Below are positions 1 through 64,000 of a stretch of DNA of 64,000 nt, piece after piece. Under the pieces are notes generated by a model that was not told the DNA's origin, made no database searches, and saw nothing but the letters and a program-made list of their open reading frames with translations. The number at the start of each line of letters is the position of its first letter. Position 1 is the first letter of the stretch. The stretch spans positions 5,006,220 through 5,070,219 of the forward strand of contig NZ_CP007128.1 of NCBI RefSeq assembly GCF_000522985.1, given 5' to 3'. The DNA comes from Gemmatirosa kalamazoonensis (GTDB lineage Bacteria > Gemmatimonadota > Gemmatimonadetes > Gemmatimonadales > Gemmatimonadaceae). A program made the position numbers and the translations under genes.

Positions 1-292
1 CCACCGGCGTGCGCGCCGCAATGCCCGCGTTCGCGAACACCACGTCCAGTCCGCCGAGCGCGGCGACCGACGACTCCACCGCGCGCTCCAGCGCGGCCTG
101 GTCGGTGACGTCGCACTCCGCCCACGTGTGCCCGGTGCCTAACGACTCGGCCAGCGCGGCGAGCCGCTCCGGCTCCAAGCCCACGAGCGCGAGCCGCGCC
201 CCGCGCGCCGCGAGCTGCCGCGCGGTCTCCGCGCCGATGCCGCGCGCGGCACCGGTGATCAGGCCCGTCCTGCCCGAGAGATCGTCGTGCAT
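1..292 (-). CDS. Short-chain dehydrogenase/reductase, N-terminal part (runs off window)
   Basis: The minus strand reads from an ATG at 292 to the window edge without a stop. Residues about 13-20 carry the SDR nucleotide-binding signature TGAARGIG, and the last visible part has the NAG element (FANAG), both diagnostic of a Rossmann-fold NAD(P)-dependent oxidoreductase. The active-site YxxxK lies outside the window, so the substrate cannot be judged. It precedes a flavin monooxygenase on the same strand, about 200 bp away, so the two may work together in oxidising an alcohol/ketone, but that is only an inference from position. Confidence 0.85.
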   Translation of the reverse strand, partial: MHDDLSGRTGLITGAARGIGAETARQLAARGARLALVGLEPERLAALAESLGTGHTWAECDVTDQAALERAVESSVAALGGLDVVFANAGIAARTPV

Positions 293-490
293 CTGGAGCG
301 CTCCACGCGGCGCATGACTCGGTGTGAGTTCGGAACGCGGATCGCGCGGATCACGCGGATCACGCGAACACTACCGGATGGTTCACGGGAACTGGGCTGG
401 AGGCTGACGCCTCGTTCCTATCCGGCCGTTTCCGCGAAATCCGCGCGATCCGCGTCCACTCTCATGGAGCCGTCCGAGGCGAGGAGCCTG

Positions 491-1951
491 TCACGGCGCG
501 AAACCCCGCACGAGGTACTCGTCCGGATCGAACCGCGCGACCCGCCGCCGGAATCGCCACGTGAAGTCGGGCCACAGCGCCGACGGCCGCCCCGTGCGAT
601 CGAGGTACCAGCTGCGGCATCCACCATCGGTCCACACCGTGCCCGCGATGCGCCGCTCCACGTCGGCGAGCCACGCCGCCTGCGCCTCCGCCGACGGCTC
701 CACGGCCGCGGCGCCGGTCGCGCGCAGATGCCGCACCGCGCCCACGAGATGCTCGAGCTGCGCCTCGATCATGAGCACCACGGAGTTGTGGCCGAGCCCC
801 GTGTTCGGGCCGAGGAGCAGGAACAGGTTCGGGAAGCCGGACACCGTCGTGCCGAGGTGTGCGCGCGGGTTGCCTTCCCACACGTCGGCCAGCGAGCGGC
901 CGTCGCGCCCGCGCACGCACGGCGCGAGCGGCGGGTCGGTGGGCCGGAAGCCGGTGCCGAACACGATCACGTCGGTCGCGCGCTCCACGCCCAATGCGTC
1001 GACGATCGAGCGCTCGCGCACCGCCGCGATGCGCTCCGTGATCACCTCCACGTTCGGCCGCGCGAGCGCCGGCAGGTAGTCGTCGGAGACGATGATGCGC
1101 TTGCACCCCATCGTGTAGTCGGGGGTGAGCTTCGCGCGCAGCGCGGGGTCGGCGACCGCCCGGGCGAGATGCCAGCGCGCCACGCGCTCCGCGTGACGCA
1201 TCAGGCGCGGCGCGCGGAACGTCACCACCATCAGCTCGCGCGCCGCGTAGATCGCGCCGCGCGCGAGCCGCTGCGCCGCCGGCACGCGCCGGAACAGCCG
1301 CTTCGCGCGCGCGCCTAACGGCCGGTCGCGCCGCGGCATCACCCACGGCGGCGTGCGCTGGTACACGTGCAGCGCGGAGACCATCGGCTGGATGGCGGGC
1401 ACGAACTGCGCCGCCGACGAGCCGGTGCCGATCACCGCGACGCGCCGCCCCGCGAGCGGCACCGAGTGGTCCCACCGCGCGGAGTGGAACGCGGGCCCGG
1501 CGAACGTCGCGAGCCCCGGCAGCTCGGGCGTCACCGGCTCGCTCAGCGGTCCCGTCGCGAGCACCAGCACGTTCGCGGTGTACTCGCCCCGCGACGTCGA
1601 CACGCGCCACCGCCCAGTCGCGTCGTCCCACCGGGCGCCGGTGACCGCGGTCCCGAACCGCACGTGCGGCAGCACGCCGAAGTCGCGCGCGCACCGGCGC
1701 AGATAGTCCCAGATCTCCGGCTGCGGCGAGAACGCGCGCGACCAGTCGGGGTTCGGCGCGAACGAGAACGAGTAGAGGTGCGACTGCACGTCGCACGCGC
1801 ACCCCGGGTACGTGTTGTCGCGCCACGTGCCGCCCACGTCGTCGGCCCGCTCCAGCAGCAGGACGTCGTCGACGCCGGCCTGCCGCAGCCGGATCGCGGC
1901 GCCCAGACCGCCGAAGCCGGTGCCGACGATGATGACGTGGTGGTGAGTCAT
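491..1951 (-). CDS. Flavin-binding Baeyer-Villiger type monooxygenase
   Basis: 486 residues. An FAD-binding GxGxxG lies at residues 10-15, the Baeyer-Villiger fingerprint FxGxxxHxxxW at residues 150-160 (F150, H156, W160), and a second, NADPH-binding GTGSSA element near 175. Such enzymes use NADPH and O2 to insert oxygen next to a ketone, or N-/S-oxygenate. The length is a little short of classical cyclohexanone monooxygenase (about 540), as in the soluble group of NAD(P)/FAD monooxygenases. Start is ATG followed by three histidines. The upstream SDR-like gene could supply or reduce the carbonyl partner. Substrate unknown. Confidence 0.9.
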   Translation of the reverse strand: MTHHHVIIVGTGFGGLGAAIRLRQAGVDDVLLLERADDVGGTWRDNTYPGCACDVQSHLYSFSFAPNPDWSRAFSPQPEIWDYLRRCARDFGVLPHVRFGTAVTGARWDDATGRWRVSTSRGEYTANVLVLATGPLSEPVTPELPGLATFAGPAFHSARWDHSVPLAGRRVAVIGTGSSAAQFVPAIQPMVSALHVYQRTPPWVMPRRDRPLGARAKRLFRRVPAAQRLARGAIYAARELMVVTFRAPRLMRHAERVARWHLARAVADPALRAKLTPDYTMGCKRIIVSDDYLPALARPNVEVITERIAAVRERSIVDALGVERATDVIVFGTGFRPTDPPLAPCVRGRDGRSLADVWEGNPRAHLGTTVSGFPNLFLLLGPNTGLGHNSVVLMIEAQLEHLVGAVRHLRATGAAAVEPSAEAQAAWLADVERRIAGTVWTDGGCRSWYLDRTGRPSALWPDFTWRFRRRVARFDPDEYLVRGFAP

Positions 1952-2006
1952 GGTGCGGGTGCTACTGCGGTCGGGACGGCGCGGGCGGTGCGGCGCTGTC
2001 GATACG

Positions 2007-2107
2007 GTGCGATGAGGCGCAAACGATGCTCACGTCGCTTGACGGCGCGGTACGGCGCGGTACGGCGCGGTTCAGCGGTGTGAGACGGGGTTTGCGCCTC
2101 ATCGCGC
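2007..2107. repeat. Long inverted repeat enclosing tandem decamers
   Basis: A perfect 16-bp inverted repeat (arms 2009-2024 and 2090-2105, containing CGATGAGGCGCAAAC and its complement) surrounds a 65-bp centre with three consecutive near-identical decamers built on GGCGCGGTAC. It lies between the monooxygenase start and the 3' end of the CysK-family gene, so on the minus strand it is a possible CysK terminator or a small mobile repeat. No coding signal was seen in 1952-2165. Confidence 0.6.
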
Positions 2108-2165
2108 ATCATCGTCGGCGCAGTATCGCCCCCGCCGTCACCGGCGCCGTTCACCCCCATTCCCT

Positions 2166-3116
2166 TCACCCTGAGTACAGGTCCCCGGCCAAGTACTTCA
2201 ATCCCGTGTCGACCGCCACCGTCGCGACCGTGTGCCCGGGCCCCAGCTCGCGCGCGAGCCGCACCGCGGCCGCGACGTTCAGGCCCGTCGACGTGCCGGC
2301 GAAGATCCCTTCCTCGCGCGCGAGCCGCCGCGCCATCACGCGCGCCTCCGCCTCGGGCACCGCGCGCGCCTCGTCGTAGTCCTCGGCACGCAGATGCGAC
2401 GGCACGATGCCGACCGCCACGCCCTCCACGCGATGCGGGCCGCCGTGCCCCGCGGTGAGCATCGGCGACGACTCCGGCTCGAGCGCGACGATGCGCGCGC
2501 GGCACCCCGCCTCCTTCAGCGCGCGCGACACGCCGACGAGCATCCCCGCCGTGCCGACGCCGCCGCAGAACGCGTCGACGCGCCCCCCGGTCTGTTCGAC
2601 CAGCTCGCGGCCGATCCCCTTGTAGCCCTCGAGCGCGTCGTCGTTGTGGAACTGGTCCGTCCAGAACGTCCCGTCCTCGGTGGCGAGGCGCTCCGTGCGC
2701 ACGCGCAGCCGCTCGACGAGCCCCGGCGTGATCTTGCCACCCTCGCTCGGCTCGAGCTGCAGCTCGGCGCCTAACGCGCGCATTGTGTCGAGCTTCTCCT
2801 TCGCCCACGCGTCGGACGACAGCGCGAGAAACGGGTAGCCCTTCACCGCGCAGACGAGCGCGAGCGACGAGCCGGTGCTGCCGCCGGTGTACTCCACGAC
2901 GCGCATGCCGGGCCGCAGGGCGCCGCGGCGCTCGGCCCCCTCCACCATCGCGAGCGCCATCCGGTCCTTGTACGAGCCGGTCGGGTTGTAATACTCCAGC
3001 TTCACGATCACGTCGGCGCTCGGGCCCTCCACCACGCGCCGGAGCCGCACCGCCGGCGTCCGGCCGATCGCGTCGAGCACGGAGTCGCGCACGGGTGGGA
3101 CGGCGTCGGCGAGCAT
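2166..3116 (-). CDS. Cysteine synthase family PLP enzyme
   Basis: 316 residues of fold-type II PLP enzyme. The Schiff-base lysine is K50 in the GSYKDRMA motif, the substrate loop EYTGGSTG follows at residues 75-82, and the phosphate-binding glycine loop GGVGTAG is at 185-191. Family members make cysteine from O-acetylserine plus sulfide, or cystathionine from serine. The SYKDR form, where classical CysK has SVKDR, is commonly seen in CysK-like paralogues, so exact substrate is open. The ATG at 3116 gives the expected N-terminus (an RDSVLDAIGRTP stretch). No other sulfur-assimilation genes are adjacent. Confidence 0.88.
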   Translation of the reverse strand: MLADAVPPVRDSVLDAIGRTPAVRLRRVVEGPSADVIVKLEYYNPTGSYKDRMALAMVEGAERRGALRPGMRVVEYTGGSTGSSLALVCAVKGYPFLALSSDAWAKEKLDTMRALGAELQLEPSEGGKITPGLVERLRVRTERLATEDGTFWTDQFHNDDALEGYKGIGRELVEQTGGRVDAFCGGVGTAGMLVGVSRALKEAGCRARIVALEPESSPMLTAGHGGPHRVEGVAVGIVPSHLRAEDYDEARAVPEAEARVMARRLAREEGIFAGTSTGLNVAAAVRLARELGPGHTVATVAVDTGLKYLAGDLYSG

Positions 3117-3240
3117 GCGATGGCTCCGTGGTGCGGGTGACCCTGCGGGGTAACCCTGCGGGGTGAGGTGGACAGCGCCGCCACGAAGATGCGATCATGT
3201 CGCGCGATCCGCACCGCCCTCACCCCGCGCCCGCCCCCTC

Positions 3241-4392
3241 ATGGACCGCCCCGTATCGCGCCGCACGTTCATCGCCGCCGCCGCCGGCCTCGCCGGCTGC
3301 GCCTCGCTCGGGCGCCGCGACGACGACGACTTCCTGCTCCACGTCGGCACGTACACCGAGGGGACCAGCAGCGCGGGCGTCTACCGCTTCCGCATGGACG
3401 ACGACTCCGGCGCGCTCCAGGCGCTCGGTCCCGTCGACGCCGGACCGAACCCATCGTTCCTCGCGCGCCGCGCCGACGGGCTGCTCGTCGTGGCGAACGA
3501 GGTCGACACGTGGAACGGTCAGCGTACCGGCGCGGTGAGCGCGTTCGCGGTCGATTCGCGCACCGGCGCGCTCACGCCGCGCGGCCGCCGCTCGTCGGGC
3601 GGCACCGGACCGGCGTATGTCTCGATCGACCACAGTGGGCGCATCGCGCTCGTCGCGAACTACGGCGGCGGCAGCGTCGCCGCGCTGCCCATCGCCGCCG
3701 ACGGCACGCTCGGCGATCCGACGTCGGTCGTACGGCACTCGGGCTCGGGGCCTAACGCGGAGCGGCAGGAGGGGCCGCACGCACACTGCATCATCGCCGA
3801 CCCGTCCAACCGGTGGGCGCTCGCCACGGACCTGGGCACCGACCGCGTGATGATCTATCGGCTCGACCCGGCGGGCACCCTCGCGCCGGCACCGACGCCG
3901 TTCGTCGCGCTGCCCCCGGGCGCGGGCCCGCGGCACCTCGCGTTTCACCCGGGCAGCCGGTACCTCTACCTCGCGAACGAGCTCGATCTCACGTTAGGCA
4001 CGTTCCGCTGGGACTCGGCCGCGGGCACGCTCGAGCGGCTGCAGCTCGCGCCGATCGTGCCGGGCCTGCGCTCGCGCGACTTCACCGCCGCCGACATCCA
4101 CGTCGCGCCGTCGGGCCGCTTCCTGTACGCGACCGTGCGCGGCGACGACAGCATCGGCGTGCACGCGATCGACGAGCGCACCGGCATGCTCACCTACGTG
4201 CAGCGCGTCTCCACCGAGGGCAAGTGGCCGCGCAACTTCGCCCTCGAGCCGCGCGGCAGGTTCCTCTACGTCGCGAACCAGCACACCGACGACATCACCA
4301 TCTTCCGCGTCGACCGCGACACCGGCCGGCTCACCTTCACCGGCCAGCGCGTGCCCGTGCCGTCGCCGGTGTGCATCAGGTTCTCGGCGTAG
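3241..4392 (+). CDS. Lactonase-family beta-propeller protein (6-phosphogluconolactonase/YbhE-like), exported
   Basis: 383 residues from the ATG at 3241. An in-frame ATG-free extension upstream is R/P-rich and ignored. The N-terminus has a twin-arginine motif SRRTF followed by a hydrophobic stretch and a lipobox-like LAGC, so export by Tat and lipid anchoring are likely. The rest shows repeated blades with DxxTGALxxLG elements typical of the seven-bladed lactonase family that opens sugar lactones. Its neighbours encode another sugar lactonase type protein and galactonate catabolism, which fits a periplasmic sugar-acid role. Substrate not determined. Confidence 0.88.
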   Translation: MDRPVSRRTFIAAAAGLAGCASLGRRDDDDFLLHVGTYTEGTSSAGVYRFRMDDDSGALQALGPVDAGPNPSFLARRADGLLVVANEVDTWNGQRTGAVSAFAVDSRTGALTPRGRRSSGGTGPAYVSIDHSGRIALVANYGGGSVAALPIAADGTLGDPTSVVRHSGSGPNAERQEGPHAHCIIADPSNRWALATDLGTDRVMIYRLDPAGTLAPAPTPFVALPPGAGPRHLAFHPGSRYLYLANELDLTLGTFRWDSAAGTLERLQLAPIVPGLRSRDFTAADIHVAPSGRFLYATVRGDDSIGVHAIDERTGMLTYVQRVSTEGKWPRNFALEPRGRFLYVANQHTDDITIFRVDRDTGRLTFTGQRVPVPSPVCIRFSA

Positions 4393-4401
4393 CTCTTTTA
4401 A

Positions 4402-4580
4402 TTGAACCGCAGAGGACGCAGAGGGTCGCAGAGGACTGCCCTTCCGATCTTGAACCACAGAGGACACGGAGGACACGGAGGAAACCAACAAGAAGTGGTC
4501 TCCTCCGTGTCCTCCGTGTCCTCTGTGGTTCAAGAAAAGAGGCAGTCCTCTGCGGCCCTCTGCGGCCCTCTGCGGTTCAC
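4402..4580. repeat. Nested palindromic array between convergent genes
   Basis: A perfect 33-bp inverted repeat (4450-4482 versus 4500-4532), each arm holding tandem GGACACGGA-like units after TTGAACCACAGA, sits inside a second, imperfect pair of arms (4402-4440 versus 4542-4580) built from GCAGAGGAC/GTCCTCTGC units. It lies exactly between the convergent lactonase and SMP-30 genes, so it can fold as a very long hairpin in either transcript and may terminate both. A related array is at 61.3 kb. Confidence 0.85.
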
Positions 4581-4602
4581 TCACACAGGAAAGGACGAGC
4601 CG

Positions 4603-5625
4603 TCAGAACCCCGGCCCCTTCGTGCTCAACCGGAGTCGCAGCAGCTGATGGTTCGACGTGATGTACAGCGTCGAGCCGTCGTCGCCCCACGCGCAGTTCG
4701 CCGTCGGCTGCCCCATCGCGATCGTGCCGAGGTGCTTGCCCTGCGGTGAGAGCACGAGGATCCCGCCGGGCCCCGTCGCGAACAGGTTGCCGGCGCGGTC
4801 CACCTTCATGCCGTCGGGGAGCCCGGGCTTTCCCTGCTTCGCGAGCGCCGTCGCGTCGAAGAACACGCGCCCGCGTGCCAGCGTGCCATCCGCCGCGACG
4901 TCGTACGCCATCCACACCGCGCGCTCCGGATCCGACACCGCGACGTACAGCGTGCGCTCGTCCGGCGAGAACGCGAGCCCGTTCGGGAACGTGAGGTCGC
5001 GCGTGAGCAGCGTCAGCGTGCCGTCGGGCTTCAACCGGTACACCCCGTTGAACGGCAGCTCCTTCACGCGGCTGTCGTTCAGCCCATCGAGCCCGTACGG
5101 CGGGTCGGTGAAGTACAGGTCCCCGTTCGACCGGTACACGAGATCGTTCGGCGAGTTGAGGCGCTTCCCCTCGTAGCGGTCGGCGAGCGTCACCTTCGTG
5201 AAGAGCGAGTCGTTGACGCGCGCGACCTGGCGGTTGCCGTGGTCCGCCATCACGAGCGCGCCGTGTGCGTCGAGCGTGAGCCCGTTGCTTCCCAGCTCGC
5301 GGCCGGCGGGCGTCGGTCCCGCATAGCCGGCGGGGCGGAGCCACACGCTGATCCCCTCGCCCGCCTTCCACCGGTAGATCGTGTTCTTCGGAATGTCGCT
5401 GAACAGCAGATGGCCGCCCCGCGCGTCGCGGCGCCAGACCGGCCCCTCGGTCCAGTCGAAGCCGTCGGCGAGCTGCTCGATCGTCGCGTTAGGCGGCACG
5501 AGCGCGTCGAGCGCGGGGTCGAGGCGCTCGATGGTGCGGGTGATGGGCTGCTGCTGGGCGTCCACGCGGAGGGCGAAGAGGGTGGCGAGTGCCGCCGCGG
5601 CGACGAGCGGGTGGCGTGAGCGCAT
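4603..5625 (-). CDS. SMP-30/gluconolactonase family protein, secreted
   Basis: 340 residues from ATG at 5625, with a Sec signal peptide (basic start, AAAALATLFAL core, cleavage after VDA). The mature part has the SMP-30 beta-propeller hallmarks: an FDWTEGPVW entry, LNSPNDLV, DPPYG and FPNGLAFSPD blocks. These enzymes are Ca2+-dependent lactonases that hydrolyse aldonolactones. An open frame continues far upstream to 7203, but that extension is arginine-rich and overlaps two other genes on either strand, so it is not used. The divergent oxidoreductase starts 55 bp away, and a shared promoter region is likely. Confidence 0.88.
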   Translation of the reverse strand: MRSRHPLVAAAALATLFALRVDAQQQPITRTIERLDPALDALVPPNATIEQLADGFDWTEGPVWRRDARGGHLLFSDIPKNTIYRWKAGEGISVWLRPAGYAGPTPAGRELGSNGLTLDAHGALVMADHGNRQVARVNDSLFTKVTLADRYEGKRLNSPNDLVYRSNGDLYFTDPPYGLDGLNDSRVKELPFNGVYRLKPDGTLTLLTRDLTFPNGLAFSPDERTLYVAVSDPERAVWMAYDVAADGTLARGRVFFDATALAKQGKPGLPDGMKVDRAGNLFATGPGGILVLSPQGKHLGTIAMGQPTANCAWGDDGSTLYITSNHQLLRLRLSTKGPGF

Positions 5626-5679
5626 AGTATTCGGTGCGGTGGGAAGCGTCATCATGCACGACGACCGGGAGGAGAGCCA

Positions 5680-6705
5680 GTGCGCACGATCCGCTGGGGG
5701 ATCATCGGCTGCGGCGACGTCACGGAGGTGAAGAGCGGCCCCGCGCTGCAGCGTGCGGAGCACTCCGCGCTCGTCGCCGTCATGCGCCGCACCGGCGCGC
5801 TCGCCGCCGACTACGCGCGCCGCCACGGCGTGCCGCGCTGGTACGACGATGCCGCCGCGCTCATCGCCGACCCCGAGGTCGATGCGGTCTACGTCGCGAC
5901 GCCACCCGGCTCGCACCTGGAGCACACGCTCGCCGCCGCGCGCGCCGGCAAGCCGGTGTACGTCGAGAAGCCGATGGCGCGTGACGCCGCCGAGTGCGAC
6001 GCGATGATCGAGGGCTGCCGCGAGGCCGGCGTGCCGCTGTTCGTCGCCTACTACCGGCGCGCGCTTCCGCGCTTCCTCGAGATCAAGCGACTGCTCGACG
6101 CCGGCGCGATCGGCGACATCCGCTACGTGAACGTCGCGCTGCACCAGCCGCTCGCCGCCGCGGACCTCGACCCGCGCACGCTGCCCTGGCGCGTGGACCC
6201 CGCGATCGGCGGCGGCGGGCGGTTTCTCGACCTCGCGTCGCACATGCTCGACTTCCTCGACTTCGCGCTCCGCCCCGTCACCGACGCGCAGGGGATCGCG
6301 GCGAACCAGGCGGGCCGCTACACGGCGGAGGACATCGTCGCCGGCACGTTCCGCTTCGCGTCGGGCGCGCTCGGTGCGGGCACGTGGTGCTTCTCGGCGT
6401 TCGATCGGGTCGACCGCACCGAGATCGTCGGCAGCGGGGGACGGATCACGTACTCGACGTTCGATACGCGCCCGATCGAGGTCGCGACGGCGAGCGGCGT
6501 GGAGCTCGTCGCGATCGACAACCCGGCGCACATCCAGCAGCCGCTGATCCAGCTCGTCGTGAACGCGATCAACGGCACGGGCGCGTCGCCGAGCACGGGC
6601 GAGACGGGGCGGCGCACGTCGTGGGCGATGGACCGCATGCTGGAGGGATACCGGCGGTCGGCGGGCGGGAGGGACGAGGCGAGGACTGACTGGGGATCGA
6701 AGTGA
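5680..6705 (+). CDS. Gfo/Idh/MocA family oxidoreductase
   Basis: 341 residues starting with GTG at 5680, supported by a strong GGGAGGAG ribosome-binding site about 7 nt upstream. The N-terminal Rossmann motif GxIGCGD (residues 7-13) and the EKPMA motif near residue 96 are typical of NAD(P)-dependent sugar dehydrogenases of this family; the C-terminal half is the alpha/beta substrate domain. Placed between a gluconolactonase-like gene and galactonate genes, it could oxidise a sugar such as galactose to a lactone, but family members have diverse substrates. Confidence 0.88.
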   Translation: MRTIRWGIIGCGDVTEVKSGPALQRAEHSALVAVMRRTGALAADYARRHGVPRWYDDAAALIADPEVDAVYVATPPGSHLEHTLAAARAGKPVYVEKPMARDAAECDAMIEGCREAGVPLFVAYYRRALPRFLEIKRLLDAGAIGDIRYVNVALHQPLAAADLDPRTLPWRVDPAIGGGGRFLDLASHMLDFLDFALRPVTDAQGIAANQAGRYTAEDIVAGTFRFASGALGAGTWCFSAFDRVDRTEIVGSGGRITYSTFDTRPIEVATASGVELVAIDNPAHIQQPLIQLVVNAINGTGASPSTGETGRRTSWAMDRMLEGYRRSAGGRDEARTDWGSK

Positions 6706-6743
6706 TCGAAAGGGATCTCGCGATGAGCTCGAAGCGATGGTCG

Positions 6744-7193
6744 CTATCCCGAGATCTCGTCGATCGCCGCTGGATCCCCATGAGTACTCACCTCGTCCCT
6801 CACCCTCCCCCGCCACCCATCCAACGTGATCCTCCTGACGCTCGGCTCCGGCCCGAAGTGCAGTAGCAGCCCGACGGGGATCCCCGATGCGCGCAGGTAG
6901 CCGAGCACCTGCCGCGGGGCACCGCGATGCAGGTCGATCGTCGACTTCGTCTCGACGACGATGCATCCGTCGACGACCATGTCGATGCGCTGCGTGCCGA
7001 TCTCGATGCCCTTGTACCGCACCGTGAAGCACACCTCGCGCGCGATCTGGTGGCCCCGTTGGCGCAGCTCGATCTCGAGCGCCCGGGCGTAGAGCGACTC
7101 GGAGAGACCGTACGCCAGCGTGTTGTACACATCGTAGAATGCCCCGATCACGCCGTGCGTGAGCGGATCTCGGAGGGACTCGTCGTGGCTCAT
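6744..7193 (-). CDS. GxxExxY family protein
   Basis: 149 residues. Contains the name-giving G-L-S-E-S-L-Y element near residues 29-35 and a core IGTQRIDMVVDGCIVVETKS with D and ExK residues arranged like a PD-(D/E)XK nuclease fold. These small proteins are common, multicopy and uncharacterised in environmental bacteria. It interrupts the sugar-acid gene cluster on the opposite strand and is bordered by a roughly 35-bp imperfect inverted repeat, the left copy being inside its own 3' end, which suggests arrival as a small mobile cassette. Confidence 0.75.
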   Translation of the reverse strand: MSHDESLRDPLTHGVIGAFYDVYNTLAYGLSESLYARALEIELRQRGHQIAREVCFTVRYKGIEIGTQRIDMVVDGCIVVETKSTIDLHRGAPRQVLGYLRASGIPVGLLLHFGPEPSVRRITLDGWRGRVRDEVSTHGDPAAIDEISG

Positions 7194-7304
7194 GATCGAT
7201 CATCGGGGCGAGTGCGCCGCCTACCGTACCGATCCATCGCGGACCCGTCGATGGGAACGCGCGAAGCCTCGAGGCGAGTACTCATGGGGATCCACCGGCG
7301 ATCG
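6761..7304. repeat. Inverted repeat pair bordering the GxxExxY gene
   Basis: The 35 bases at 6761-6795 match the reverse complement of 7270-7304 with only two mismatches; both contain GGATCCCCATGAGTACTCA in one orientation or the other. The left copy overlaps the last codons of the GxxExxY gene, and the right copy lies about 75 bp upstream of its start. Weaker similarity (GGATC-rich words) continues on both sides. The arrangement is that of a short transposable cassette with terminal inverted repeats, though no transposase is present. Confidence 0.7.
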
Positions 7305-7360
7305 ACTGGATCCGCGGATGTGCGCTTGTCGCTCCGTGGATCCAGCGATCCTTTCGATCC

Positions 7361-8296
7361 ATGAATCCCCAAGAGTCCTCGCCTGGTCCCTCGTCCCTGA
7401 TCGCCCTCGACTGGGGCACGACCACCCTCCGCGCATATCTCCTCGACGCTCGCGGCACCGTGCTCGCGACGCGCGCCGAGCCGTGGGGCATCATGCGCCT
7501 CCCCGCGGGCGGCTTCGCGGCGGCGTTCGACGACGTCGTGAGTGCGCTCGGCGCGGTCGATCTCCCCGCGATCGCCTGCGGCATGGTCGGCAGCGCACAC
7601 GGCTGGATCGCCGCACCCTACTGCCCCGTCCCCGCCGGCGAGACCGAGCTCGCCGCCGCGCTCGCGCCCGTACCCGATCGGCGTGTACACGTCGTCCCCG
7701 GCGTCGAGCGGCGCGGCGAGCGACCGGATCTCATGCGCGGCGAGGAGACGCAGATCGTCGGCGCGCTCGCGCTCCACCCCGAGCTCGCGCGACGCGCCAC
7801 GTTCGTCCTCCCCGGCACGCACGCGAAGTGGGCGCGCGTCGTCGACGGCCGCGTGCACGACTTCGCGACGTACATGACCGGCGAGCTGTTCGCCGTCCTG
7901 CGCGACCACTCCATCCTCGGCCGCCCGGCGCGCGACACCGAGGCGCCGAGCGCCGCGGAATCGGCGGACGCGTTCGCGCGTGGCGTGCGCGCGGCGACCG
8001 GCGCGCCGAGCGGCCTAGCCCCCCTGCTCTTCTCCGCGCGCGCCGCCGTGGTCACCGGCGCCGTCGCCGCGGCGGCGAGCCTCGACCATCTCTCCGGCCT
8101 CCTCCTCGGCGACGAGATCCGCAGCGCCCTCGCGACCGCCGGCCCGCCCGACGCGCTCGTCGGCGACCCCGCGCTCTGCGCACGCTACGCGCGTGCGCTC
8201 GCGCTGCTCGGCCATCATGACGTTCCCGTGATCGCCGACGCGGCGCCGGCGGGGCTGTGGCGCATCGCCGTGCACGCGCACATCATCCCGGCGTGA
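7361..8296 (+). CDS. dgoK: 2-dehydro-3-deoxygalactonokinase
   Basis: 311 residues. The actin/hexokinase-fold phosphate-binding motif DWGTT is at residues 17-21, and the body aligns by eye with DgoK (CGMVGSAHGW, VPGV, MRGEETQ, LPGTHAKWARV blocks). The enzyme phosphorylates 2-keto-3-deoxygalactonate with ATP. Its stop overlaps the GTG start of the aldolase gene (GTGA at 8293-8296), so the two are translationally coupled. No convincing ribosome-binding site is seen at the ATG used, and the palindromic repeat lies just upstream. Confidence 0.92.
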   Translation: MNPQESSPGPSSLIALDWGTTTLRAYLLDARGTVLATRAEPWGIMRLPAGGFAAAFDDVVSALGAVDLPAIACGMVGSAHGWIAAPYCPVPAGETELAAALAPVPDRRVHVVPGVERRGERPDLMRGEETQIVGALALHPELARRATFVLPGTHAKWARVVDGRVHDFATYMTGELFAVLRDHSILGRPARDTEAPSAAESADAFARGVRAATGAPSGLAPLLFSARAAVVTGAVAAAASLDHLSGLLLGDEIRSALATAGPPDALVGDPALCARYARALALLGHHDVPVIADAAPAGLWRIAVHAHIIPA

Positions 8297-8931
8297 ACGC
8301 GCTCCAGCCCTACCTCGACCGCCTCCCGCTCATCGCCATCCTCCGCGGCGTCACGCCGGAGGAGGCCGTGGGCGTGGGCCAGGCGCTCGTCGATGCCGGC
8401 TTCGCGATCGTCGAGGTGCCGCTGAACTCCCCGCGTCCCGCCGAGAGCATCGCGCGCCTCGCGGAGTCGTTAGGCGAGCACGTGCTCGTCGGCGCCGGCA
8501 CCGTGACGACCGTCGCGCAGGTGGCCGAGGTGCAGTGCGCCGGCGGACGCCTCATCGTCATGCCGCACTGTGAGCTCGACGTCGTGCACGCGGCGAACGA
8601 CGCCGGGCTCCTCTCCGCGCCCGGCATCGCGACGCCCACCGAGGGCTACGCGGCGCTCGCCGCGGGCGCCGATGCGCTGAAGCTCTTTCCGGCCGAGCTG
8701 CTGACGCCGGCCGTGCTGAGGTCCATGCGCGCGGTGTTCCCGACGACGACGCGCTTCATCCCCGTCGGCGGCATCACGCCCGACCGCATGGCCGCGTACG
8801 TCGCCGCCGGCGCGGCCGGCTTCGGGCTCGGCTCCGCGCTCTACAGGCCGGGCGACTCGCCCGATCGCGTCGCGGCCAACGCGCGCGCGTTCGTCGACGC
8901 GTGGTACCGCATCCGCGAGACCTCGACGTGA
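8293..8931 (+). CDS. dgoA: 2-dehydro-3-deoxy-6-phosphogalactonate aldolase
   Basis: 212 residues from the GTG at 8293; the longer upstream frame only re-reads dgoK. The class I aldolase features are LIAILRG near residue 12, the EVPLNSP block around 41, and the Schiff-base lysine K130 in the DALKLFPAE motif. It splits KDPGal into pyruvate and glyceraldehyde 3-phosphate. The KDPG aldolase Eda is a close relative, but the dgoK and dgoD neighbours favour DgoA. The stop overlaps the GTG of the next gene, again four bases. Confidence 0.92.
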
Positions 8932-10076
8932 AGATCGTCGGCCTCACGACCTACGTCGTCCCGCCGCGCTGGTGCTTCCTGAAGGTCGACACCGACGAGG
9001 GCATCGTCGGCTGGGGCGAGCCCGTGCTCGAGGGGCGCGCGCACACCGTCGCCGCTGCCGTGTCCGAGCTCGCCGACTACGTCGTCGGCAGGGACCCGTT
9101 CCTCATCGAGGACCACTGGACGGTGATGTACCGCGCCGGCTTCTACCGCGGCGGCGGCATCCACATGAGCGCCCTCGCCGGCATCGACCAGGCGCTGTGG
9201 GACATCAAGGGCAAGGCGTTAGGCGTCCCGGTGCACCAGCTGCTCGGCGGACCCGTGCGCGAGCGCATCCGCGTCTATTCGTGGATCGGCGGCGACCGGC
9301 CGGCCGACACGGCGGCCATGGCGCGCGACTGCGCGGCGCGCGGATTCACCGCCGTGAAGATGAACGCCACCGAGGAGCTGCAGATCGTCGACAGCCACGA
9401 CAAGGTCGACGCCGTGCTCGCGCGCGTGCAGGCCGTGCGTGACGCGCTCGGTCCGCACTTCGGCATCGGCCTCGACTTCCACGGCCGCGTGCATCGTCCC
9501 ATGGCGAAGGTGATCGCGCGCGAGCTCGAGCCGTTCCGGCTCATGTTCATCGAGGAGCCCGTGCTGTCGGAGCACGTCGAGGCGCTGAAGGAGATCGCGA
9601 ACCACTGCGCGACGCCCATCGCGCTCGGCGAGCGGCTGTACTCGCGGTGGGACTTCAAGCGCGTCCTCGCCGACGGCTACGTCGACATCGTGCAGCCCGA
9701 CCCGTCGCACGCCGGCGGCATCACCGAGACGCGCAAGATCGCCGCGATGGCCGAGGCGTACGACGTCGCGCTCGCGCTGCACTGCCCGTTAGGCCCCATC
9801 GCGCTCGCCGCGAACCTGCAGCTCGACGCCGTCTGCTACAACGCGTTCATCCAGGAGCAGTCGCTCGGCATCCACTACAACACGACGAACGACCTGCTCG
9901 ACTACCTGCGCGATCCGTCGGTGTTCGCGTACCGCGACGGGCACGTCGCCATCCCGCAGCGTCCCGGTCTCGGCATCGACGTCGACGAGGACGTCGTGAA
10001 GCGCATGGCGGAGGTCGGCCACCGGTGGCGCAATCCCGTGTGGCGCCACGCCGACGGCAGTTTCGCCGAATGGTGA
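8928..10076 (+). CDS. dgoD: D-galactonate dehydratase
   Basis: 382 residues from the GTG at 8928, overlapping the aldolase stop. Enolase superfamily: metal-ligand region LDFHGR (D), IEEP (E) and LGER (E), and the catalytic HCPLGP histidine, all in the order and spacing of DgoD (mandelate-racemase subgroup). It dehydrates D-galactonate to 2-keto-3-deoxygalactonate, the substrate of DgoK. With dgoK and dgoA this completes the De Ley-Doudoroff pathway in three coupled cistrons; the lactonases upstream may feed galactonate. Confidence 0.93.
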
Positions 10077-10083
10077 GGGCGGC

Positions 10084-10326
10084 ATGAGAGCCGTCGGCCG
10101 CGCGCTGCGCTACGCGCTCAGCCTCGCCTGCACCGTCGTCGCGGCGTGGTGCGTGTACCGCGGCATGCGCTACCTGTTCGGCTTCGAGACCCGGCCGGGC
10201 GCCGGCCGCCAGGTCGCGAGCCTCGCCGGTGTGGGCCCCGCGCTCGGCTACTTCGTCGGCTGCCTGCTCTGCCTCCTCGCCGCGGGCGAGCTGTTCCCGA
10301 AGCCGCCGCTCGAGCGCAAGGAGTGA
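10084..10326 (+). CDS. Small membrane protein of unknown function
   Basis: 80 residues, starting 7 bp after dgoD with a GAGGGCGGC purine stretch before the ATG. Two hydrophobic segments are visible (about residues 10-25 and 52-67), separated by a short polar linker with FETRPGAGRQ, and the tail is charged. It could be the last cistron of the galactonate operon or an independent gene. Not recognised; no conserved motif that suggests a function. Confidence 0.55.
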   Translation: MRAVGRALRYALSLACTVVAAWCVYRGMRYLFGFETRPGAGRQVASLAGVGPALGYFVGCLLCLLAAGELFPKPPLERKE

Positions 10327-10442
10327 GGCGCGGCGGGCCCGGTCATCCCGGGCTGGACGCGACTCGTCACCCATGGGCTGTCGGAATACGCGCCTGGCGG
10401 CGGAGTTTCTCCGGTAGCGCCCTTCAACTCCGGCAGGCCGTC

Positions 10443-11549
10443 ATGCGCCCCCGCCATCTCCGCACGCTCGCCCCGCTCGTGATGCTCGCGGCGCTCGCGG
10501 CGCTGGCGATCGTCGGCGCGTGTGCCACGTCGTCGCATCGCGCTGCCCGCATGCCGGCGTGGCGCGCGGCGAGCGGTCCCCCGTCCGCGTTAGGCGCCAC
10601 CGGCACCTGCGCGAGCGACGGCGCGGTGCCCACGCTCGACCTGCGCAGCTCGTTCTGGCTCAACCTCCACGACTTCCTCGTGGTGCAGGCGAAGCGGCGG
10701 CGCGGCGTCGAGGACGAGTCGCCGGGCGCGTTCCGACCGACGCTCGCCGATACCGTGCCCGCACGCCCGCTCACGACCGCGGAGCGCGCGCGCTGGACGC
10801 GGGCGCTCGACACCTACGATCGGGCGATGCGCGGCAGCATGCGCGTCGACAGCGTGCTCGTGATGCTCAACGTCCGACTCGCCGAGGCCGCGGAGTACGA
10901 CGAGCTCCCCGACGTCGTCACCGGGACGATGGTATCGGCGGACCTCGCCGCCGCGCTGCGCGAGGCCGCGCCCGTCTATCGCGAGGTGTGGTGGCCGACA
11001 CACGACCGGCAGAACCGCGCGTGGATCGCCGCGACGCGGGCGCGGCTCGACCGCGACGGCGCGTGCCTGATGCGGCGCGAGGCGGCGCTGTTCCGCCGCC
11101 CGTGGCCTGACGCACCCGTGCCGGTGGAGGCGTCGGTCTACGCGACGTGGTTCGGCGCGTACACCACGCTCGACCCGCTGCAGATCACCGTGTCGAGCGC
11201 GTCGATCGGCACGCAGGGCGCGAACGGGCTCGAGGTGCTGCTCCACGAGGCGGGGCACACCATCCTCGGCGCCGTGGACTCCGCGCTGACGGCGAGCGCC
11301 GCGCGGCAGCACCGGCGGCTGCCGTCGGAGATGTCGCACCTCGTGCTGTTCTACACCGCGGGCGCGCTCGTGCGGAGCGTCGATCACGAGCACGTGCCGT
11401 ACGCGCAGGCGTTCGGCATCTGGCGGCAGAACGCGGCGGCGCGGCGGTACTTCGGGATCCTCGAGCGCGCCTGGTGGCCGTACCTCGACGGCAGCATCGA
11501 CTTCGGCGCCGCGATCGACGCCGTCGTCAGGGAGCTCGACCCGGCGTGA
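10443..11549 (+). CDS. Lipoprotein with HEAGH zinc-protease-like motif
   Basis: 368 residues from ATG 10443, with a signal peptide ending in a lipobox-like IVGAC. The sequence is alpha-rich and charged; the only recognisable element is LLHEAGHTI near residue 265, an HExxH motif that in many metalloproteases binds zinc. A third ligand is not obvious. It resembles conserved hypothetical proteins with a dedicated HExxH site rather than a known peptidase family. It converges with the large regulator gene, overlapping it by 23 bases. Function unknown; extracytoplasmic hydrolase is a guess. Confidence 0.7.
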   Translation: MRPRHLRTLAPLVMLAALAALAIVGACATSSHRAARMPAWRAASGPPSALGATGTCASDGAVPTLDLRSSFWLNLHDFLVVQAKRRRGVEDESPGAFRPTLADTVPARPLTTAERARWTRALDTYDRAMRGSMRVDSVLVMLNVRLAEAAEYDELPDVVTGTMVSADLAAALREAAPVYREVWWPTHDRQNRAWIAATRARLDRDGACLMRREAALFRRPWPDAPVPVEASVYATWFGAYTTLDPLQITVSSASIGTQGANGLEVLLHEAGHTILGAVDSALTASAARQHRRLPSEMSHLVLFYTAGALVRSVDHEHVPYAQAFGIWRQNAAARRYFGILERAWWPYLDGSIDFGAAIDAVVRELDPA

Positions 11550-14475
11550 GCACAGCGAGTCGCGCGCGCGCGTACGCGGCGCGCGGCGCGAGCACCGGAT
11601 CCGGCGCGGCCCACGCGCGGACGACCACGAGGTAGTGCGCGGCCGCGCTGTCGCGCGCAGCCGCTGCGTCCCACGCGCGCGCGAGCAGCTCGTGCAGCTC
11701 CGTGCGGTTCACGTACAGGTTCGACGCCTCGAGCGAGCCGCGCAGCGCCGGCTGCAGGATCGCGACCGCGTCGCGCGGCCGGCGCTTGCCGAGGTACAGC
11801 GCGCCGAGTATGAGGTTGGTGCGCGTGTAGCCGATCGTCGTCGAGTAGAACGCCTGGCGCAGCTCGTCGATCGCCCCCGCCGTGTCGCCGCGCGCCACGA
11901 GCAGCAGCCCGCGCAGGTGGTGGTGCAGCCGGTGGTCGCGGCCGTAGCCGCTCGCCGCGCCTAACGTGCGCACCGAGTCCACGAGCCGCGCGAGCGCCGC
12001 CGTGTCGCCCGCCGCCGCGAGCGCCGACCCGACGTGCGTGAGCCCCCACGCCATCCGGCGCGCGCGCGTCGGCGGCTCCTCGCCCACGAAGCGCAGCCGC
12101 GCGAGCGAGTCGAACAGCGCCGCGGCCACGCGCGGCTCGCCGTGCTCCAGCCGCATCTGCGCCTCCAGCACCGCGTCGGACTGCAGCCCCGCGACGCCGG
12201 CGTGCCGGATGCTCCGCAGCCGCCGCGCCGCGTCGAGCGCCTCGGCGATGCGTCCCTGCTGCCGTCGCGAGACGGCGAGCCACCAGTACGCCTCGAGCTG
12301 CCGCGCCTCGTCCAGGAACGGCGTCTGGACCGCGAGCAGCCGGTCCGCCGTCGGGTAGTCGCCCTTCAGCAGGTAGTGCATCACCCAGAAGCCCAGCACG
12401 TTGTCGACACGCTGCTCGCTCGCGACGCGCTCGCGATAGATCGACGCCGCCTCGTCGAACCGCCCCTCGCTGTCGAGCACACCCACGAGCGACACCGCCG
12501 CGGCCGTCGACTGTGGCTGCAGCCGCACCCACCGGCGCGTCACCCGCTCCGCCGCGGGGAGCGAGTCGGCGAGGGTGTAGGTGCTCGCGAGCCAGCTCAG
12601 CGCGTCGCACGCCGCGCACCGCGCGTGCGGGTCGTGGAGCCCGAGCGAGTCCATCGCGACCACGCGCTCGAGCCGCGGCACCGCGGCGGCGAAGTCGCCC
12701 TCGAGCGCGAGCGCGATCCCGGCGTAGAGGTGCCCGTCCACCTCCGCCGGGTAGCGCGTCGCGAGCGACTCCGCGTACGCGCGGAGCGCCGGCGACGACG
12801 TGCGGTACGCGAGGTCGGCGAGGATCGTGAGCCGGTCGCGCTCCGCCGCGCGCGCGCTGAGCCGCTTCGTGCGCGCGAGCCGCGCGACCACCGAGTCGCG
12901 CCCCACGTCGGTGCCCGCGTCGGGCGTCGAGATCGCGAAGTAGTACGACGCGAGCGCGAACAGCGAGTCCTCCGCCAGCGCGTCGTCGAACAGCCCGTGC
13001 GCCGCGCGCAGGTCGCCGCTGTAGAACGCGTGGATCCCGCGCTCGTACAGCCGGTACGCTGCGACCGACCGCGTCGTGACGTCGGCCACCGACCCGGCGG
13101 GCGCCTCGGTGCCTAACGCCGCGACGAGGCGCGTCGTGCCGCTGTCGACGAGCGCGAACAGGTCGCTTCCCTCGATCGTGTGCACGTCGCCGATCGCGCC
13201 GGTCGCCAGGTCCACGCGACGCAGGTCGAGCCGCAGCCGACCGCCGGTGCGGGCGTACAGCGTCCCGTCGATCACCTCCGTGGCGCCCGCCTGCCGCGCC
13301 GCGTCCACGAACCGGTCCGCGCTCGTGTCGGCGAGCGCGCCGGCGCGCCGCACCAGCTCCAGCATGCGGCCGTGGCTCACCACGCGGATCCCGGGCGCGC
13401 GCGCGAGGCTCGTCGTCAGCAGATCGGCGACCGCCGCCGCCATGCTCGCCTGCATCGTGTCCGAGCCGAACGCCGCGATGTGCCCGATCGCCACCACCGA
13501 CGCGGCGTCGGCCGGGGCGGCGCGGACGCCGGGCAACGACGTGGCGCGCGCGACGAGCAGCGCAACGCCCGCGGCGGCGAGCGTGAGCCCGGCGACCCAG
13601 CGCGTCGGCCATCGTGCCGTCCGTCGCGCGATCGACGGCGGCGGTGGCGGTGCAGTCGTCTCCGGCTCGACCGACGTTGCCGGCGTCGGAGGAGTGGGCG
13701 GCGCGTACGGCACCGGCGCGGGGGGCGGCGGCGCGACCGCGATCGCCACCGCGGCGTCGCTCTCGCCGCGCCGCAGTCGCTCCGCGAGCGCGAGCACCTC
13801 GCGGTCCGGCGGCAGCTCCAGCTCCTGCTGCACGAGGAGCTGGTAGATGTGCGCGTGGCGGAGCGCGCCCGCCCGGTCGCCGGACTTGTCGAGCGATTCC
13901 ATGAGGCCCACCGTCACGCGCGCGTTCAGCGGCTCGAGCGCCGCGAGCTTGCGCCACCATCCCACCGCGTCGGCCGGCGCGCCGCGGGCCGACGCGGCGC
14001 GCGCCAGCGACTCCAGCGCGCGCTCGTGCTCGCGCTGCAGCGTGCGACGCTCCTCCTCCACCCAGCGCGTGAACGCGTCCGCGCCCGGCAGGTGGAAGCC
14101 GTCGAGGAACGGGCCCTGGTACAGCGCGACGGCGCGCGCGTCGTCGCCGCGTGCCATCGCTGCCGCGCACTCCGCGACGTCGGTCGAGACGATCGCCGGA
14201 TCGAAGCGCAGCTCGCGTGCGCCGCCGATCGCCTCGTCGGCGCCGAGGTCCTTGCGCAGCGCGTACAACGCCTGGGCGAGCGCGCGGGGGCCGCGCTCCT
14301 CGCCCGCGTCCGGCCACAGCAGCGCGAGGATCTTCTCGCGGCTCATCCCGCGCTCGCCGGCCCGCGCGAGCAGGGCCAGGATCGCCATCCGGCGCGGCTG
14401 CGCCGCGGCGCCGGCGAGCGGTTTCCCCTCGTCGCCACGCACGGACAGACCGCCCAACGTGTCGATGCGAATCAC
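11527..14475 (-). CDS. BTAD-domain transcriptional regulator with membrane segment and TPRs
   Basis: 982 residues. The N-terminus (1-90) is an OmpR-type winged helix of the SARP/AfsR kind (RRMAILALLA, SREKILALLWPD, ARRALAQALYALRKDL pattern). It is followed by the bacterial transcriptional activator domain to about 230, a proline/alanine linker, one transmembrane segment near 300 (AGLTLAAAGVALLVARA), a TolB/FlgO-like domain (about 330-450, with SVVAIGHIAAFGSD and VVSHGRMLELVRR), and TPR helices to the end. This build is common in Gemmatimonadota and Acidobacteriota. The target genes and signal are unknown; a membrane-tethered one-component regulator is the likely role. Confidence 0.8.
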   Translation of the reverse strand: MIRIDTLGGLSVRGDEGKPLAGAAAQPRRMAILALLARAGERGMSREKILALLWPDAGEERGPRALAQALYALRKDLGADEAIGGARELRFDPAIVSTDVAECAAAMARGDDARAVALYQGPFLDGFHLPGADAFTRWVEEERRTLQREHERALESLARAASARGAPADAVGWWRKLAALEPLNARVTVGLMESLDKSGDRAGALRHAHIYQLLVQQELELPPDREVLALAERLRRGESDAAVAIAVAPPPPAPVPYAPPTPPTPATSVEPETTAPPPPPSIARRTARWPTRWVAGLTLAAAGVALLVARATSLPGVRAAPADAASVVAIGHIAAFGSDTMQASMAAAVADLLTTSLARAPGIRVVSHGRMLELVRRAGALADTSADRFVDAARQAGATEVIDGTLYARTGGRLRLDLRRVDLATGAIGDVHTIEGSDLFALVDSGTTRLVAALGTEAPAGSVADVTTRSVAAYRLYERGIHAFYSGDLRAAHGLFDDALAEDSLFALASYYFAISTPDAGTDVGRDSVVARLARTKRLSARAAERDRLTILADLAYRTSSPALRAYAESLATRYPAEVDGHLYAGIALALEGDFAAAVPRLERVVAMDSLGLHDPHARCAACDALSWLASTYTLADSLPAAERVTRRWVRLQPQSTAAAVSLVGVLDSEGRFDEAASIYRERVASEQRVDNVLGFWVMHYLLKGDYPTADRLLAVQTPFLDEARQLEAYWWLAVSRRQQGRIAEALDAARRLRSIRHAGVAGLQSDAVLEAQMRLEHGEPRVAAALFDSLARLRFVGEEPPTRARRMAWGLTHVGSALAAAGDTAALARLVDSVRTLGAASGYGRDHRLHHHLRGLLLVARGDTAGAIDELRQAFYSTTIGYTRTNLILGALYLGKRRPRDAVAILQPALRGSLEASNLYVNRTELHELLARAWDAAAARDSAAAHYLVVVRAWAAPDPVLAPRAAYARARLAVLTPGRAP

Positions 14476-14787
14476 GTCGGCGTACCGCAGGCTCCGGGAG
14501 GGGACTGACGGGGCGAGGACGCGGCAAAGCTAGAGATCCGCACCCGCACCGGCAACCGAGCCGCCGATCGGCCCATCACCTGTCGATCACCTGGCGGCCG
14601 CCGGACCGCGTCCCGAATCCGCGCGCCACGCCGCGGCCGTCGCGCAAGCCCAGTCGTGGCAGGCACTTGCGAGACGTGGTGGAGACGTGACTGGCGCGCA
14701 ACGGCGCCCCGCATCGTTCGCCCCGCACGACGAACCGCGGCCGGACGACCGATCCGCCGCTCCACCACCTCACTCGGAGGCCCCACC

Positions 14788-15036
14788 ATGCGCTCGCTGC
14801 TGCTCCTCTCCGCCGCCGTCGTCCTCGCCGCCTGCTCCGACCGCAACGACGCCACCGCGCCCGCCCCGTGGCCGCCGGGTCCCACGAACGGCATCATCGG
14901 CGTCCTGAAGGCCCCGCCCGCGACGCGGCGCCCGACCGCGTGCTGCTACGTGCCGGGCGGCGGCGCCGTCGGCGACACCGCGGTGAAGACCAGCGAGGCG
15001 GGGACCGCGTTCCCGCCCGGTCCGAACTGGCACTGA
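14788..15036 (+). CDS. Small lipoprotein of unknown function
   Basis: 82 residues from ATG 14788, preceded by GGAGG at a good distance. A clear lipoprotein signal (LLLLSAAVVLAAC) is followed by a proline-, glycine- and threonine-rich, apparently unstructured mature part with a CC pair (TACCYVPGG). Upstream in-frame sequence is not used because it lacks a ribosome-binding site and is arginine-rich. Divergent from the BTAD regulator, which starts 312 bp away, so it could be under its control. Not recognised. Confidence 0.6.
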   Translation: MRSLLLLSAAVVLAACSDRNDATAPAPWPPGPTNGIIGVLKAPPATRRPTACCYVPGGGAVGDTAVKTSEAGTAFPPGPNWH

Positions 15037-15112
15037 CGGACTCCCCGCGCCCCTTTCCCGCGCGTGCGCGGCCGACACTCGCCCGACGCCGGCCGCGCAC
15101 CCGGAGGCGACC

Positions 15113-15544
15113 ATGACGCCCGAACACGCGCAGCTCGTGCGCTCCACGTGGCCCGCCGTCGCGGCCGACGTCGACGCGCTCGCCAGTCGCTTCTACCGCC
15201 ACCTCTTCGAGCTCGACGGCGCCGCTGCTGGGCTGTTCGCGACGGTCGACATGACCGCCCAGCGCGCCAAGCTCGCGCGCACGCTCGGCGTCATCGTCGC
15301 CACGCTCGACGACCCCGACGCGCTGCTCCCCGTCATCGGCGCGCTCGGCAAGCGCCACGTGGGCTACGGCGTCGAGCAGCGGCACTACGACACCGTGGGC
15401 GACGCGCTGCTCTGGGCGCTGCGCGACACGTTAGGCACCGCGTTCACGCCCGAGGTGCACGACGCGTGGGCGGAAGCGTACACGCTCGTCGCCTCGGTCA
15501 TGCGCCGCGCGCTCGTCCGCACGAACGATCCCGCCGTGAGCTGA
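15113..15544 (+). CDS. Single-domain globin (flavohaemoglobin-type globin fold)
   Basis: 143 residues starting after GGAGGCGACC. The sequence follows bacterial globins: STWPAV in helix A, FYRHLF in helix B/C, and a proximal histidine H82 in the KRHVGYG motif of the F helix, ending with ALVRT. There is no FAD reductase domain, so it is a lone globin like Vgb. Such proteins bind O2 or NO and support respiration or NO detoxification. The methyltransferase gene follows 55 bp downstream in the same direction, so the two may be co-transcribed. Confidence 0.88.
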   Translation: MTPEHAQLVRSTWPAVAADVDALASRFYRHLFELDGAAAGLFATVDMTAQRAKLARTLGVIVATLDDPDALLPVIGALGKRHVGYGVEQRHYDTVGDALLWALRDTLGTAFTPEVHDAWAEAYTLVASVMRRALVRTNDPAVS

Positions 15545-15599
15545 CCGGCAGACCACGCTCGCTCATCCCTTCTCGCGCCCGCGGGCGCAGGACGAACCC

Positions 15600-16658
15600 A
15601 TGGAGAGCACGCTCACCTTCCCCATCGCCGGCGACGACGTCCCCGATCGCACCTCACTCCCCGCGCCGCTCGTCACCGCCGTCGAGCGCTTCAAGACGAG
15701 CATGCTCCTCCTCGATCGCAGCCTCCGCACGCGCCGGCTCGACGCCGCGCCGGCACAGGACGGCGTGAGCGCGGTGTGTGACGCGCTCTGCGCGAGCCTC
15801 CGCGAGCACGTCCGCCGCGCGACGCATCTCGAGCCGCAGATCGGTCGCTACGTCTTTCGCGAGACGTTCGCGTTCCTCGCCGGCAGCGCGAACATCGACC
15901 GCTGGGTCGCGAAGCCGCGCGGCTACGCCGGCGACTTCTACACGATCGATCTGATGTACGACGACCGCCCCGAGGGCGTCGGCCGACTCGGCCGACTGAT
16001 CGACCGGTGGGCGCTCGACCTGTCGGTGGTGCGCGCGGTGCGCAACCGACGCGGGCTCCTCGCCGATGCCATCCGCAGCGTCGCCGCACGCGCCGCCCGT
16101 GCCGCCGGCGAGCGGGTGCTCGTCACCAGCCTCGCGAGCGGCCCCGCGCGCGAGATCCTCGACGTGCTCGGCGCGCCGGACGCGCCACCCATCCACGCGA
16201 CGTGCATCGACATCGACGACGAGGCGATCGCGTTCGCGGCCGAGCGGGCGCGCGAGCGGCGCGTGGCCGAGCACATGACGTTCGCGCGCGACAACGTGAT
16301 CCGCCTGTCGCGCGGCCGCGGCCGGACGAGCGTCCCGCCGCAGCACCTGATCTACAGCGTGGGACTGATCGACTACCTCGAGGACGCGCACGTGGTCGCG
16401 TTGCTCGACTGGATCCACGACCGGCTGCGTCCAGGCGGCACCGCCATCCTCGGCAACATGGACGTCGCCAATCCCGACCGCGCGTTCATGGACCACATCC
16501 TCGACTGGCGGCTCATCCACCGCACCGCGGACGACCTCCGCGCGCTGTTCGCGCGCTCGCGGTTCGGCGATGCGCAGGTGCACGTGCGGGCGGAAGCCGA
16601 AGGGATCAACCTGTTCGCGTGCTGCGCGCGAGGCTCGGAGCTCGCGGCGGCGGCGTGA
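15600..16658 (+). CDS. Class I SAM-dependent methyltransferase (3-hydroxypalmitate methyl ester type)
   Basis: 352 residues. The middle has the family block RWVAKPRGYAGDFYTIDLMY, and the Rossmann core starts around residue 175 (VLVTSLASGPAREIL) with an acidic strand end CIDIDDEAI and a later YSVGLIDYL. This combination is typical of proteins annotated as extracellular factor 3-hydroxypalmitic acid methyl ester biosynthesis proteins, which make a fatty-acid methyl ester signal in Ralstonia. Whether this one makes a signal is not shown. It is the last host gene before the tRNA-Gln element. Confidence 0.75.
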   Translation: MESTLTFPIAGDDVPDRTSLPAPLVTAVERFKTSMLLLDRSLRTRRLDAAPAQDGVSAVCDALCASLREHVRRATHLEPQIGRYVFRETFAFLAGSANIDRWVAKPRGYAGDFYTIDLMYDDRPEGVGRLGRLIDRWALDLSVVRAVRNRRGLLADAIRSVAARAARAAGERVLVTSLASGPAREILDVLGAPDAPPIHATCIDIDDEAIAFAAERARERRVAEHMTFARDNVIRLSRGRGRTSVPPQHLIYSVGLIDYLEDAHVVALLDWIHDRLRPGGTAILGNMDVANPDRAFMDHILDWRLIHRTADDLRALFARSRFGDAQVHVRAEAEGINLFACCARGSELAAAA

Positions 16659-16678
16659 GAGCCGGGGTGGGAACGCAA

Positions 16679-16764
16679 AGAAGCCCGGCGAGCAGCTAAG
16701 TGCTCGCCGGACTTCCAGTTGCCCCTCCTGGGCTCGAACCAGGACTCTTCTGATCCAGAGTCAG
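16679..16764. repeat. attL: displaced 3' end of tRNA-Gln with terminator hairpin
   Basis: These 86 bases match 32098-32183 with two substitutions. They include the hairpin GCCCGGCGAGCA...TGCTCGCCGG and the tRNA-Gln 3' half from acceptor arm to anticodon stem (minus-strand sense). The other half of the tRNA is missing here; the match stops at 16764. So this is the left junction of the integrative element, i.e. the host tRNA 3' end pushed 15.4 kb away. Confidence 0.92.
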
Positions 16765-16859
16765 GAATCTCGGCGCTTCTGGGGATTTCCACGTATAGCT
16801 AGACCGTTATTTGACAATAGCTTGGTGTGTCTGCAAATTGCTGGGCGTTGCTGCGAATG

Positions 16860-16905
16860 TGGTTCCTGTGGTTCCTATGTGGTTCCTGTAGCTGGACAGG
16901 AACCA
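16860..16905. promoter_or_regulatory. Integrase arm-type sites, left end
   Basis: Three direct copies of TGGTTCCT (16860-16867, 16869-16876, 16880-16887) and one inverted copy (16898-16905) lie between attL and the integrase start. The 19-base block at 16869-16887 recurs with one change at 32055-32073 just inside the other end. Repeats of this type next to both att cores are what tyrosine-integrase arm domains and excisionases bind. They may also overlap the integrase promoter. Confidence 0.7.
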
Positions 16906-16943
16906 CGCAGGAGCCGCGAGCGCCCCCTCCCCGGCCCCCGATC

Positions 16944-18392
16944 ATGCCCAAGCTCACGAAGCGCGCGGTGGACGCATTGGCACCCCAAACCGGCCCCGTC
17001 GCGGCCGACTTCTTCGTGTGGGACGACGACGTGAAGGGCTTTGGTGTGCGCGTCTGGCCCAGTGGGCGAAAGAGCTTCGTGTTCGCCTTCCGAATTGGAG
17101 GCCGCGCGGGCACCAAGCAGCGCGTGACGCTCGGCGACTTCGGCGCCCTGACGGTGGACGAAGCGCGGAAGCGCGCCACGCAGCTTCGCGCCGACGTCTT
17201 CGCCGGCCGCTCGCCGGCGGCCGAGCGCGCGGCTAGAAAGCGCGCAGTCGCTGCAGAGCGGGCGGCACCCACCGTTTCCGAAGCGGCGGACGCCTTTCTC
17301 GCCGAGTGCCGCGCAAAGCTGAAGCCGTCCACCGTCGCGGAGTACACGCGCTTGCTCGGCGTCACCGCGGCGAAGCGCGGCCCGTCCAAAGGCGCGGAAC
17401 GGCAGGGCGAGCTTCGGCGGGCGCTCGGCCGGTTTAAGGTGGCGGACATCACCAGGGCTCAGGTGGCGAAGCTGCACCTTGGCATGGCCGATAGGCCGTA
17501 CTCGGCAAATCGGGCGCTCGCCACACTCTCGGCCCTCTTCGTCTACGCCGAGCGCCAGGGCTTCCGACCGGACGGCTCGAACCCGTGCCGGCACATCTCG
17601 GCCTACCCAGAGCAGAAACGGGAACGGTACCTGACCGAAGCCGAGTTTGCGGCGCTCGGTGCCGCCCTCGCGCGCGCCGGACGCGAAGGGCTCCCAATTC
17701 CCCCCAAGCGCGAGCAGCGCCGGAAGGCCACGCCGGCGACCGCGAAGCACCGCACGAAGGACACGAGCCCCGAAGGGGCGCGCTCTCTCAAGCCCTTCAA
17801 CCCGATCGGCGTTGCGGTGCTGCGCTTCCTCCTGCTCACGGGGTGGCGAGAGGGCGAAGCGTTGACGCTCGAATGGGCACACGTTGACCACGCGTACCGC
17901 GGCGCGCCCAACGCGCCGCCGGGCTTCGTGGTGCTGCCCAACACGAAGACGGGGCGCAGCATTCGGGAGTTGGGGGCGCCGGCGTTCGCCGTTATGGACG
18001 AGATGCGCGCCCATCGCCACGCCGGGAACGAGTACGTCTTCCCCGGCAAGAAACCGGGCGCGCACTACACCGATACCGCTCGGGTCTGGGACGCCGTGCG
18101 CCATGCCGCAGGGCTCCCGGACGTGCGCTTGCATGACCTCCGGCACGCGTTTGCCAGCGTGGCTGCGTCCGGCGGGCTCACCCTCCCCCTGATCGGCGCG
18201 CTCCTGGGCCAGACTGACAGCGCCACAACGGCCCGGTATGCCCATCTGGTCGAGTCGAGCCGCAAGCGCGCTGCCGAGCAAACTTCGGCCGCAGTCGCTA
18301 CTGCGCTCGCCGCGGGGACGCCGGCAGCGCGCGGAAGCGATTCCGAATCCGTGACGCGGGTACGAGTGCTGCACCTCCCGCATCGCCCATAG
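16944..18392 (+). CDS. int: Tyrosine site-specific integrase, P4 family
   Basis: 482 residues from ATG 16944 (an upstream in-frame start would run through the arm sites). The N-terminus is the DUF4102 arm-binding domain (MPKLTKRAVDAL, KGFGVRVWPSG, VTLGDFGALT). The catalytic tetrad is visible as R302 (LLLTGWREGE), H397-x-x-R400 (LHDLRHAFAS) and Y432 (ARYAHL). A segment at about 250-285 rich in K/R lies between the core and catalytic regions. It recombines the tRNA-Gln att sites and belongs to the element. The right-end AlpA-like protein is a plausible excisionase or activator. Confidence 0.95.
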   Translation: MPKLTKRAVDALAPQTGPVAADFFVWDDDVKGFGVRVWPSGRKSFVFAFRIGGRAGTKQRVTLGDFGALTVDEARKRATQLRADVFAGRSPAAERAARKRAVAAERAAPTVSEAADAFLAECRAKLKPSTVAEYTRLLGVTAAKRGPSKGAERQGELRRALGRFKVADITRAQVAKLHLGMADRPYSANRALATLSALFVYAERQGFRPDGSNPCRHISAYPEQKRERYLTEAEFAALGAALARAGREGLPIPPKREQRRKATPATAKHRTKDTSPEGARSLKPFNPIGVAVLRFLLLTGWREGEALTLEWAHVDHAYRGAPNAPPGFVVLPNTKTGRSIRELGAPAFAVMDEMRAHRHAGNEYVFPGKKPGAHYTDTARVWDAVRHAAGLPDVRLHDLRHAFASVAASGGLTLPLIGALLGQTDSATTARYAHLVESSRKRAAEQTSAAVATALAAGTPAARGSDSESVTRVRVLHLPHRP

Positions 18393-18858
18393 TTACGCGC
18401 ACGTCTCAGCGGCAAACTTGCATGCGCGGCAACGCACCGCGCGGCGTAGTCTCCACCAAAGGCGCGCCCGGCGCGATCGCGCTAGTCGGCCGCGTGCACC
18501 TAGGCGCGAAGTACCAGCCGGTCATATCGACTAGCAGGTGGCGCTTGCGGCCCTGCACCCGACCGCCAGCGCGAACTGGGGCGCCATGATGGTGAGGTCG
18601 GGCTTTGACAAGTCGACAGGCACGCGCCGCGAACTAACGTCGGACACGCGAGCGTCCAGGCTAGCGCCACCGGGCACCTCCGCCCCTAAGCTCCGCCAGA
18701 CCAGCTACTTAGACTTGTGAAAACGGCGTCTGGCGAAGCCCGGGGGGGGAGTTGACTTTCGTGGGGATCGCTGGCGGGCGACCAGCACTCTCGACAGCTT
18801 CTGCGGCGGTCGCGCGGCCCTGTCTCGCGCGCGTGAGGAAGCCACATACATCGTCCCA
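18393..18858. other. Gene-poor stretch downstream of the integrase
   Basis: About 466 bases with no frame that looks coding: the only uninterrupted plus-strand frame (18538-18720) has no ribosome-binding site or recognisable motif. A run of nine G residues lies near 18741-18749. This is probably the promoter and leader region of the HNH gene, or a decayed gene. Confidence 0.5.
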
Positions 18859-19326
18859 ATGCCGAGCATCAAGTACCCGTTCCCGCAGTGCCTCTCGGGG
18901 TTGTGTCAACCGCCGGCCTATAGCCGCTGGCTCGCGCGGAAGGCTTCCGCCCACCGAAAACGGGATCGGGCGCGGGGCAACCAGACGGCGACGATCGAGG
19001 CGTACAAGTCGGCTATCCACGCGGCAGTGGCGTCGAGCGGCGGGGTTGACGCCTACACGGGCCGGCTCCTGCGATGGGATCTGATCAGCACGTACGACAA
19101 TGAGGCGTCGAGGGCTGGTAAGCGCGCGTACAAGGCATCCCTAGGAGATCTTCCGAGCGTCGATCACGTGGGTGACGGCCTTGGCGCGCCGCATTTCCGA
19201 ATCTGCGCGTGGCGTACGAACGATGCGAAGAACGACCTCTCGTATACGGAGTTTGTTGAGCTCTGCCGCGCCGTGATCGCGCATCACGATCGAGTGAGCA
19301 CACCCGTTCCCACGGCGGGCCCCTGA
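18859..19326 (+). CDS. HNH-like (His-Me finger) protein
   Basis: 155 residues. A Y-T-G-R-L-L-R-W-D element near residue 66, the LPSVDHVG motif with D102-H103, and the C-terminal RTNDAKNDLS (N121, K124, N125) make the beta-beta-alpha metal arrangement of HNH nucleases, with DH for the general-base histidine and N/K for the later positions. The zinc-knuckle cysteines are absent. The role is probably DNA cleavage or restriction of competing DNA, but activity is only inferred. Gene order puts it directly before the GIY-YIG protein. Base composition is less GC-rich than chromosomal genes. Confidence 0.6.
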   Translation: MPSIKYPFPQCLSGLCQPPAYSRWLARKASAHRKRDRARGNQTATIEAYKSAIHAAVASSGGVDAYTGRLLRWDLISTYDNEASRAGKRAYKASLGDLPSVDHVGDGLGAPHFRICAWRTNDAKNDLSYTEFVELCRAVIAHHDRVSTPVPTAGP

Positions 19327-19437
19327 TCGATCGTTGCATCCGACGGAGCCGCGCATCGCTCGTCGACTACCGCAGTTTAGCCCCGCGGCTCTACCGCTGC
19401 GCTCTCGCGTTATCCATCACTACTCAGCGCTCGTGGA

Positions 19438-20355
19438 ATGACCGGTTTCGGCAGGAGCCTTCGGATCTACCTCGCGGACGGTTCGCCTAGCGGAGTTCGT
19501 CTCGCGGAGATCGTCAACTGGACAGGTCAGGCGATCGCGTGCCCGCGTACTCGGATTGCAGAGCTCGTGGAGTGGGCAGAGGTGGCGCGCCCCGGAGTCT
19601 ATCTGCTGCTTGAAGGCGGCCTCGGTACTGATCGGGGAAGAGTCTACATGGGGGAAAGCGAGAACGTCCGCGATCGTCTTGCAAGCCACCTCCTGGAGAA
19701 GGAGTTCTGGACGGAGGCCGTAGCATTCACGAGCAAGGACACGAACCTCACCAAGGCTCACGTCCGCTACTTGGAGGCTCGCCTGATCCACCTAGCGAAG
19801 CTTGCTGGACGCTACGACGTCGACAACAGCAACGCTGGCTTTTCCGCAGCGCTCCCCAGAGCGGATGCGGATGCCATGGAGGAATTCCTCGCAAATCTCC
19901 GAATGGTACTTGGCGCTCTCGGGCACAGGCTGCTGGAGCCGCTCGTAATCGCCCCCGTCGTGCCCGCGCCGGTTACGGCTACAACCGTGCCCGCGCCGAG
20001 CGGGATTCTCGGTACGCTTCTGCGCTTTGACTTCCTAGGGCTTTCCGCAGTCGGATACGCCACTGACGAGGGCTTCACTGTGCTGAAGAAATCTCAGGTC
20101 GCGATTGATGCTCAGCCCAGTACGCCGAAGCACGTCATCGCCCTCCGTCAGGCTGCACTCGCGTCTGGAAGCATGGTGAAAAAAGGCGAACACTTCTCGA
20201 TCAATGAAGATATGGCCTTCACGTCGTCCTCGACGGCGGCTTGCTTCGTCGCGGGGTCGAGTCGAAGTGGGCCACTAAGCTGGCACACCGATACTGGCGT
20301 CACACTAAAGGAATTGGAGCAGCAATCCGCTGCTGGAATTGCCCCGGCGATCTGA
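19438..20355 (+). CDS. GIY-YIG nuclease family protein with C-terminal DUF4357-like region
   Basis: 305 residues. The GIY-YIG core is at about 50-115: GVY (53-55), VYMGES (69-74, the YIG equivalent), R78/R80 and the metal-binding glutamate E113 in YLEARL. The last third, from about residue 235 (HVIALRQAALASGSMV to TGVTLKELE), looks like DUF4357, commonly fused to such cores. Family proteins occur in defence islands and beside restriction systems. The substrate is unknown. It starts 111 bp after the HNH gene on the same strand. A 359-bp gap separates it from the methyltransferase operon. Confidence 0.75.
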   Translation: MTGFGRSLRIYLADGSPSGVRLAEIVNWTGQAIACPRTRIAELVEWAEVARPGVYLLLEGGLGTDRGRVYMGESENVRDRLASHLLEKEFWTEAVAFTSKDTNLTKAHVRYLEARLIHLAKLAGRYDVDNSNAGFSAALPRADADAMEEFLANLRMVLGALGHRLLEPLVIAPVVPAPVTATTVPAPSGILGTLLRFDFLGLSAVGYATDEGFTVLKKSQVAIDAQPSTPKHVIALRQAALASGSMVKKGEHFSINEDMAFTSSSTAACFVAGSSRSGPLSWHTDTGVTLKELEQQSAAGIAPAI

Positions 20356-20714
20356 TGGCTGACGCATCGTTGTAACTGGTAACTGCGAACGCGTCGGCCA
20401 CTTGAGCCGCACGCACGGCTCGGCCCCTCGGAGCACATTCCCGGCTGCACTCCGGCGTTAGCCGGATATTCGCGCCTCGATTCTGGACGGCTGATCGTCG
20501 TTCTCATGGCAGCTCCGGCATCGCGTGTTGCAGCACGCAATCGGCAACGCATGACGGGCACAGTTATTTCCTTCGCGTGTGCCTACCGCTAAGCCAGCAT
20601 ACGCGGAAGCATGTGCAGTGATATACGGACCTCTAGACGTGGCGCGCCGAAGCCGCCTCCCCGCAAGACCTCGGCGCTGATTCGCCCGTTTCGCCCGATT
20701 AGCGCAAACCTCTG
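20356..20714. other. Non-coding gap before the methyltransferase operon
   Basis: About 360 bases with no supported gene; an antisense frame at 20148-20561 overlaps the preceding gene and has no family features. This is the likely promoter region of the three-gene operon. No clear Shine-Dalgarno is visible at the 20715 ATG (a second ATG follows three codons later), so transcription or translation control here is not obvious. Confidence 0.5.
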
Positions 20715-23489
20715 ATGGGCTCTATGAACGCTGTTGAGATTGAGGAAGCAATCTCGGTTCTCGCCGAGCGACCATTCGACCCGACGGAATTCCCGTACGC
20801 GTTTCTGCAGGCGTTTGGCAACAAGGAGACGACTCTCAGCCGCCTGCGCGCTGGCAATACCAACAAGTCGGACGTGGGCGGCGTCCTGCAGCGGAACAAC
20901 ATACACCTGGCTGTGGCACCTCCAGGCGAGGTGTCTGCGAAGCTGTCCCAACTCCGCGAGAGCCCTGCTACGACGAAGCAGAAGGCCAAGTTCATTCTCG
21001 CCACGGATGGCGAGACCCTCGAGGCTGAGGATCTTGCGAGCGGTGAGCCGCTCGCCTGTGCCTGGGACGAGCTACCCGATCACTTTGGTTTTTTCCTTCC
21101 GCTGGCGGGGATCACCACCGTTAGACAGATCCGCGAGAACGCCTTTGACATCCGTGCGACCTCCAAGCTCAACAAGCTCTACGTCGCGCTCCTGAAGGAG
21201 AACCCCGCTTGGGGAAGCGACGAGCGCCGCCCAGATATGAACCATTTCATGGCGCGGCTGATCTTCTCGTTCTTCGCGGAGGACACGGGCATCTTCGCCG
21301 AGAGCAGGCTGTTCACCGATACCGTTTCCCGGATGAGTGCGGCCGACTCATCGAACACGCATGAGGTAATCGGCACGCTGTTCCGCGCGATGAACACGAA
21401 GCATGCTGACCGTGAGAACGCAGGGATCCCGCGGTGGGCGGCGTCATTCCCATACGTCAACGGCGGCCTCTTCTCCGACAAGGTGGACGTACCGCGCTTC
21501 TCGCGCACGGCGCGCTCGTACCTCCTGCAAGTAGGCTCGTTGGACTGGAAACAGATCAATCCGGACATCTTCGGGTCGATGATCCAGGCTGTGGCTGACG
21601 ATGAGGAGCGCGGGGCGCTCGGCATGCACTACACCAGCGTGCCGAACATCCTCAAGGTCCTTAACCCCCTCTTCCTGGACGACCTCCGCGCGAAGCTAGA
21701 GGAAGCGGGTGACAATTCGCGCACTTTGCTCAATCTGCGCAAGCGCATCGCCCGCATCCGCGTCTTCGACCCGGCCTGCGGCTCCGGAAATTTTCTCGTC
21801 ATCGCGTACAAAGAGATGCGGGCGATTGAGCACGAGATCAATCGCCGGCGGGGCCAGCCGGGCCGGCCGTCGGAGATCCCGCCTACCAACTTCCGTGGCA
21901 TCGAGCTGCGGGGCTTTGCAGCCGAGATTGCGCGTCTGGCACTCATCATCGCGGAGTTCCAGTGCGATGAGCTTTACCGGGGCCAGAAAGACGCGATTCA
22001 GGAATTCCTTCCTCTAGACGCTGAGAACTGGATCACCTGCGGCAACGCACTCCGGCTCGATTGGCTCGCGATCTGCCCCCGCACCGGAACAGAGGTAAAG
22101 CTGCTGGGGGATGACCTCTTCAACACACCGCTTGATCAACCTGAGATAGACTTTGAGAACGCGGGCGGAGAGACGTACATCTGCGGCAACCCTCCGTACA
22201 AGGGTCGTAACAAGAAGGATTCGACCCAGAAAGGAGACCTAGCTGCGGTCGCCGGGCCGCGAACGTCGAAGCACCGCACTATGGATTACGTCGCCGGCTG
22301 GCTGCTCAAGCTAGCCGACTACATCAGTGCTGTACCAGGAACTGCGGGCGCCTTTGTCGCGACCAACTCTGTCTGCCAGGGCGAACAGGTCCCAGTCATA
22401 TGGCCTCTCGTTTATGAGAGGGGCGTAGAGATCTTCTTCGCTCATCTGTCCTTTACATGGTCGAATCTCGCAAGCCACAATGCGGGCGTCACTGTAGTTG
22501 TCATAGGCCTTGCCGCAAACGGTACGCGCTCGAAATGCCTCTACAGCGGCACTTCAATGCGACTTGTAGCGAGCATCGGGCCGTATTTGGTGCCAAATAC
22601 TACGGTGATTGTGAAGGCAACCACTACGCCGCTCGGACCCCAGAAGAAGATGTACTTAGGCAGCATGGCGAAAGACGGTGGCAATCTGGTCATGTCGCTG
22701 AAGGCCGCGCGTGACCTTGTTCAGAACCATGGTGTCAACTCGGCCTTCGTACGGCAGTTCTTTGGATCAGAGGAAGTGATATACGGGAAGCCGCGAGCTT
22801 GTTTGTGGATCGATGACAGCCACGCGGACTCCGCACTCAAGAATGCCGCTATTGCGGAGATCGTAGAGCGTGTGCGGCGGTTCAGGAGGCAGAGCGACGC
22901 GCCTTCGACCCGCGCATTCGCTTCGACGCCGCACCGGTTTGTCCAGCTCTCTGCGGCAAGCGGAACACGAGCCATCATCGTTCCAAGAGTCTCATCGGAG
23001 AACAGGCCTTATCTCCCCGTCAGCTACTTCGCCGCCGGGCCGGTTATTGGGGACAAGTGCTATGCGATCTATGATGCGCCGCTGTGGAACATGGCGCTGG
23101 TCGCTTCGCGCCTCCATTGGGTCTGGGTCGGCACGGTTTGCGTCCGCTTGGAGATGCGGTTCTCGTATTCCAATACCCTTGGCTGGAACACGTTTCCGGT
23201 TCCGGCGCTAACGGACCAGAACATGGCCGATCTGACTCGCTGCGCCGAGGACATTCTGCTCGCGCGTGAGGTGCACTACCCTGCGACGATCGCCGACCTG
23301 TATGATCTGGAGACGATGCCGGACAATCTACGGGAAGCGCACGAGCGCAACGACGAAGTGCTGGAGCGGATCTACATTGGGCGCCGCTTCCGCAACGACA
23401 CCGAACGGCTTGAGAGGCTCTTTGCCATGTACACGCAGATGACGGCAAACGAGAAGCGCTCCAGCACGGCCCGCAGGATGCGCGGATGA
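20715..23489 (+). CDS. MmeI-like N6-adenine DNA methyltransferase
   Basis: 924 residues. Domain order by eye: N-terminal region (1-165) without a PD-(D/E)XK nuclease motif; MmeI helical spacer (about 175-330, with LIFSFFAEDTGIF, FPYVNGGLF and GALGMHYTS); methyltransferase core with SAM motif I DPACGSGNF (352-360) and catalytic NPPY (492-495); then target-recognition and C-terminal regions (YSNTLGWNTFPVP, IADLYD, IYIGRRF). NPPY methyltransferases modify adenine N6 (or cytosine N4). MmeI itself also cuts; here the nuclease seems to be missing. The last four bases, ATGA, overlap the helicase start. Likely the self-protection subunit of a restriction or exclusion system. Confidence 0.9.
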   Translation: MGSMNAVEIEEAISVLAERPFDPTEFPYAFLQAFGNKETTLSRLRAGNTNKSDVGGVLQRNNIHLAVAPPGEVSAKLSQLRESPATTKQKAKFILATDGETLEAEDLASGEPLACAWDELPDHFGFFLPLAGITTVRQIRENAFDIRATSKLNKLYVALLKENPAWGSDERRPDMNHFMARLIFSFFAEDTGIFAESRLFTDTVSRMSAADSSNTHEVIGTLFRAMNTKHADRENAGIPRWAASFPYVNGGLFSDKVDVPRFSRTARSYLLQVGSLDWKQINPDIFGSMIQAVADDEERGALGMHYTSVPNILKVLNPLFLDDLRAKLEEAGDNSRTLLNLRKRIARIRVFDPACGSGNFLVIAYKEMRAIEHEINRRRGQPGRPSEIPPTNFRGIELRGFAAEIARLALIIAEFQCDELYRGQKDAIQEFLPLDAENWITCGNALRLDWLAICPRTGTEVKLLGDDLFNTPLDQPEIDFENAGGETYICGNPPYKGRNKKDSTQKGDLAAVAGPRTSKHRTMDYVAGWLLKLADYISAVPGTAGAFVATNSVCQGEQVPVIWPLVYERGVEIFFAHLSFTWSNLASHNAGVTVVVIGLAANGTRSKCLYSGTSMRLVASIGPYLVPNTTVIVKATTTPLGPQKKMYLGSMAKDGGNLVMSLKAARDLVQNHGVNSAFVRQFFGSEEVIYGKPRACLWIDDSHADSALKNAAIAEIVERVRRFRRQSDAPSTRAFASTPHRFVQLSAASGTRAIIVPRVSSENRPYLPVSYFAAGPVIGDKCYAIYDAPLWNMALVASRLHWVWVGTVCVRLEMRFSYSNTLGWNTFPVPALTDQNMADLTRCAEDILLAREVHYPATIADLYDLETMPDNLREAHERNDEVLERIYIGRRFRNDTERLERLFAMYTQMTANEKRSSTARRMRG

Positions 23490-25555
23490 ACGGCGAGCGC
23501 ATGGAGGTTCCTTCGATCTCGGTGAAGTACGCCGGAAACGGAAGCTCGACAAAATTGAACGTCCTGGGCATGCGTCCGATGCAGGAGCGGGCCTGGCAGC
23601 ATCGCGGCGAGCCGTACCTCCTGATTAAGTCGCCGCCAGCCTCCGGCAAGAGCCGGGCGCTGATGTTCATCGCCTTGGACAAGTTGCACAACCAGGGGAT
23701 AAGGCAGACGATCATCGTCGTGCCGGAACGCGCCATTGGCGCCTCTTTTCATAACGAGCGGCTCACAGACAGCGGCTTCTGGGCGGACTGGGTGGTTGCG
23801 CCCCAGTGGAACCTGTGCGACGCCTCCGGTACCGATGTCGGCAAGGTCGCCGCTGTAGAGTCGTTTCTGGCGAGTGACGACCGCGTGCTGGTCTGCACAC
23901 ACGCCACCTTCCGCTTCGCCGTTGAGCGGTTCGGTGTGGAGGCGTTTGACGACCGATTGGTCGCGGTGGACGAGTTCCACCATGTCTCGGTGAGCGAGGA
24001 CAACATCCTCGGCCGCCACTTGGGCGCGCTTATCTCACGCGGCAAGGTGCACATGGTGGCGATGACCGGCTCGTACTTCCGCGGCGACGCCGAGGCCGTG
24101 CTGGCGCCATCCGATGAGGCGAAATTCGCGACCGTCACCTACACGTACTACGAGCAGCTCAATGGGTACCAGTACCTGAAGCGGCTGGACATCGGCTACT
24201 TCTTTTACTCGGGTTCGTACGTCGACGACATCCTCAAAGTCCTCGATCCGGCCGAGAAGACGATCGTCCACATACCGAACGTCAATTCTCGCGAGAGCAC
24301 ACAGGACAAGCTCCGCGAGGTGGAGATGATCCTCCACGCGCTCGGCACCTGGGAAGGGGCGGACGGCACCACGGGCTTTCAGCTTGTCCGCACACCGGAG
24401 GGGCGTCTCCTCCGAATCGCTGACCTGGTGGACGACGAGCCGGCAAAACGGAACCGTGTGATAGCGGCCCTAAAGGATCCGGCGCAGAAGAACAACCGCG
24501 ACCACGTCGACATCATCATCGCACTTGGGATGGCGAAGGAGGGATTCGACTGGATCTGGTGCGAGCATGCACTGACGGTGGGATACAGGTCCAGCCTTAC
24601 AGAGATCGTGCAGATCATCGGGCGGGCCACGCGCGATGCCCCCGGGAAGAGCCGCGCGCGCTTCACCAACCTCATTGCGGAACCGGACGCCGCGGAGCAG
24701 GCGGTGACCGAGGCGGTTAATGACACCCTGAAGGCGATCGCCGCTTCGCTACTGATGGAGCAGGTGCTGGCGCCGCGCTTCGAGTTTCGGCCGAAGAACC
24801 CGACCAACACCGCGACTGAGGGCTTTGACTACGGCGAGGGGGGCTACGATCCGAAGGGGAGGAACGTCGGATTTAATGCCGAAGAGGGGAGGCTCCAGAT
24901 CGAGATTGCGGGCCTCGCCGAGCCGAAGAGTGACGAGGCGAAACGGATCATCCAGGAGGACCTGAACGAGCTGATCGCCGCGGTCGTCCAAGACAAGCCG
25001 ACGATCGAACACGGGATCTTCGACATGGAGTTGATGCCGCAGGAGATCACCCAGGTTCAGGTTGGCAAGATCGTCCGTGAGCGCCACCCCGATCTTGCCG
25101 AGGAAGATCAAGAAGCGATTCGCCAACGCGTGATCGCGGCCATGGCCTTTGCCCAACATGCGAAGCAGCTGGCTGAACGGGACACGAACGAGAGAGCCGA
25201 TCCGGTCGAGCGTCTCAACACCGCGTTCGTGGACGGTGTCCGCCGCTTCGCGATGGACGTCCGAGAGCTGGACATCGACCTGATTGACTCGATCAACCCC
25301 TTCGGCCAGGCCTACGCTATTCTCAGTAAGGCGATGACTGAGGAGCGGCTGCGCGCGATTCAGGCGGTGGTGGAGGCCAAACGCATCGCCATCTCCCCCG
25401 ATGACGCAAAGGACCTAGCGCTCCGGGCGGCGATGTTCAAACGCGAGCGTGGTCGGCTCCCGTCGCTGACGGCGACGGACCCCTGGGAGCGTCGGATGGC
25501 TGAGGGAGCAAAGGCCTTCGTTCGCTTTAAGGATGAGGGGCGCTATGACGGGTAA
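23486..25555 (+). CDS. SF2 DEAD/DEAH-type helicase
   Basis: 689 residues, starting in the ATGA overlap with the methyltransferase stop. Motif I is PPASGKS (50-56), motif II DEFH (162-165), motif III-like TGS (194-196), and motif VI QIIGRATRD (376-384), an arginine finger typical of COG1061/type III Res-like helicases. The region after residue 400 has no familiar domain. Expected role: ATP-driven DNA translocation or unwinding with the methyltransferase and nuclease. The 3' end overlaps the start of the GIY-YIG gene by 11 bases, indicating obligate co-expression. Confidence 0.9.
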   Translation: MNGERMEVPSISVKYAGNGSSTKLNVLGMRPMQERAWQHRGEPYLLIKSPPASGKSRALMFIALDKLHNQGIRQTIIVVPERAIGASFHNERLTDSGFWADWVVAPQWNLCDASGTDVGKVAAVESFLASDDRVLVCTHATFRFAVERFGVEAFDDRLVAVDEFHHVSVSEDNILGRHLGALISRGKVHMVAMTGSYFRGDAEAVLAPSDEAKFATVTYTYYEQLNGYQYLKRLDIGYFFYSGSYVDDILKVLDPAEKTIVHIPNVNSRESTQDKLREVEMILHALGTWEGADGTTGFQLVRTPEGRLLRIADLVDDEPAKRNRVIAALKDPAQKNNRDHVDIIIALGMAKEGFDWIWCEHALTVGYRSSLTEIVQIIGRATRDAPGKSRARFTNLIAEPDAAEQAVTEAVNDTLKAIAASLLMEQVLAPRFEFRPKNPTNTATEGFDYGEGGYDPKGRNVGFNAEEGRLQIEIAGLAEPKSDEAKRIIQEDLNELIAAVVQDKPTIEHGIFDMELMPQEITQVQVGKIVRERHPDLAEEDQEAIRQRVIAAMAFAQHAKQLAERDTNERADPVERLNTAFVDGVRRFAMDVRELDIDLIDSINPFGQAYAILSKAMTEERLRAIQAVVEAKRIAISPDDAKDLALRAAMFKRERGRLPSLTATDPWERRMAEGAKAFVRFKDEGRYDG

Positions 25556-26732
25556 CATTGATCTCGACGCGCTTCGCGCCGATCTGGCGGAGTTTGCCGA
25601 GCCGGCGCCTGAGGCGGCAGGTTCGCCACTCGGAGAGCGCGTCCTTGCCGGCTTCGATGAGATTCAGCGGTGGGTCACTGAGCACGGTCGCTTGCCGTGT
25701 CACGGCGAGGGGATCGACATCTTTGAACGCCTGTACGCCGTGCGCCTTGATCGGATTCGCGCGCAGCAAGAGCTATGTGCCCTGCTGGAGCCGATCGATC
25801 ATCACGGTATTCTGAAGGGGAGCAAGGAGTTGCCGTCCGATCCCGCCACTTTGAGTGTTGACGAGTTGGCTGCTCAGCTGGCAGGCATCGCTAGATCCGA
25901 GTCGGAGATTACGACACTGCGCCACGTGCGCTCTCGCGCCGAGATCCAGTCGGCGGAGGAGATCGCAACCCGCCAGCCGTGCGCGGACTTTGAGCAGTTC
26001 CAGCCGCTCTTCAAGGGGGTTCAGGACGAGATTAGGGCCGGAATCAGACAAACGCGGCGCTTCGGCAGGGATGCCATCATCACGGTTCGCGATTTCTTCG
26101 TTCTGGGTGGGCAGCTCGTATACGTCGCCGAGATGGGTGAAGTGTATCGGACGCCGGAGGGCGCACCGAATGCACGACTCCGCGTGATCTACAGCAATGG
26201 CACCGAGAGCAACCTCCTTATCCGTTCGCTGCAGAACGCGCTCTACAAGGATGAAACCGGACGCCGAGTCACCGAACCCGATGCGGGGCCGCTCTTTGCC
26301 GCGCACGCCGATGAAGGCGACCTGGCCAGTGGGAAAGTGTATGTCCTCCGTAGCAGATCTGATCACCCTGAGATCGCGTCAAGGCGCGACCTCATTCACA
26401 AGATCGGCGTGACAGGTGGAGACGTTGCCGGTAGGATCGGCAACGCAAAGCTGGACCCCACCTATCTGCTGGCGGATGTGGAGGTCGTTACGACCTATCA
26501 GCTCTACCACATCAACCGGACGAAGTTAGAGAACCTGCTCCATCGCGTCTTCGATCCGGCGCGTTTGAGCATCACGCTCACCGACCGCTTTGGCAATCCG
26601 GTGTCGCCGCGGGAGTGGTTTCTGGTTCCGCTGTTCGTTATCGACGAAGCGATTGAGCGGATCAGGGACGGGACGATCACGGACTACAGCTATGACCCCG
26701 CGAAGGGATCCTTGGTTCGGCGGAAGACGTGA
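25545..26732 (+). CDS. GIY-YIG (T5orf172/MUG113-type) nuclease-like protein, third gene of the operon
   Basis: 395 residues. The ATG at 25545 is chosen over 25533 because GAGGGG lies 5-6 bases upstream; both are in the helicase 3' end. The N-terminal 260 residues are not recognised and may bind partners. The GIY-YIG core follows: VYVL at 265-268, HKIGVT at 285-290, R297, and glutamate E329 in KLENLL. T5orf172-like cores are known in phage and restriction proteins. It is the natural candidate for the missing cutting activity of the adenine methyltransferase. Catalysis is inferred; the first GIY element is the VYVL variant, so activity could be weak or lost. Confidence 0.8.
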   Translation: MTGNIDLDALRADLAEFAEPAPEAAGSPLGERVLAGFDEIQRWVTEHGRLPCHGEGIDIFERLYAVRLDRIRAQQELCALLEPIDHHGILKGSKELPSDPATLSVDELAAQLAGIARSESEITTLRHVRSRAEIQSAEEIATRQPCADFEQFQPLFKGVQDEIRAGIRQTRRFGRDAIITVRDFFVLGGQLVYVAEMGEVYRTPEGAPNARLRVIYSNGTESNLLIRSLQNALYKDETGRRVTEPDAGPLFAAHADEGDLASGKVYVLRSRSDHPEIASRRDLIHKIGVTGGDVAGRIGNAKLDPTYLLADVEVVTTYQLYHINRTKLENLLHRVFDPARLSITLTDRFGNPVSPREWFLVPLFVIDEAIERIRDGTITDYSYDPAKGSLVRRKT

Positions 26733-27134
26733 GCTTGGGATCCGCCTGCGCATCCGCGGCTTCGACAGTCCGCTCTTTTTCTAAGCTTAAGCGAACGTCA
26801 GCCAGCGCGCGGGCAAACGCGATGGTGCCGCAGAGGCAACCGGGGGATCGAGCCGTCCTAGACATTCGCGATCCGAGGCGGCACCGCGTTCCGTGCGCTA
26901 GCCAACGTGCGTTGGAGAAGGCATAAACCGACCCCAAATGTCCTCTTGCGCGTGGTGGTGGCCCTGACCTGCTTGCCGGCACGTTCACCATCACGATCGC
27001 CGAGTGCGTCGCGAGCGCAGAGCGACATCGCGCTGACGCTGCAAAGTGGCCCGGGCCGTATCGCTCTTTATTTAGGTGCCCGCCAGAATTGCTCGCGGTC
27101 GTCACCGCCGTCGTGACGACCGTCGTGACGATAG
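26733..27134. other. Convergent gap between cargo operon and packaging/replication operon
   Basis: About 400 bases where the two element halves converge. On the minus strand a 153-codon frame (27138 down to 26677) begins in an ATGA overlap with the terminase-like gene, but it has no family motif, starts with a TTVVTTAVTT repeat, and runs 56 bases antisense into the GIY-YIG gene, so I do not call it as a gene. Direct and inverted CGTCGTGACGA words occur at 27112-27133. Confidence 0.4.
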
Positions 27135-27770
27135 TCATGTCGCCGCGCTGCGGCTGGCGGCACTGTCCGTGGCGTCTTCGGTCAGGATTTCGCGCACCAT
27201 GGCGAGCGGGATGCCGCTGCCGCCGGGGCCAGAGAACTCGCGCGCTTCCTTGCGGCCCCAGCGCCTGAAGCTGGTTCGTTCGAGCATCCACGCGCTGGCC
27301 GTCCAGATGGGCGCCCGCTCTTCTTCGACGACCACCGTGCACTCCCTCGTGCCGTCGAGCAGCGTGCGTTCGGTGGTGATGGTGCGGCGTGGGCTGCCCA
27401 TGGCGCAGCGCGTGATGTTCTGAACGTGCGCGTCCTCACGCTTCGCTTCAGCGGTCCGTACGGCGAGCCAGAACGCGAGGCACAGGGTCGCTGCCTCGTC
27501 GGCGGGCGGCGCGTCGCCGCGCCTGGCGCGTCCGAGTTGCTTGAACGCGGCGAGCCCACGACCGAGCCAACGGCTGGCCGTGCGTGGAGGGACGCCGGCG
27601 AGGCGGGCGGCGGTCTCGAACCAGTTACCGGAGGCGATGCGCTCCGCGACGGCGGTGACGATTTCGGGCGTGATTTCTATGGGCCGGCCGGGCTGCCTGG
27701 GCCGTCCATGAATGCAGTCAGGGAGCTGTGGCGCGTTGCGCCGGGTGCGCTGCTCGCGTGCGTCCGTCAT
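27135..27770 (-). CDS. Phage terminase small subunit-like HTH protein
   Basis: 211 residues. After a basic start, residues about 30-70 read as the helix-turn-helix of small-terminase-like proteins (P-E-I-V...RIASGNWFETAARLAGVPPRTASRWLGRG), and near 170 the typical C-terminal APIWTASAWMLERTSFRRWGRKE block appears. Such proteins recognise pac/cos DNA and recruit the large terminase. A lone terS with no large subunit or capsid genes is what phage satellites use to redirect helper-phage packaging. Alternatively it is just an HTH regulator; there is no DNA-binding evidence here. Confidence 0.65.
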   Translation of the reverse strand: MTDAREQRTRRNAPQLPDCIHGRPRQPGRPIEITPEIVTAVAERIASGNWFETAARLAGVPPRTASRWLGRGLAAFKQLGRARRGDAPPADEAATLCLAFWLAVRTAEAKREDAHVQNITRCAMGSPRRTITTERTLLDGTRECTVVVEEERAPIWTASAWMLERTSFRRWGRKEAREFSGPGGSGIPLAMVREILTEDATDSAASRSAAT

Positions 27771-27880
27771 TCGACTTCCCTCCTGAAGATGTGCCGTCCG
27801 CGCCAGTCCCGATCGCCGCCGTAACGACGACGATCGGCGCCGTCAGCGGCCCCACGCGCGCACGGGCGCGGCACCGGGGG

Positions 27881-28297
27881 TCAGGCGCGTACCACGTCTT
27901 CCGCGGCCCGGATCTCGGCGAGCCAGCGCGGGCACCCGGCGTCATGCTCGTACACCGCGGCGCGTTCGTCGAACACGTCGCGCGCGTCGGACTCAAGCGA
28001 ATCGCGAAGCACCCACGCCCAAGCCGCAACGGTCACGACGTCCGGCGACAGCCCCGGCCAGCCGGGGCACCCGAGCGTGCCGAGCGCGACGTGCGCCTGG
28101 TCAAGCGCCCGGCGTACATCGCGCCACGTGGTGCCGAGCACGGCCACGGCATCCTCCACGTCGGCCGCGTCCAGCGGCGTGCCAACCAACGGCGCGCGCA
28201 ACTCCACCCCGTCGCCTGCCGGGGCGATCGTCGCGCCGACTCGTGTTGCCCACGTGAGAAGATCCAGGGCTCCCGGCGGGTACACCGCGCCACTCAT
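27881..28297 (-). CDS. Phage/element protein of unknown function
   Basis: 138 residues from ATG 28297; a longer frame upstream is antisense and overlaps the DUF3631 3' end, so it is not used. The N-terminal half (ALDLLTWATRVGATIAPAGDGVELRAP) resembles the short domain often found in primase-adjacent phage proteins (TubC-N-like), and the rest is an alpha-rich acidic stretch ending in VYEHDAGCPRWLAEIRAAEDVV. Placed between the DUF3631 helicase and the terminase-like gene on the same strand. Function unknown. Confidence 0.55.
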   Translation of the reverse strand: MSGAVYPPGALDLLTWATRVGATIAPAGDGVELRAPLVGTPLDAADVEDAVAVLGTTWRDVRRALDQAHVALGTLGCPGWPGLSPDVVTVAAWAWVLRDSLESDARDVFDERAAVYEHDAGCPRWLAEIRAAEDVVRA

Positions 28298-28313
28298 ACC
28301 GTTAGGCGCGCCG

Positions 28314-30037
28314 CTAGCCGGCGCTACTGTGGAAGCGCGCGAGCACTTCCGGCCGCGCTGCTGGTCGCGGAATAACAGTCTGCGCGTCCCGCTCATACGG
28401 GACACGTGGGACAACCGGGACAAGTGGGACGCGTCCGCCGTGCGAAGGTCCCACTTGTCCCGGTTGTCCCGCGTGTCCCACATGGTAGGGGGGCGCGGGT
28501 TGATCTTCCGCGCTGGCCAAAGCGTCGCTCGGGGAATAACCGTAGCGCTCGCCGGCGGCGTGCAACGCAGCACGAGGGTAACCGCGCACATTCGCCCCGT
28601 CGATCCTGCGCTGCTCGGCGTGGACGCCGAAGCGCCGCAGGTAATCGGCGAGCTTTTTCGCCGTCAGCCCCTGGCGTCCGAGCGTCGGCCACGGTTTGAG
28701 CGGATCGCCGTTCAACGACTGCACCAACTCGGCACTTGGGACGAGCTCCCCGTCGGCTGCCGGGTTCGCGGCGCAGTAGGCGCACACATCGCGCAACGCC
28801 AGCTCGCCCACGTCGCGTGGCTCGTCGCGCGCACCGGCCTGCATGAACGCCAGCGCCGCAGCGCGAGCGGCCGCCGGCCAACGCGCACCGGCGGCGTCGG
28901 CGAGTGTCACCAACGGGATCCACAGGTCCGCGTCACGGCCGACGATTCCGGCCGGAAGCGCCGGCCGAGCAGCGAGCGCGCCGGCGTCCCGCGTGTCGGT
29001 TGTCCACCGTACGAGCTGCGCAGCGAGCGGGGCGGCACTCGGCCGGTCGTGCTCCGAGAACGGCAGCAGCGCGGCGAGCTGCGCGGCGTCCGCGCGCTCC
29101 ATCCGAAGCACCACGCAGCGCGAGCGCGTGGCGTCCGGCAGTGGCACCGCAATACCGGAGAGCAGCTTCGGACAGAACACGTCGAAGGCGGCAACGTCGT
29201 ACGCGGTGCTTTCGCCCACGCACCGGATGGCCTGTCCGCCGACGCGCGCCCCCGCGTTCAGCAGGTTCACGATCCCGTCCTCCCGCTTCGTCGTGAGCCA
29301 TGAGTCGGCTTCGTCCAAGAACACCGTCGGCTTGAAGCGTTCGACGACCCGGTAAAGCGCCGCCGGCGAGCAGTCCATGGCGGCGAGCGAGCGCCGGGCG
29401 AGCGCTGCCAGCACGCCTAACAGAGTGGACTTCCCACACGCGCGCGCGGGCGAGCTGAGAAGCAGGTACGGCGTCACGGGCCAAACGTCGAACACGTACG
29501 TGTGCGCCAGCCACAGGGCGCACACGTCTGCCGCGTGCGGTGGGAGCGCGACGCGCTGCGCCACGAACGCGGCCACCGCGTCGAGCAGCGTGGCGCCATC
29601 CACCGGCTCATGCCACGGCTCGGGGTCATCGAACACGAGTCGCGCACCCCGGCCCGCCGCGTCTTCCATTGCTGCGTCGCCGGCGCCGGGGCGCGCGGCG
29701 AGCTGCACGCCGAGCGCGGCGAGCACCCCGAGAAGGGGCGCCTCGTGCTCTCCATCGAGCCCCCCAGAGCGGGCGCGCTCGACGAGCCGTGCGCGCGCGC
29801 GCTGTCGCGCGCCAGGTCGCACGTGTCGAGCGCGGCCGGCGTGGCGGTGTCGGCCGGCACGTACACCGCGACTGTGGCGCGCACCGCGCGACCGCGAGGC
29901 AGCGTCACTACGACGCTCCACGCGCCCGCTGGATCGCGGCGCGTCCACGTCGCCCCCGTGTCGCCGACCGCGGCGCACGCGAGGGCCGCGGCCGCCGTCT
30001 CGGCCGCGACGATCGTGGGGTCTACGGGCGCGGTCAT
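28314..30037 (-). pseudogene. DUF3631 helicase (phage replication type), frame broken near 29795
   Basis: The gene starts at 30037 in an ATGA overlap with the Prim-Pol stop (MTAPVDPTIVAAE...). That frame is sensible until the CG run at 29790-29801; the remaining protein (EHEAPLLGVLAALGV, Walker A SPARACGKST, Walker B VFLDEAD, then the DUF3631 C-terminal block) continues in another frame to 28314. Removing one CG unit joins them into about 574 residues. So this is either a real mutation, phase-variable by repeat slippage, or an assembly error. Function expected: replicative helicase of the element with the adjacent Prim-Pol. Confidence 0.75.
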
Positions 30038-30981
30038 GCCGCCCCCCGCGGGCCGCCGTAGAGGGCGGCGTTCGCCGCGACGCGCGCAAGTTCGTCGAAC
30101 GACAGCGGCGGGCGGTTCGTCGCGTTCCACTCGGCGAGGAAGGCGGCCACCTCGTGCGGGCCGAGCTGCATATCGTGCAACAGGACCACGGCGATGCGAA
30201 AAGCGGTCATGTTCCTGCCGTCTCCGTCGCCGAGCGCGTGCGGCACGCGCGCGAGGTACGCCAGCGCGCGGCGCCGCGCGTCGGCCCCCGCCGGTGTCCG
30301 CCGGGGGCACATATGCGTACGCGCCCTGCCGGCATAGCGCGTGTCGTTGCGCGCCGCGTTGCCGCGCGTCGTCGTGCCGTCGCGCGTCGGGGCGAGGAGC
30401 CGCGCGAGCAGCACCGGCGGTAGCGGCGCGGCCGGGGCAGTGACCGTCCAACGGTACTCGGCGCCGCTGGGATGCACGCTCGGCGGCACGATGACGTAGC
30501 CACGCGCGTGGCGCACGTCGAGCCCGGAGCCGAGCGCGCGGTTGCTGATGATGAGCGGCGCGCCGTCGACCGTTGACGTCGGCACCACGAAGTAGCGGTG
30601 ACAGCCACCATCGGGGCGCCCCGTCGTCGCAGTCAGCGTATCGGTGGGCACGCCGAGCGCGTCAGCCGTCGCAAAGCCCCTCGGCCCGTCCAGGTCCAGG
30701 GCGACGAGTGCGTACGGCGCGCCCGCGACGAGCAGACGGCTCAGCCCCGGCACCACGCCGATGTTGGCGCGCGGCTCGGCACGCCACCAAGCGGCGACCG
30801 TCGACGGGTCGGTGCTCGCACCGTGAAAACCGTTAGGCAGCAGCGGCAGCTTCGCGCCTGGCGCGCAGGGCAGCACGGCCCATCCGCGCCGCGCGTAGGC
30901 AACCGCGGCGCACGCGAGTGGGGTGGCGCCCGGGAACGGCGCGCCAGCCACCTCCGAAGGGACCCGCTCCGGCGCGCTCAT
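30034..30981 (-). CDS. Bifunctional primase/polymerase, Prim-Pol N-terminal family
   Basis: 315 residues from ATG 30981 (the ATGA overlap with the AlpA-like gene; a frame upstream is ignored). Features: RRGWAVLPCAPGAKLPL opening, WWRAEPRANIGVVPG, catalytic DxD in LVALDLDGP (near 100-105) and GGCHRYFVVP, the sequence order of archaeo-eukaryotic primase domains in plasmids and phages. It should start replication of the excised element. The stop overlaps the DUF3631 start. Contains a CGTTAGGC octamer at 30831, unlike the cargo genes. Confidence 0.88.
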   Translation of the reverse strand: MSAPERVPSEVAGAPFPGATPLACAAVAYARRGWAVLPCAPGAKLPLLPNGFHGASTDPSTVAAWWRAEPRANIGVVPGLSRLLVAGAPYALVALDLDGPRGFATADALGVPTDTLTATTGRPDGGCHRYFVVPTSTVDGAPLIISNRALGSGLDVRHARGYVIVPPSVHPSGAEYRWTVTAPAAPLPPVLLARLLAPTRDGTTTRGNAARNDTRYAGRARTHMCPRRTPAGADARRRALAYLARVPHALGDGDGRNMTAFRIAVVLLHDMQLGPHEVAAFLAEWNATNRPPLSFDELARVAANAALYGGPRGAA

Positions 30982-31178
30982 GCGGCCCGGGGGGTGTCGG
31001 ACGTCGAGCGCCGCTTCCCCCGCGCGGCGACCCACGCTTCCAGGTCAGCGACTTCGTAGACGACCCGCGCGCCGATCTTGATGTACGGCGGACCGCCACC
31101 GACGACGCGCAGCTTGGCAAGAGTGGCTGGGGCGAGTTTCACAAGCTCTGCGGCTTCCTTCGCGTCCAGTAGGGGCAT
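30978..31178 (-). CDS. AlpA/excisionase-like helix-turn-helix protein
   Basis: 66 residues from ATG 31178, chosen over a further upstream start because GAGGTG lies 6 bases before it. Sequence LLDAKEAAELVKLAPATLAKLRVVGGGPPYIKIGARVVYEVADLEAWV is a MerR-like HTH_17 helix pair with a winged hairpin, as in AlpA and phage excisionases. Expected to activate or excise the element. First gene of the leftward replication operon, divergent from the repressor; ATGA overlap with the primase start. Confidence 0.85.
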   Translation of the reverse strand: MPLLDAKEAAELVKLAPATLAKLRVVGGGPPYIKIGARVVYEVADLEAWVAARGKRRSTSDTPRAA

Positions 31179-31248
31179 GGCGTCACCTCGAGTTGGGGTA
31201 CGCCTCACCATCGCAGTTTCCAGCCATTGCTAACGAGTCGCAGCAATA

Positions 31249-31285
31249 TCACTTTCTTGGGATATGAAGACTCCCAAGAAAGTGA
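31249..31285. promoter_or_regulatory. Perfect inverted repeat operator over the repressor start codon
   Basis: Arms of 14 bases, TCACTTTCTTGGGA (31249-31262) and its exact complement TCCCAAGAAAGTGA (31272-31285), flank a 9-base centre that contains the ATG (31264) of the XRE regulator. The AlpA-like gene starts 71 bp to the left. A palindrome of this kind at a divergent repressor/regulator junction is a classic operator. It could also be a leader hairpin sequestering the start codon. Confidence 0.8.
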
Positions 31286-32022
31286 CGCCCCGCGGTCGCA
31301 CTCGCGCGCGGAAAGCGAAGCCGGCCCGCCGCGGCCATGGGCGGCCCAAGAAGAACGCTCCGGCCCAGCCGGGGGAGCAGATTAACTACCCCGCGGCGAG
31401 GGCTGATCTCGCGCACCGCTTGGGACGGCTGCGCGTCGACATGGGCTACACCCAAACCGCGTTTGCGAAGGCGTGCGGCGTCACGCCGACGAACATGGGG
31501 AAGTACCTGGCCGGCACGATGCAGCCGGGGTTTGATCTGCTAGTGCGCATCGCCGAGCGGTGCCGCGGCGTGTCCGTCGACTGGCTGCTCTTCGGCCCCG
31601 GGGATGAGCCACGATACCGCGCGCTGTCGCCGACCTACGGCACTGACGAGGAGTTGGCGCACGGCGTCGCGGCCTACCTCGCCCGTGAGGTATCGGCGGC
31701 GCTGATTGCGGAGCCGTTACCTCATGGCATGCCGCCCGGCTCGCCCCGGTGCGTTGTCAACGGCGCCGCGGCGCTGCGTGACGTGGCGGCGCGGCAGGTG
31801 GATGCGCTGCGGCTCCGCATAGAGGCTGAACGCCTCGCCGACGCTGACTGGCACTCGCGCGCCATCGCCCCCCCGGCGCCGGGCCAGGAGCCCCGATGGC
31901 GTGCACGCTATGTCGGCGGGCTACCGCCGCTGTACGTCGGTCTTCAATTCGACATGGTGGACGTCACACGCGGCAGGCGGGCACCGATGACGATTCAGTT
32001 CCCCAGCCGTCTCGACGCGTGA
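31264..32022 (+). CDS. XRE/Cro-CI-like transcriptional repressor of the element
   Basis: 252 residues. The start carries a 45-residue lysine/arginine/proline-rich tail, followed by an HTH_3 domain (LGRLRVDMGYTQTAFAKACGVTPTNMGKYLAGTMQPGFDLLVRIAERCRGVSVDWLLFG, about residues 52-115); the C-terminal part is unrecognised. It is divergent from alpA and its start codon lies in a perfect palindrome, so self-regulation and repression of the replication genes are likely, as for Stl in staphylococcal pathogenicity islands. The precise inducer, perhaps a helper-phage protein, is unknown. An internal ATG at 31441 would remove half of the HTH and is unlikely. Confidence 0.85.
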   Translation: MKTPKKVTPRGRTRARKAKPARRGHGRPKKNAPAQPGEQINYPAARADLAHRLGRLRVDMGYTQTAFAKACGVTPTNMGKYLAGTMQPGFDLLVRIAERCRGVSVDWLLFGPGDEPRYRALSPTYGTDEELAHGVAAYLAREVSAALIAEPLPHGMPPGSPRCVVNGAAALRDVAARQVDALRLRIEAERLADADWHSRAIAPPAPGQEPRWRARYVGGLPPLYVGLQFDMVDVTRGRRAPMTIQFPSRLDA

Positions 32023-32054
32023 CGCTGGCGATTCCGGGACGAAAGCGGCTCGCG

Positions 32055-32073
32055 TGGTACCTATGTGGTTCCT
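32055..32073. promoter_or_regulatory. Integrase arm-type sites, right end
   Basis: Nineteen bases that differ at a single position from 16869-16887 at the left end (two TGGTWCCT units 11 bp apart). Located 25 bp inside the right att core. The pairing of these arms with those near attL supports the proposed limits of the element. Confidence 0.65.
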
Positions 32074-32097
32074 TTTCTACCAAGTTTCCCGAAAAGC

Positions 32098-32183
32098 AGA
32101 AGCCCGGCGAGCAGCTAAGTGCTCGCCGGGCTTTCAGTTGCCCCTCCTGGGCTCGAACCAGGACTCTTCTGATCCAGAGTCAG
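32098..32183. repeat. attR: direct repeat within tRNA-Gln
   Basis: Second copy of the 86-bp direct repeat, two substitutions relative to 16679-16764. It includes the 3' half of the tRNA-Gln gene and its terminator. The match ends at 32183, inside the anticodon stem region, so the crossover lies there or further into the repeat. The element brought its own copy of the tRNA 3' end, leaving this tRNA intact. Confidence 0.92.
32101..32132 (-). terminator. Terminator of tRNA-Gln
   Basis: Perfect 13-bp stem AGCCCGGCGAGCA / TGCTCGCCGGGCT with a 6-base loop, located just 3' of the minus-strand tRNA and followed in that direction by CTTTTC. The attL copy at 16682-16713 keeps this hairpin with one altered end position. 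Confidence 0.75.
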
Positions 32184-32210
32184 ACGTGTTGCCAGTTACA
32201 CCAAGGGGCA
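32138..32210 (-). tRNA. tRNA-Gln (anticodon CTG)
   Basis: The minus strand gives a 73-nt cloverleaf: acceptor TGCCCCT paired with AGGGGCA plus discriminator A at 32138, anticodon stem TCTGA/TCAGA around loop CTCTGGA (anticodon CUG), and T-arm CCTGG-TTCGAGC-CCAGG. No encoded CCA. This is the integration target of the 15.5-kb element; its 3' end from the anticodon onwards belongs to the element repeat, so the gene has been restored. Confidence 0.95.
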
Positions 32211-32297
32211 GTTCCCCATCCGCGTCACCGAACACGACCGGACAGGACGTGTAAATTACCCGTTCCAGCCCCCCCGTTCAACCCCTGCCCGCCCGCC

Positions 32298-33598
32298 GTG
32301 CACCGCCGTCCGGCCCTCGCGCTCGCCCTCTGCGCCACTCTCACGAGCGCCCTCGCCGGCTGTCGCGACGCACCGACCGTGCTCGGTCCGACGCGGGACA
32401 CCGCGCGCGCGCGCACGCCGACGAGCTGTTTCGCGGACTCGCGGTCCGGTTCATCAATGTCCAGCGCCACCCGAAGTTCGCCGCCGGACGCGAGCGGCTC
32501 GCGCGGTATGCGCTCTCCCCGTCGCGCCTCGTGGCCGACACCAGCGTGTGGACGTCGAGCCCCACGCCGAGCATGCGCGTGCTCGAGCTGCAGGGACGCA
32601 CGACGCCGACCGGCTACCTGTTCACGCCGACGGTCGGCACGCCCGTCCCCGACCACGCGGGCGACGCGCGCCACACCATTCGCCTGCAGAAGCTCGACGA
32701 CGACGAGTACCGCTGGATGACGCTCGTCGAGCACGGGGTGGGACGCGTCGCACCGGCGGAGGTCGCGGCCGGGATGTCGGCGTGGCTCGGGACGTTCCAG
32801 CGGCCGGAGCGCGACCTGCGCGCCGATCTCCACGCCGCGCTCCCGCGCACGAGCGCGGCGCTCGGCCGGCTGTTCGTGCTCGACAGCGCGCGCAGCACGC
32901 TGCTCACCGACGGCTCCAGCATCGTCGACCTGCGCGTCGTCGTCGACGCGAAGCCGATCCAGCAGTCGATGCCGGCGTTCGCGGAATACGTGAAGAAGTA
33001 CGTGCGCCCTGGTCGACTGGTGTTCGTCCTCGGCGACGGTCGCGGCGCCCGCTGGTTCGACGCGCGGATGCGCGACGGCGTGCTGACGATCCGCTTCCGC
33101 ACGCGCGACGGCCACCTGCTCGCGCTCGACGGCCCCGCGCGCCCCATGCCCGACTCGGCCGAGGTGCTGGCCGAGGCGTACGAGCGGTTCCTCATCTTCG
33201 ACGTCGGCGTGTCGGAGATGATGGGGGAGTTCCGTATGGTGCATACGCCGACCCAGCGCGGGTGGGCGATGCGCTTCCGGCGGGCGCCGCGCTGGCATCT
33301 CCCGCTCGCGGTCCGGCATCTCATCGCCGGGCCGCTCGACCGGCCGTTCCAGAACGACGGCATCGTCTTCAACGTCCTCCTGCGCGACGACGGTGCGCAG
33401 ACGCTGCTCGTCCGCCAGCTCGACGTCTCGGTGAAGGAGAGCGCCATCGTCCGGTGGCTCGGTGGGCTCGGCTTCCGCGCGATGGACGACTTCGCAGGAC
33501 GCGCCGAGTCGGAGGAGAACCGATTCCTCGCCGATGCGCTGCTCGCGCTGCGCGCCGACCTCATCGCGGCACTCGGCGGGTCGGTGACCGGGCCCTGA
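32298..33598 (+). pseudogene. Lipoprotein of unknown function, frame broken in a CG run near 32403-32414
   Basis: From GTG 32298 a lipoprotein signal is read (HRRPALALALCATLTSALAGC) and then the frame fails after the CG dinucleotide run. The long following frame, from about 32417 (ADELFRGLAVRFINVQRHPKF...) to 33598, is clearly coding but has no start of its own until a GTG at 32531. Removing one CG unit joins both into about 433 residues with signal peptide. Not recognised; alpha/beta, with several paired charged motifs (FVLGDGRGARWFDARM). The apparent frameshift may be a mutation, slippage or assembly error. Confidence 0.65.
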
Positions 33599-33613
33599 GG
33601 CCCGGAAAGCGAG

Positions 33614-33645
33614 AGCGCCGCGATCCCGGAAGGGACCGCGGCGCT
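33614..33645. terminator. Rho-independent-like hairpin after the lipoprotein gene
   Basis: Inverted repeat AGCGCCGCGATCCC / GGGACCGCGGCGCT with one mismatch and a 4-base GGAA loop, beginning 16 bases after the lipoprotein stop. No clear U-tract follows, as is common in GC-rich genomes. Confidence 0.55.
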
Positions 33646-33792
33646 GCGCGTATCGTCAGGTCGCCTCGCGCATCACGCGAGCGACGGAGGATCGCTTGCC
33701 TCGCGCGCCGTCATTGGAACTCTACGTCCTACCGAGCGGCGGCGGGCAGGTAAGCCAGGGGCAGGTTGCATGCCCCGGTGAAGCACCATCTA

Positions 33793-33865
33793 TGGAGCTG
33801 AGGGGGATCGAACCCCTGACCTCTGCAGTGCGATTGCAGCGCTCTCCCAGCTGAGCTACAGCCCC
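33793..33865 (-). tRNA. tRNA-Ala (anticodon CGC)
   Basis: Minus strand 73-nt cloverleaf: acceptor GGGGCTG paired with CAGCTCC and discriminator A (33793), D-arm GCTC..GAGC, anticodon stem CTGCA/TGCAG around ATCGCAC with anticodon CGC, and T-arm CAGGG-TTCGATC-CCCTC. Reads GCG codons. No encoded CCA. No integration signs at this tRNA. Confidence 0.93.
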
Positions 33866-33877
33866 GTTCCGACGAAA

Positions 33878-33901
33878 CGGCCCCGCGCTGTGGCGGGGCC
33901 G
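33878..33901 (-). terminator. Hairpin between the KGG protein gene and tRNA-Ala
   Basis: Nine-base-pair stem CGGCCCCGC / GCGGGGCCG with a 6-base loop; reading leftwards it is followed by TTTCGTCGG. It lies 3' of the minus-strand KGG gene and 12 bases upstream of the tRNA, so it probably ends KGG transcription. Confidence 0.6.
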
Positions 33902-34066
33902 CCCGACCAAGTAAAGATAGCGCCTTCGGTTAGCGCGTCAAGGCAGCTGACCCCGGTCGAGGACAGCGGAACGCGCCGGCTTCCCTCACGGACACGTCGA
34001 TGCGGCAGCGCGAGGAGATGCGCCTCGCGCCGCCGCTCGTTGCGGAATGTGAGCCGGCCGGAGCTC

Positions 34067-34492
34067 TCAGCGACCGTCGGCCGGGAGGCTCTGACCGGGG
34101 CGGTTGTCGCGCAGATCGCGCGTCTCCGAGCCGGCGCCTCCCATCCCACCGGCGTTGCCGCCGAGCTGACCGCGGTCGCTGGAGACGTTCTCGCGGCTGG
34201 CCGTCCGGAAGACCTCCCGATCGCCGCTGCCGTTCCCGACGTTCGTCTCGCGCGCCTGGCGGCTCGCGCGGCTGCGCGACTCTCCGCCCTCGCGGCCGAT
34301 CGCCGCCATGTGGGCGCGGTCGCGGCTCACCGCGATGCCGCCCTTCTGGCCGGCGACGCGCGCCTCGTCCGAGCTCCATTCGTGAGCGGTACCCTTCTCG
34401 TGGGCCGCCCGTCCACCTTTGCTGGCGATCTCGCGCTGCCGCGATGGATCCATCGACGCGAAGCCGCGTCGGCTCTTCCCGGTGCCGGCCAT
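34067..34492 (-). CDS. KGG-repeat general stress protein
   Basis: 141 residues. Three KGG/REGG-type modules follow each other in the first 75 residues (IASKGGRAAHEKG, AGQKGGIAVSRD, IGREGGESRSR), as in GsiB-like desiccation/stress proteins; the remainder is glycine/serine-rich and hydrophilic. Highly charged and probably intrinsically disordered. Neighbouring genes on the same strand, an SDR of the stress protein 39 type and a 65-residue charged protein, suggest a desiccation or osmotic stress cluster. The 262-bp upstream gap (34493-34754) is its promoter region and contains no other gene. Confidence 0.85.
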   Translation of the reverse strand: MAGTGKSRRGFASMDPSRQREIASKGGRAAHEKGTAHEWSSDEARVAGQKGGIAVSRDRAHMAAIGREGGESRSRASRQARETNVGNGSGDREVFRTASRENVSSDRGQLGGNAGGMGGAGSETRDLRDNRPGQSLPADGR

Positions 34493-34754
34493 GCTACCTC
34501 CCTCACGCTCGATTTTCCGACGCGCCCTCGTACCGCCCTGACGCGATACGGACCAACGCGCGCCCGCAGGTGTGTTGCATTCGCGCTACGCCCGAGCAAA
34601 CTACGGGCCGCACCAAGCTCAGGCTCGGAGTCCGGGCGACGAACTCGGCTGGCATCGCAATACTGTTGCGCGCCCGCCACACCGTCCAGCCCGGGGCCGA
34701 AGAAACCGCTCGCCTGACACGCCCACCTCGCCCGCAACGTGACGCGGGTCACAC

Positions 34755-35801
34755 TCACCCGGCGGTGGTCTCTCCGCCGAGCAGGGCGAGCACCTCGCCC
34801 GTGATGTAGCTCGAGTCCGCCGTCGACGCGAAGAACACGTACGCCGGCGCCATCTCCTCCGGCTGCGCCGGCCGCTTGTACGGCGTGTCCTGTCCGAACT
34901 TCGCGACTTCTGCCGCGGGCTTCGACTGCGGATTCAGCGGCGTCCACACCGGGCCCGGTGCCACGCAGTTCACGCGGATCTTCCGATCCACGAGACTCTG
35001 CGCGAGCGACTTCGTGAACGCGTGGATCGCGCCCTTCGTCGCCGAGTAGTCGATGAGCGTCTTCGCGCCCTCGAGGCCCGTCACCGATCCGGTGTTGATG
35101 ATCGCCGCGCCCTCCTTCATGTGCCGCAGCGCGGCCTTCGCGAACCAGAAGTACGCGAAGATGTTCGTGCGGAACGTCTTCTCGAACTCCGCGTCGTCGA
35201 TCTCGTCGATCGACTGCTTGTCCAACTGATGCGCGGCGTTGTTCACGAGCACATCGAGCGCGCCTAACGACTGCACGGTGCGCTCCACGGCGTCCTGGCA
35301 GAACGTGGCGTCGGTCACATCGCCGGCGATCTTGAGGCATCGCCGTCCCGTCGACTCGATGGCGCGCGCCGTCTCGCTCGCGTCGGCTTCCTCCTCGGGC
35401 AGATACACGATCGCGACGTCGGCGCCTTCGCGCGCGAACAGATATGCGACCGCACGCCCGATGCCCGAGTCGCCGCCCGTCACGAGCGCCACCTTCCCGT
35501 CGAGCTTTCCGGCGGGCTTGTACGACGGCGCCTGCCACCGGGGCTGGAGCTCGAGATCGCGCTCGAGGCCCGGCTCGTCCTGATGCTGCGCCGGCATCTG
35601 CTTCGGCTGCGACTTCTCGCGCTGGACCGGGTCCGCGCCGCCCGCCGTCTCGCGCGACGCGTACGTCGTGCGCGACGCCGACCGTGGCGCGGCGCGCGAG
35701 CCGGCGCCCGCGGGCGACGCGTGCCGCTCGTCCCCGCCCTCGCGCGCCGCGTCGCCGGCCGCGCTCCGCGCGCTGCGCTTGCCTCCCTTCTTCGCTGTCA
35801 T
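34755..35801 (-). CDS. SDR oxidoreductase, general stress protein 39-like
   Basis: 348 residues. The first 80 are a basic, disordered tail (TAKKGGKRSARSAAG..., then PKQMPAQHQDEPGLE), the usual N-terminal extension of YdaD/YhdF-like SDRs. Rossmann motif TGGDSGIGRAVA follows at about 108-119, then NNAA at about 188, catalytic S in NTGSVTG, YSATKGA (Y, K) and PGPVWTPLNP. Expected to reduce carbonyls with NADPH under stress. Substrate unknown. It is the gene just before (5' of) the KGG protein on the minus strand. Confidence 0.9.
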   Translation of the reverse strand: MTAKKGGKRSARSAAGDAAREGGDERHASPAGAGSRAAPRSASRTTYASRETAGGADPVQREKSQPKQMPAQHQDEPGLERDLELQPRWQAPSYKPAGKLDGKVALVTGGDSGIGRAVAYLFAREGADVAIVYLPEEEADASETARAIESTGRRCLKIAGDVTDATFCQDAVERTVQSLGALDVLVNNAAHQLDKQSIDEIDDAEFEKTFRTNIFAYFWFAKAALRHMKEGAAIINTGSVTGLEGAKTLIDYSATKGAIHAFTKSLAQSLVDRKIRVNCVAPGPVWTPLNPQSKPAAEVAKFGQDTPYKRPAQPEEMAPAYVFFASTADSSYITGEVLALLGGETTAG

Positions 35802-35823
35802 CGGCTGCTCCCCGGTCTGATGC

Positions 35824-36021
35824 TCACGGTGTGTCGCCGCGCTTCGGCGCCGAGCGCGGCGTCGCCGGCACGCCCTCGCGCGGCGCGGCCTCCGCGTCCG
35901 CCGGCTCGCCGCGCGGGTCGAGCTGCACGCCGTGTCGGCTCCCCGGCGCGGCGCCGCTGCCGTCGCGCAGCGTATCGCCGTGCGGCGGCGTGGCGCTGGT
36001 GTCGTCCTCCCTCGGTCCCAT
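35824..36021 (-). CDS. Short charged protein of unknown function
   Basis: 65 residues, mostly polar, with proline, glycine, aspartate and arginine and no hydrophobic core (MGPREDDTSATPPHGDTL...). A weak AGGGA precedes the ATG. It lies 22 bp 5' of the SDR in the same direction, as expected if it belongs to the stress cluster. Could be spurious in such GC-rich sequence. The gap 36022-36270 to ribonuclease Z holds no gene I can support; a short antisense frame there is arginine-rich only. Confidence 0.4.
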   Translation of the reverse strand: MGPREDDTSATPPHGDTLRDGSGAAPGSRHGVQLDPRGEPADAEAAPREGVPATPRSAPKRGDTP

Positions 36022-36270
36022 GCGATGTCCCTGTTAGGCGTTGCGCGGTCCGCGACGAGGCCGACGCACGGGTCGACCCGCCCGCACGGCTCTCCTGCGA
36101 GGACGATGCCGTCGGCGGCGGGGAGCCTCGACGACTCCGCGGGCGGGTTCCATGACGGGACCGTGGACGTGCGACGTGCCCCCGGCGGAGCGCGGGAACG
36201 ACCCAGGGCGAGCGACCGGCATGCCTAACGAAACGGCCACGCCTCCCGGGCGCGGTTAGATTGCCCCGCC

Positions 36271-37227
36271 ATGTCGCTCGCGCTGCGCTTTCTCGGTACC
36301 GCTGCCTCGCGCCCCACCGTGGAGCGCAACGTCTCGTCGATCGCCGTCGTGCGCGAGGGCGAGACGATGCTCGTCGATTGCGGCGAGGGAACGCAGCGCC
36401 AGATGATGCGCTACGGCATCTCGTTCGCGCTCGACGACGTCTTCTTCACGCACCTGCACACCGACCACGTGCTCGGCATCGTGGGGCTCACGCGGACCCT
36501 CCAGCTCGGGGGACGCACGGAGACGCTGCGCCTCCACACGCCGAAGGGGACGGGACGCGCGCTGCGACAGGCGGTGAGCTTCGGCGGCGATCGCCTCGCG
36601 TTCCCGGTGGACATCATCGAGGTCGAGGCGGGAACGCCGATCGCGCGCAAGGACTACGCGATCGTGCCGTTCGCGATCGAGCACCCCGGATCGGCGTCGG
36701 TGGGCTACGCGTTCGTCGAGGAGGAGCGGCGCGGCCGCTTCAATCCCGACCTCGCGCGCTCGCTCGGCGTGCCGGAAGGGCCGCTGTGGGGCAAGCTGCA
36801 TCGGCTGCAGCCGGTGATGCTCGACGACGGGCGCGTCATCGACCCGAGCACGCTCGTCGGGCCGTCGCGACCCGGGCGGCGTGTCGTGATCACCGGCGAC
36901 ACGCGCCCGTGCGAGGCGACGATCGAGATGGCGCGCAGCGCGGACCTCCTCGTGCACGAGGCGACGTTCGCCGAGGACGAGGCCGCGCGCGCGGTGGAGA
37001 CAGGACACTCCACGGCGCGCGAGGCGGCGCGGGTGGCCGCCAGCGCGGGCGCGCGACGGCTCGTGCTCACGCACATCTCCGCGCGCTACTCGCGCGACTT
37101 CGTGGAGCTCGAGCGCGAGGCGCGGAACGTCTTCCCCGAGACGACGGTCGCGAAGGACGGGCTGGAGATCGACGTACCGTACGTCGAGGGCACGAGGGCA
37201 CGAGGGCAGGAGGGCACGAGAGCCTGA
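36271..37227 (+). CDS. rnz: Ribonuclease Z
   Basis: 318 residues. Metallo-beta-lactamase fold: FLGTAASRPT opening, DCGEGTQRQ, the HLHTDH zinc motif (about 64-69), GDTRPC, HEATF and HSTAREAA followed by LTHISARY, the tRNase Z signature set. It cuts pre-tRNA 3' trailers, relevant because these tRNA genes lack encoded CCA. The final 10 residues (GTRARGQEGTRA) are read from the adjacent tandem repeat rather than from conserved protein, so the original stop has probably been displaced. Confidence 0.93.
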   Translation: MSLALRFLGTAASRPTVERNVSSIAVVREGETMLVDCGEGTQRQMMRYGISFALDDVFFTHLHTDHVLGIVGLTRTLQLGGRTETLRLHTPKGTGRALRQAVSFGGDRLAFPVDIIEVEAGTPIARKDYAIVPFAIEHPGSASVGYAFVEEERRGRFNPDLARSLGVPEGPLWGKLHRLQPVMLDDGRVIDPSTLVGPSRPGRRVVITGDTRPCEATIEMARSADLLVHEATFAEDEAARAVETGHSTAREAARVAASAGARRLVLTHISARYSRDFVELEREARNVFPETTVAKDGLEIDVPYVEGTRARGQEGTRA

Positions 37228-37268
37228 TCGCTCTCCTGCCCTCCTGCCCTCCTGCCCTCCTGCCCTCG
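37186..37268. repeat. GAGGGCA tandem array facing its complement
   Basis: Left arm units GGGCACGA / GGGCAGGA (37186-37218) oppose right arm units CTCCTGCCCT (37228-37268) around a short centre CCTGATCG. It lies between ribonuclease Z and the next, minus-strand gene, and encodes the last residues of Rnz. Would fold as a hairpin in either transcript. Confidence 0.8.
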
Positions 37269-37275
37269 CGTTTCG

Positions 37276-37584
37276 TTAGGCCGGCTCGAAGCGCGGGATC
37301 TGGCTCGAGATGGGCATCGACTTGCGGAACAGCGCGCGCAGGTCGGCCTCGGTGAGCGCGGCGAGAACGTCGTCCGCCTTCAGGCGCGCGGTGACGTCGA
37401 GCGCCTGCGGGCCGTCGCTCACCCACCACGCGTAGCGGTTGCGCGCGAGCAGCGACGGATGATGAAACACCACCATCACGTTCGTGGCGCTCGGCCACCG
37501 CACCTCCACGCCCCACTCCACGCCCTCGCCATCGCGGAATGCGACGCGCGACTTCTTCTTGCCGCGGCCGAAGAAAGGGCTCAT
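37276..37584 (-). CDS. Conserved hypothetical protein
   Basis: 102 residues. Starts with SPFFGRGKKKSRVAF, then a W-containing beta-rich body (VEWGVEVRWPSATNVMVVFHHPSLLARNRYAWW) and an alpha tail (LLRALFRKSMPISSQ). It shares an ATGA with the DUF2203 gene upstream, so the two are co-translated. No family recognised. Confidence 0.7.
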   Translation of the reverse strand: MSPFFGRGKKKSRVAFRDGEGVEWGVEVRWPSATNVMVVFHHPSLLARNRYAWWVSDGPQALDVTARLKADDVLAALTEADLRALFRKSMPISSQIPRFEPA

Positions 37585-38033
37585 CGCGCCGCTCCGGCCG
37601 CGTCCGCGTCGTTAGGCACCAGGCGCTGACGTCCGGCGAAGCCGGCCTCGGGACGGTGCCACCACTCCACCGACGGCTCGCCGAGCTTCCAGCAGAGATA
37701 CGCGCGCTGGCCGTCCACCTCGCCCGGGAAGTCGACGAGACCATCGTCGAGGCCCCTGCACTCGACGCCGAGCGCGGCGAGCTCGCCGAGGTAGTGCTGG
37801 ATGTCGGCGGCGAGACGCTGCACCGTCTGCTGCAGCCGCGCGGCCGCGGCGTCGCCCGGGTCGGCGCGTCCCGACGCGGCGTGCACCTCGAACGCGGCGA
37901 CGGCGTCGCGCCACCGCCGATAGTCGGCGACGAGGTCCGCGACGATGCGCCGCACGAGCGGCAGCATGCGGTTGGCCTGCTCGACGGTGATCGGCGGCCG
38001 CGCGTCGCGCGGCGCGTGTGTGGTCGTGGTCAT
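37581..38033 (-). CDS. DUF2203 domain protein
   Basis: 150 residues. Characteristic DUF2203 pattern: TVEQANRMLPLVRRIVADL, IQHYLGELAALGVECRGLDDGLVDFP, and RAYLCWKLGEPSVEWWHRPEAGFAGRQ. The family is widespread and uncharacterised; structural work suggests a helical bundle, but no activity is known. Stop overlaps the next gene start (ATGA). Small C-terminal alanine-rich tail. Confidence 0.88.
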   Translation of the reverse strand: MTTTTHAPRDARPPITVEQANRMLPLVRRIVADLVADYRRWRDAVAAFEVHAASGRADPGDAAAARLQQTVQRLAADIQHYLGELAALGVECRGLDDGLVDFPGEVDGQRAYLCWKLGEPSVEWWHRPEAGFAGRQRLVPNDADAAGAAR

Positions 38034-38064
38034 CCCGGAGGATCGACTGCCAGGCGGCGCGGAG

Positions 38065-38613
38065 TCAAGCGGCGGGCGCTGCGGACGGCGCGGCGGAGGG
38101 CGCTGCGGAGGGCGCGGTCGGCGCGGAATTGCGTCGCGCCTCGGCGTCGCGCTCCTCGAGCCGGCGGCGACGCCGCTCGCGCGCGGCGTCGTAACGCCGG
38201 ATCTCGTCGGCGGTCTGCGCCTCGAGCGGCGGCACGTCGATCGGACGGCCGTTGCGGTCGATCGCGACGAACGTGAGGTAGCACGAGTTCGTGTGGCGCC
38301 GCCGCCCGGTCGTCAGCTCCTCCGCCTCGACGCGCACGCCGACCTCCATCGACGTGCGGCCGACGTAGTTCACGCTCGCCTTCATCACCACGAGGTCGCC
38401 GACGTGGATCGGCTCGCGGAAGTCGACGCGGTCGATGCTCACGGTCACGCACTGGGCGCGCGCGTGGCGGATCGCGGCCACGGCGGCCGCCTTGTCCATC
38501 ATCGAGAGGATCACGCCGCCGAACACGTGCCCCAGCGCATTGGCATCCTGCGGCATCATGAGCTCGGACGTCTCGTGCTGGCTCTCCCGGGGGGAGCGAG
38601 GAGCGACGGTCAT
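38065..38613 (-). CDS. Hot-dog fold acyl-CoA thioesterase
   Basis: 182 residues from the ATG at 38613, which overlaps the upstream stop (ATGA 38610-38613). Features of YciA/BACH enzymes: MMPQDANALGHVFGGVILSMMD near the start with catalytic N and D, then VGDLVVMKASVNYVGRTSMEVGV and NSCYLTFVAID. The C-terminal 35 residues are a charged helix plus an APSAAPSAAPSAAPAA tail. It hydrolyses acyl-CoA to free acid and CoA. Function in this context unspecific. Confidence 0.9.
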   Translation of the reverse strand: MTVAPRSPRESQHETSELMMPQDANALGHVFGGVILSMMDKAAAVAAIRHARAQCVTVSIDRVDFREPIHVGDLVVMKASVNYVGRTSMEVGVRVEAEELTTGRRRHTNSCYLTFVAIDRNGRPIDVPPLEAQTADEIRRYDAARERRRRRLEERDAEARRNSAPTAPSAAPSAAPSAAPAA

Positions 38614-39902
38614 CGGCTTCCGTGAAGCGTCGTGCGTGGAACGTGGAGCGTTGCGCGACGACGCGTTTCTCCACGCACCACGCGCCACGCTCCACGCTCG
38701 CCGCTACGATACGCGGCGCTGATCGCCTGATCGCCATAGAGCGCGCTCTCGTTGAACGCGCGCACGAGCGCGCGGCGCGACACGGCGTCCAGCGCGGGAC
38801 GGTCGAGCGCGAAGAGCTGGTGCACGGGCATCGGCACGCGGCCTAACGGATACTCGGTGCGGCGACGCGCCGCGTTGGCGGCGCGCACGGTGAGCGTCGC
38901 GGCGTCCTGTCCGCGCACGGGCCGCGCCAGCACCTCCGCGGCGTGGACGCGCCAGCGCAGCTCGGACGAATCGGCGGCGACGGTGGGGAGCGCGTCGCTC
39001 ACGTCGGCGCTCCACCACGCGGGCGCGGCGCCCGGAACGACGATCGGCGACAGCACGAGCGTGACCGCGTGCCCGTCGGCGTCGCGGCCGAGAGCGACGA
39101 ACGACACGGCGGGGCGCGCGCCGACGGCGGCGAGGCCGAAGTTGTCGGCCTGGAAGCGGAACGTCGACAACGCGTGCAGCGCGCGCACCTCGGTCTCGTC
39201 GTCGGTGTCGGCCAGGGTGCGCACCGAGTCGAGCGCGCGCGCGAGGCGGCGACGCCCCTCGACGACGAGCGATTCCGCGGCCGCGGTGCCGAACAGCTCC
39301 GCGACCGACATCGTGCGCGCGCTGCGGAGGTCGACGACGGTGCGTCGCGCGGTGTGCCGCGTCGTGCCGCCGTCGACGTCGATGTCGGCGCGCGCGTCGT
39401 ACGTCAGAAACGGCCCGTGCAGGTCGACGAGCGAGACCTCGGTCGTGGCCTGGGTGCGCGGATCTTCCGCACCCTCGTCCTCGGGGCCGAGCGGCAGCTC
39501 GTGCGGATGCGACGTCGCGTATCGGCGGGCGAGCGTCGGCACGAGCGGGTCGGAGAACACCGTCGTCGAGTCGCCGCCCACGAGGTCCCGGCTGAAGATG
39601 CGCTGCGACGTGAAGATCGCGTCGTAGTACGAGCGGTCGTCGTCCGCGGCGTAGACCTCGTACAGGTGCCCGCCGTAGCGGGCGAGGAACATGGCCGAGG
39701 AGCGGACCCGCACGCGCGCCGGGTCGCTCGTGATCCAGTAGGTGGAGTCGCCCGCGCTGAGCAGGAACTCGGCGGCCGGGCGCGCGCCGGCGGTGGACGC
39801 GGCGCGCCCGCGGCAGCCGGCGAGAACGGCGGCGAGCCCCAGCGCCAGGAGGGAGGCGGCGCGGCGCACCTTGGGGGGGGACAGGACTCGAAGCATCGAC
39901 AT
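38610..39902 (-). CDS. DUF3298/RsiV-like lipoprotein with repeat-derived tail
   Basis: 430 residues, lipoprotein signal LALGLAAVLAGC, then a beta-rich mature part with paired motifs (YEVYAADDDRSYYDAIFTSQR, SVAELFG, ALVRAFNESALYGD), consistent with DUF3298/DUF4163-type exported proteins. The last 30 residues (SGERGAWRVVRGETRRRATLHVPRTTLHGSR) come from the repeat at 38628-38705 and are not part of the fold. Its stop overlaps the thioesterase start (ATGA 38610-38613), so the repeat array is within the last codons of this gene. Function unknown. Confidence 0.7.
   Translation of the reverse strand: MSMLRVLSPPKVRRAASLLALGLAAVLAGCRGRAASTAGARPAAEFLLSAGDSTYWITSDPARVRVRSSAMFLARYGGHLYEVYAADDDRSYYDAIFTSQRIFSRDLVGGDSTTVFSDPLVPTLARRYATSHPHELPLGPEDEGAEDPRTQATTEVSLVDLHGPFLTYDARADIDVDGGTTRHTARRTVVDLRSARTMSVAELFGTAAAESLVVEGRRRLARALDSVRTLADTDDETEVRALHALSTFRFQADNFGLAAVGARPAVSFVALGRDADGHAVTLVLSPIVVPGAAPAWWSADVSDALPTVAADSSELRWRVHAAEVLARPVRGQDAATLTVRAANAARRRTEYPLGRVPMPVHQLFALDRPALDAVSRRALVRAFNESALYGDQAISAAYRSGERGAWRVVRGETRRRATLHVPRTTLHGSR
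38628..38705. repeat. GTGGAACGTGGAGC-type array facing its complement
   Basis: Left units of the type GTCGTGCGTGGAACGTGGAGC (38628-38656) are answered by CTCCACGCACCACGCGCCACGCTCCACGC (38671-38700). In this case the array lies within the coding sequence of the upstream DUF3298-like protein and immediately before the thioesterase start. Confidence 0.75.
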
Positions 39903-39965
39903 CGCGAGTAAATATAGTCCACTCCGGGCTTTCTTCGTCTCTCATCGTCGCACTCGTCGCACCCC

Positions 39966-41258
39966 ATGCTCCCGCCGTCGCATCCGCTCCGCCCCCGCCC
40001 CGCTCTCTTCCGTCTCCTCGCGCGGACCCTGCTCCTCGGCGGCCTGGCGACCGCCGCCTGCGACGCGAGCGCCCGCGCCGGCCGGCCGGCAGGCGCGGTG
40101 AGCGACTCCGCGAGCGGCACCGTCTCGCCGGGCTCGGCGCGGCCGGCGCAGGCGGCGGTCCCGGCGGAGGCGAAGGGCGCGGAGGCGACGGCGGCGGCGC
40201 TCGCGCGGAACGACGGACCGGCGCCGGCGATCCGGGCGCTCTACGTGAACCGCTTCGCCGCGCAGAGCCGCAAGCGCATGCCGCACTTCATCGCGCTCGC
40301 CGACTCGACCGAGATCAACGCGCTCGTCATCGACATGAAGGACGAGTTCGGGCTGAACTACCACTCGGCCGACCCCAAGTTCGCGCAGAACGCGGGGACG
40401 ATGGGCAAGGTGCGCGACGTGAAGGCGATGCTCGACACGCTGAAGGCGCACGGCATCCTGCCGATCGCGCGCATCGTCGTGTTCAAGGACTCGGTCACCG
40501 CCCTGCTGCACCCGGAGTGGTCCATCCGCCGCGAGGACGGCTCGATCTGGCGCGACAAGAAGGGGACGCCGTGGGTGAACCCGTATCACCGCGAGCTGTG
40601 GGACTACAACATCGGGGTGGCGGAGGAGCTCGCGCGCATGGGCTTCGGCGAGATCCAGTTCGATTACATCCGCTTCCCCGAGCCGTACGCGTCGCTGCCG
40701 AAGCAGATCTTCCCCGGCGCGGACGGGATGTCGAAGCCCGACGCGATCGCCGCGTTCCTGAAGGAAGCGAACGACCGGCTCGACAAGCTCGGCGTGCGGG
40801 CGACGGCCGACATCTTCGGGCTCGTGACGACGGTGAACGGGCCGCTCGAGGTGGCGCAGTGGTGGGAGAAGCTCGCCCCGGTGACCGACGTGCTGCTGCC
40901 GATGGTGTATCCGTCCCACTACGTGCGCGGCTCGTTCGGCATCCCGGTGCCGAACGCGGAGCCGTACAAAGTGGTGAACATCTCCATCAGCCGGGCGCGC
41001 GAGCGCGACGCGAAGCTCGGCATCACGGGCGGGGAGCACGTGCGCCCGTGGCTGCAGGCGTTCTCGTTAGGCAAGCCGGATTACACGGCGGAGGAGGTCC
41101 GCCAGCAGAAGCAGGCGGTGTACGACGCGGGCTACGACGGCTGGGTGCTGTGGCACCCGGGCTCGAAGTTCGAGCCGTTCGAGGCGGCGCTGGAGCGCGG
41201 GGAGCTCGTGTCGCACAAGAAGGAGCACCCGACGCCGGCGCCGAAGCACGTGGAGTGA
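39966..41258 (+). CDS. Putative glycoside hydrolase (DUF4015 family), exported
   Basis: 430 residues: signal peptide with a lipobox-like TAAC, an alanine/glycine-rich linker to about residue 80, then a TIM-barrel-like domain (IRALYVNRFAAQ, INALVIDMKDEFG, ARIVVFKD, MGFGEIQFDYIRFPEP, VTDVLLPMVYPSHY, DGWVLWHPGS) characteristic of DUF4015. The acidic FDYIRFPE strand is the likely catalytic site. Expected to act on an exopolysaccharide. A GTGA overlap joins it to the diheme cytochrome gene. Confidence 0.88.
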   Translation: MLPPSHPLRPRPALFRLLARTLLLGGLATAACDASARAGRPAGAVSDSASGTVSPGSARPAQAAVPAEAKGAEATAAALARNDGPAPAIRALYVNRFAAQSRKRMPHFIALADSTEINALVIDMKDEFGLNYHSADPKFAQNAGTMGKVRDVKAMLDTLKAHGILPIARIVVFKDSVTALLHPEWSIRREDGSIWRDKKGTPWVNPYHRELWDYNIGVAEELARMGFGEIQFDYIRFPEPYASLPKQIFPGADGMSKPDAIAAFLKEANDRLDKLGVRATADIFGLVTTVNGPLEVAQWWEKLAPVTDVLLPMVYPSHYVRGSFGIPVPNAEPYKVVNISISRARERDAKLGITGGEHVRPWLQAFSLGKPDYTAEEVRQQKQAVYDAGYDGWVLWHPGSKFEPFEAALERGELVSHKKEHPTPAPKHVE

Positions 41259-41935
41259 CGCGCACGGGCCGCCGCGCCGCGTCGCTCCTCCTTCTCCTCG
41301 GCGCCGCGAGCGCCGGGGCGCAGTCGCCGTTCGAGCGGGCGACCGCGGTGGCGCTGCTCCGCGACCGGCTGCCGTGCCTCGGCTGCCACGCGTTAGGCAC
41401 CGACGGCGGGCGGCTGGCGCCCGACCTCGCGACCGTGCGCGCGCGGCGCCCGCCGGCGTACGTGGCGTCGATCCTCGACGACCCGCAGCGCACGGTGCCC
41501 GGGACGATCATGCCGCGCGTGGCGCTGCCGCCCGCGACGCGCGCGCTCCTCGTCCGCTACCTCACCGGCGCGGAGGCGGTTCCGCCGGCGGCGCCGGGAC
41601 CACCGCCCGCCGGTGGCGACACGTCGGGCGCGCGGCTCTACGCGCGGCACTGCGCGGCGTGCCACGGCCCGCAGGGGCGGGGCGACGGACCGAACGCGCG
41701 CTACCTGCCCGTGCCGCCCGCGGTGCACGCGTCGCGCGAGGCGATGGAACGTCGCACCGACGACCGGCTGTACGACGCGATCGCGGCCGGCGGCGCCGCG
41801 TTAGGCCGGAGCCCGCGCATGCCGCCCTTCGGCGAGACGCTCGCGCCGGCGCAGATCGACGCGCTCGTGCGGCACATCCGCACGCTCTGCTCATGCACGC
41901 AGCCGCGATGGGCAGCGGACGGCGCACGACGATGA
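41255..41935 (+). CDS. Diheme c-type cytochrome, exported
   Basis: 226 residues from the GTG at 41255, overlapping the DUF4015 stop; the longer open frame upstream is a shadow of that gene. Signal peptide (LLLLLGAASAGA), then a first heme site CLGCH near residue 41 and a second CAACH near 134, each with a typical c-type class I context (PxxMPxFGxxL near the end). An electron carrier in the periplasm. Its stop overlaps the ATG of the octaheme protein. Confidence 0.9.
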   Translation: MTRTGRRAASLLLLLGAASAGAQSPFERATAVALLRDRLPCLGCHALGTDGGRLAPDLATVRARRPPAYVASILDDPQRTVPGTIMPRVALPPATRALLVRYLTGAEAVPPAAPGPPPAGGDTSGARLYARHCAACHGPQGRGDGPNARYLPVPPAVHASREAMERRTDDRLYDAIAAGGAALGRSPRMPPFGETLAPAQIDALVRHIRTLCSCTQPRWAADGARR

Positions 41936-44199
41936 GAGGGTACGTTCTGCGCTGGTCGCTGCTCGTCGCGGCGCTCGCCGCATGCGCGCGCGGCGACGAC
42001 ACGTGGGGCGCGCCGGAGCGCACGCGCACGCCGCTGCCGGCGGCGCGCGCGAGCGTGCGCGACTCGATCCGATGGGACGACTTCGCCGGCGCGGCCGCGT
42101 GCACGACGTGCCACGCGGAGCAGAGCGCGGCGTGGGCGCGCTCGACGCACGGCAACGCCGGCGGCGCGCCGACGCCGCAGCGCGTGATCGCGCCGTTCGA
42201 CGGCACGCCGATCCGCTTCCGCGACGCGACCGTGCTCCCGAGCAGCGCGAGCGGCACGTACGCGTTCACCGTGCGGCGCGACGGAGAGCCCGACGTGGTG
42301 CTGCGGGTGGACGGCGTGATCGGCGGAGCGCACATGCGCGGCGGCGGCACGCAGGCGTTCGTGACGCGGTGGAGCGACGGCACGCTGCGACTCGTGCCGT
42401 TCGACTTCTCGCGGCAGGCACGCACGTGGTTCTGCAACACGGAGTCGCGCGGGGGACATGGGTGGGTGCCGATCACCGACTCGCTGCCGCTGGCCGCGTG
42501 CGGCGACTGGCCACCACGCCGCGTGCTCGGCGACACGCCGCGGTTCGACAACTGCCAGAGCTGCCACGGCAGCCGCATCGAGGTCGCGCTCGACACGGCG
42601 TCGCACGCGTGGCGCACCCGGTACGCGTCGCTCGCGGTGGACTGCGAGTCGTGCCACGGGCCGGCGCGCGCGCACGTGGCGGCGGCGCGCGCGGGACGCC
42701 TGGCGAGCGACGAGGGCGCGATGCGCCCGCTCGCGACGCTCGGCAAGGACGCGTCGCTGGAGGTGTGCCTCGCCTGCCACGCGGTGAAGGCGACGCTCGC
42801 CCCGGGGCACCTGCCGGGCGCGCCGTTAGGCCGCTTCTACTCCGCGCGGCTCGCGCTGCTCGGCGACTCGCTCCTCGGCCCCGACGGGCGCACGCGGACG
42901 TTCGCGTACCAGGAGGGCCACCTGTGGAGCGACTGTTACGTGAACGGCGGCATGACGTGCACGAGCTGCCACGACCCGCACACGCAGGGATACCGCGACG
43001 CTGCCGGGCGCCCGCTCACCGGGCCCGACGACGACCGCCAGTGCACGAGCTGCCACGCGAGCAAGGCGGTGCGCGCCGAGGCGCACACGAAGCACGCGAG
43101 CACGTCCCCCGGCGCGCGCTGCGTCGCGTGCCACATGCCGTACCTGCAGGAGCCGCTGGTGGGCACGCGGATCCCGTACGGCCGCGCCGACCACACCATC
43201 GCGATCCCACGCCCGTCGTCGGACGCGGCGCTCGGGGTGCCCAACACGTGCGCCCGGTGCCACGCCGGCTGGTCGACGGCGCGCGCCGACGCCGAGGTCC
43301 GGCGCCTGTGGGGGGAGTCGAAGCCGCGCCCCGCGACGGTCGAGGCGCTCGCGGCGGGCCGCGCGCCACTCGACACGGGCGCGACGCATGTGGCCGCGCA
43401 GTACGCCGCGCTCGCCGCGTGGGCCGAGCGCCACGCGGCAGTCGACACGGCGTCGCTCGACGGTGACGCGCTGCTGCGGCTGCGCGCGCTCGCCCGGTCG
43501 CGCGACGTGGACGTGCGCGCGCTCGCGCTCGCGACGCTGCACCTGCTGGGCGGCGAGCGCGCCGGCGTGCGCGCGTTCCTCGCCGAGCGCCTAACGGCGG
43601 AATCGGGGGACGACGGGCCGCTGCGCGCGCGGTGGGCGCTCGCGCTCGCGACGCTCGGCGAGCGGCTGCGCGGGCGGGGCGATGCGCGCGGCGCGGCGCG
43701 GGCGATCGAGCGCGCCCTGGAGGTGCGTCCCGGCGACGCGCGGCTGCTCGCGGCGCTCGGCGAGGCACTCGGCGCGGCGGGCGACGCGACGTCGGCCGCC
43801 GCGCGCTATCGCGAGGCGCTCGCGCACGACCCGGCGCAGCCGCTCACGCTCGTGAACCTCGGCGTCGCGCTCGAGGCCGCGGGGGACGCGGGCGGCGCGG
43901 CGGAGGCGTACCAGCGCGCGCTGTCGCTCGACGCGCACGAGCCGCTCGCGCTGGCCAACCTCGGCAACGCGTACCTGCGCGCGGGGCAGCCCGAGGCCGC
44001 GATCACGCTCTACCGCCGGGCGCTCGCCGCCGACGCATCGATAGCGAACGTGCACTTCGCGCTCGCGCAGGCGTTAGGCCAGCGCGGAGATCTCAGGGGC
44101 GCGCTGGCGTCGCTCCGACGGGGGCTGACATTCGACTCGAGCGACGCGCAGGTGCGCGCGCTCGCCGACGAGCTGGCGCGACGGCTCGGCGCGCGCTGA
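41932..44199 (+). CDS. Multiheme (8 x CxxCH) cytochrome with C-terminal TPR domain
   Basis: 755 residues from the ATG at 41932 (ATGA with the diheme gene). Lipoprotein-like start (LAACARG). Heme motifs in order: CTTCH, CQSCH, CESCH, CLACH, CTSCH, CTSCH, CVACH, CARCH, within residues about 50-440, the pattern of cytochrome c554/NrfA-like multihaem families. From about 560 to the end are TPR-type helices (LLAALGEALGAAGDATSAAARYREAL...). Probably handles electron transfer with nitrogen or sulfur oxyanions in the periplasm and binds partners by TPRs. Substrate unknown; no NrfA-type CxxCK was seen. Confidence 0.88.
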   Translation: MRGYVLRWSLLVAALAACARGDDTWGAPERTRTPLPAARASVRDSIRWDDFAGAAACTTCHAEQSAAWARSTHGNAGGAPTPQRVIAPFDGTPIRFRDATVLPSSASGTYAFTVRRDGEPDVVLRVDGVIGGAHMRGGGTQAFVTRWSDGTLRLVPFDFSRQARTWFCNTESRGGHGWVPITDSLPLAACGDWPPRRVLGDTPRFDNCQSCHGSRIEVALDTASHAWRTRYASLAVDCESCHGPARAHVAAARAGRLASDEGAMRPLATLGKDASLEVCLACHAVKATLAPGHLPGAPLGRFYSARLALLGDSLLGPDGRTRTFAYQEGHLWSDCYVNGGMTCTSCHDPHTQGYRDAAGRPLTGPDDDRQCTSCHASKAVRAEAHTKHASTSPGARCVACHMPYLQEPLVGTRIPYGRADHTIAIPRPSSDAALGVPNTCARCHAGWSTARADAEVRRLWGESKPRPATVEALAAGRAPLDTGATHVAAQYAALAAWAERHAAVDTASLDGDALLRLRALARSRDVDVRALALATLHLLGGERAGVRAFLAERLTAESGDDGPLRARWALALATLGERLRGRGDARGAARAIERALEVRPGDARLLAALGEALGAAGDATSAAARYREALAHDPAQPLTLVNLGVALEAAGDAGGAAEAYQRALSLDAHEPLALANLGNAYLRAGQPEAAITLYRRALAADASIANVHFALAQALGQRGDLRGALASLRRGLTFDSSDAQVRALADELARRLGAR

Positions 44200-44206
44200 C
44201 CGAGCC

Positions 44207-44659
44207 TCAGTCCGTCGGCACGCCGGCCTGGCGCAGCGCGGCGAGCAGCACCTCCGGCTCGTCGGTGCCGAGCCGGAACTGCCGTCCCGAGCGGAGTCGG
44301 ACCTCCACGGCGCGCGTGCCGGAGACGTTGTACAGCATGCCGCGGAACGTCACGCGGATCCCCCACCCCTCGATCCACGACGACGTCGTCGCCGCCGCGC
44401 TCTCGATCTCGTCGAGCGGCACGCGCTTGAGCCAGACGCCGAACGAGAAGTGGTGCCGCAGCTCGCCGTCGATGACCTCGATGGTCATGGTGGAGAACAC
44501 CATCGCGACCAGCGCGACGACCAGCAGCGGCAGCAGCACGAGCAGGCTGCGCGTCGCCGCCGCGGTCCAGACGACGACGATCGCGACGGCGCCCACGGTC
44601 AGCGCGGGCATCAGCCGGCCCACCTGCGTGTGGTGGTAGATCGCCTCGCGAGTGCGCAC
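44207..44659 (-). CDS. Membrane protein with PH-like domain
   Basis: 150 residues from GTG 44659. Two transmembrane helices (about 17-35 and 38-56) are followed by a beta-rich soluble domain (STMTIEVIDGELRHHFSFGVWLKRVPLDEIESA..GWGIRVTFRGMLYNVSG) of the bacterial PH/DUF3093-like type. Starts 12 nt after the aminotransferase stop on the same strand. Function unknown. Confidence 0.65.
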   Translation of the reverse strand: MRTREAIYHHTQVGRLMPALTVGAVAIVVVWTAAATRSLLVLLPLLVVALVAMVFSTMTIEVIDGELRHHFSFGVWLKRVPLDEIESAAATTSSWIEGWGIRVTFRGMLYNVSGTRAVEVRLRSGRQFRLGTDEPEVLLAALRQAGVPTD

Positions 44660-44671
44660 GGCGCGCGTGGG

Positions 44672-45946
44672 TCAGTGGCGGGCGACGGCGCGCACGCCGT
44701 CGAGCAGCCGCTCGACCTCCTCGGCTGTGGTGTAGCACGCCGCGCCGGCGCGCACGAGCCCATGCTCCGCGTGGCCGAGTCGGTCGACGCAGACCGAGGC
44801 GTAATAGTCGCCGTGCGACACGAACACCGCGCGATCGGCCAGCGCGCCAGCGACCTGCTCCGAGCGCACGCCGTCGACGACGAACGAGACGGTCGGCGTG
44901 CGCGGCGTGCCCGGGGGCGGCCCGAACACCGTCACGCGGTCGATCGCGCCGAGGCCGTCCCAGAGCTGGCGGAACAGCGCCTGCCCCTGCGCGTGCAGCA
45001 CGTCGTACGCGCGCGCGAGGCGCTCGCGACGCGACGCGCCGGCCGCCGCACCGCCCAGCGTCGCAAGGAAGTCGACCGCCGCGGCGGCACCGACCATCCC
45101 CTCGTGGCTCAGCGTGCCGGTCTCCAGCCGCTCGGGGATCTCGTCGGGTGCCGGATCGAGCTTCGGCACGTCGAGCGCGGCGAGCAGCTCGGCCTTCCCC
45201 CACACGATGCCGACGTGGGGGCCGTAGAACTTGTACGCCGAGCACGCGAGGAAGTCGCAGCCGATGTCGCGCACGTCGACGAGCGTGTGCGGCGTGTAGT
45301 GCACCGCGTCCACATACGCGAGCGCGCCGACGTCGTGCGCCATCGCGCACGCGCGCTTCACGTCGGTGATGCTGCCGAGCGCGTTGGAGGCGGCGCCGAT
45401 CGCGAGCAGACGCGTGCGCGGCGAGAGCTGGCGCTCGAGATCCGCCCAGTCGAGACGGCCGGTCTCGGTGTCGAGCCGCACGGTGCGGATCGTCGCGCCG
45501 CGCTCGCGCGCCATCTCCTTCCACGGCGCGACGTTGCCCTGGTGATCGAGCTCGGTGACGACGATCTCGTCGCCCGGCCCGGTCGGACGGCCGCCGACGC
45601 CGCGGCCGATGGCGCGCGAGACGTGGAACGTGAGCGTCGTCATGTTCGCGCCGAACACGATCTCGTGCGGCTCGCCGTTCAGCAGGTCGGCGACGGCGGC
45701 GCGCGCTTCCATGAGGAGCGCGTCGGTCTCCGCGCTGGACGGATAGTTCCAGTGCGTGTTCGCGTTGTGGTGATACAGGTACGACGCCATGGCGTCGACC
45801 ACGACGCGCGGCACCTGCGTGCCGCCCGGGCCGTCGAAGTACGCGACCGGCGTCCCGGCGTGGAGGCGCGCGAGCGCCGGAAACTGGCCGCGCACGGCGT
45901 CGATGGAGAGCGGCGCGCGCAGGTCGTCGAGCGCGAACGTGGTCAT
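44672..45946 (-). CDS. Class V aminotransferase, cysteine desulfurase-like
   Basis: 424 residues from ATG 45946, overlapping the upstream stop. PLP fold type I: YFDGPGGTQVP near 32, NANTHWNYPSSAETD, VFGANMTTLTFH, ELDHQGNVAPW, VDAVHYTPH, and the PLP-lysine in the CSAYKFYGPH motif around residue 222. No cysteine-rich SufS active loop is obvious; the family also contains selenocysteine lyase-like and isopenicillin epimerase-like enzymes. The adjacent 3-hydroxyisobutyrate-like dehydrogenase is coupled (ATGA), so they probably share a substrate pathway. Confidence 0.85.
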   Translation of the reverse strand: MTTFALDDLRAPLSIDAVRGQFPALARLHAGTPVAYFDGPGGTQVPRVVVDAMASYLYHHNANTHWNYPSSAETDALLMEARAAVADLLNGEPHEIVFGANMTTLTFHVSRAIGRGVGGRPTGPGDEIVVTELDHQGNVAPWKEMARERGATIRTVRLDTETGRLDWADLERQLSPRTRLLAIGAASNALGSITDVKRACAMAHDVGALAYVDAVHYTPHTLVDVRDIGCDFLACSAYKFYGPHVGIVWGKAELLAALDVPKLDPAPDEIPERLETGTLSHEGMVGAAAAVDFLATLGGAAAGASRRERLARAYDVLHAQGQALFRQLWDGLGAIDRVTVFGPPPGTPRTPTVSFVVDGVRSEQVAGALADRAVFVSHGDYYASVCVDRLGHAEHGLVRAGAACYTTAEEVERLLDGVRAVARH

Positions 45947-46893
45947 AGCTCCTGCTCCAGCTCGTTGTTGGGCGACACGCCCGTGGGCGCGTCGGCGGAC
46001 GGGCGCGGCCCGCCGATGGTGACGGCGGCCCACTGCTCGACGATGCGCGCCGCCTCGACGTGGTCGGCCTCCTCGCCGAGCGTCGCGTGCGCCATGCGGA
46101 ACAGCTCCGCGGTGAGCTGGAGGATGGGCGCGGGGACCTTCTGCTGACGCGCGAGATCGGCGCCGATCCCGACGTCCTTGTCGAGCAGCGCGAGCCGGAA
46201 CGTGCGCGGGAACGCGCGCGTGAGCACGCGTTCCGGGAAGAGGTTCATCGACGCGTTGGATCGACCGCTCGACGTGTTGATGACGTCGAGCGCGATGTCG
46301 GCGCGCACGCCGGCGCGCTCGAGCACCGCGAGTCCCTCGGCGGTGCTCCAGAGATGCACGGCGAGCAGCGCGTTGTTCACCGCCTTCAGCGCGTCGCCGG
46401 CTCCGATGGCGCCGCAGTGCACGATCTTCTCGCCGAACGCGGCGAGCACCGGCCGCGCGCGGTCGAGCAGCGCGGCATCGCCGCCCACCATCACGGTGAG
46501 CGTTCCCTTCTCCGCGCCGATCACGCCGCCGCTCACCGGCGCATCGACGAAGCCGATGCCGCGCTCCGCGAGCCGTTCGGCGAGGTGCCGCGACGTCGCG
46601 GGGTCGCCGGAGGTGCAGTCGATGAACAGCGCGCCGGCAGGGATGGCGTCGAGCAGCTCGCCGTCGACGAGCGCCTCGACCTCGCGCGACGACGGCACGC
46701 AGGTGATCACGAACTCCGCCCCGCGCACGGCCTCCGCGGCGGTGTCGGCGACGCGCGCGCCGCGATGCGTCTCGACGAAGCGGAGCGCGCGCTCGCGGGT
46801 GCGGTTCCAGACCGTGAGGGCGAACGGCGGGGCGGCGAGATGACCGGCCATCGGGGCGCCGATGGCGCCGAGGCCGAGAAAGGCGACATTCAT
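45943..46893 (-). CDS. NAD-binding beta-hydroxyacid dehydrogenase (3-hydroxyisobutyrate dehydrogenase-like)
   Basis: 316 residues. Rossmann GLGAIGAPMAGHL (7-19), substrate motif FVDAPVSGGVIGAEKGTL (about 115-132) and the catalytic lysine in ALKAVNNALL (about 167-176), the classical HIBADH/tartronate semialdehyde reductase set. Oxidises or reduces a beta-hydroxy acid. Its C-terminus carries an acidic tail. Promoter lies in the tandem repeat region 46900-47019, which it shares divergently with the HMA-like gene. Confidence 0.9.
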   Translation of the reverse strand: MNVAFLGLGAIGAPMAGHLAAPPFALTVWNRTRERALRFVETHRGARVADTAAEAVRGAEFVITCVPSSREVEALVDGELLDAIPAGALFIDCTSGDPATSRHLAERLAERGIGFVDAPVSGGVIGAEKGTLTVMVGGDAALLDRARPVLAAFGEKIVHCGAIGAGDALKAVNNALLAVHLWSTAEGLAVLERAGVRADIALDVINTSSGRSNASMNLFPERVLTRAFPRTFRLALLDKDVGIGADLARQQKVPAPILQLTAELFRMAHATLGEEADHVEAARIVEQWAAVTIGGPRPSADAPTGVSPNNELEQEL

Positions 46894-46899
46894 TTGGGG

Positions 46900-47019
46900 C
46901 AGGAGTCGGGACTCGGGACTCGGGACTCGGGACTCGTTAACCTAACCGAGTCCCGAGTCCCGAGTCCCGAGTCCCGAGTCCCGAGTCCCGAGTCCCGAGT
47001 CCCGAGTCCCGAGTCCCGA
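46900..47019. repeat. Heptameric GGGACTC array facing its complement
   Basis: About four GGGACTC units on the left (46900-46934) and ten complementary GAGTCCC units on the right (46949-47017), separated by TTAACCTAACC. It occupies the whole divergent gap between the dehydrogenase and HMA-like genes. The same heptamer builds the array at 59279-59365. The unit counts on the two arms differ, so the RNA stem would be incomplete. Confidence 0.85.
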
Positions 47020-47250
47020 TTGCGCACCGCCCACCTCACCATCGCCGGCATGACCGCGGTCCACGCGGTGCGCGCCGTGTACACCGCGTTCGCGGGGGTC
47101 CCCGGCATCGTGCGGGCCGACGTCACGCTCGGCGGCGCGACGGTGGAGCACGACGGGACCGTGACGCGCGCGGCGCTCGAGGAGGCCGTCGCGATCGCGG
47201 GGTTCGCGGTCGTCGGGTTCCGGGAGGAGCGCTCGCTGCCGACGCTGTGA
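47020..47250 (+). CDS. HMA-like small protein lacking the CxxC metal site
   Basis: 76 residues from a TTG start at 47020, the only in-frame start that includes the first beta strand. LTIAGMTAVHAVRAVYTAFAGVPGIVRADVTLGGATVEHDG resembles the ferredoxin-like heavy-metal-associated domain (GMTCxxCxxxV...), but both cysteines are replaced (TAVHAV). Either a non-metal-binding paralogue or a degenerate copy. Placed next to the repeat array, and 13 bases before the stop of the convergent RibD-like gene. Role unknown. Confidence 0.5.
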   Translation: MRTAHLTIAGMTAVHAVRAVYTAFAGVPGIVRADVTLGGATVEHDGTVTRAALEEAVAIAGFAVVGFREERSLPTL

Positions 47251-47263
47251 CGCCGCGCGGGGC

Positions 47264-47788
47264 CTAACGGGCGGCGCGGTAGCTCGCGAGGACGCAGCCG
47301 CCGTGGATGGTGCGGCACTCGGTGAGCTCGAGCGGCACACGGGTGCCGCGGTCGCCGAACGTGGGAATGCCCTCGCCGAGAAGGACCGGGTGGATGTTGA
47401 GCCGGACCTCGTCGACGAGCCCTGCGTCGAACAGCGAGCGGGCGAACTCGCCCCCGCCCATGAGGCAGATCCGCCCGCCGGGCTCCGACTTCAGCCGCCT
47501 AACGAAATCGGCCGCGTCGTCGCGCACCAACGTCACGCCGCGCGCGTCGATCGCCGACAGCGTGCGCGAGAACACGTAGGTGCGCACGCGGCTGGAGTGC
47601 TTCTCGCCCGACTGGGTCGCGGCGAAGTCCCACGTCTTGCGCCCCATGAGCACCGCGTCGACGTCCTTCCAGAACGCGCGCATCACCTCGTCGACGTCGT
47701 CGCTCCAGCGGAGCCAGTCGATCTCGCCGTTCGGTCCCGCGATGAAGCCGTCCAGACTGACGGCGGCGCCGTACGTCACGGTTCGCAT
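47264..47788 (-). CDS. Dihydrofolate reductase family protein (RibD C-terminal-like)
   Basis: 174 residues. VSLDGFIAGPNGEIDWL near the start, VDAVLMGRKTWDFA, VFSRTL, LMGGGEFARSLFDAGLVDEVRLNIHPVLLGEGIPTF: the RibD-C/YwjB-type pattern. Usually an NADPH-dependent reductase of unknown substrate. Divergent from the TetR regulator gene with a 78-bp operator-like gap, so it is the likely TetR target. Start codon is ATG followed by RTVTYG. Confidence 0.9.
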   Translation of the reverse strand: MRTVTYGAAVSLDGFIAGPNGEIDWLRWSDDVDEVMRAFWKDVDAVLMGRKTWDFAATQSGEKHSSRVRTYVFSRTLSAIDARGVTLVRDDAADFVRRLKSEPGGRICLMGGGEFARSLFDAGLVDEVRLNIHPVLLGEGIPTFGDRGTRVPLELTECRTIHGGCVLASYRAAR

Positions 47789-47866
47789 GGAGCACCTCGG
47801 GAGGCTATACTAAACCGTCGTTCAGAATCATTCTACATGGTCGTTTAGAAACGTCAACCCCCCTTC
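47789..47866. promoter_or_regulatory. Divergent promoter/operator region between RibD-like and TetR genes
   Basis: Unusually AT-rich for the window. Contains TCGTTCAGAA and TCGTTTAGAA as direct repeats (about 47817 and 47842) and the palindrome AGAATCATTCT between them. On the minus strand TAGTAT would make a -10 for the reductase gene. TetR proteins bind such dyads next to their own start, so autoregulation is expected. Confidence 0.6.
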
Positions 47867-48457
47867 ATGACCCCGCGCCCGCGCAAGGTCAGCGACGAGC
47901 AGATCTTCATGGCGACCATGCGCGCCATGTCGCGCCTCGGCCCCGGCGAGCTGACGCTCGCCGAGATCGCCGGCGAGGCCGGGGTGACGGCGGGCGCGCT
48001 CGTGCAGCGGTTCGGGTCGAAGCGCGAGCTGCTGCTCGCCCTGTCGCGACTCGCCGCCGAGGGGAGTGGCGACTACCTCGCCGGGCTGCGGGCACAGCAC
48101 GCGTCGCCGCTCGCCGCGCTGCGCGAGTACGCCGAGTGCTTCGCGCATCTCGCGGAGTCGCCGGGGGCGCTCGCGCGCAGCCTCGCGTATCTGCAGATCG
48201 ATCTCACCGACCCCGACTTCCGCGAGAACCTGCTGGCGCAGTCGCGCGCGACCCGCGACGGGCTGACGTCGCTGCTCGCCGACGCGGTGGCGGCGGGTGA
48301 GCTGGTGCCTAACACGGACGTGGCGCGGCTCGCGCGCACGGTGGAGACGGTGCTCGGCGGGTCGCTCATCACGTGGGCGACGTATCAGGACGGGACGGCG
48401 GCGGCGTGGCTGCGCGCCGACGTGGACGCGGTGCTGGCGCCGCACCTGAAATCGTGA
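47867..48457 (+). CDS. TetR family transcriptional regulator
   Basis: 196 residues. The N-terminal HTH reads LTLAEIAGEAGVTAGALVQRFGSKRELLLALS, the TetR consensus, and the C-terminal part is alpha-helical ligand-binding domain (about 60-196). Divergent from the dihydrofolate-reductase-like gene, which it probably represses. Inducer unknown. Confidence 0.9.
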   Translation: MTPRPRKVSDEQIFMATMRAMSRLGPGELTLAEIAGEAGVTAGALVQRFGSKRELLLALSRLAAEGSGDYLAGLRAQHASPLAALREYAECFAHLAESPGALARSLAYLQIDLTDPDFRENLLAQSRATRDGLTSLLADAVAAGELVPNTDVARLARTVETVLGGSLITWATYQDGTAAAWLRADVDAVLAPHLKS

Positions 48458-48548
48458 AGCGATGAAGCCCTGACGGCGTGCCCGGCGTGCGGCCCCTGCC
48501 TAACGTTGCCGCGCCGCTGCCCCAGCCGACGACGATGGGGGTCGCCGG

Positions 48549-48570
48549 GGGCTCCGCGCACGCGGAGCCC
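48549..48570. terminator. Hairpin downstream of TetR
   Basis: GGGCTCCGCG / CGCGGAGCCC form a 10-base inverted repeat with two bases between the arms (so the real loop takes a few bases from the stem). It is 92 bases after the TetR stop; no U-tract. Confidence 0.4.
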
Positions 48571-48712
48571 TTCGCCATTTCGGGACCTGCGTCACCGCGC
48601 GGGTGTGGCATCCGCGCCACGTTGCACCGTCCGGACGGGCTCGGTATGCTGGCTCCCGTTGTCGCGGCCGATGCCGATGCCGATGCCGACGTCGACCTTC
48701 CTTCCCATCGCG

Positions 48713-48937
48713 ATGCCCCTTCGCTCGCATTCCGCCGCTCGTCTCTTCGTGGCCGCGCTCGCGCTGCCCGCGAGCACGCTGGCCCAGCGTGTCGCGAACG
48801 CCGACGACCGCGTCGGGCAGATCGAGCGCGCCACGCCGATCAAGACTCCGGAGCCCGCGTCGCTCACGCTCATGGCCATCGGGCTGGTGGCGCTCGGCGG
48901 CGCGCTCTATCGGCGGCGCAGGGCGATCGCGGACTGA
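48713..48937 (+). CDS. PEP-CTERM sorting domain miniprotein
   Basis: 74 residues from ATG 48713. A signal peptide (LFVAALALPASTLA) is followed by only about 25 residues and then TPEPASLTLMAIGLVALGGALYRRRR, the full PEP-CTERM sorting signal: PEP, hydrophobic span and arginine cluster. Such proteins are cut and anchored by exosortase. At this length the mature product is almost just the sorting tag, which is unusual; it may be a remnant of a larger gene. Upstream are four GATGCC repeats (48670-48693). No exosortase in the window. Confidence 0.75.
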   Translation: MPLRSHSAARLFVAALALPASTLAQRVANADDRVGQIERATPIKTPEPASLTLMAIGLVALGGALYRRRRAIAD

Positions 48938-48962
48938 GTCGCGCGCCGCACGCGAATGGAAC

Positions 48963-48988
48963 AAGGGGACTCCGCGAGGGGTCCCCTT
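48963..48988 (+). terminator. Terminator after the PEP-CTERM gene
   Basis: AAGGGGAC / GTCCCCTT inverted repeat with a 10-base loop, followed by TTCGTCG, starting 26 bases after the PEP-CTERM stop. Confidence 0.6.
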
Positions 48989-49171
48989 TCGTCGTCGTGC
49001 GGGGCGCGCCGTGCAGCCCTTCCCCGCCCGACTAACTTGGCCTGCGGCGCGCGTCTCCCGGCGATCCGCAGCCGGCCCCGCGCCATCCGTCGCGCGCACG
49101 ACCGCCATCACCCGGAGCTCCCAGCGGCACCCTCGGCGCCCGTCGCCGGCCCCCTCGTTTCTCCTCCGACC

Positions 49172-50602
49172 ATGACGCCACCCCAGCGAGACGACGCCGA
49201 GCGCCCGGTAGCCGCGCTGCTCGCGCCCGACATCCTCGATCTGCTCGAGGAGGATCCGTCGAGCGTCGCGCTCGAGACGGAGGAGATGCACCCGGCCGAC
49301 CTCGCGGACGTCGCCGAGGCGCTGCCCGAGGACCGGCTCGTCGCGTTCCTCTCCGCGCTGCCGACGGCGCGCGCGGCGGACGTGCTGGAGTACCTGAGCG
49401 AGGATCTCCGCTCGCTGGCGCTCGAGGCGATGAGCACGCGGCAGGCCGCGGCGCTCGTCACCGAGATGACGCCGGACGACCGCGCCGACGTCCTCGAGGA
49501 GCTGGAGGAGGAGCGCGCCGAGGAGATCCTGCAGGAGATCCCCGCCGCCGCGCGCGCGGAGACGGAGGCGCTGCTCCAGTACGAGCCCGACTCCGCCGGC
49601 GGCCGCATGACGACGGAGTTCGTCGCCGCCGCGGAGACGCTCACGGTGGAGGAGGCGCTGCGCTCCGTGCGGGCGATGGCGCGCACCGAGCGGCGCGAGG
49701 CGCTGTACACGGTCTACACGACCGACGCGAAGGGGCGACTGTTAGGCGTGCTGTCGCTGCGCGAGCTGCTCGCGGCGCCGGAAGGCGCGCACCTGTCCGA
49801 CGTCGCATGGACCGAGGTGCACACCGTGCTCCCGACCGCGCCGCAGGGCGACGTGGTGCGCCTCGCGTCGGACTACGACCTCGTGGCCGTGCCGGTCGTC
49901 GACGACGACCGTCGCCTGCTCGGCGTCGTGACGGTGGACGACGTCATCGACGCCATCGAGGAGGAGCAGACCGAGGACGTGCAGAAGCTCGGCGGCATGG
50001 AGGCGCTCGACGAGCCGTACATGCAGATCGGCTTCCTCGCGATGTTGAAGAAGCGCGCCGGATGGCTCAGCATCCTCATGGTGAGCGAGATGTTCACGAC
50101 GAGCGCGCTGCAGCACTACGACAAGGAGCTGGAGCGGGCCGCCGTGCTGACGTTGTTCGTGCCGCTGGTCATGAGCTCCGGCGGCAACTCCGGATCGCAG
50201 TCCACGTCGCTCATCACGCGCGCGATGGCGCTCGACGAGGTGCGGCTCAGGGACTGGTGGCGCGTCGCCGTGCGCGAGCTGCCGTCGGGGATGACGTTAG
50301 GCGCGATCCTCGGCGTGATCGCGATCGTCCGGATCCTGCTCTGGCAGCACTTCGGGTTCTACGACTACACCATGCAGGGCCGCACGCCGATCGGGTACGT
50401 CGCGGGCACGATCGCCTGCGCGCTCGTCGGGATCGTGACGTTCGGCTCGATGACCGGCTCGATGCTCCCGTTCCTCCTCCGCCGCCTCGGCTTCGACCCG
50501 GCGAGCGCGTCGGCGCCGTTCGTCGCGACGCTGGTGGACGTGACGGGGCTCATCATCTACTTCAACGTGGCGCTCCTGTTCCTGCGCGGCACGCTGCTGT
50601 GA
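49172..50602 (+). CDS. mgtE: Magnesium transporter MgtE
   Basis: 476 residues from ATG 49172. N-terminal MgtE_N helices (HPADLADVAEALPEDRLVAFLSALPT), two CBS domains (about 140-255; LLGVLSLRELLAAP, LLGVVTVDDVIDAIEEE), then the five-helix membrane domain with the pore motifs VPLVMSSGGNSGSQS and MTGSMLPFLLRRLGFDPASASAPFVATLVDVTGLIIYF. Mg2+ channel gated by the CBS sensor. Coupled by GTGA to the EamA gene. Confidence 0.95.
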   Translation: MTPPQRDDAERPVAALLAPDILDLLEEDPSSVALETEEMHPADLADVAEALPEDRLVAFLSALPTARAADVLEYLSEDLRSLALEAMSTRQAAALVTEMTPDDRADVLEELEEERAEEILQEIPAAARAETEALLQYEPDSAGGRMTTEFVAAAETLTVEEALRSVRAMARTERREALYTVYTTDAKGRLLGVLSLRELLAAPEGAHLSDVAWTEVHTVLPTAPQGDVVRLASDYDLVAVPVVDDDRRLLGVVTVDDVIDAIEEEQTEDVQKLGGMEALDEPYMQIGFLAMLKKRAGWLSILMVSEMFTTSALQHYDKELERAAVLTLFVPLVMSSGGNSGSQSTSLITRAMALDEVRLRDWWRVAVRELPSGMTLGAILGVIAIVRILLWQHFGFYDYTMQGRTPIGYVAGTIACALVGIVTFGSMTGSMLPFLLRRLGFDPASASAPFVATLVDVTGLIIYFNVALLFLRGTLL

Positions 50603-51486
50603 CGCGCGGCGGCTCGCTCGGCCGCGCCACGGCGCTCGTCGCGCTGAGCGCGTGCTGCTTCGGGTCGATCTCCATCCTCACCGTGGTGGGGACGCGCGCG
50701 GGAACGTCGCTCACGAACCTGCTGCTGTGGCGGTACCTGCCGGCGGCGGTGGTGCTCTCCGTCATCGCGCGGCGCTGGCCGAGTGGGGCGACGGCGCGCG
50801 CCGATCGACGCGGCGTCGTGTACGCGATCGCGGTGGGCGGTGGCGGGCAGGCGCTCGTCGGCCTGCTGACGCTCTCGGCGCTGCGGTGGATCAGCGCGGC
50901 GACGGTCGGCTTCCTGTTCTACACGTATCCGTCGTGGGTGGCGCTGTTCGCCGTGGCGCGCGGCACCGAGCACGTGGACCGGCGGCGCGCGGTGTCGCTC
51001 GCGCTGTCGTTCGGCGGCATCGCGCTCATGGTCGGCGCGCCGCGCGATGCGGCGTGGCCCGGCGTGGCGCTCGCGCTCTCGGGCGCGGTGTCGTACGCGC
51101 TCTACGTGCCGTTCCTGCACCGGCTGGAGGCGGGCACGTCGCCCGCGCTCGCATCGACGTACGTCACGGCGGGCGCGGCGCTCGTGTTCCTCGTCGTGGC
51201 GGCGATGGACGGCACGCTCTCCGTGCATCTCGGGCCGACGGCGTGGGGCGCCGCGGCGACGCTCGCGCTCGTGTGCACGGTGGGCGGCTTCGTCGCGTTC
51301 CTGCGGGGGCTCGCGACGCTCGGACCGGTCCGCGCGGCGATCGTGTCGACCGTGGAGCCGTTCTGGACGGCGCTGTTAGGCGCTGCGGCGCTCGGCCAGC
51401 CGCTCACCGCGACGACGGTGGCGGGCGGCGCGCTCATCGCGGCGGCGGTGCTGCTCCTGCACGTGGCCCCGTCCACACGGCTCTGA
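50599..51486 (+). CDS. EamA/DMT family transporter
   Basis: 295 residues from GTG 50599 (GTGA overlap with mgtE stop). Ten predicted membrane helices in two EamA halves, with FYTYPSWVALFAV and a second half FLRGLATLGPVRAAIVSTVEPFWTALLGAAALGQP. Exports a metabolite or amino acid; substrate unknown. Translational coupling with mgtE is notable. Confidence 0.9.
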   Translation: MTRGGSLGRATALVALSACCFGSISILTVVGTRAGTSLTNLLLWRYLPAAVVLSVIARRWPSGATARADRRGVVYAIAVGGGGQALVGLLTLSALRWISAATVGFLFYTYPSWVALFAVARGTEHVDRRRAVSLALSFGGIALMVGAPRDAAWPGVALALSGAVSYALYVPFLHRLEAGTSPALASTYVTAGAALVFLVVAAMDGTLSVHLGPTAWGAAATLALVCTVGGFVAFLRGLATLGPVRAAIVSTVEPFWTALLGAAALGQPLTATTVAGGALIAAAVLLLHVAPSTRL

Positions 51487-51577
51487 CGACGACACGGCGC
51501 AGGTCCGTGGCGTCCTGGAGGTCGATCTCGCGCATAGATCCGGTCCCGCGCGTCGTCCCCTTCCAGCCGGAGGCCAC

Positions 51578-52360
51578 ATGCCCACGATCCGCTCCCTCGC
51601 CGCGCTCCTCGTCCTCGCCGCGTGCGGGGATCCGTCCGCGCCGCTGGCGCCCCGCCCCTCCGCGACGCTCGACCGCGCCCCGGGCGGCAAGGTCTCCGTC
51701 GCGCTCGGCGACTGCCTGGAGACCATCGGCGTCGCGCTCGCGCCGACGGCGAGCGTCCGCGCGCTCGTGCCCGTGCAATTCCTCCTCGTCGGCGACGGAC
51801 AGCCGGTGACGCCGCTCGTCGTCCGCACGTCGCAGTGCGACGTCTCGGTCGACGGGGCGCGCACGCAGCGGGGCGAGATCGTGCAGATCGGCGCGATCAT
51901 CGTCCCGCCGGACGGCACGGGCGACGTGAGCTCGGCGCTGCTGTGGTACTACACGTCGGACGCGAAGCTCGCGCACGCGCTCGGCGCGCTCGGCGTCGAC
52001 GCGCAGCACGTGCCGACGATCGGCCTCGATCTCGCGGCCGGCGCGCCGGGCTCCGCGCGCGCGTATCACGTCGCGGTGCGGAAGCCGGGCAGCCCGACGC
52101 TCGACGTGGCCGGCACGGTGGCCGAGAGCGTCGCGTCGGCCGGAGCGTTCGTCGCGAACTGGTGGACCGTCGGCCCCGCCGGGGTCGTGAAGATGACGAC
52201 GTCGATCCCGTCGATCGCGATCGGCGGCGCGAGCCTCGCGCTCACGACGCCCGCCGACGGCGCCCTCGCGGCGCTGCTGGGGCCGAGCGCGGGATTCCCC
52301 ATCCTGCAGCAGTTCAACACGTTCGCGAGCGCGGAGCTGACGGCGTCGGTCGTGCCCTGA
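51578..52360 (+). CDS. Lipoprotein of unknown function
   Basis: 260 residues. Signal LAALLVLAACGD with lipobox cysteine, then a beta-rich mature region (VSVALGDCLETIGVALAP, SQCDVSVDG, ALLWYYTSD). Two further cysteines (in GDCLE and SQCDV) may form a disulfide. AGGCC before the ATG fits a ribosome-binding site. Not recognised. Confidence 0.7.
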   Translation: MPTIRSLAALLVLAACGDPSAPLAPRPSATLDRAPGGKVSVALGDCLETIGVALAPTASVRALVPVQFLLVGDGQPVTPLVVRTSQCDVSVDGARTQRGEIVQIGAIIVPPDGTGDVSSALLWYYTSDAKLAHALGALGVDAQHVPTIGLDLAAGAPGSARAYHVAVRKPGSPTLDVAGTVAESVASAGAFVANWWTVGPAGVVKMTTSIPSIAIGGASLALTTPADGALAALLGPSAGFPILQQFNTFASAELTASVVP

Positions 52361-52372
52361 CGCGAGCGCCGC

Positions 52373-53074
52373 TCAGGCGCGCCGCTCGCTCCGCGCGAAC
52401 GCGAGCGCGCCGACCACCGCGAGCGCCGCGAAGAAGAACCACTGGATGGCGTAGCTGCGGTGCGGTCCCTCGTCGAGCGCGGGACGCGGCAGGCGCACGG
52501 GCCGGTCCTTCGGCGGATCCCCGGCCGGCGGGTCGAGCACGACGTAGTACGGCGTCACCGGCGCGCCGACCGCTCGCGCGACGGCGCCGCCGTCGAGCCA
52601 CCGGAACGCGCGCGGCGACGACGCGAGCGCCGCCGCGCCGCGCAGCCGCGTCGGGATCTCGACCCAGCCGTCGGCCGACAGCGTGTCCCCCTCGCGCCAC
52701 CGGGACAGGTCGACGTCGCTGGCGTTAGGCGAGTACACCCACCCGCGATTCACGAGCACGAGCGTGTCGGTTCCGGCGACGCGCACGGGGGTGAGGATGT
52801 TGACGCCCGGCGAGCCCTGGCGCGTCCGATTCACCAGCACGACCTCGCGCCCGTACTCCGGCCGGCCCTCCACGCGCACGCGGCGGTAGTGCGCGGCGCC
52901 GGTGTCGACGGGGACGGCGCGCAGCGGCTCCGGCGGCTCGGCCAGACGCGTGGCGACCACGGCATTGCGGGCGCGCCGGCCGCGCAGGCGAGATAGTTGC
53001 CATATGCCGAGGCGGACGCACACCGCCGCGACGACGAACGCGAGGACGAGATAGAGCACCATTCGACGGGACAT
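52373..53074 (-). CDS. SURF1 family protein
   Basis: 233 residues. Transmembrane helix near each end (residues 6-22 and 205-223) with the SURF1 signatures LGIWQLSRLRGRRARN and GPHRSYAIQWFFFA. SURF1 helps insert heme a into cytochrome c oxidase subunit I. No oxidase genes are next to it here. Between the arms is the expected soluble domain (VLVNRGWV motif). Confidence 0.92.
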   Translation of the reverse strand: MSRRMVLYLVLAFVVAAVCVRLGIWQLSRLRGRRARNAVVATRLAEPPEPLRAVPVDTGAAHYRRVRVEGRPEYGREVVLVNRTRQGSPGVNILTPVRVAGTDTLVLVNRGWVYSPNASDVDLSRWREGDTLSADGWVEIPTRLRGAAALASSPRAFRWLDGGAVARAVGAPVTPYYVVLDPPAGDPPKDRPVRLPRPALDEGPHRSYAIQWFFFAALAVVGALAFARSERRA

Positions 53075-53099
53075 GCAGGCACTCTACTGACTGACGACG

Positions 53100-53429
53100 A
53101 TGGGCAACACGGTCTCCCTCGAGGTATCCGCCCACGAGCGGCCCACGCCGCCGCTCCGACCCGCGCCGATGCGGCGGCGCCTGCTGACGCCGGTGTTCCT
53201 CGGCCTGTGCGGCGCCGGCGCGGCGCTGTCGTCGCTCGTGCTCGGCGCGTTCCGCGCGGTGGGACTCGATCTCGACCGCGACACCGAGCCGGCGCCACGC
53301 TGGTATCCCGACGAGTCCGTGTCGCCGGCCGCGCTCGAGCTGGCGCTCATGGTGACGCCGCTGCGGTCGCACGCCGGGATCGGGGCACGCACGGACCGCG
53401 TGGGCGACGCGGTGCGGCGCGCGGGCTGA
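53100..53429 (+). CDS. Small membrane-associated protein, unknown
   Basis: 109 residues, divergent from SURF1 with 25 bp between starts. One hydrophobic segment (LTPVFLGLCGAGAALSSLVLGAFRAVG, about 29-55), then a hydrophilic tail ending in basic residues. No family recognised; could be related to the SURF1/oxidase assembly context by position only. Confidence 0.5.
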   Translation: MGNTVSLEVSAHERPTPPLRPAPMRRRLLTPVFLGLCGAGAALSSLVLGAFRAVGLDLDRDTEPAPRWYPDESVSPAALELALMVTPLRSHAGIGARTDRVGDAVRRAG

Positions 53430-53456
53430 GCGCCCGCGGCGCCTAACGCGCGCCGC

Positions 53457-54770
53457 TCACCCGGCGACCGGCCGGGCGCGCCGGAGCAGCGCGTAGAGCG
53501 GCAGCGTGACGGCGACGCTCGCCACCGACACGGCGGCGCCGCGCGGGTCGGCCGCCACCACGCCGGCGAGGAACACCGACGACGCGACGACGGCGAGGCC
53601 CGTCGTCCACGGATGCCCCCACGCGCGGTACGCGCGCGGCAGCGCGGGCTCGCGGCGGCGCAGCACGAACACCGCGGCGAACGACACGACGTAGCTCGCG
53701 ACGAACAGGAACGCGCACACCGCGATCACGCGCTCGAACGCGCCGGTCGCCGCGAACAGCGCCGCCACCACGCCGGACACCGCGAGCCCCACGCCCGGCA
53801 CGCCCGCCGCGCTCACGTCGCCGAGCCGGCGCGGCGCCGCGCCGTCGCGCCCCATCGCGTAGGCCACGCGCGAGGCGAGCAGCAGGTTGGCCACCACGGC
53901 GCTCGGCAGCGCGAGCAGCACCAGCCAGTGCACGAGCGACGCGCCGCGCGCGCCGGCGATCGCGCGCGCCACGTCGGCGGCGACGAGCGTCGAGCGTGAC
54001 ATCGCGTCGATGGACAGGACGACGAGGAACGCCGCGTTCACGGCGAGGTAGAGGGCCATGCCGGAGAGCACGCCGCCGAACACCGCGCGCGGCACCTCGC
54101 GCCCGGGATCGCGCAGCTCGCCGCTGAAGTAGATGGGCCCCGTCCACCCGTCGTACGCGTAGATGACGCCCTGCAGCGCGAGCACGAACGCCGCCGCCCC
54201 GGCGTGCGCGTTCGGCGCGGGGGCGGCGTGCGGGCGCGCGGCGAACACGCACGCCGCGACGAGCGCGAGCAGCGCGACGGCCTTCACCGCGCTCGTCGCG
54301 CGCTGGGCGCGGTCGCCCACGCGGACGCCGCGCGAGAGCACCGCGTACGCGACGGCCACGGCGAGCACCGCGATCACCGGCACCGCGCGCGCGCCCGCAC
54401 CGAGCAGCGCGGCCGCCGACTCGGAGAGCGCGATCGCCACCGCCGCGACGGATCCGGCGGACGACAGCCAGTCGTTCCAGCCGACGACGAAGCCGATGTA
54501 CGGGCCGAACGCGCGCCGCGCATAGACGTACTGCCCACCCGAGCGCGGCACGGCGACGCCGAGCTCGGAGAGCGCGTTGCCGCCCAGCAGCGCGTACAGC
54601 CCGCCGACGACCCACACGCCGAGGAACAGCGCCGGTGTCGGCAGCCGCGCCGCGACGTCGGCGGGGGCGCGCAGGATCCCCGCGCCGATCATGGACCCGA
54701 TGCCGACCGCGACGCCGAAGCCGACGCCCAGCACCCGACGCAGCGCGCCGGGCGGCTCGTTCTCGCTCAC
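53457..54770 (-). CDS. Amino acid permease (APC superfamily)
   Basis: 437 residues from GTG 54770. Twelve membrane helices; helix 1 has the GIGSMIGAGILRAP motif, helix 2-3 the PRSGGQYVYARRAFGPYIGFVVGW loop, and helix 6 the YAYDGWTGPIYFSGE motif, the L-amino acid transporter (LAT/YbaT-like) pattern. Substrate unknown. The 43 bases between its start and the DUF72 stop contain nothing notable. Confidence 0.92.
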   Translation of the reverse strand: MSENEPPGALRRVLGVGFGVAVGIGSMIGAGILRAPADVAARLPTPALFLGVWVVGGLYALLGGNALSELGVAVPRSGGQYVYARRAFGPYIGFVVGWNDWLSSAGSVAAVAIALSESAAALLGAGARAVPVIAVLAVAVAYAVLSRGVRVGDRAQRATSAVKAVALLALVAACVFAARPHAAPAPNAHAGAAAFVLALQGVIYAYDGWTGPIYFSGELRDPGREVPRAVFGGVLSGMALYLAVNAAFLVVLSIDAMSRSTLVAADVARAIAGARGASLVHWLVLLALPSAVVANLLLASRVAYAMGRDGAAPRRLGDVSAAGVPGVGLAVSGVVAALFAATGAFERVIAVCAFLFVASYVVSFAAVFVLRRREPALPRAYRAWGHPWTTGLAVVASSVFLAGVVAADPRGAAVSVASVAVTLPLYALLRRARPVAG

Positions 54771-54813
54771 GCGGAGGCGTGAATAGGGCGGCTGTCCTCC
54801 TGCCGAGCGTGCA

Positions 54814-55641
54814 CTAGAAGAGCGAGAACTGCTCGCCCAGCTGATCCGGCATGACCGGCGTCTGTCCGAGCAGCCGCTGCAGGTCGCGACCGCTCGCGGG
54901 GCTGTGGCCGGCGAAGTGGTTGTTCACGAAGCCGTACGCGGTGCGTACGCGTGGCGCGAGCGCGCGGAGCGCCTGCGCCCATAACTCCAGCTCGCGCGTG
55001 CGGTCGACCTGGATGCGCGAGTAGTCGACGATGTCGCGGTTGGGCCCCATCCACCGCAGGTACGCGAAGTCGGCCGTCGGACGCTCGGCGAGCGCGATCA
55101 TCTGCCGCCGCGGGATCCACCGCGCGTCGGTGAGCGCGAGCGCCACGCCGTGCTCGGCGAGCAGCGCGAGCACGCCGTCGGTCACCCAGCCGCGGTGCCG
55201 GAACTCGATCGCGACCGGCACGTCGGACGGCAGCTCGGGGAGGAAGTGGGCCAGCGCCGGCAGCTCGTTAGGCAGGAAGTCGGGCGAGAGCTGCACGAGC
55301 ACGGCCCCGAGCTTGTCCTCGAGCTCGCGCGCGCGGTCGAAGAAGTGACGCATCGTCTCGAGCGCGGGGCCGCGCAGCCGCGCCTCGTGGGTGATCTCCT
55401 GCGGCATCTTCAGCGCGAAGCGGAAATGCGGCGGCACGCGATCGGCCCACCCGCGCACCGTCTTCACCGCCGGCACGGCGTAGAACGTCGAGTCGACCTC
55501 CACCGTGTCGAACGCGCGCGCATAGGTGGCGAGGAAGTCCGCGGCGCGCGTGCCGGACGGGTAGAACGGCCCCACCCAGGCGTCGTAGTTCCACCCCTGC
55601 GTGCCGATGCGGATCACGGCCGGGCTGTCCGGTGCGTTCAT
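54814..55641 (-). CDS. DUF72 domain protein
   Basis: 275 residues from ATG 55641 (a longer upstream frame is antisense to other sequence). DUF72 landmarks: IGTQGWNYDAWVGPFYP, VEVDSTFYAVP, HFRFALKMPQEITHEARL, AIEFRHRGWV, and near the end GFVNNHFAGHSPASGRDL. TIM-barrel family of unknown activity, widely distributed. Confidence 0.92.
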   Translation of the reverse strand: MNAPDSPAVIRIGTQGWNYDAWVGPFYPSGTRAADFLATYARAFDTVEVDSTFYAVPAVKTVRGWADRVPPHFRFALKMPQEITHEARLRGPALETMRHFFDRARELEDKLGAVLVQLSPDFLPNELPALAHFLPELPSDVPVAIEFRHRGWVTDGVLALLAEHGVALALTDARWIPRRQMIALAERPTADFAYLRWMGPNRDIVDYSRIQVDRTRELELWAQALRALAPRVRTAYGFVNNHFAGHSPASGRDLQRLLGQTPVMPDQLGEQFSLF

Positions 55642-55749
55642 GGGCGCAATTCGCACCCCGGGTCGACGGGTGTCAAGGCAGGGTTCGCCGACGCGGCCCT
55701 CGACTTGCCGCAGGTGTGGTCGACACGACTTCAACACCCGGAGGAGCGC

Positions 55750-56508
55750 ATGAGCGATCCGACCTTCCGCGGCCCCGACGAGCGTGACGCGGAGCGGCCG
55801 AGGACGAACGACGAGCGGGACGCGGCCGCGGGGACGGCGGCAGGAACGGCGACGGGCGCCGCGGCGGGGGCCGTGGCGGGCGTCGCGGCCGGGCTCGGGA
55901 CCATCGCGGCCGGACCGCTCGGCGCGATCTTCGGCGCGTTCGCGGGCGCGGCGATCGGCGCCGCGGGCGGCGTGGGCACCGAGGAATCGATCTACACGTC
56001 CGAGCACGAGGACCACTACCGCGCGCTGTGGGAGGCGACGCCGGGGCGCGCCGCCGATGCGTCGTTCGACACGGCGCGGCCGGCGTACCAGCTCGGTCAT
56101 GTCGCCGCGTCGCGGCCCGAGTACGCGGGGCGCGACTTCCACGACGTCGAGGGCGATCTCCGGCGCATCTGGGAGCGCGATTTCGCCGCGCGCCACGGGA
56201 GCTGGGAGGCGGCGCGCCACTACGTGTGCGACGGCTACGGCCACGCGCGCGGCGAAGGGTTCGGCGTCCGCCGCGACACGAGCGTGATCGGCACCGGCGG
56301 CAGCGCGGTCGATCCGGTGGAGCTGGCGCGCGCGCGTGCCGGGCTCGCGAGCCGCGCCGACACGCCCGAGGGCGACGAGCCGCTGTTCCCGACCGACCTC
56401 GGCGCGACGACGGGTACCGCGGCCGACGCACCCACGGCCGGGCGGCTCGGCGAGCGCGACGAGGTCCCGGCGAACCGGACGCACCCGGAGAGAACGGATT
56501 TCATCTAG
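55750..56508 (+). CDS. Glycine-zipper protein, paralogue A
   Basis: 252 residues from ATG 55750 after GGAGGAG. A disordered acidic start, a glycine/alanine-zipper stretch (GTAAGTATGAAAGAVAGVAAG..GPLGAIFGAFAGAAIGAAGGVG, 28-76), then a conserved soluble domain with HEDHYRALWEA, ARPAYQLGHVAASRPEYAGRDFHDVEGDLRRIW and ARHGSWEAARHYVCDGYGHARGEGFGVRR. The same domain is found in the next gene, so this is a tandem duplication. The zipper suggests membrane association or self-assembly. Function unknown. Confidence 0.75.
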   Translation: MSDPTFRGPDERDAERPRTNDERDAAAGTAAGTATGAAAGAVAGVAAGLGTIAAGPLGAIFGAFAGAAIGAAGGVGTEESIYTSEHEDHYRALWEATPGRAADASFDTARPAYQLGHVAASRPEYAGRDFHDVEGDLRRIWERDFAARHGSWEAARHYVCDGYGHARGEGFGVRRDTSVIGTGGSAVDPVELARARAGLASRADTPEGDEPLFPTDLGATTGTAADAPTAGRLGERDEVPANRTHPERTDFI

Positions 56509-56519
56509 GAGGAGCTCGA

Positions 56520-57668
56520 ATGGACGACCTGAATCGCACGAACGCGCCGGACACCAACGCGGCCCCGCCCCCGGTGCCGCGCGAGACGCTCCGCGACGAG
56601 GCGCAGCGCGCCGAGGCGCGACGCACGGACGACCTGCGCGTCGACGACCGCCGAGAGGACGACGCCGCGGACGAGATCGGGGAGGCGGTGGGTGGAATCT
56701 CTGGCGTGCTCACCGGGGCGGCGCTCGGATCGTTAGGCGGCCCGCTCGGCACGATCATCGGTGGCATCGCGGGCGCGGTGAGCGGCTGGTGGGCCGGTCG
56801 CGCGATCGCCGAGGCGGCGAGCCACGTCTCGACCGACGACGAGGACTACTACCGCACGCACTACGAGCGCTCGAGCGGCCGACTCGCCGACCGCTCGTAC
56901 GAGGAGGTGCGCCCCGCGTACCAGATCGGCCATCTCGCCGGCCGCAACCCGGACTACGCGGGGCGCGGCTTCGAGGAAGTGGAGCCCGAGCTGCAGCGCG
57001 GCTGGTCGAGCGACGTGAGCACGCGGCACGGCGCGTGGGAGCAGGTACGCGACTACGCGCGGCACGGCTTCGACCGCGGCCGCCGCGGCTTCGGCACCGG
57101 CGCCGTCGCGGGCTCGGCGACGACCAGCTCGCGCGAGTTCGACCGCGTCGCGGATTCGTCGGCGGGCGGCGTGGGCTACGGCGCGTCGGCGGGTGGTCCC
57201 ACGGCGCCTAACGCGAGCAGCCCATCCGGCGGGCCGGCCGTGAGCGGTGCGGCGACGGGCGGCGCGGCGCTCGGCGGGCCGGCGCACGACACCTCCGCGC
57301 TCGCCGGCGGCGCCTCGGCGCCGGACTCCACGATGCGCACGAGCTCTCCGGCGGATCTGCGCGGCGCGTCGACTGCGGACACGTGGCCCGACGGCTCCAC
57401 CACGGCCGGCGCGCCTAACGAGAATCCGGCCGACCGTGCCACGCCCGCCGGCACGCCGACCGGCACGGCCGCGTTCGACCGCAAGCGCGACGTCGGCGAG
57501 CACCTGCGCGACCGCGCCGCCGACGCGTTGGGCAGCACGCGCAACGCCGCCGAGCGCCTCGGCGAGCGCGCGGCGGACGCGATCGACGACACGAAGGACC
57601 GCATCGACGGCAACCCGGCGTCGAAGCCGGGCCCGGACGCGACGGATCGGCCAGAGCGACTGACCTGA
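56520..57668 (+). CDS. Glycine-zipper protein, paralogue B
   Basis: 382 residues, 11 bp after paralogue A, with AGGAGG at the correct distance. Same order: charged start, zipper (GGISGVLTGAALGSLGGPLGTIIGGIAGAVSGWWAGRA), the shared domain (DDEDYYRTHYERSSGRL, VRPAYQIGHLAGRNPDYAGRGFEEVEPEL, RHGAWEQVRDYARHGFDRGRRGFG), then a long low-complexity tail ending in two amphipathic repeats DVGEHLRDRAADALGSTRNAAERLGERAADAIDDTKDRI. Possibly a general stress protein pair. Function unknown. Confidence 0.75.
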   Translation: MDDLNRTNAPDTNAAPPPVPRETLRDEAQRAEARRTDDLRVDDRREDDAADEIGEAVGGISGVLTGAALGSLGGPLGTIIGGIAGAVSGWWAGRAIAEAASHVSTDDEDYYRTHYERSSGRLADRSYEEVRPAYQIGHLAGRNPDYAGRGFEEVEPELQRGWSSDVSTRHGAWEQVRDYARHGFDRGRRGFGTGAVAGSATTSSREFDRVADSSAGGVGYGASAGGPTAPNASSPSGGPAVSGAATGGAALGGPAHDTSALAGGASAPDSTMRTSSPADLRGASTADTWPDGSTTAGAPNENPADRATPAGTPTGTAAFDRKRDVGEHLRDRAADALGSTRNAAERLGERAADAIDDTKDRIDGNPASKPGPDATDRPERLT

Positions 57669-57682
57669 TCTGCTTCGCGTCG

Positions 57683-57761
57683 CTCACGCGGAGGCGCGGA
57701 GCACGCGGAGAACACCAACGTGTCTTGGTCGTTCTCCGCGTGCTCCGCGCCTCCGCGTGAG
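57683..57761. repeat. Perfect 31-bp inverted repeat between convergent genes
   Basis: Arms 57683-57713 (CTCACGCGGAGGCGCGGAGC... with GCGGAG units) and 57731-57761 are exact complements; the 17-base centre contains ACCAA...TTGGT. Located between paralogue B and the AttH-like gene, so a bidirectional terminator is likely. The GCGGAG unit recurs at 61274. Confidence 0.85.
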
Positions 57762-57767
57762 ATGCGC

Positions 57768-59276
57768 TCAGCGGTAGGTCTCGAAGAACCCCGCCCCTTC
57801 CCCGCCCACGATCTGCCCGCCGACGCGGCCGCTGATGCGCAGGCGGCCCTTCATCTGCACGAAGTACGGACGCGCGAGATGCCGCGCCGCATCGGCGTCG
57901 CCGCGCTCCACGAGACCGAGCCGCGTGTCGGTCGCCGAGGCGTGCTCCACGTCGAGCTCCACGCGGATCGTGTCGGCGCCGCGCGCATCGAGCATGATGC
58001 CGCGCGACGGGACGCGGATGGTGCGCCCCCCCACGGTCACCACGCGGTCGTCGACGTAGGCGATGTCGCGCGGCCGGAACAGCGCGCGGAAGCCGAGCGA
58101 GTCGACGACGTAGAGGAACAGCGACGAGCGGGTGCCTAACGAGTCCGGGGGCTGCACGCGGCCGTAGAGCAGCGTGAGGTCGCCCGCGCGGCCGGCGCCC
58201 CACTCCCACGTCACGCCCTGCCACGTGCCCCAGTTGTGATCGTGGTACGCCTGCACCGACGTCAGGCGCTCGCACGCGCCGGCGGCGCACAGCGTGCCGC
58301 TCGCGTCGGCGCGCAGCGCGGCCACCGCGTAGCCCGACGCGAAGTCGCCGCTCTCCAGCGTCGCGCCCGGGAAGTACGCGCGCGGCTGCGGCGTCACCAC
58401 GAGGTCCACCGTCGCCCGCCCGCCGCCCCGCTCCGCCGGTGCCTCGGCGTGCACGGCGTAGCGGCCGTCGGGGAGCACGCGCACGGAGCTCGCGCCGATC
58501 GTGAGATCCGCGTCGGTCGTCGAGAAGCGCACGGCGTCGGGCCCGGCGATCGCGCTGTAGCGCCGGCCGCCGTCGGTCTCGCCCTGGGCGTGCGTCGTGA
58601 CGAGCACCTGACCGCCCCACAGCCCGCTCGCTCGGTGCGTGACGTCGCCCGCGACGATGAGCGACACGAACGCCCACCGCTTCCCGTCGGGGGAGAGCAC
58701 GTTGAAGTAGTGCCACTCCGCCCAGCTCTCCGGGCGCGCGACGCCCGCGGGCGGCAGATGGAAGTGATCGATGTCGTGCCGCAGCTCCGCCGGCGTGGGA
58801 CGGGACCAGCGGCGGTCGCCGTCGTCGTCGCGCCACGCGCCCGCGACGATGCGCGGCGCGGCTCCCACCGCCGTCGTCGCGCCTGGTACGTCGCCCGCCG
58901 CCTGCACCGGCATCTCGCGTCCGTCGGGCAGCCGCAGGTACACGAGCTTCCCCTCGATCTGCGGCGCGACGGCGCGCACGTCCGCGGCGAGCCGCGGCGC
59001 ATCGAGCAATTGCAGCTGCACGAAGCGCGCGTTCGGAATCGAGAAGTAGATCCCGCCCAGGCCGCCCACCTTCAGCATCTCGAGGTCGAGCCCCTCGGGG
59101 AGCACCGTGATCTCGCCACCGCCGACGAGCCGTCGGTCGCGCGCCTGGGCGACGAGCGCCTCGCCCACCGAGAGCAGCACGATCATGACCGAGACGCCCA
59201 TCGCGAAGCCGAGCAGCAGCAGCGCGGAACGCCACGGTCGCTGCAGCAGGTTGCGGAACGCGAGCAGGGGGATCAT
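57768..59276 (-). CDS. AttH/CrtC-like lipocalin protein fused to an ABC permease N-terminus
   Basis: 502 residues. Residues 1-60 have the FtsX/MacB permease opening (MIPLLAFRNLLQRPWRSALLLLGFAMGVSVMIVLLSVGEALVAQARD). From about residue 170 the chain is the AttH/hydroxyneurosporene synthase-like fold: WAEWHYFNVLSPDGKRWAFVSLIVAGDV, then YHDHNWGTWQGVTWEWG and FETYR at the end. In AttEFGH transporters AttH is a separate secreted partner; here it appears to be joined to a permease-like anchor. Start overlaps the ATPase stop (ATGA 59273-59276). Substrate unknown; probably a lipid or lipoprotein. Confidence 0.8.
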   Translation of the reverse strand: MIPLLAFRNLLQRPWRSALLLLGFAMGVSVMIVLLSVGEALVAQARDRRLVGGGEITVLPEGLDLEMLKVGGLGGIYFSIPNARFVQLQLLDAPRLAADVRAVAPQIEGKLVYLRLPDGREMPVQAAGDVPGATTAVGAAPRIVAGAWRDDDGDRRWSRPTPAELRHDIDHFHLPPAGVARPESWAEWHYFNVLSPDGKRWAFVSLIVAGDVTHRASGLWGGQVLVTTHAQGETDGGRRYSAIAGPDAVRFSTTDADLTIGASSVRVLPDGRYAVHAEAPAERGGGRATVDLVVTPQPRAYFPGATLESGDFASGYAVAALRADASGTLCAAGACERLTSVQAYHDHNWGTWQGVTWEWGAGRAGDLTLLYGRVQPPDSLGTRSSLFLYVVDSLGFRALFRPRDIAYVDDRVVTVGGRTIRVPSRGIMLDARGADTIRVELDVEHASATDTRLGLVERGDADAARHLARPYFVQMKGRLRISGRVGGQIVGGEGAGFFETYR

Positions 59277-60034
59277 CGGGACTCGGGACTCGGGACTTGG
59301 GACTCGGGAACTGCTCCCCCACGAGTCCCGAGTCCCGAGTCCCGAGTCCCGACTCCCGACTCCCGTGTGTCGTCGACCACGACGCCGTCGCGCATGTGCA
59401 CCACGCGGCGCGCCGCGTCCGCGAGCTTCTCGTCGTGCGTCACGACGACGAGCGTCGTGCCGTCGTCGTTGAGGCGATGGAACAGGTCGATGATCTCGGT
59501 GCCGGTGCGCGCGTCCAGCTCCCCCGTCGGCTCGTCGGCGAGGACGAGCGCAGGACGGTTGGCGAGGGCCCGCGCGATGGCGACGCGCTGCTGCTCGCCG
59601 CCCGACAGTTGCGCCGGCCGGTGGTCCGCGCGCTCGCCGAGACCGACGTACGCCAGCAGCTCCAGCGCGCGCGCTCGACGCTCGGTGCGCGCCACGCGCG
59701 CCTCGGCCATCGGCAGCTCCACGTTCTCCCGCGCGGTGAGCGTCGGCATGAGGTAGAAGCGCTGGAACACGAAGCCCACGCGTCGCAGACGGAACTCGGT
59801 CGCGTCACGATCGCGCAGCGCGCCGAGGTCGCGCCCGTCGACGGTGACGGTGCCGCTCGTCGGGCGGTCGACCGCACCGAGCACGTTCAGCATCGTCGAC
59901 TTGCCGCACCCCGACGGACCCACCACGGCGACGTACTCGCCGGCGTCGACGTCGAGCGTGACGCCGCGCAGCGCCTCCACCGTGCGGCCGCCTAACGGGA
60001 ACGCGCGCCGCACGCCGAGCATCCGGATCAGCAT
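59273..60034 (-). CDS. ABC transporter ATP-binding protein (LolD/MacB type)
   Basis: 253 residues from ATG 60034 (earlier in-frame sequence is arginine-rich). Walker A GPSGCGKS, Q-loop FVFQRFYLMPTLTARENV, signature LSGGEQQRVAIARAL, Walker B VLADEPTGELDARTG and H-loop THDEKLA are all present. The last 30 residues (SGVGTRDSGLGTRGGAVPESQVPSPESR) are translated from the GGGACTC repeat array, showing that the array has extended the reading frame. Its stop shares ATGA with the AttH-like gene. Powers the exporter with the two permeases. Confidence 0.92.
   Translation of the reverse strand: MLIRMLGVRRAFPLGGRTVEALRGVTLDVDAGEYVAVVGPSGCGKSTMLNVLGAVDRPTSGTVTVDGRDLGALRDRDATEFRLRRVGFVFQRFYLMPTLTARENVELPMAEARVARTERRARALELLAYVGLGERADHRPAQLSGGEQQRVAIARALANRPALVLADEPTGELDARTGTEIIDLFHRLNDDGTTLVVVTHDEKLADAARRVVHMRDGVVVDDTRESGVGTRDSGLGTRGGAVPESQVPSPESR
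59279..59365. repeat. GGGACTC heptamer array in the 3' end of the ABC ATPase gene
   Basis: Four GGGACTC-type units at 59279-59309 face seven GAGTCCC units and three GACTCCC variants at 59323-59365. It lies inside the coding sequence (C-terminal tail) of the ATPase and just upstream of the AttH-like start. Same unit as the 46.9-kb array. Confidence 0.85.
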
Positions 60035-60047
60035 CGTGTCCTCGTGA

Positions 60048-61259
60048 TCACCCCACCGCCTCCTCTCGCAGCGTCGTCGCGATCGGCAGCGATCCCGCAC
60101 GCCACGCCGGATACGCCCCCGCCCCCACCCCGGCCGCCACGAGCAGCGCGAGCGACCGCCACGCCGCGTCGGCGCGGAACACGAAGAACTCGAATGCCGC
60201 CGGCAGCCCCGGGAAGTCGGCGAGGATCACGTTGAGCCATCGCGCCGTCGCGATGCCGAGCACGAGGCCCAGCACCGCGCCCGCGACGCTGAGCGCGAGC
60301 CCCTCCGCCACGATCTGCCCCACGACGTGCCCGCGGCTCACGCCGATCGCGCGCAGCACGGCGATCTCGCCGACGCGCTCGTTCACCGACACGGTGACGA
60401 GCGTGGTGACGAGCAGGAAGCCGATCGCGAGGCTGATCGCGCCGAGGATGAGCGCGAGCTGTCGGAAGTAGCTGAGTCGCCGCTCGACCGCCGCCGTCGC
60501 CGACGCCGTCGTCACGACGCTCACGCGCGGCACGCGCCGCTCGACGTCGCGCTTCACGGCGTCCACGAGCCGGTCGTCGCGCACGCGCGCCATGAACGCC
60601 GACACACGGTCCGCGCCCTCGTCGCCGCGCATCGCCTGCAGCTCCCCGATCGGCACGGCGACGAGCGGCGCCGCGGCCGACGCGAAGTAGAAGCGCGCCA
60701 CGCCGCTCACCACGAGCCGCCGTCGTCCGCCGTAGGTGCGGAGCTGCGGATCGAAGCGCGCCGCGACGTCGAGCGTGTCGCCGACGCGCGCGCGGGCCGC
60801 CTCCAGGAACGCCTCGCTCGCCGCGAGACGATCGGGCGCGGTGATGTCCGCGCCCCGCAGCAGCTCGTAGTCGCCCTGCACCGCGGGATCGTCGCCGAGC
60901 GCGAACGCGGTGAGCAGCGGCGCGCCATCGGGACCTCGGCGGTCGCCCGTCGCGAGCACGTGCAGCGGCGCGCCGGCGACGGCGCTCACGCGCTCGATGC
61001 GCGGATCGGCGCGCAGCGTCGCGAGCACCTCCGACGCGCGATCGATCGTCGCCTCCGTGTCGAACGGCAGCGTCCCCTTCGGCGTGATGCGGAGCTGGAA
61101 GCCGCTCGTCAGCAGCAGCCCGCGGAACGACTCGGTCATCCCGGTCGCGAGCATCACCATGTCGAGCAGCAGCGCGGCCGACACGGCGACGCCGAGCACG
61201 GCGAGGATCGTGCGCGCGCGGTGTCGCACGAGCGTGGCCCAGGCGAGCGTCCAGGTCAT
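60048..61259 (-). CDS. ABC transporter permease, FtsX/MacB type
   Basis: 403 residues from ATG 61259. First membrane helix (TILAVLGVAVSAALLLDMVMLA), a MacB-PCD-like periplasmic domain (about 45-265), then three helices in the FtsX domain (AISLAIGFLLVTTLVTVSVNERVGEIAVLRAIGVSRGHV, GLALSVAGAVLGLVLGIATARWL, near the end). Partner of the ATPase 13 bp downstream. The two permeases and the AttH-like protein make a complete export machine of the AttEFGH kind. Confidence 0.9.
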   Translation of the reverse strand: MTWTLAWATLVRHRARTILAVLGVAVSAALLLDMVMLATGMTESFRGLLLTSGFQLRITPKGTLPFDTEATIDRASEVLATLRADPRIERVSAVAGAPLHVLATGDRRGPDGAPLLTAFALGDDPAVQGDYELLRGADITAPDRLAASEAFLEAARARVGDTLDVAARFDPQLRTYGGRRRLVVSGVARFYFASAAAPLVAVPIGELQAMRGDEGADRVSAFMARVRDDRLVDAVKRDVERRVPRVSVVTTASATAAVERRLSYFRQLALILGAISLAIGFLLVTTLVTVSVNERVGEIAVLRAIGVSRGHVVGQIVAEGLALSVAGAVLGLVLGIATARWLNVILADFPGLPAAFEFFVFRADAAWRSLALLVAAGVGAGAYPAWRAGSLPIATTLREEAVG

Positions 61260-61273
61260 GGCTGGTTGCTCGG

Positions 61274-61392
61274 CGTGCTCACGCGGAGACGCGGAGAACG
61301 CGGAGAAAGCCATTGAACCGCAGAGGACGCAGAGGCCGCAGAGGACAACAATTGCAGTCCTCTGCGGCCCTCTGCGTCCTCTGCGGTTCGAT
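61274..61392. repeat. Mixed palindromic array between the two permease genes
   Basis: Begins with three GCGGAGA/ACGCGGAG units (61274-61305) and continues as GAACCGCAGAGGACGCAGAG (61315-61347) facing GTCCTCTGCGGCCCTCTGCGTCCTCTGCGGTTC (61357-61389) around CAACAATTGCA. The second block is the same family as the array at 4402-4580. Confidence 0.85.
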
Positions 61393-61451
61393 TGCACAGC
61401 AGAAGGGTCTCCGCGCCCTCCACGTCTGCGCCTGCGACGAGACGGTCCTCG

Positions 61452-62270
61452 TCATCGACCGAACAGCGACAACGGCGGCGTGCGCGCGAGTCGGCGGGCG
61501 GCGAGGAAGCCGGCCACGACGCCGAGGCCCAACGCGAGGGCGGCGGAGAGGGCGATGACGTCGGGCGTGAGCGCGGCGAACGTGAGCGGCGTGCGGTAGA
61601 CCGCGCGGTAGTGCACGTTGATGAACAGCGTGCCGAGCCACCCGACACCCACGCCGAGCGCGGTGCCTAACAGCGAGACGAGCGCCGCCTCGAGAACGAG
61701 CGCGAGCACCACCGTACGCCGCGACAGCCCGATGAGACGCAGCGCGGCGACGTCGCGCCGACGCTCGTCCACCTTCAGCAGCAGGATGCAGAGCAGGAAG
61801 ATCGCGCTCGCGACGATGGTGATGACGCCGATGGCGCGATGGAAGCGGCGCACCACCTCGAACGTGCGCGACGTCCCCGCCGCGACGTCGGCCGAGCGGT
61901 AGGCGCGGAAGCCGAACGCCGCGCGGTCGATCGCGGCGAGCGCGCGCGTCGTCGCCGCGGGGCCGCGCGTGCCGACGGCGAAGCGGTCGACGCGGTTCTC
62001 GTAGCCGACGAGCCGCTGCAGGTGGTCGAGGTGCAGCCGCACGTGATACTCGCCGCGCGCGACGTCGGCCGGATCGGGCGGCGGACCGGTGATCGCCGCG
62101 ACCACCACCGTGTCGCCGGGGATGCCCGCCTTGCCGGCCACCACCACGCGGTCGCCCACGTGCAATCCGGCGTCCGCGGCGAGGCGCTCGTCGATCGCGA
62201 TCGTGCGAACGGCGGAGGGCTGGACCAGCGACGCGAGAGCGAGGACGAGCAATGAACGCATCATTTCCAT
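61452..62270 (-). CDS. ABC transporter permease, FtsX family (short N-terminus)
   Basis: 272 residues from ATG 62270. Starts with a signal-like helix (MRSLLVLALASLVQPS) followed directly by a MacB-like soluble domain (ERLAADAGLHVGDRVVVAG) and three FtsX helices (ASAIFLLCILLLKVDERRRDVAALRLIGLSRRTVV..., LGTALGVGVGWLGTLF, ALALGLGVVAGFLAARRL). The N-terminal soluble part is about 120 residues shorter than in the first permease, so the 5' end may be truncated. It is the first gene of the unit on the minus strand. Confidence 0.8.
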   Translation of the reverse strand: MEMMRSLLVLALASLVQPSAVRTIAIDERLAADAGLHVGDRVVVAGKAGIPGDTVVVAAITGPPPDPADVARGEYHVRLHLDHLQRLVGYENRVDRFAVGTRGPAATTRALAAIDRAAFGFRAYRSADVAAGTSRTFEVVRRFHRAIGVITIVASAIFLLCILLLKVDERRRDVAALRLIGLSRRTVVLALVLEAALVSLLGTALGVGVGWLGTLFINVHYRAVYRTPLTFAALTPDVIALSAALALGLGVVAGFLAARRLARTPPLSLFGR

Positions 62271-62358
62271 CGCGTTGTCATCACGTCCATAGGGCCGTGG
62301 AGCTCGGTGCTAGCGCCTACGGAAATGATGGTAACGCAATGAAGATGATTCGTTGCGT

Positions 62359-62847
62359 TCAGTGCGCCTGTACGCTCTTCGCCCAGCTGACCGTGCCGCG
62401 CAGCTCCTCGCGCGACTCCTCGAACGTGTACGACGGCGCGCTCAGCGTGCGGAGCCCGCGCTTCACGAGCAGCAGCGCCACGACGAGCTCCAGCACGCCG
62501 ACGACGAGCGCGCCGACCCAATAGTGCCGCCCGGCGAGCCGTCCGACGAGCGATACGAGCATCACGGTGAGCGCGGTGAGCGCGACGACGCCGGCGCCGA
62601 ACGCGAGGCCGAGCCACAGCGCGCCGCGGGCGCTGCGGCGGAGGCTGTCCGCGGTCTCGAGCTTCGCGAGCCGCACCTCGTCGCGCACGAGGCGCTTGGA
62701 ATCGTCGGTGAGTCGCCGGACGAGGTCCGGGATCGCGGCGTCGGGGTCGACGTGCGGAGCGGGACGGGCGGCCACTGCGTCCTCCTCGGGGTCTGCGCGT
62801 GCGGGCGGCGCGCCGGAACCTCCGGCGCCACCCGTGCTCCCGGGCAA
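62359..62847 (-). CDS. Holin-X/DUF1469-like membrane protein
   Basis: 162 residues. A 30-residue polar lead (GSTGGAGGSGAPPARADPEED) is followed by PDLVRRLTDDSKRLVRDEVRLAKLE, then two transmembrane helices (LWLGLAFGAGVVALTALTVMLVSLVG and YWVGALVVGVLELVVALLLV) and a basic tail. This is the pattern of the Actinobacterial holin-X superfamily III, probably an envelope protein, not a lysis holin here. The preceding 62271-62358 gap has a 10-bp inverted repeat (CATCATTTCC/GGAAATGATG) only. Confidence 0.8.
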   Translation of the reverse strand: MPGSTGGAGGSGAPPARADPEEDAVAARPAPHVDPDAAIPDLVRRLTDDSKRLVRDEVRLAKLETADSLRRSARGALWLGLAFGAGVVALTALTVMLVSLVGRLAGRHYWVGALVVGVLELVVALLLVKRGLRTLSAPSYTFEESREELRGTVSWAKSVQAH

Positions 62848-62904
62848 GGAGCGTTCCGATCGACGGCCGCCGACGCCTTGACGCGCGTCTCGGCTCGCTG
62901 AAAC

Positions 62905-62917
62905 TTGACTCCGTCAA
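62905..62917. promoter_or_regulatory. TTGAC-TCC-GTCAA palindrome before the MarR-GNAT gene
   Basis: Perfect five-base arms around three bases, 20 bp upstream of the start codon, in the gap between divergent genes. TTGAC here could also be a -35 box. A MarR-type regulator commonly binds such a site to control itself. Confidence 0.5.
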
Positions 62918-62937
62918 CTATCACGACGAGGCTCGAC

Positions 62938-63882
62938 ATGTCCACCGTCCCCACCGATCCGGTCCCGGCCGACGCGGTCGCCGCCGTGCGGCGCTTCAAT
63001 CGGTTCTACACGCGGCTCGTCGGGGCGCTCGACGAGGGACATCTCGCCACCGAGCACTCGCTGGCCGAGGCGCGGGTGCTCTACGAGCTGGCGCATCGCG
63101 ACGCGCCGACGGCGACGGAGGTCGGCCGCGATCTCCGCCTCGACGCCGGCTATCTGAGCCGCATCGTGCGCCGACTCGAGCGTGCGGGGCTCGTCACCCG
63201 CGCCGCGTCGACCGACGACGCGCGCCGGCGCCATCTCCGACTCACCGAGGCGGGACGCGCCGCCGCCGTCGACCTCGAGGCGCGTGCCCACCACGACGTC
63301 GCGTCGCACGTCGCGGCGCTGCCCGCCCCCGACCACCCGCGCCTGCTCGCCGCGATGCGCACGATCGAATCGCTGCTCGGCCGCGCCGACCAGACGGCGA
63401 TCGTGCTCCGCGATCCGCGGCCGGGCGACTACGGGTGGGTCATCGCGCGCAACGGCGCGCTCTACGCCCGGGAGTACGGCTGGGACGTCACGTACGAGGC
63501 GCTCGTGGCGCGCATCGTCGCCGACTTCGCCGCGGGCTTCGATCCACGTGTGGAGCGCTGCTGGATCGCGGAGCGCGACGGCGAGAACGTGGGGTGCATC
63601 TTCTGCGTCAGGCACCCGGAGCGTCCCGGCGTCGCGAAGCTGCGGCTCCTGCTCGTCGAGCCGTCGGCGCGCGGCGCGGGGCTCGGTGCGCGACTCGTGC
63701 GCGAGTGCATCGCGTTCGCGCGGTCGGCCGGCTATCACACGATGACGCTGTGGACGAACAGCGTGCTCGCCTCGGCGCGGCGGATCTACCAGGCGGCGGG
63801 GTTCCAGCTCGTCGAGGAGACGCCGAACCGGATGTTCGGGCACGAGCTGGTGGGGCAGACGTGGGAGCTGACACTCCGATGA
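62938..63882 (+). CDS. MarR-type HTH fused to GNAT acetyltransferase
   Basis: 314 residues from ATG 62938. Residues 1-150 are a MarR winged helix (LAEARVLYELAHRDAPTATEVGRDLRLDAGYLSRIVRRLERAGLVTR), and 165-314 a GNAT fold with the acetyl-CoA loop RLLLVEPSARGAGLGARLVRECIAFA. Two-domain MarR/GNAT proteins are a known family, thought to act as regulators that modify themselves or other proteins. Substrate unknown. Divergent from the holin-like gene with a palindrome upstream. Confidence 0.9.
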   Translation: MSTVPTDPVPADAVAAVRRFNRFYTRLVGALDEGHLATEHSLAEARVLYELAHRDAPTATEVGRDLRLDAGYLSRIVRRLERAGLVTRAASTDDARRRHLRLTEAGRAAAVDLEARAHHDVASHVAALPAPDHPRLLAAMRTIESLLGRADQTAIVLRDPRPGDYGWVIARNGALYAREYGWDVTYEALVARIVADFAAGFDPRVERCWIAERDGENVGCIFCVRHPERPGVAKLRLLLVEPSARGAGLGARLVRECIAFARSAGYHTMTLWTNSVLASARRIYQAAGFQLVEETPNRMFGHELVGQTWELTLR

Positions 63883-63922
63883 GGCCGCGCTGATGCTTCG
63901 GCGCCGAGGTTGCGGCGCCGCC

Positions 63923-64000
63923 TCATCCGTCGACCTCCACCAGCACCGCCTCCGCCACCGCCGTACCGACGGCGACCGCTCGCCCGCTCACGTCCACCGT
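63923..64000 (-). CDS. C-terminal end of a CDS running off the window
   Basis: On the minus strand, codons from the window edge to a TGA at 63923-63925 read TVDVSGRAVAVGTAVAEAVLVEVDG, with a strongly alternating hydrophobic pattern as in a final beta sandwich. Only 25 residues are visible, so no function is assigned. Confidence 0.4.
   Translation of the reverse strand, partial: TVDVSGRAVAVGTAVAEAVLVEVDG

Follow-up and report, generated by a model that had tools for sequence, protein, structure and literature searches.

The three overlapping genes analysed here from Gemmatirosa kalamazoonensis, which encode an MmeI-like methyltransferase, an SF2 helicase and a T5orf172/GIY-YIG protein, are a further member of the DnmA-YeeB-YeeC (yeeA-yeeB-yeeC) kind of cluster, which is widespread, previously reported and poorly understood in function. 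The initial annotation, which knew of no experimental description of this exact trio, is superseded on that point by publications on the Bacillus subtilis cluster (PMC7261158, PMC9973331); its view of a split system otherwise stands, in that the genes form a conserved unit in which the nuclease triad of the methyltransferase is dead and the helicase and GIY-YIG sites are kept. We consider it probable that the trio is an ATP-dependent restriction-modification (R-M) system of the DnmA-YeeB-YeeC type, whose recognition/modification, motor and nuclease functions are divided among three chains. The relevant features are as follows, with positions given in the window, i.e. the whole analysed stretch of 64,000 nucleotides:

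20715..23489 (+), MmeI-family methyltransferase gene; ORF of 924 aa; DnmA/YeeA-like, N6-adenine, with a target-recognition domain (TRD) and a dead N-terminal nuclease domain
20880..20918 (+), lost D-x9-E-x-K nuclease triad site, residues G56...A66-V67-A68, by alignment to stand-alone MmeI homologues
22599..23210 (+), TRD, residues 629-832; Pfam MmeI_TRD; hypervariable among trio members
23486..25555 (+), YeeB-like SF2 helicase/translocase gene; 689 aa; Pfam DEAD
25545..26732 (+), YeeC-like GIY-YIG (T5orf172/MUG113) putative nuclease gene; Pfam MUG113, T5orf172

Locus, mobile island and distribution

The overlaps of 4 and 11 bases proposed in the initial annotation, together with its three family assignments, were confirmed from the reading frames and by Pfam. 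The methyltransferase and helicase genes share 4 bp (ATGA), and the best start of the GIY-YIG gene, ATG 25545 with GAGGGG just upstream, gives an 11-bp overlap with the helicase TAA at 25553-25555; an alternative upstream start, ATG 25533, would extend this to 23 bp. For the methyltransferase gene, homologues favour ATG 20724 over 20715. All three frames are intact, and a promoter/terminator scan returned matches no better than chance level. A 15.4-kb integrase/primase island inserted in a tRNA-Gln gene carries the trio as cargo; the features of the island outside the trio are:

16679..16764 (no strand), attL, 86-nt direct repeat, 98% identical to 32098-32183
16827..18392 (+), island tyrosine integrase; Pfam Arm-DNA-bind_3 and Phage_integrase; PHROG integrase
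27135..31035 (-), island replication/packaging block of three genes
27135-27770 (-), terminase-small-subunit-like gene of that block
28314-30089 (-), DUF3631 ATPase gene of that block
30034-31035 (-), Prim-Pol gene of that block
32098..32183 (no strand), attR, overlapping the 3' part of tRNA-Gln(CTG) 32137-32210 (-)

No empty site was identified from the synteny of the gene that flanks the island on its left. The PDC-S14 gene (19438-20355) was rejected as a fourth component, its homologue lying near only one other trio locus (L067, 39%).

Loss of co-occurrence among homologues, or an active nuclease in the N-terminus of the methyltransferase, had been set beforehand as results that would speak against a split system. 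With respect to the former, all three genes were found in the same order at 100 of the 101 helicase loci with enough flanking sequence, drawn from GTDB genomes, plasmids and IMG/VR contigs, an association far above chance. At least 553 GTDB contig stretches carry the helicase gene. Within Gemmatimonadota (395 genomes), the helicase and the trio-type methyltransferase occur in the same 7, and the GIY-YIG gene occurs in those 7 and as one truncated, frameshifted remnant.

The Gemmatirosa trio and the B. subtilis cluster, the latter with its Vibrio crassostreae homologues, have in common an MmeI-like methyltransferase without a REase motif, an SF2 helicase directly downstream and a T5orf172/GIY-YIG gene in third place, in the same order and on the same strand, in a mobile or defence region. 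The Gemmatimonadota copy, which we liken to that of B. subtilis by gene content and order, differs in forming a separate lineage and in being uninterrupted, with 4- and 11-bp overlaps and a tRNA-Gln island. B. subtilis was among the control genomes matching the MmeI_Mtase family, a match at family level, and at four Bacillota trio loci (L135, L145, L160, L168) the helicases are 71-72% identical.

Active sites lost and retained

The methyltransferase matches all five Pfam domains MmeI_N, MmeI_hel, MmeI_Mtase, MmeI_TRD and MmeI_C (E 2e-16 to 7e-107), the architecture common to the type IIL enzymes MmeI and DrdV, and contains the SAM motif and NPPY. The PADLOC REase_MTase_IIG model spans its full length, its PDB match is MmeI (5hr4, E 2.4e-125) and its spacer superposes on that of MmeI (Z 18.0, 1.9 Å over 136 residues). 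As the initial annotation had suspected from the lack of a visible N-terminal nuclease motif, the alignment columns of MmeI D70, E80 and K82, single mutation of any of which kills MmeI cleavage, are occupied by G56, A66 and A68. The complete D...ExK triad is present in 13/13 stand-alone MmeI homologues versus 0/107 trio methyltransferases; a D-x(7-13)-[DE]-x-K pattern, searched for without alignment, matches 11 of the 107 trio N-termini, in each case off the aligned triad positions, and such off-column matches were not scored as the motif. For the B. subtilis cluster, the missing REase motif and the helicase/nuclease neighbours had been reported by Morgan et al. 2009, according to PMC7261158.

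Despite loss of the triad, the N-domain retains a mean identity of 71% among trio members, and in the predicted structure residues 8-135 align with the nuclease domains of DrdV (Z 7.2, 118 aligned, 3.7 Å), HsdR (3h1t, Z 6.3) and BpuSI (Z 5.6). A restriction-endonuclease-like fold is thus predicted to be kept, and the dead domain is probably a docking or regulatory module. With the triad absent, the split view withstands the second of the results set beforehand, as it does the first.

In the helicase, motifs I, II, III, V and VI are conserved in 130-135 of 135 homologues, and homologues of 64-80% identity are spread over several phyla; no nuclease domain was recognised within it by Pfam. The third protein matches MUG113 (9.7e-13) and T5orf172 (1.8e-9), and the catalytic residues of the T5orf172 branch of the GIY-YIG superfamily (GxxY ... 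(Y/K)IG ... R ... E) are all present. Across 133 homologues, G263, Y266, K286, G288, R297, E329, H333, E357 and W358 are 98-100% conserved, and I287, within K286-I-G288, is conserved in 93%. E329, singled out in the initial annotation, is the conserved GIY-YIG glutamate; the lysine it named as K285 is likewise conserved, but becomes K286 if numbering begins at ATG 25545. The AF2 model of the third protein (pLDDT 87.9) has a helical N-terminus and a middle SH3-like barrel (residues 165-245, SH3/EF-P-like; fold search Z at most 5.1); the alignments used for structure prediction left out plasmid-collection sequences. T5orf172 is a divergent GIY-YIG branch, and a fold search with the whole model matched this middle domain only; both points speak against the R-M reading, and for its GIY-YIG assignment the protein depends on the Pfam matches and the conserved residues.

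Judged by sequence, the trio is an obligately linked unit of defined domain content, in which one active site has been lost and the others kept.

Exchange of target recognition and nested genes

Over 88 loci, the TRD has a mean pairwise identity of 0.435, compared with 0.69-0.81 in the other domains. Pairwise identities of the helicase, GIY-YIG protein and methyltransferase correlate (r 0.62-0.74; 0/500 shuffles), whereas those of TRD and helicase do not (r 0.06; 85/500 shuffles). The three proteins therefore share one history, with the TRD changing independently; recognition specificity is swapped and the machine retained, as expected of an active, specificity-switching R-M system.

At half of the trio loci, extra genes are inserted exactly between methylase and helicase, and never between helicase and nuclease. 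These nested genes include RhuM, YhcG, DarTG, VapC, zeta, Schlafen-like and PLD-like genes. RhuM stands directly behind the modification gene in trio loci, in annotated type I operons (hsdM-RhuM-hsdS-hsdR) and in MTase-RhuM-helicase operons. PrrC in type I R-M loci is a known precedent for an effector firing on defeat of R-M. By analogy, we tentatively raise the possibility of an active R-M class in which the dead nuclease domain might couple recognition to the motor-nuclease pair and which might offer a fixed slot for second-line toxins or effectors, these probably firing when R-M is defeated.

Possible mechanism and relation to known systems

In the mechanism we favour, the MmeI-like protein would recognise a short asymmetric site via its TRD and methylate adenine on one strand, as DnmA does, so marking host DNA. 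At an unmethylated site on incoming DNA it would recruit the co-translated helicase/GIY-YIG pair, of which the helicase would translocate DNA using ATP and the GIY-YIG protein would cut it; for the Gemmatirosa copy we infer docking, translocation, cleavage and phage restriction. Such a system would work like type I R-M (HsdM/HsdS/HsdR), where methyltransferase, ATP-driven motor and nuclease are likewise on separate subunits and where accessory genes such as RhuM also nest behind the M gene. The trio is not itself type I, since it has no separate HsdS, its TRD being fused to the methyltransferase, and since its nuclease is a GIY-YIG protein on its own chain, rather than a PD-(D/E)XK domain fused to the motor as in HsdR. 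From type IIL enzymes (MmeI, DrdV) it differs in lacking the nuclease triad and in having linked helicase and GIY-YIG genes.

Studies of B. subtilis report that DnmA produces m6A at GACGAG and propose a type I-like R-M role for DnmA-YeeB-YeeC (PMC7261158, PMC9973331), with conserved synteny and phage tests of the cluster in the 2023 paper (PMC9973331). Deletion of dnmA left plasmid transformation unchanged, deletions of cluster genes left sensitivity to three phages unchanged and phage genomes show no avoidance of DnmA sites; the authors term the cluster a relic and DnmA an orphan methyltransferase (PMC7261158, PMC9973331). According to PMC9973331, deleting the homologues in Vibrio crassostreae increased sensitivity to some phages. 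In the DnmA-YeeB-YeeC literature we found no biochemical demonstration of YeeC nuclease activity.

The absence of a restriction phenotype in B. subtilis and the transcriptional effects of DnmA there (PMC7261158, PMC9973331) would suit an orphan epigenetic methyltransferase, with the helicase and GIY-YIG protein being remnants or having an unrelated role. We regard this as unlikely, given the near-invariant active sites of both proteins in 133-135 homologues, the trio staying together at 100/101 loci, the intact Gemmatirosa frames and a diversification of the TRD unexpected for a conserved regulatory methyltransferase.

T5orf172 is sparsely characterised, and PglX-type BREX methyltransferases are distant relatives of the trio methyltransferase; a BREX-like exclusion, in which missing methylation is sensed and replication blocked without cleavage, the GIY-YIG protein being a DNA-binding or structural subunit, is to our mind slightly less likely still, with the canonical GIY-YIG positions (GxxY, KIG, R, E) all conserved. 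The BREX core comprises PglZ and BrxC with PglX; we found weak PglX matches to the methyltransferase motif only, and the cargo genes that were scanned matched neither PglZ nor BrxC. DISARM, the core of which is the DrmA helicase and DrmB (DUF1998), usually with DrmC, was also rejected: the class 1 methyltransferase DrmMI is distantly MmeI-like (trio methyltransferase match, E 6.6e-26), but no DrmA, DrmB or DrmC model matched among the five cargo genes scanned (PADLOC). A one-chain type IIL enzyme with two accessory downstream genes, as the full-length matches to MmeI and PADLOC type IIG models might suggest, is rejected as highly improbable, D70, E80 and K82 all being replaced and the complete triad missing in 107/107 trio members.

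The present data argue for most copies of the trio being intact and under restriction-type selection, as suggested by TRD switching and invariant active sites, contrasting with the relic label given to the B. subtilis cluster. Whether DnmA-YeeB-YeeC restricts, and which of its proteins cuts, becomes a simply testable question, and the trio methyltransferase provides an example from nature of how a nuclease domain can be kept after its catalysis was lost.

A conserved trio of the DnmA-YeeB-YeeC kind

The initial annotation proposed a coupled system of three genes, and these ORFs lie where it had placed them, all on the forward strand:

20715-23489, +, gene 1, methyltransferase (MTase), matching every MmeI Pfam domain
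23486-25555, +, gene 2, SF2 helicase, Pfam DEAD helicase family
25545-26732, +, gene 3, GIY-YIG protein, Pfam MUG113 and T5orf172

Genes 1 and 2 share the 4 bp ATGA, and genes 2 and 3 overlap by 11 bp, provided that gene 3 starts at ATG 25545, directly 5' of which stands GAGGGG. The nearest solved structure to gene 1 is MmeI (5hr4). The GC content of the trio (~0.60-0.62, versus ~0.70-0.75 in the surroundings) is consistent with acquired DNA.

A helicase profile picked out at least 553 stretches of GTDB contigs that encode the protein and 43 of IMG/VR, and the window helicase matches 264 plasmid records. The set of helicase loci has some redundancy and over-represents close relatives, but it includes 40-48% identical members and spans Pseudomonadota, Bacillota, Actinomycetota, Cyanobacteriota and Gemmatimonadota. 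Among the 101 with at least 3.5 kb of upstream and 1.6 kb of downstream sequence, each except L194 has the MTase gene before the helicase gene and the GIY-YIG gene after it, with all three in one orientation, i.e. the trio is kept together. Within the window's phylum (395 genomes), one and the same set of seven genomes accounts for every full-length helicase and MTase (>360 bits); the GIY-YIG gene occurs in those seven plus G111. The G111 gene (locus L217, G111:C25, 8032-8908) is a lone YeeC-like fragment with a truncated N terminus and a frameshift, accompanied by neither helicase nor MTase, and is a leftover of a lost trio.

The trio had been thought undescribed, which is wrong because literature exists on dnmA (yeeA), yeeB and yeeC of B. 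subtilis, to whose kind it belongs (PMC7261158, PMC9973331). DnmA produces m6A at GACGAG (PMC7261158); according to the same source, a 2009 list placed DnmA among MmeI homologues that have lost the endonuclease motif and whose neighbours are helicase and nuclease genes, and a type I-like restriction-modification (R-M) system was suggested. Synteny is kept at positions +1 and +2, and a phage phenotype was absent in B. subtilis (PMC9973331); that paper also cites increased phage sensitivity on deletion of the V. crassostreae homologues. A 2025 review still terms DnmA an orphan MTase (PMC12707154).

Active sites lost and kept

Cleavage by MmeI requires D70, E80 and K82 (PMC4833311). In an alignment, this D-E-K triad is present in 13/13 stand-alone homologues (two plasmid-borne, and 11 from the window's phylum, of which several are nearly identical) versus 0/107 trio MTases; the window MTase has G56, A66 and A68 at these columns, in line with the earlier remark that it has no visible N-terminal nuclease motif. 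The G224 genome encodes one protein of each kind. Mean pairwise identity of the trio N-domain is 71%. In a fold comparison, its predicted structure matched DrdV (Z 7.2), HsdR (3h1t, Z 6.3) and BpuSI (Z 5.6), in each case over the nuclease domain, with modest values that exceed those for unrelated folds (Z <=4.5); the spacer aligns to MmeI with Z 18.0. Constraint on a dead nuclease domain suggests a role in structure or docking.

Helicase motifs I, II, III, V and VI are kept in 130-135 of 135 proteins. The GIY-YIG core proposed for gene 3 is borne out by its Pfam matches and by G263, Y266, K286, G288, R297, E329, H333, E357 and W358, which are 98-100% conserved in 133 proteins. As modelled by AF2 (pLDDT 87.9), the third protein has a helical N terminus, then an SH3-like barrel (residues ~165-245; best fold match Z 5.1) and a C-terminal T5orf172 domain. 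The predicted barrel, at residues 165-245 before the GIY-YIG domain, resembles EF-P domain I and is possibly a nucleic-acid or partner-binding module.

The island carrying the trio

The trio lies in an island between att repeats, the right one of which overlaps the 3' part of tRNA-Gln(CTG):

15113-15544, globin-like ORF (by eye), just outside the left att site
15600-16658, Methyltransf_20 protein, following it, also just outside
16679-32183, island, 15.4 kb; 86-nt repeats, 98% identical, at 16679 and 32098
18859-19326, 155-aa ORF right after the integrase, endonuclease VII (HNH-like), weak PHROG match (E 0.0056)
19438-20355, second GIY-YIG-like protein, with DUF4357, PADLOC candidate PDC-S14 (E 1e-96)

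Its genes, including a tyrosine integrase, the endonuclease VII-like ORF, PDC-S14, a terminase-small-subunit-like gene, DUF3631, Prim-Pol and a repressor, resemble those of a phage satellite, here in Gemmatimonadota. PDC-S14 adjoins the trio; it is generally unassociated with trio loci. G244, a second genome of the family, has a related element beside the same tRNA-Gln/tRNA-Ala pair (8844-19500 of L226, G244:C1:2864000-2883500), with 74% (integrase), 56% (Prim-Pol), 52% (DUF3631) and 37% (repressor) identity. This element lacks the trio; its own cargo includes an ORF that has a methyltransferase motif of DPPF type (14539-16323 of L226, reverse strand). The island core appears to carry exchangeable R-M-type cargo.

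Probable target switching and nested genes

Among 88 closely related trio loci, mean identity is 69-81% for the other MTase domains versus 43.5% for the target-recognition domain (TRD). Pairwise identities of helicase, GIY-YIG protein and MTase correlate (r 0.62-0.74; 0/500 shuffles), whereas those of TRD and helicase do not (r 0.06; 85/500 shuffles). Judged from sequence, this is the pattern of a putative restriction system that swaps its target and retains its machinery, which counts against a pure epigenetic regulator or a relic.

The MTase-helicase gap is at least 300 bp in 52 of the 106 loci having all three genes; a helicase-GIY-YIG gap above 60 bp occurs in none of them. About half of the trio loci (L092, L093, L098-L177 and others) hold 1-4 extra genes exactly at the MTase-helicase junction, encoding RhuM, YhcG, AlbA_2, PLD-like, DarTG, VapC, RelE-like, zeta-like and uncharacterised families. 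Where the junction holds such an insertion, its first ORF overlaps the MTase stop by the identical 4 bp in 40 of 61 loci. Pfam confirmed YhcG/DUF1016, RhuM, Schlafen AlbA_2, zeta toxin and DarT, and in plasmid trio operons VapC, RelE and YafQ are annotated inside or adjoining. The window trio has no insert. RhuM also directly follows the M gene in three of four plasmid hits inspected, of which two are type I operons and one is an MTase-helicase operon, which favors a functional analogy to ATP-dependent R-M systems. The known precedent is PrrC, which nests in a type I locus.

The split-system proposal stands as regards the absent triad, the otherwise kept active sites and the gene linkage (100/101), and falls as regards novelty. 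The window trio is a real, conserved and probably active split R-M system; to the reported DnmA-YeeB-YeeC cluster, our results add a quantified triad loss, a dead domain kept under constraint, TRD switching and a slot for nested genes.
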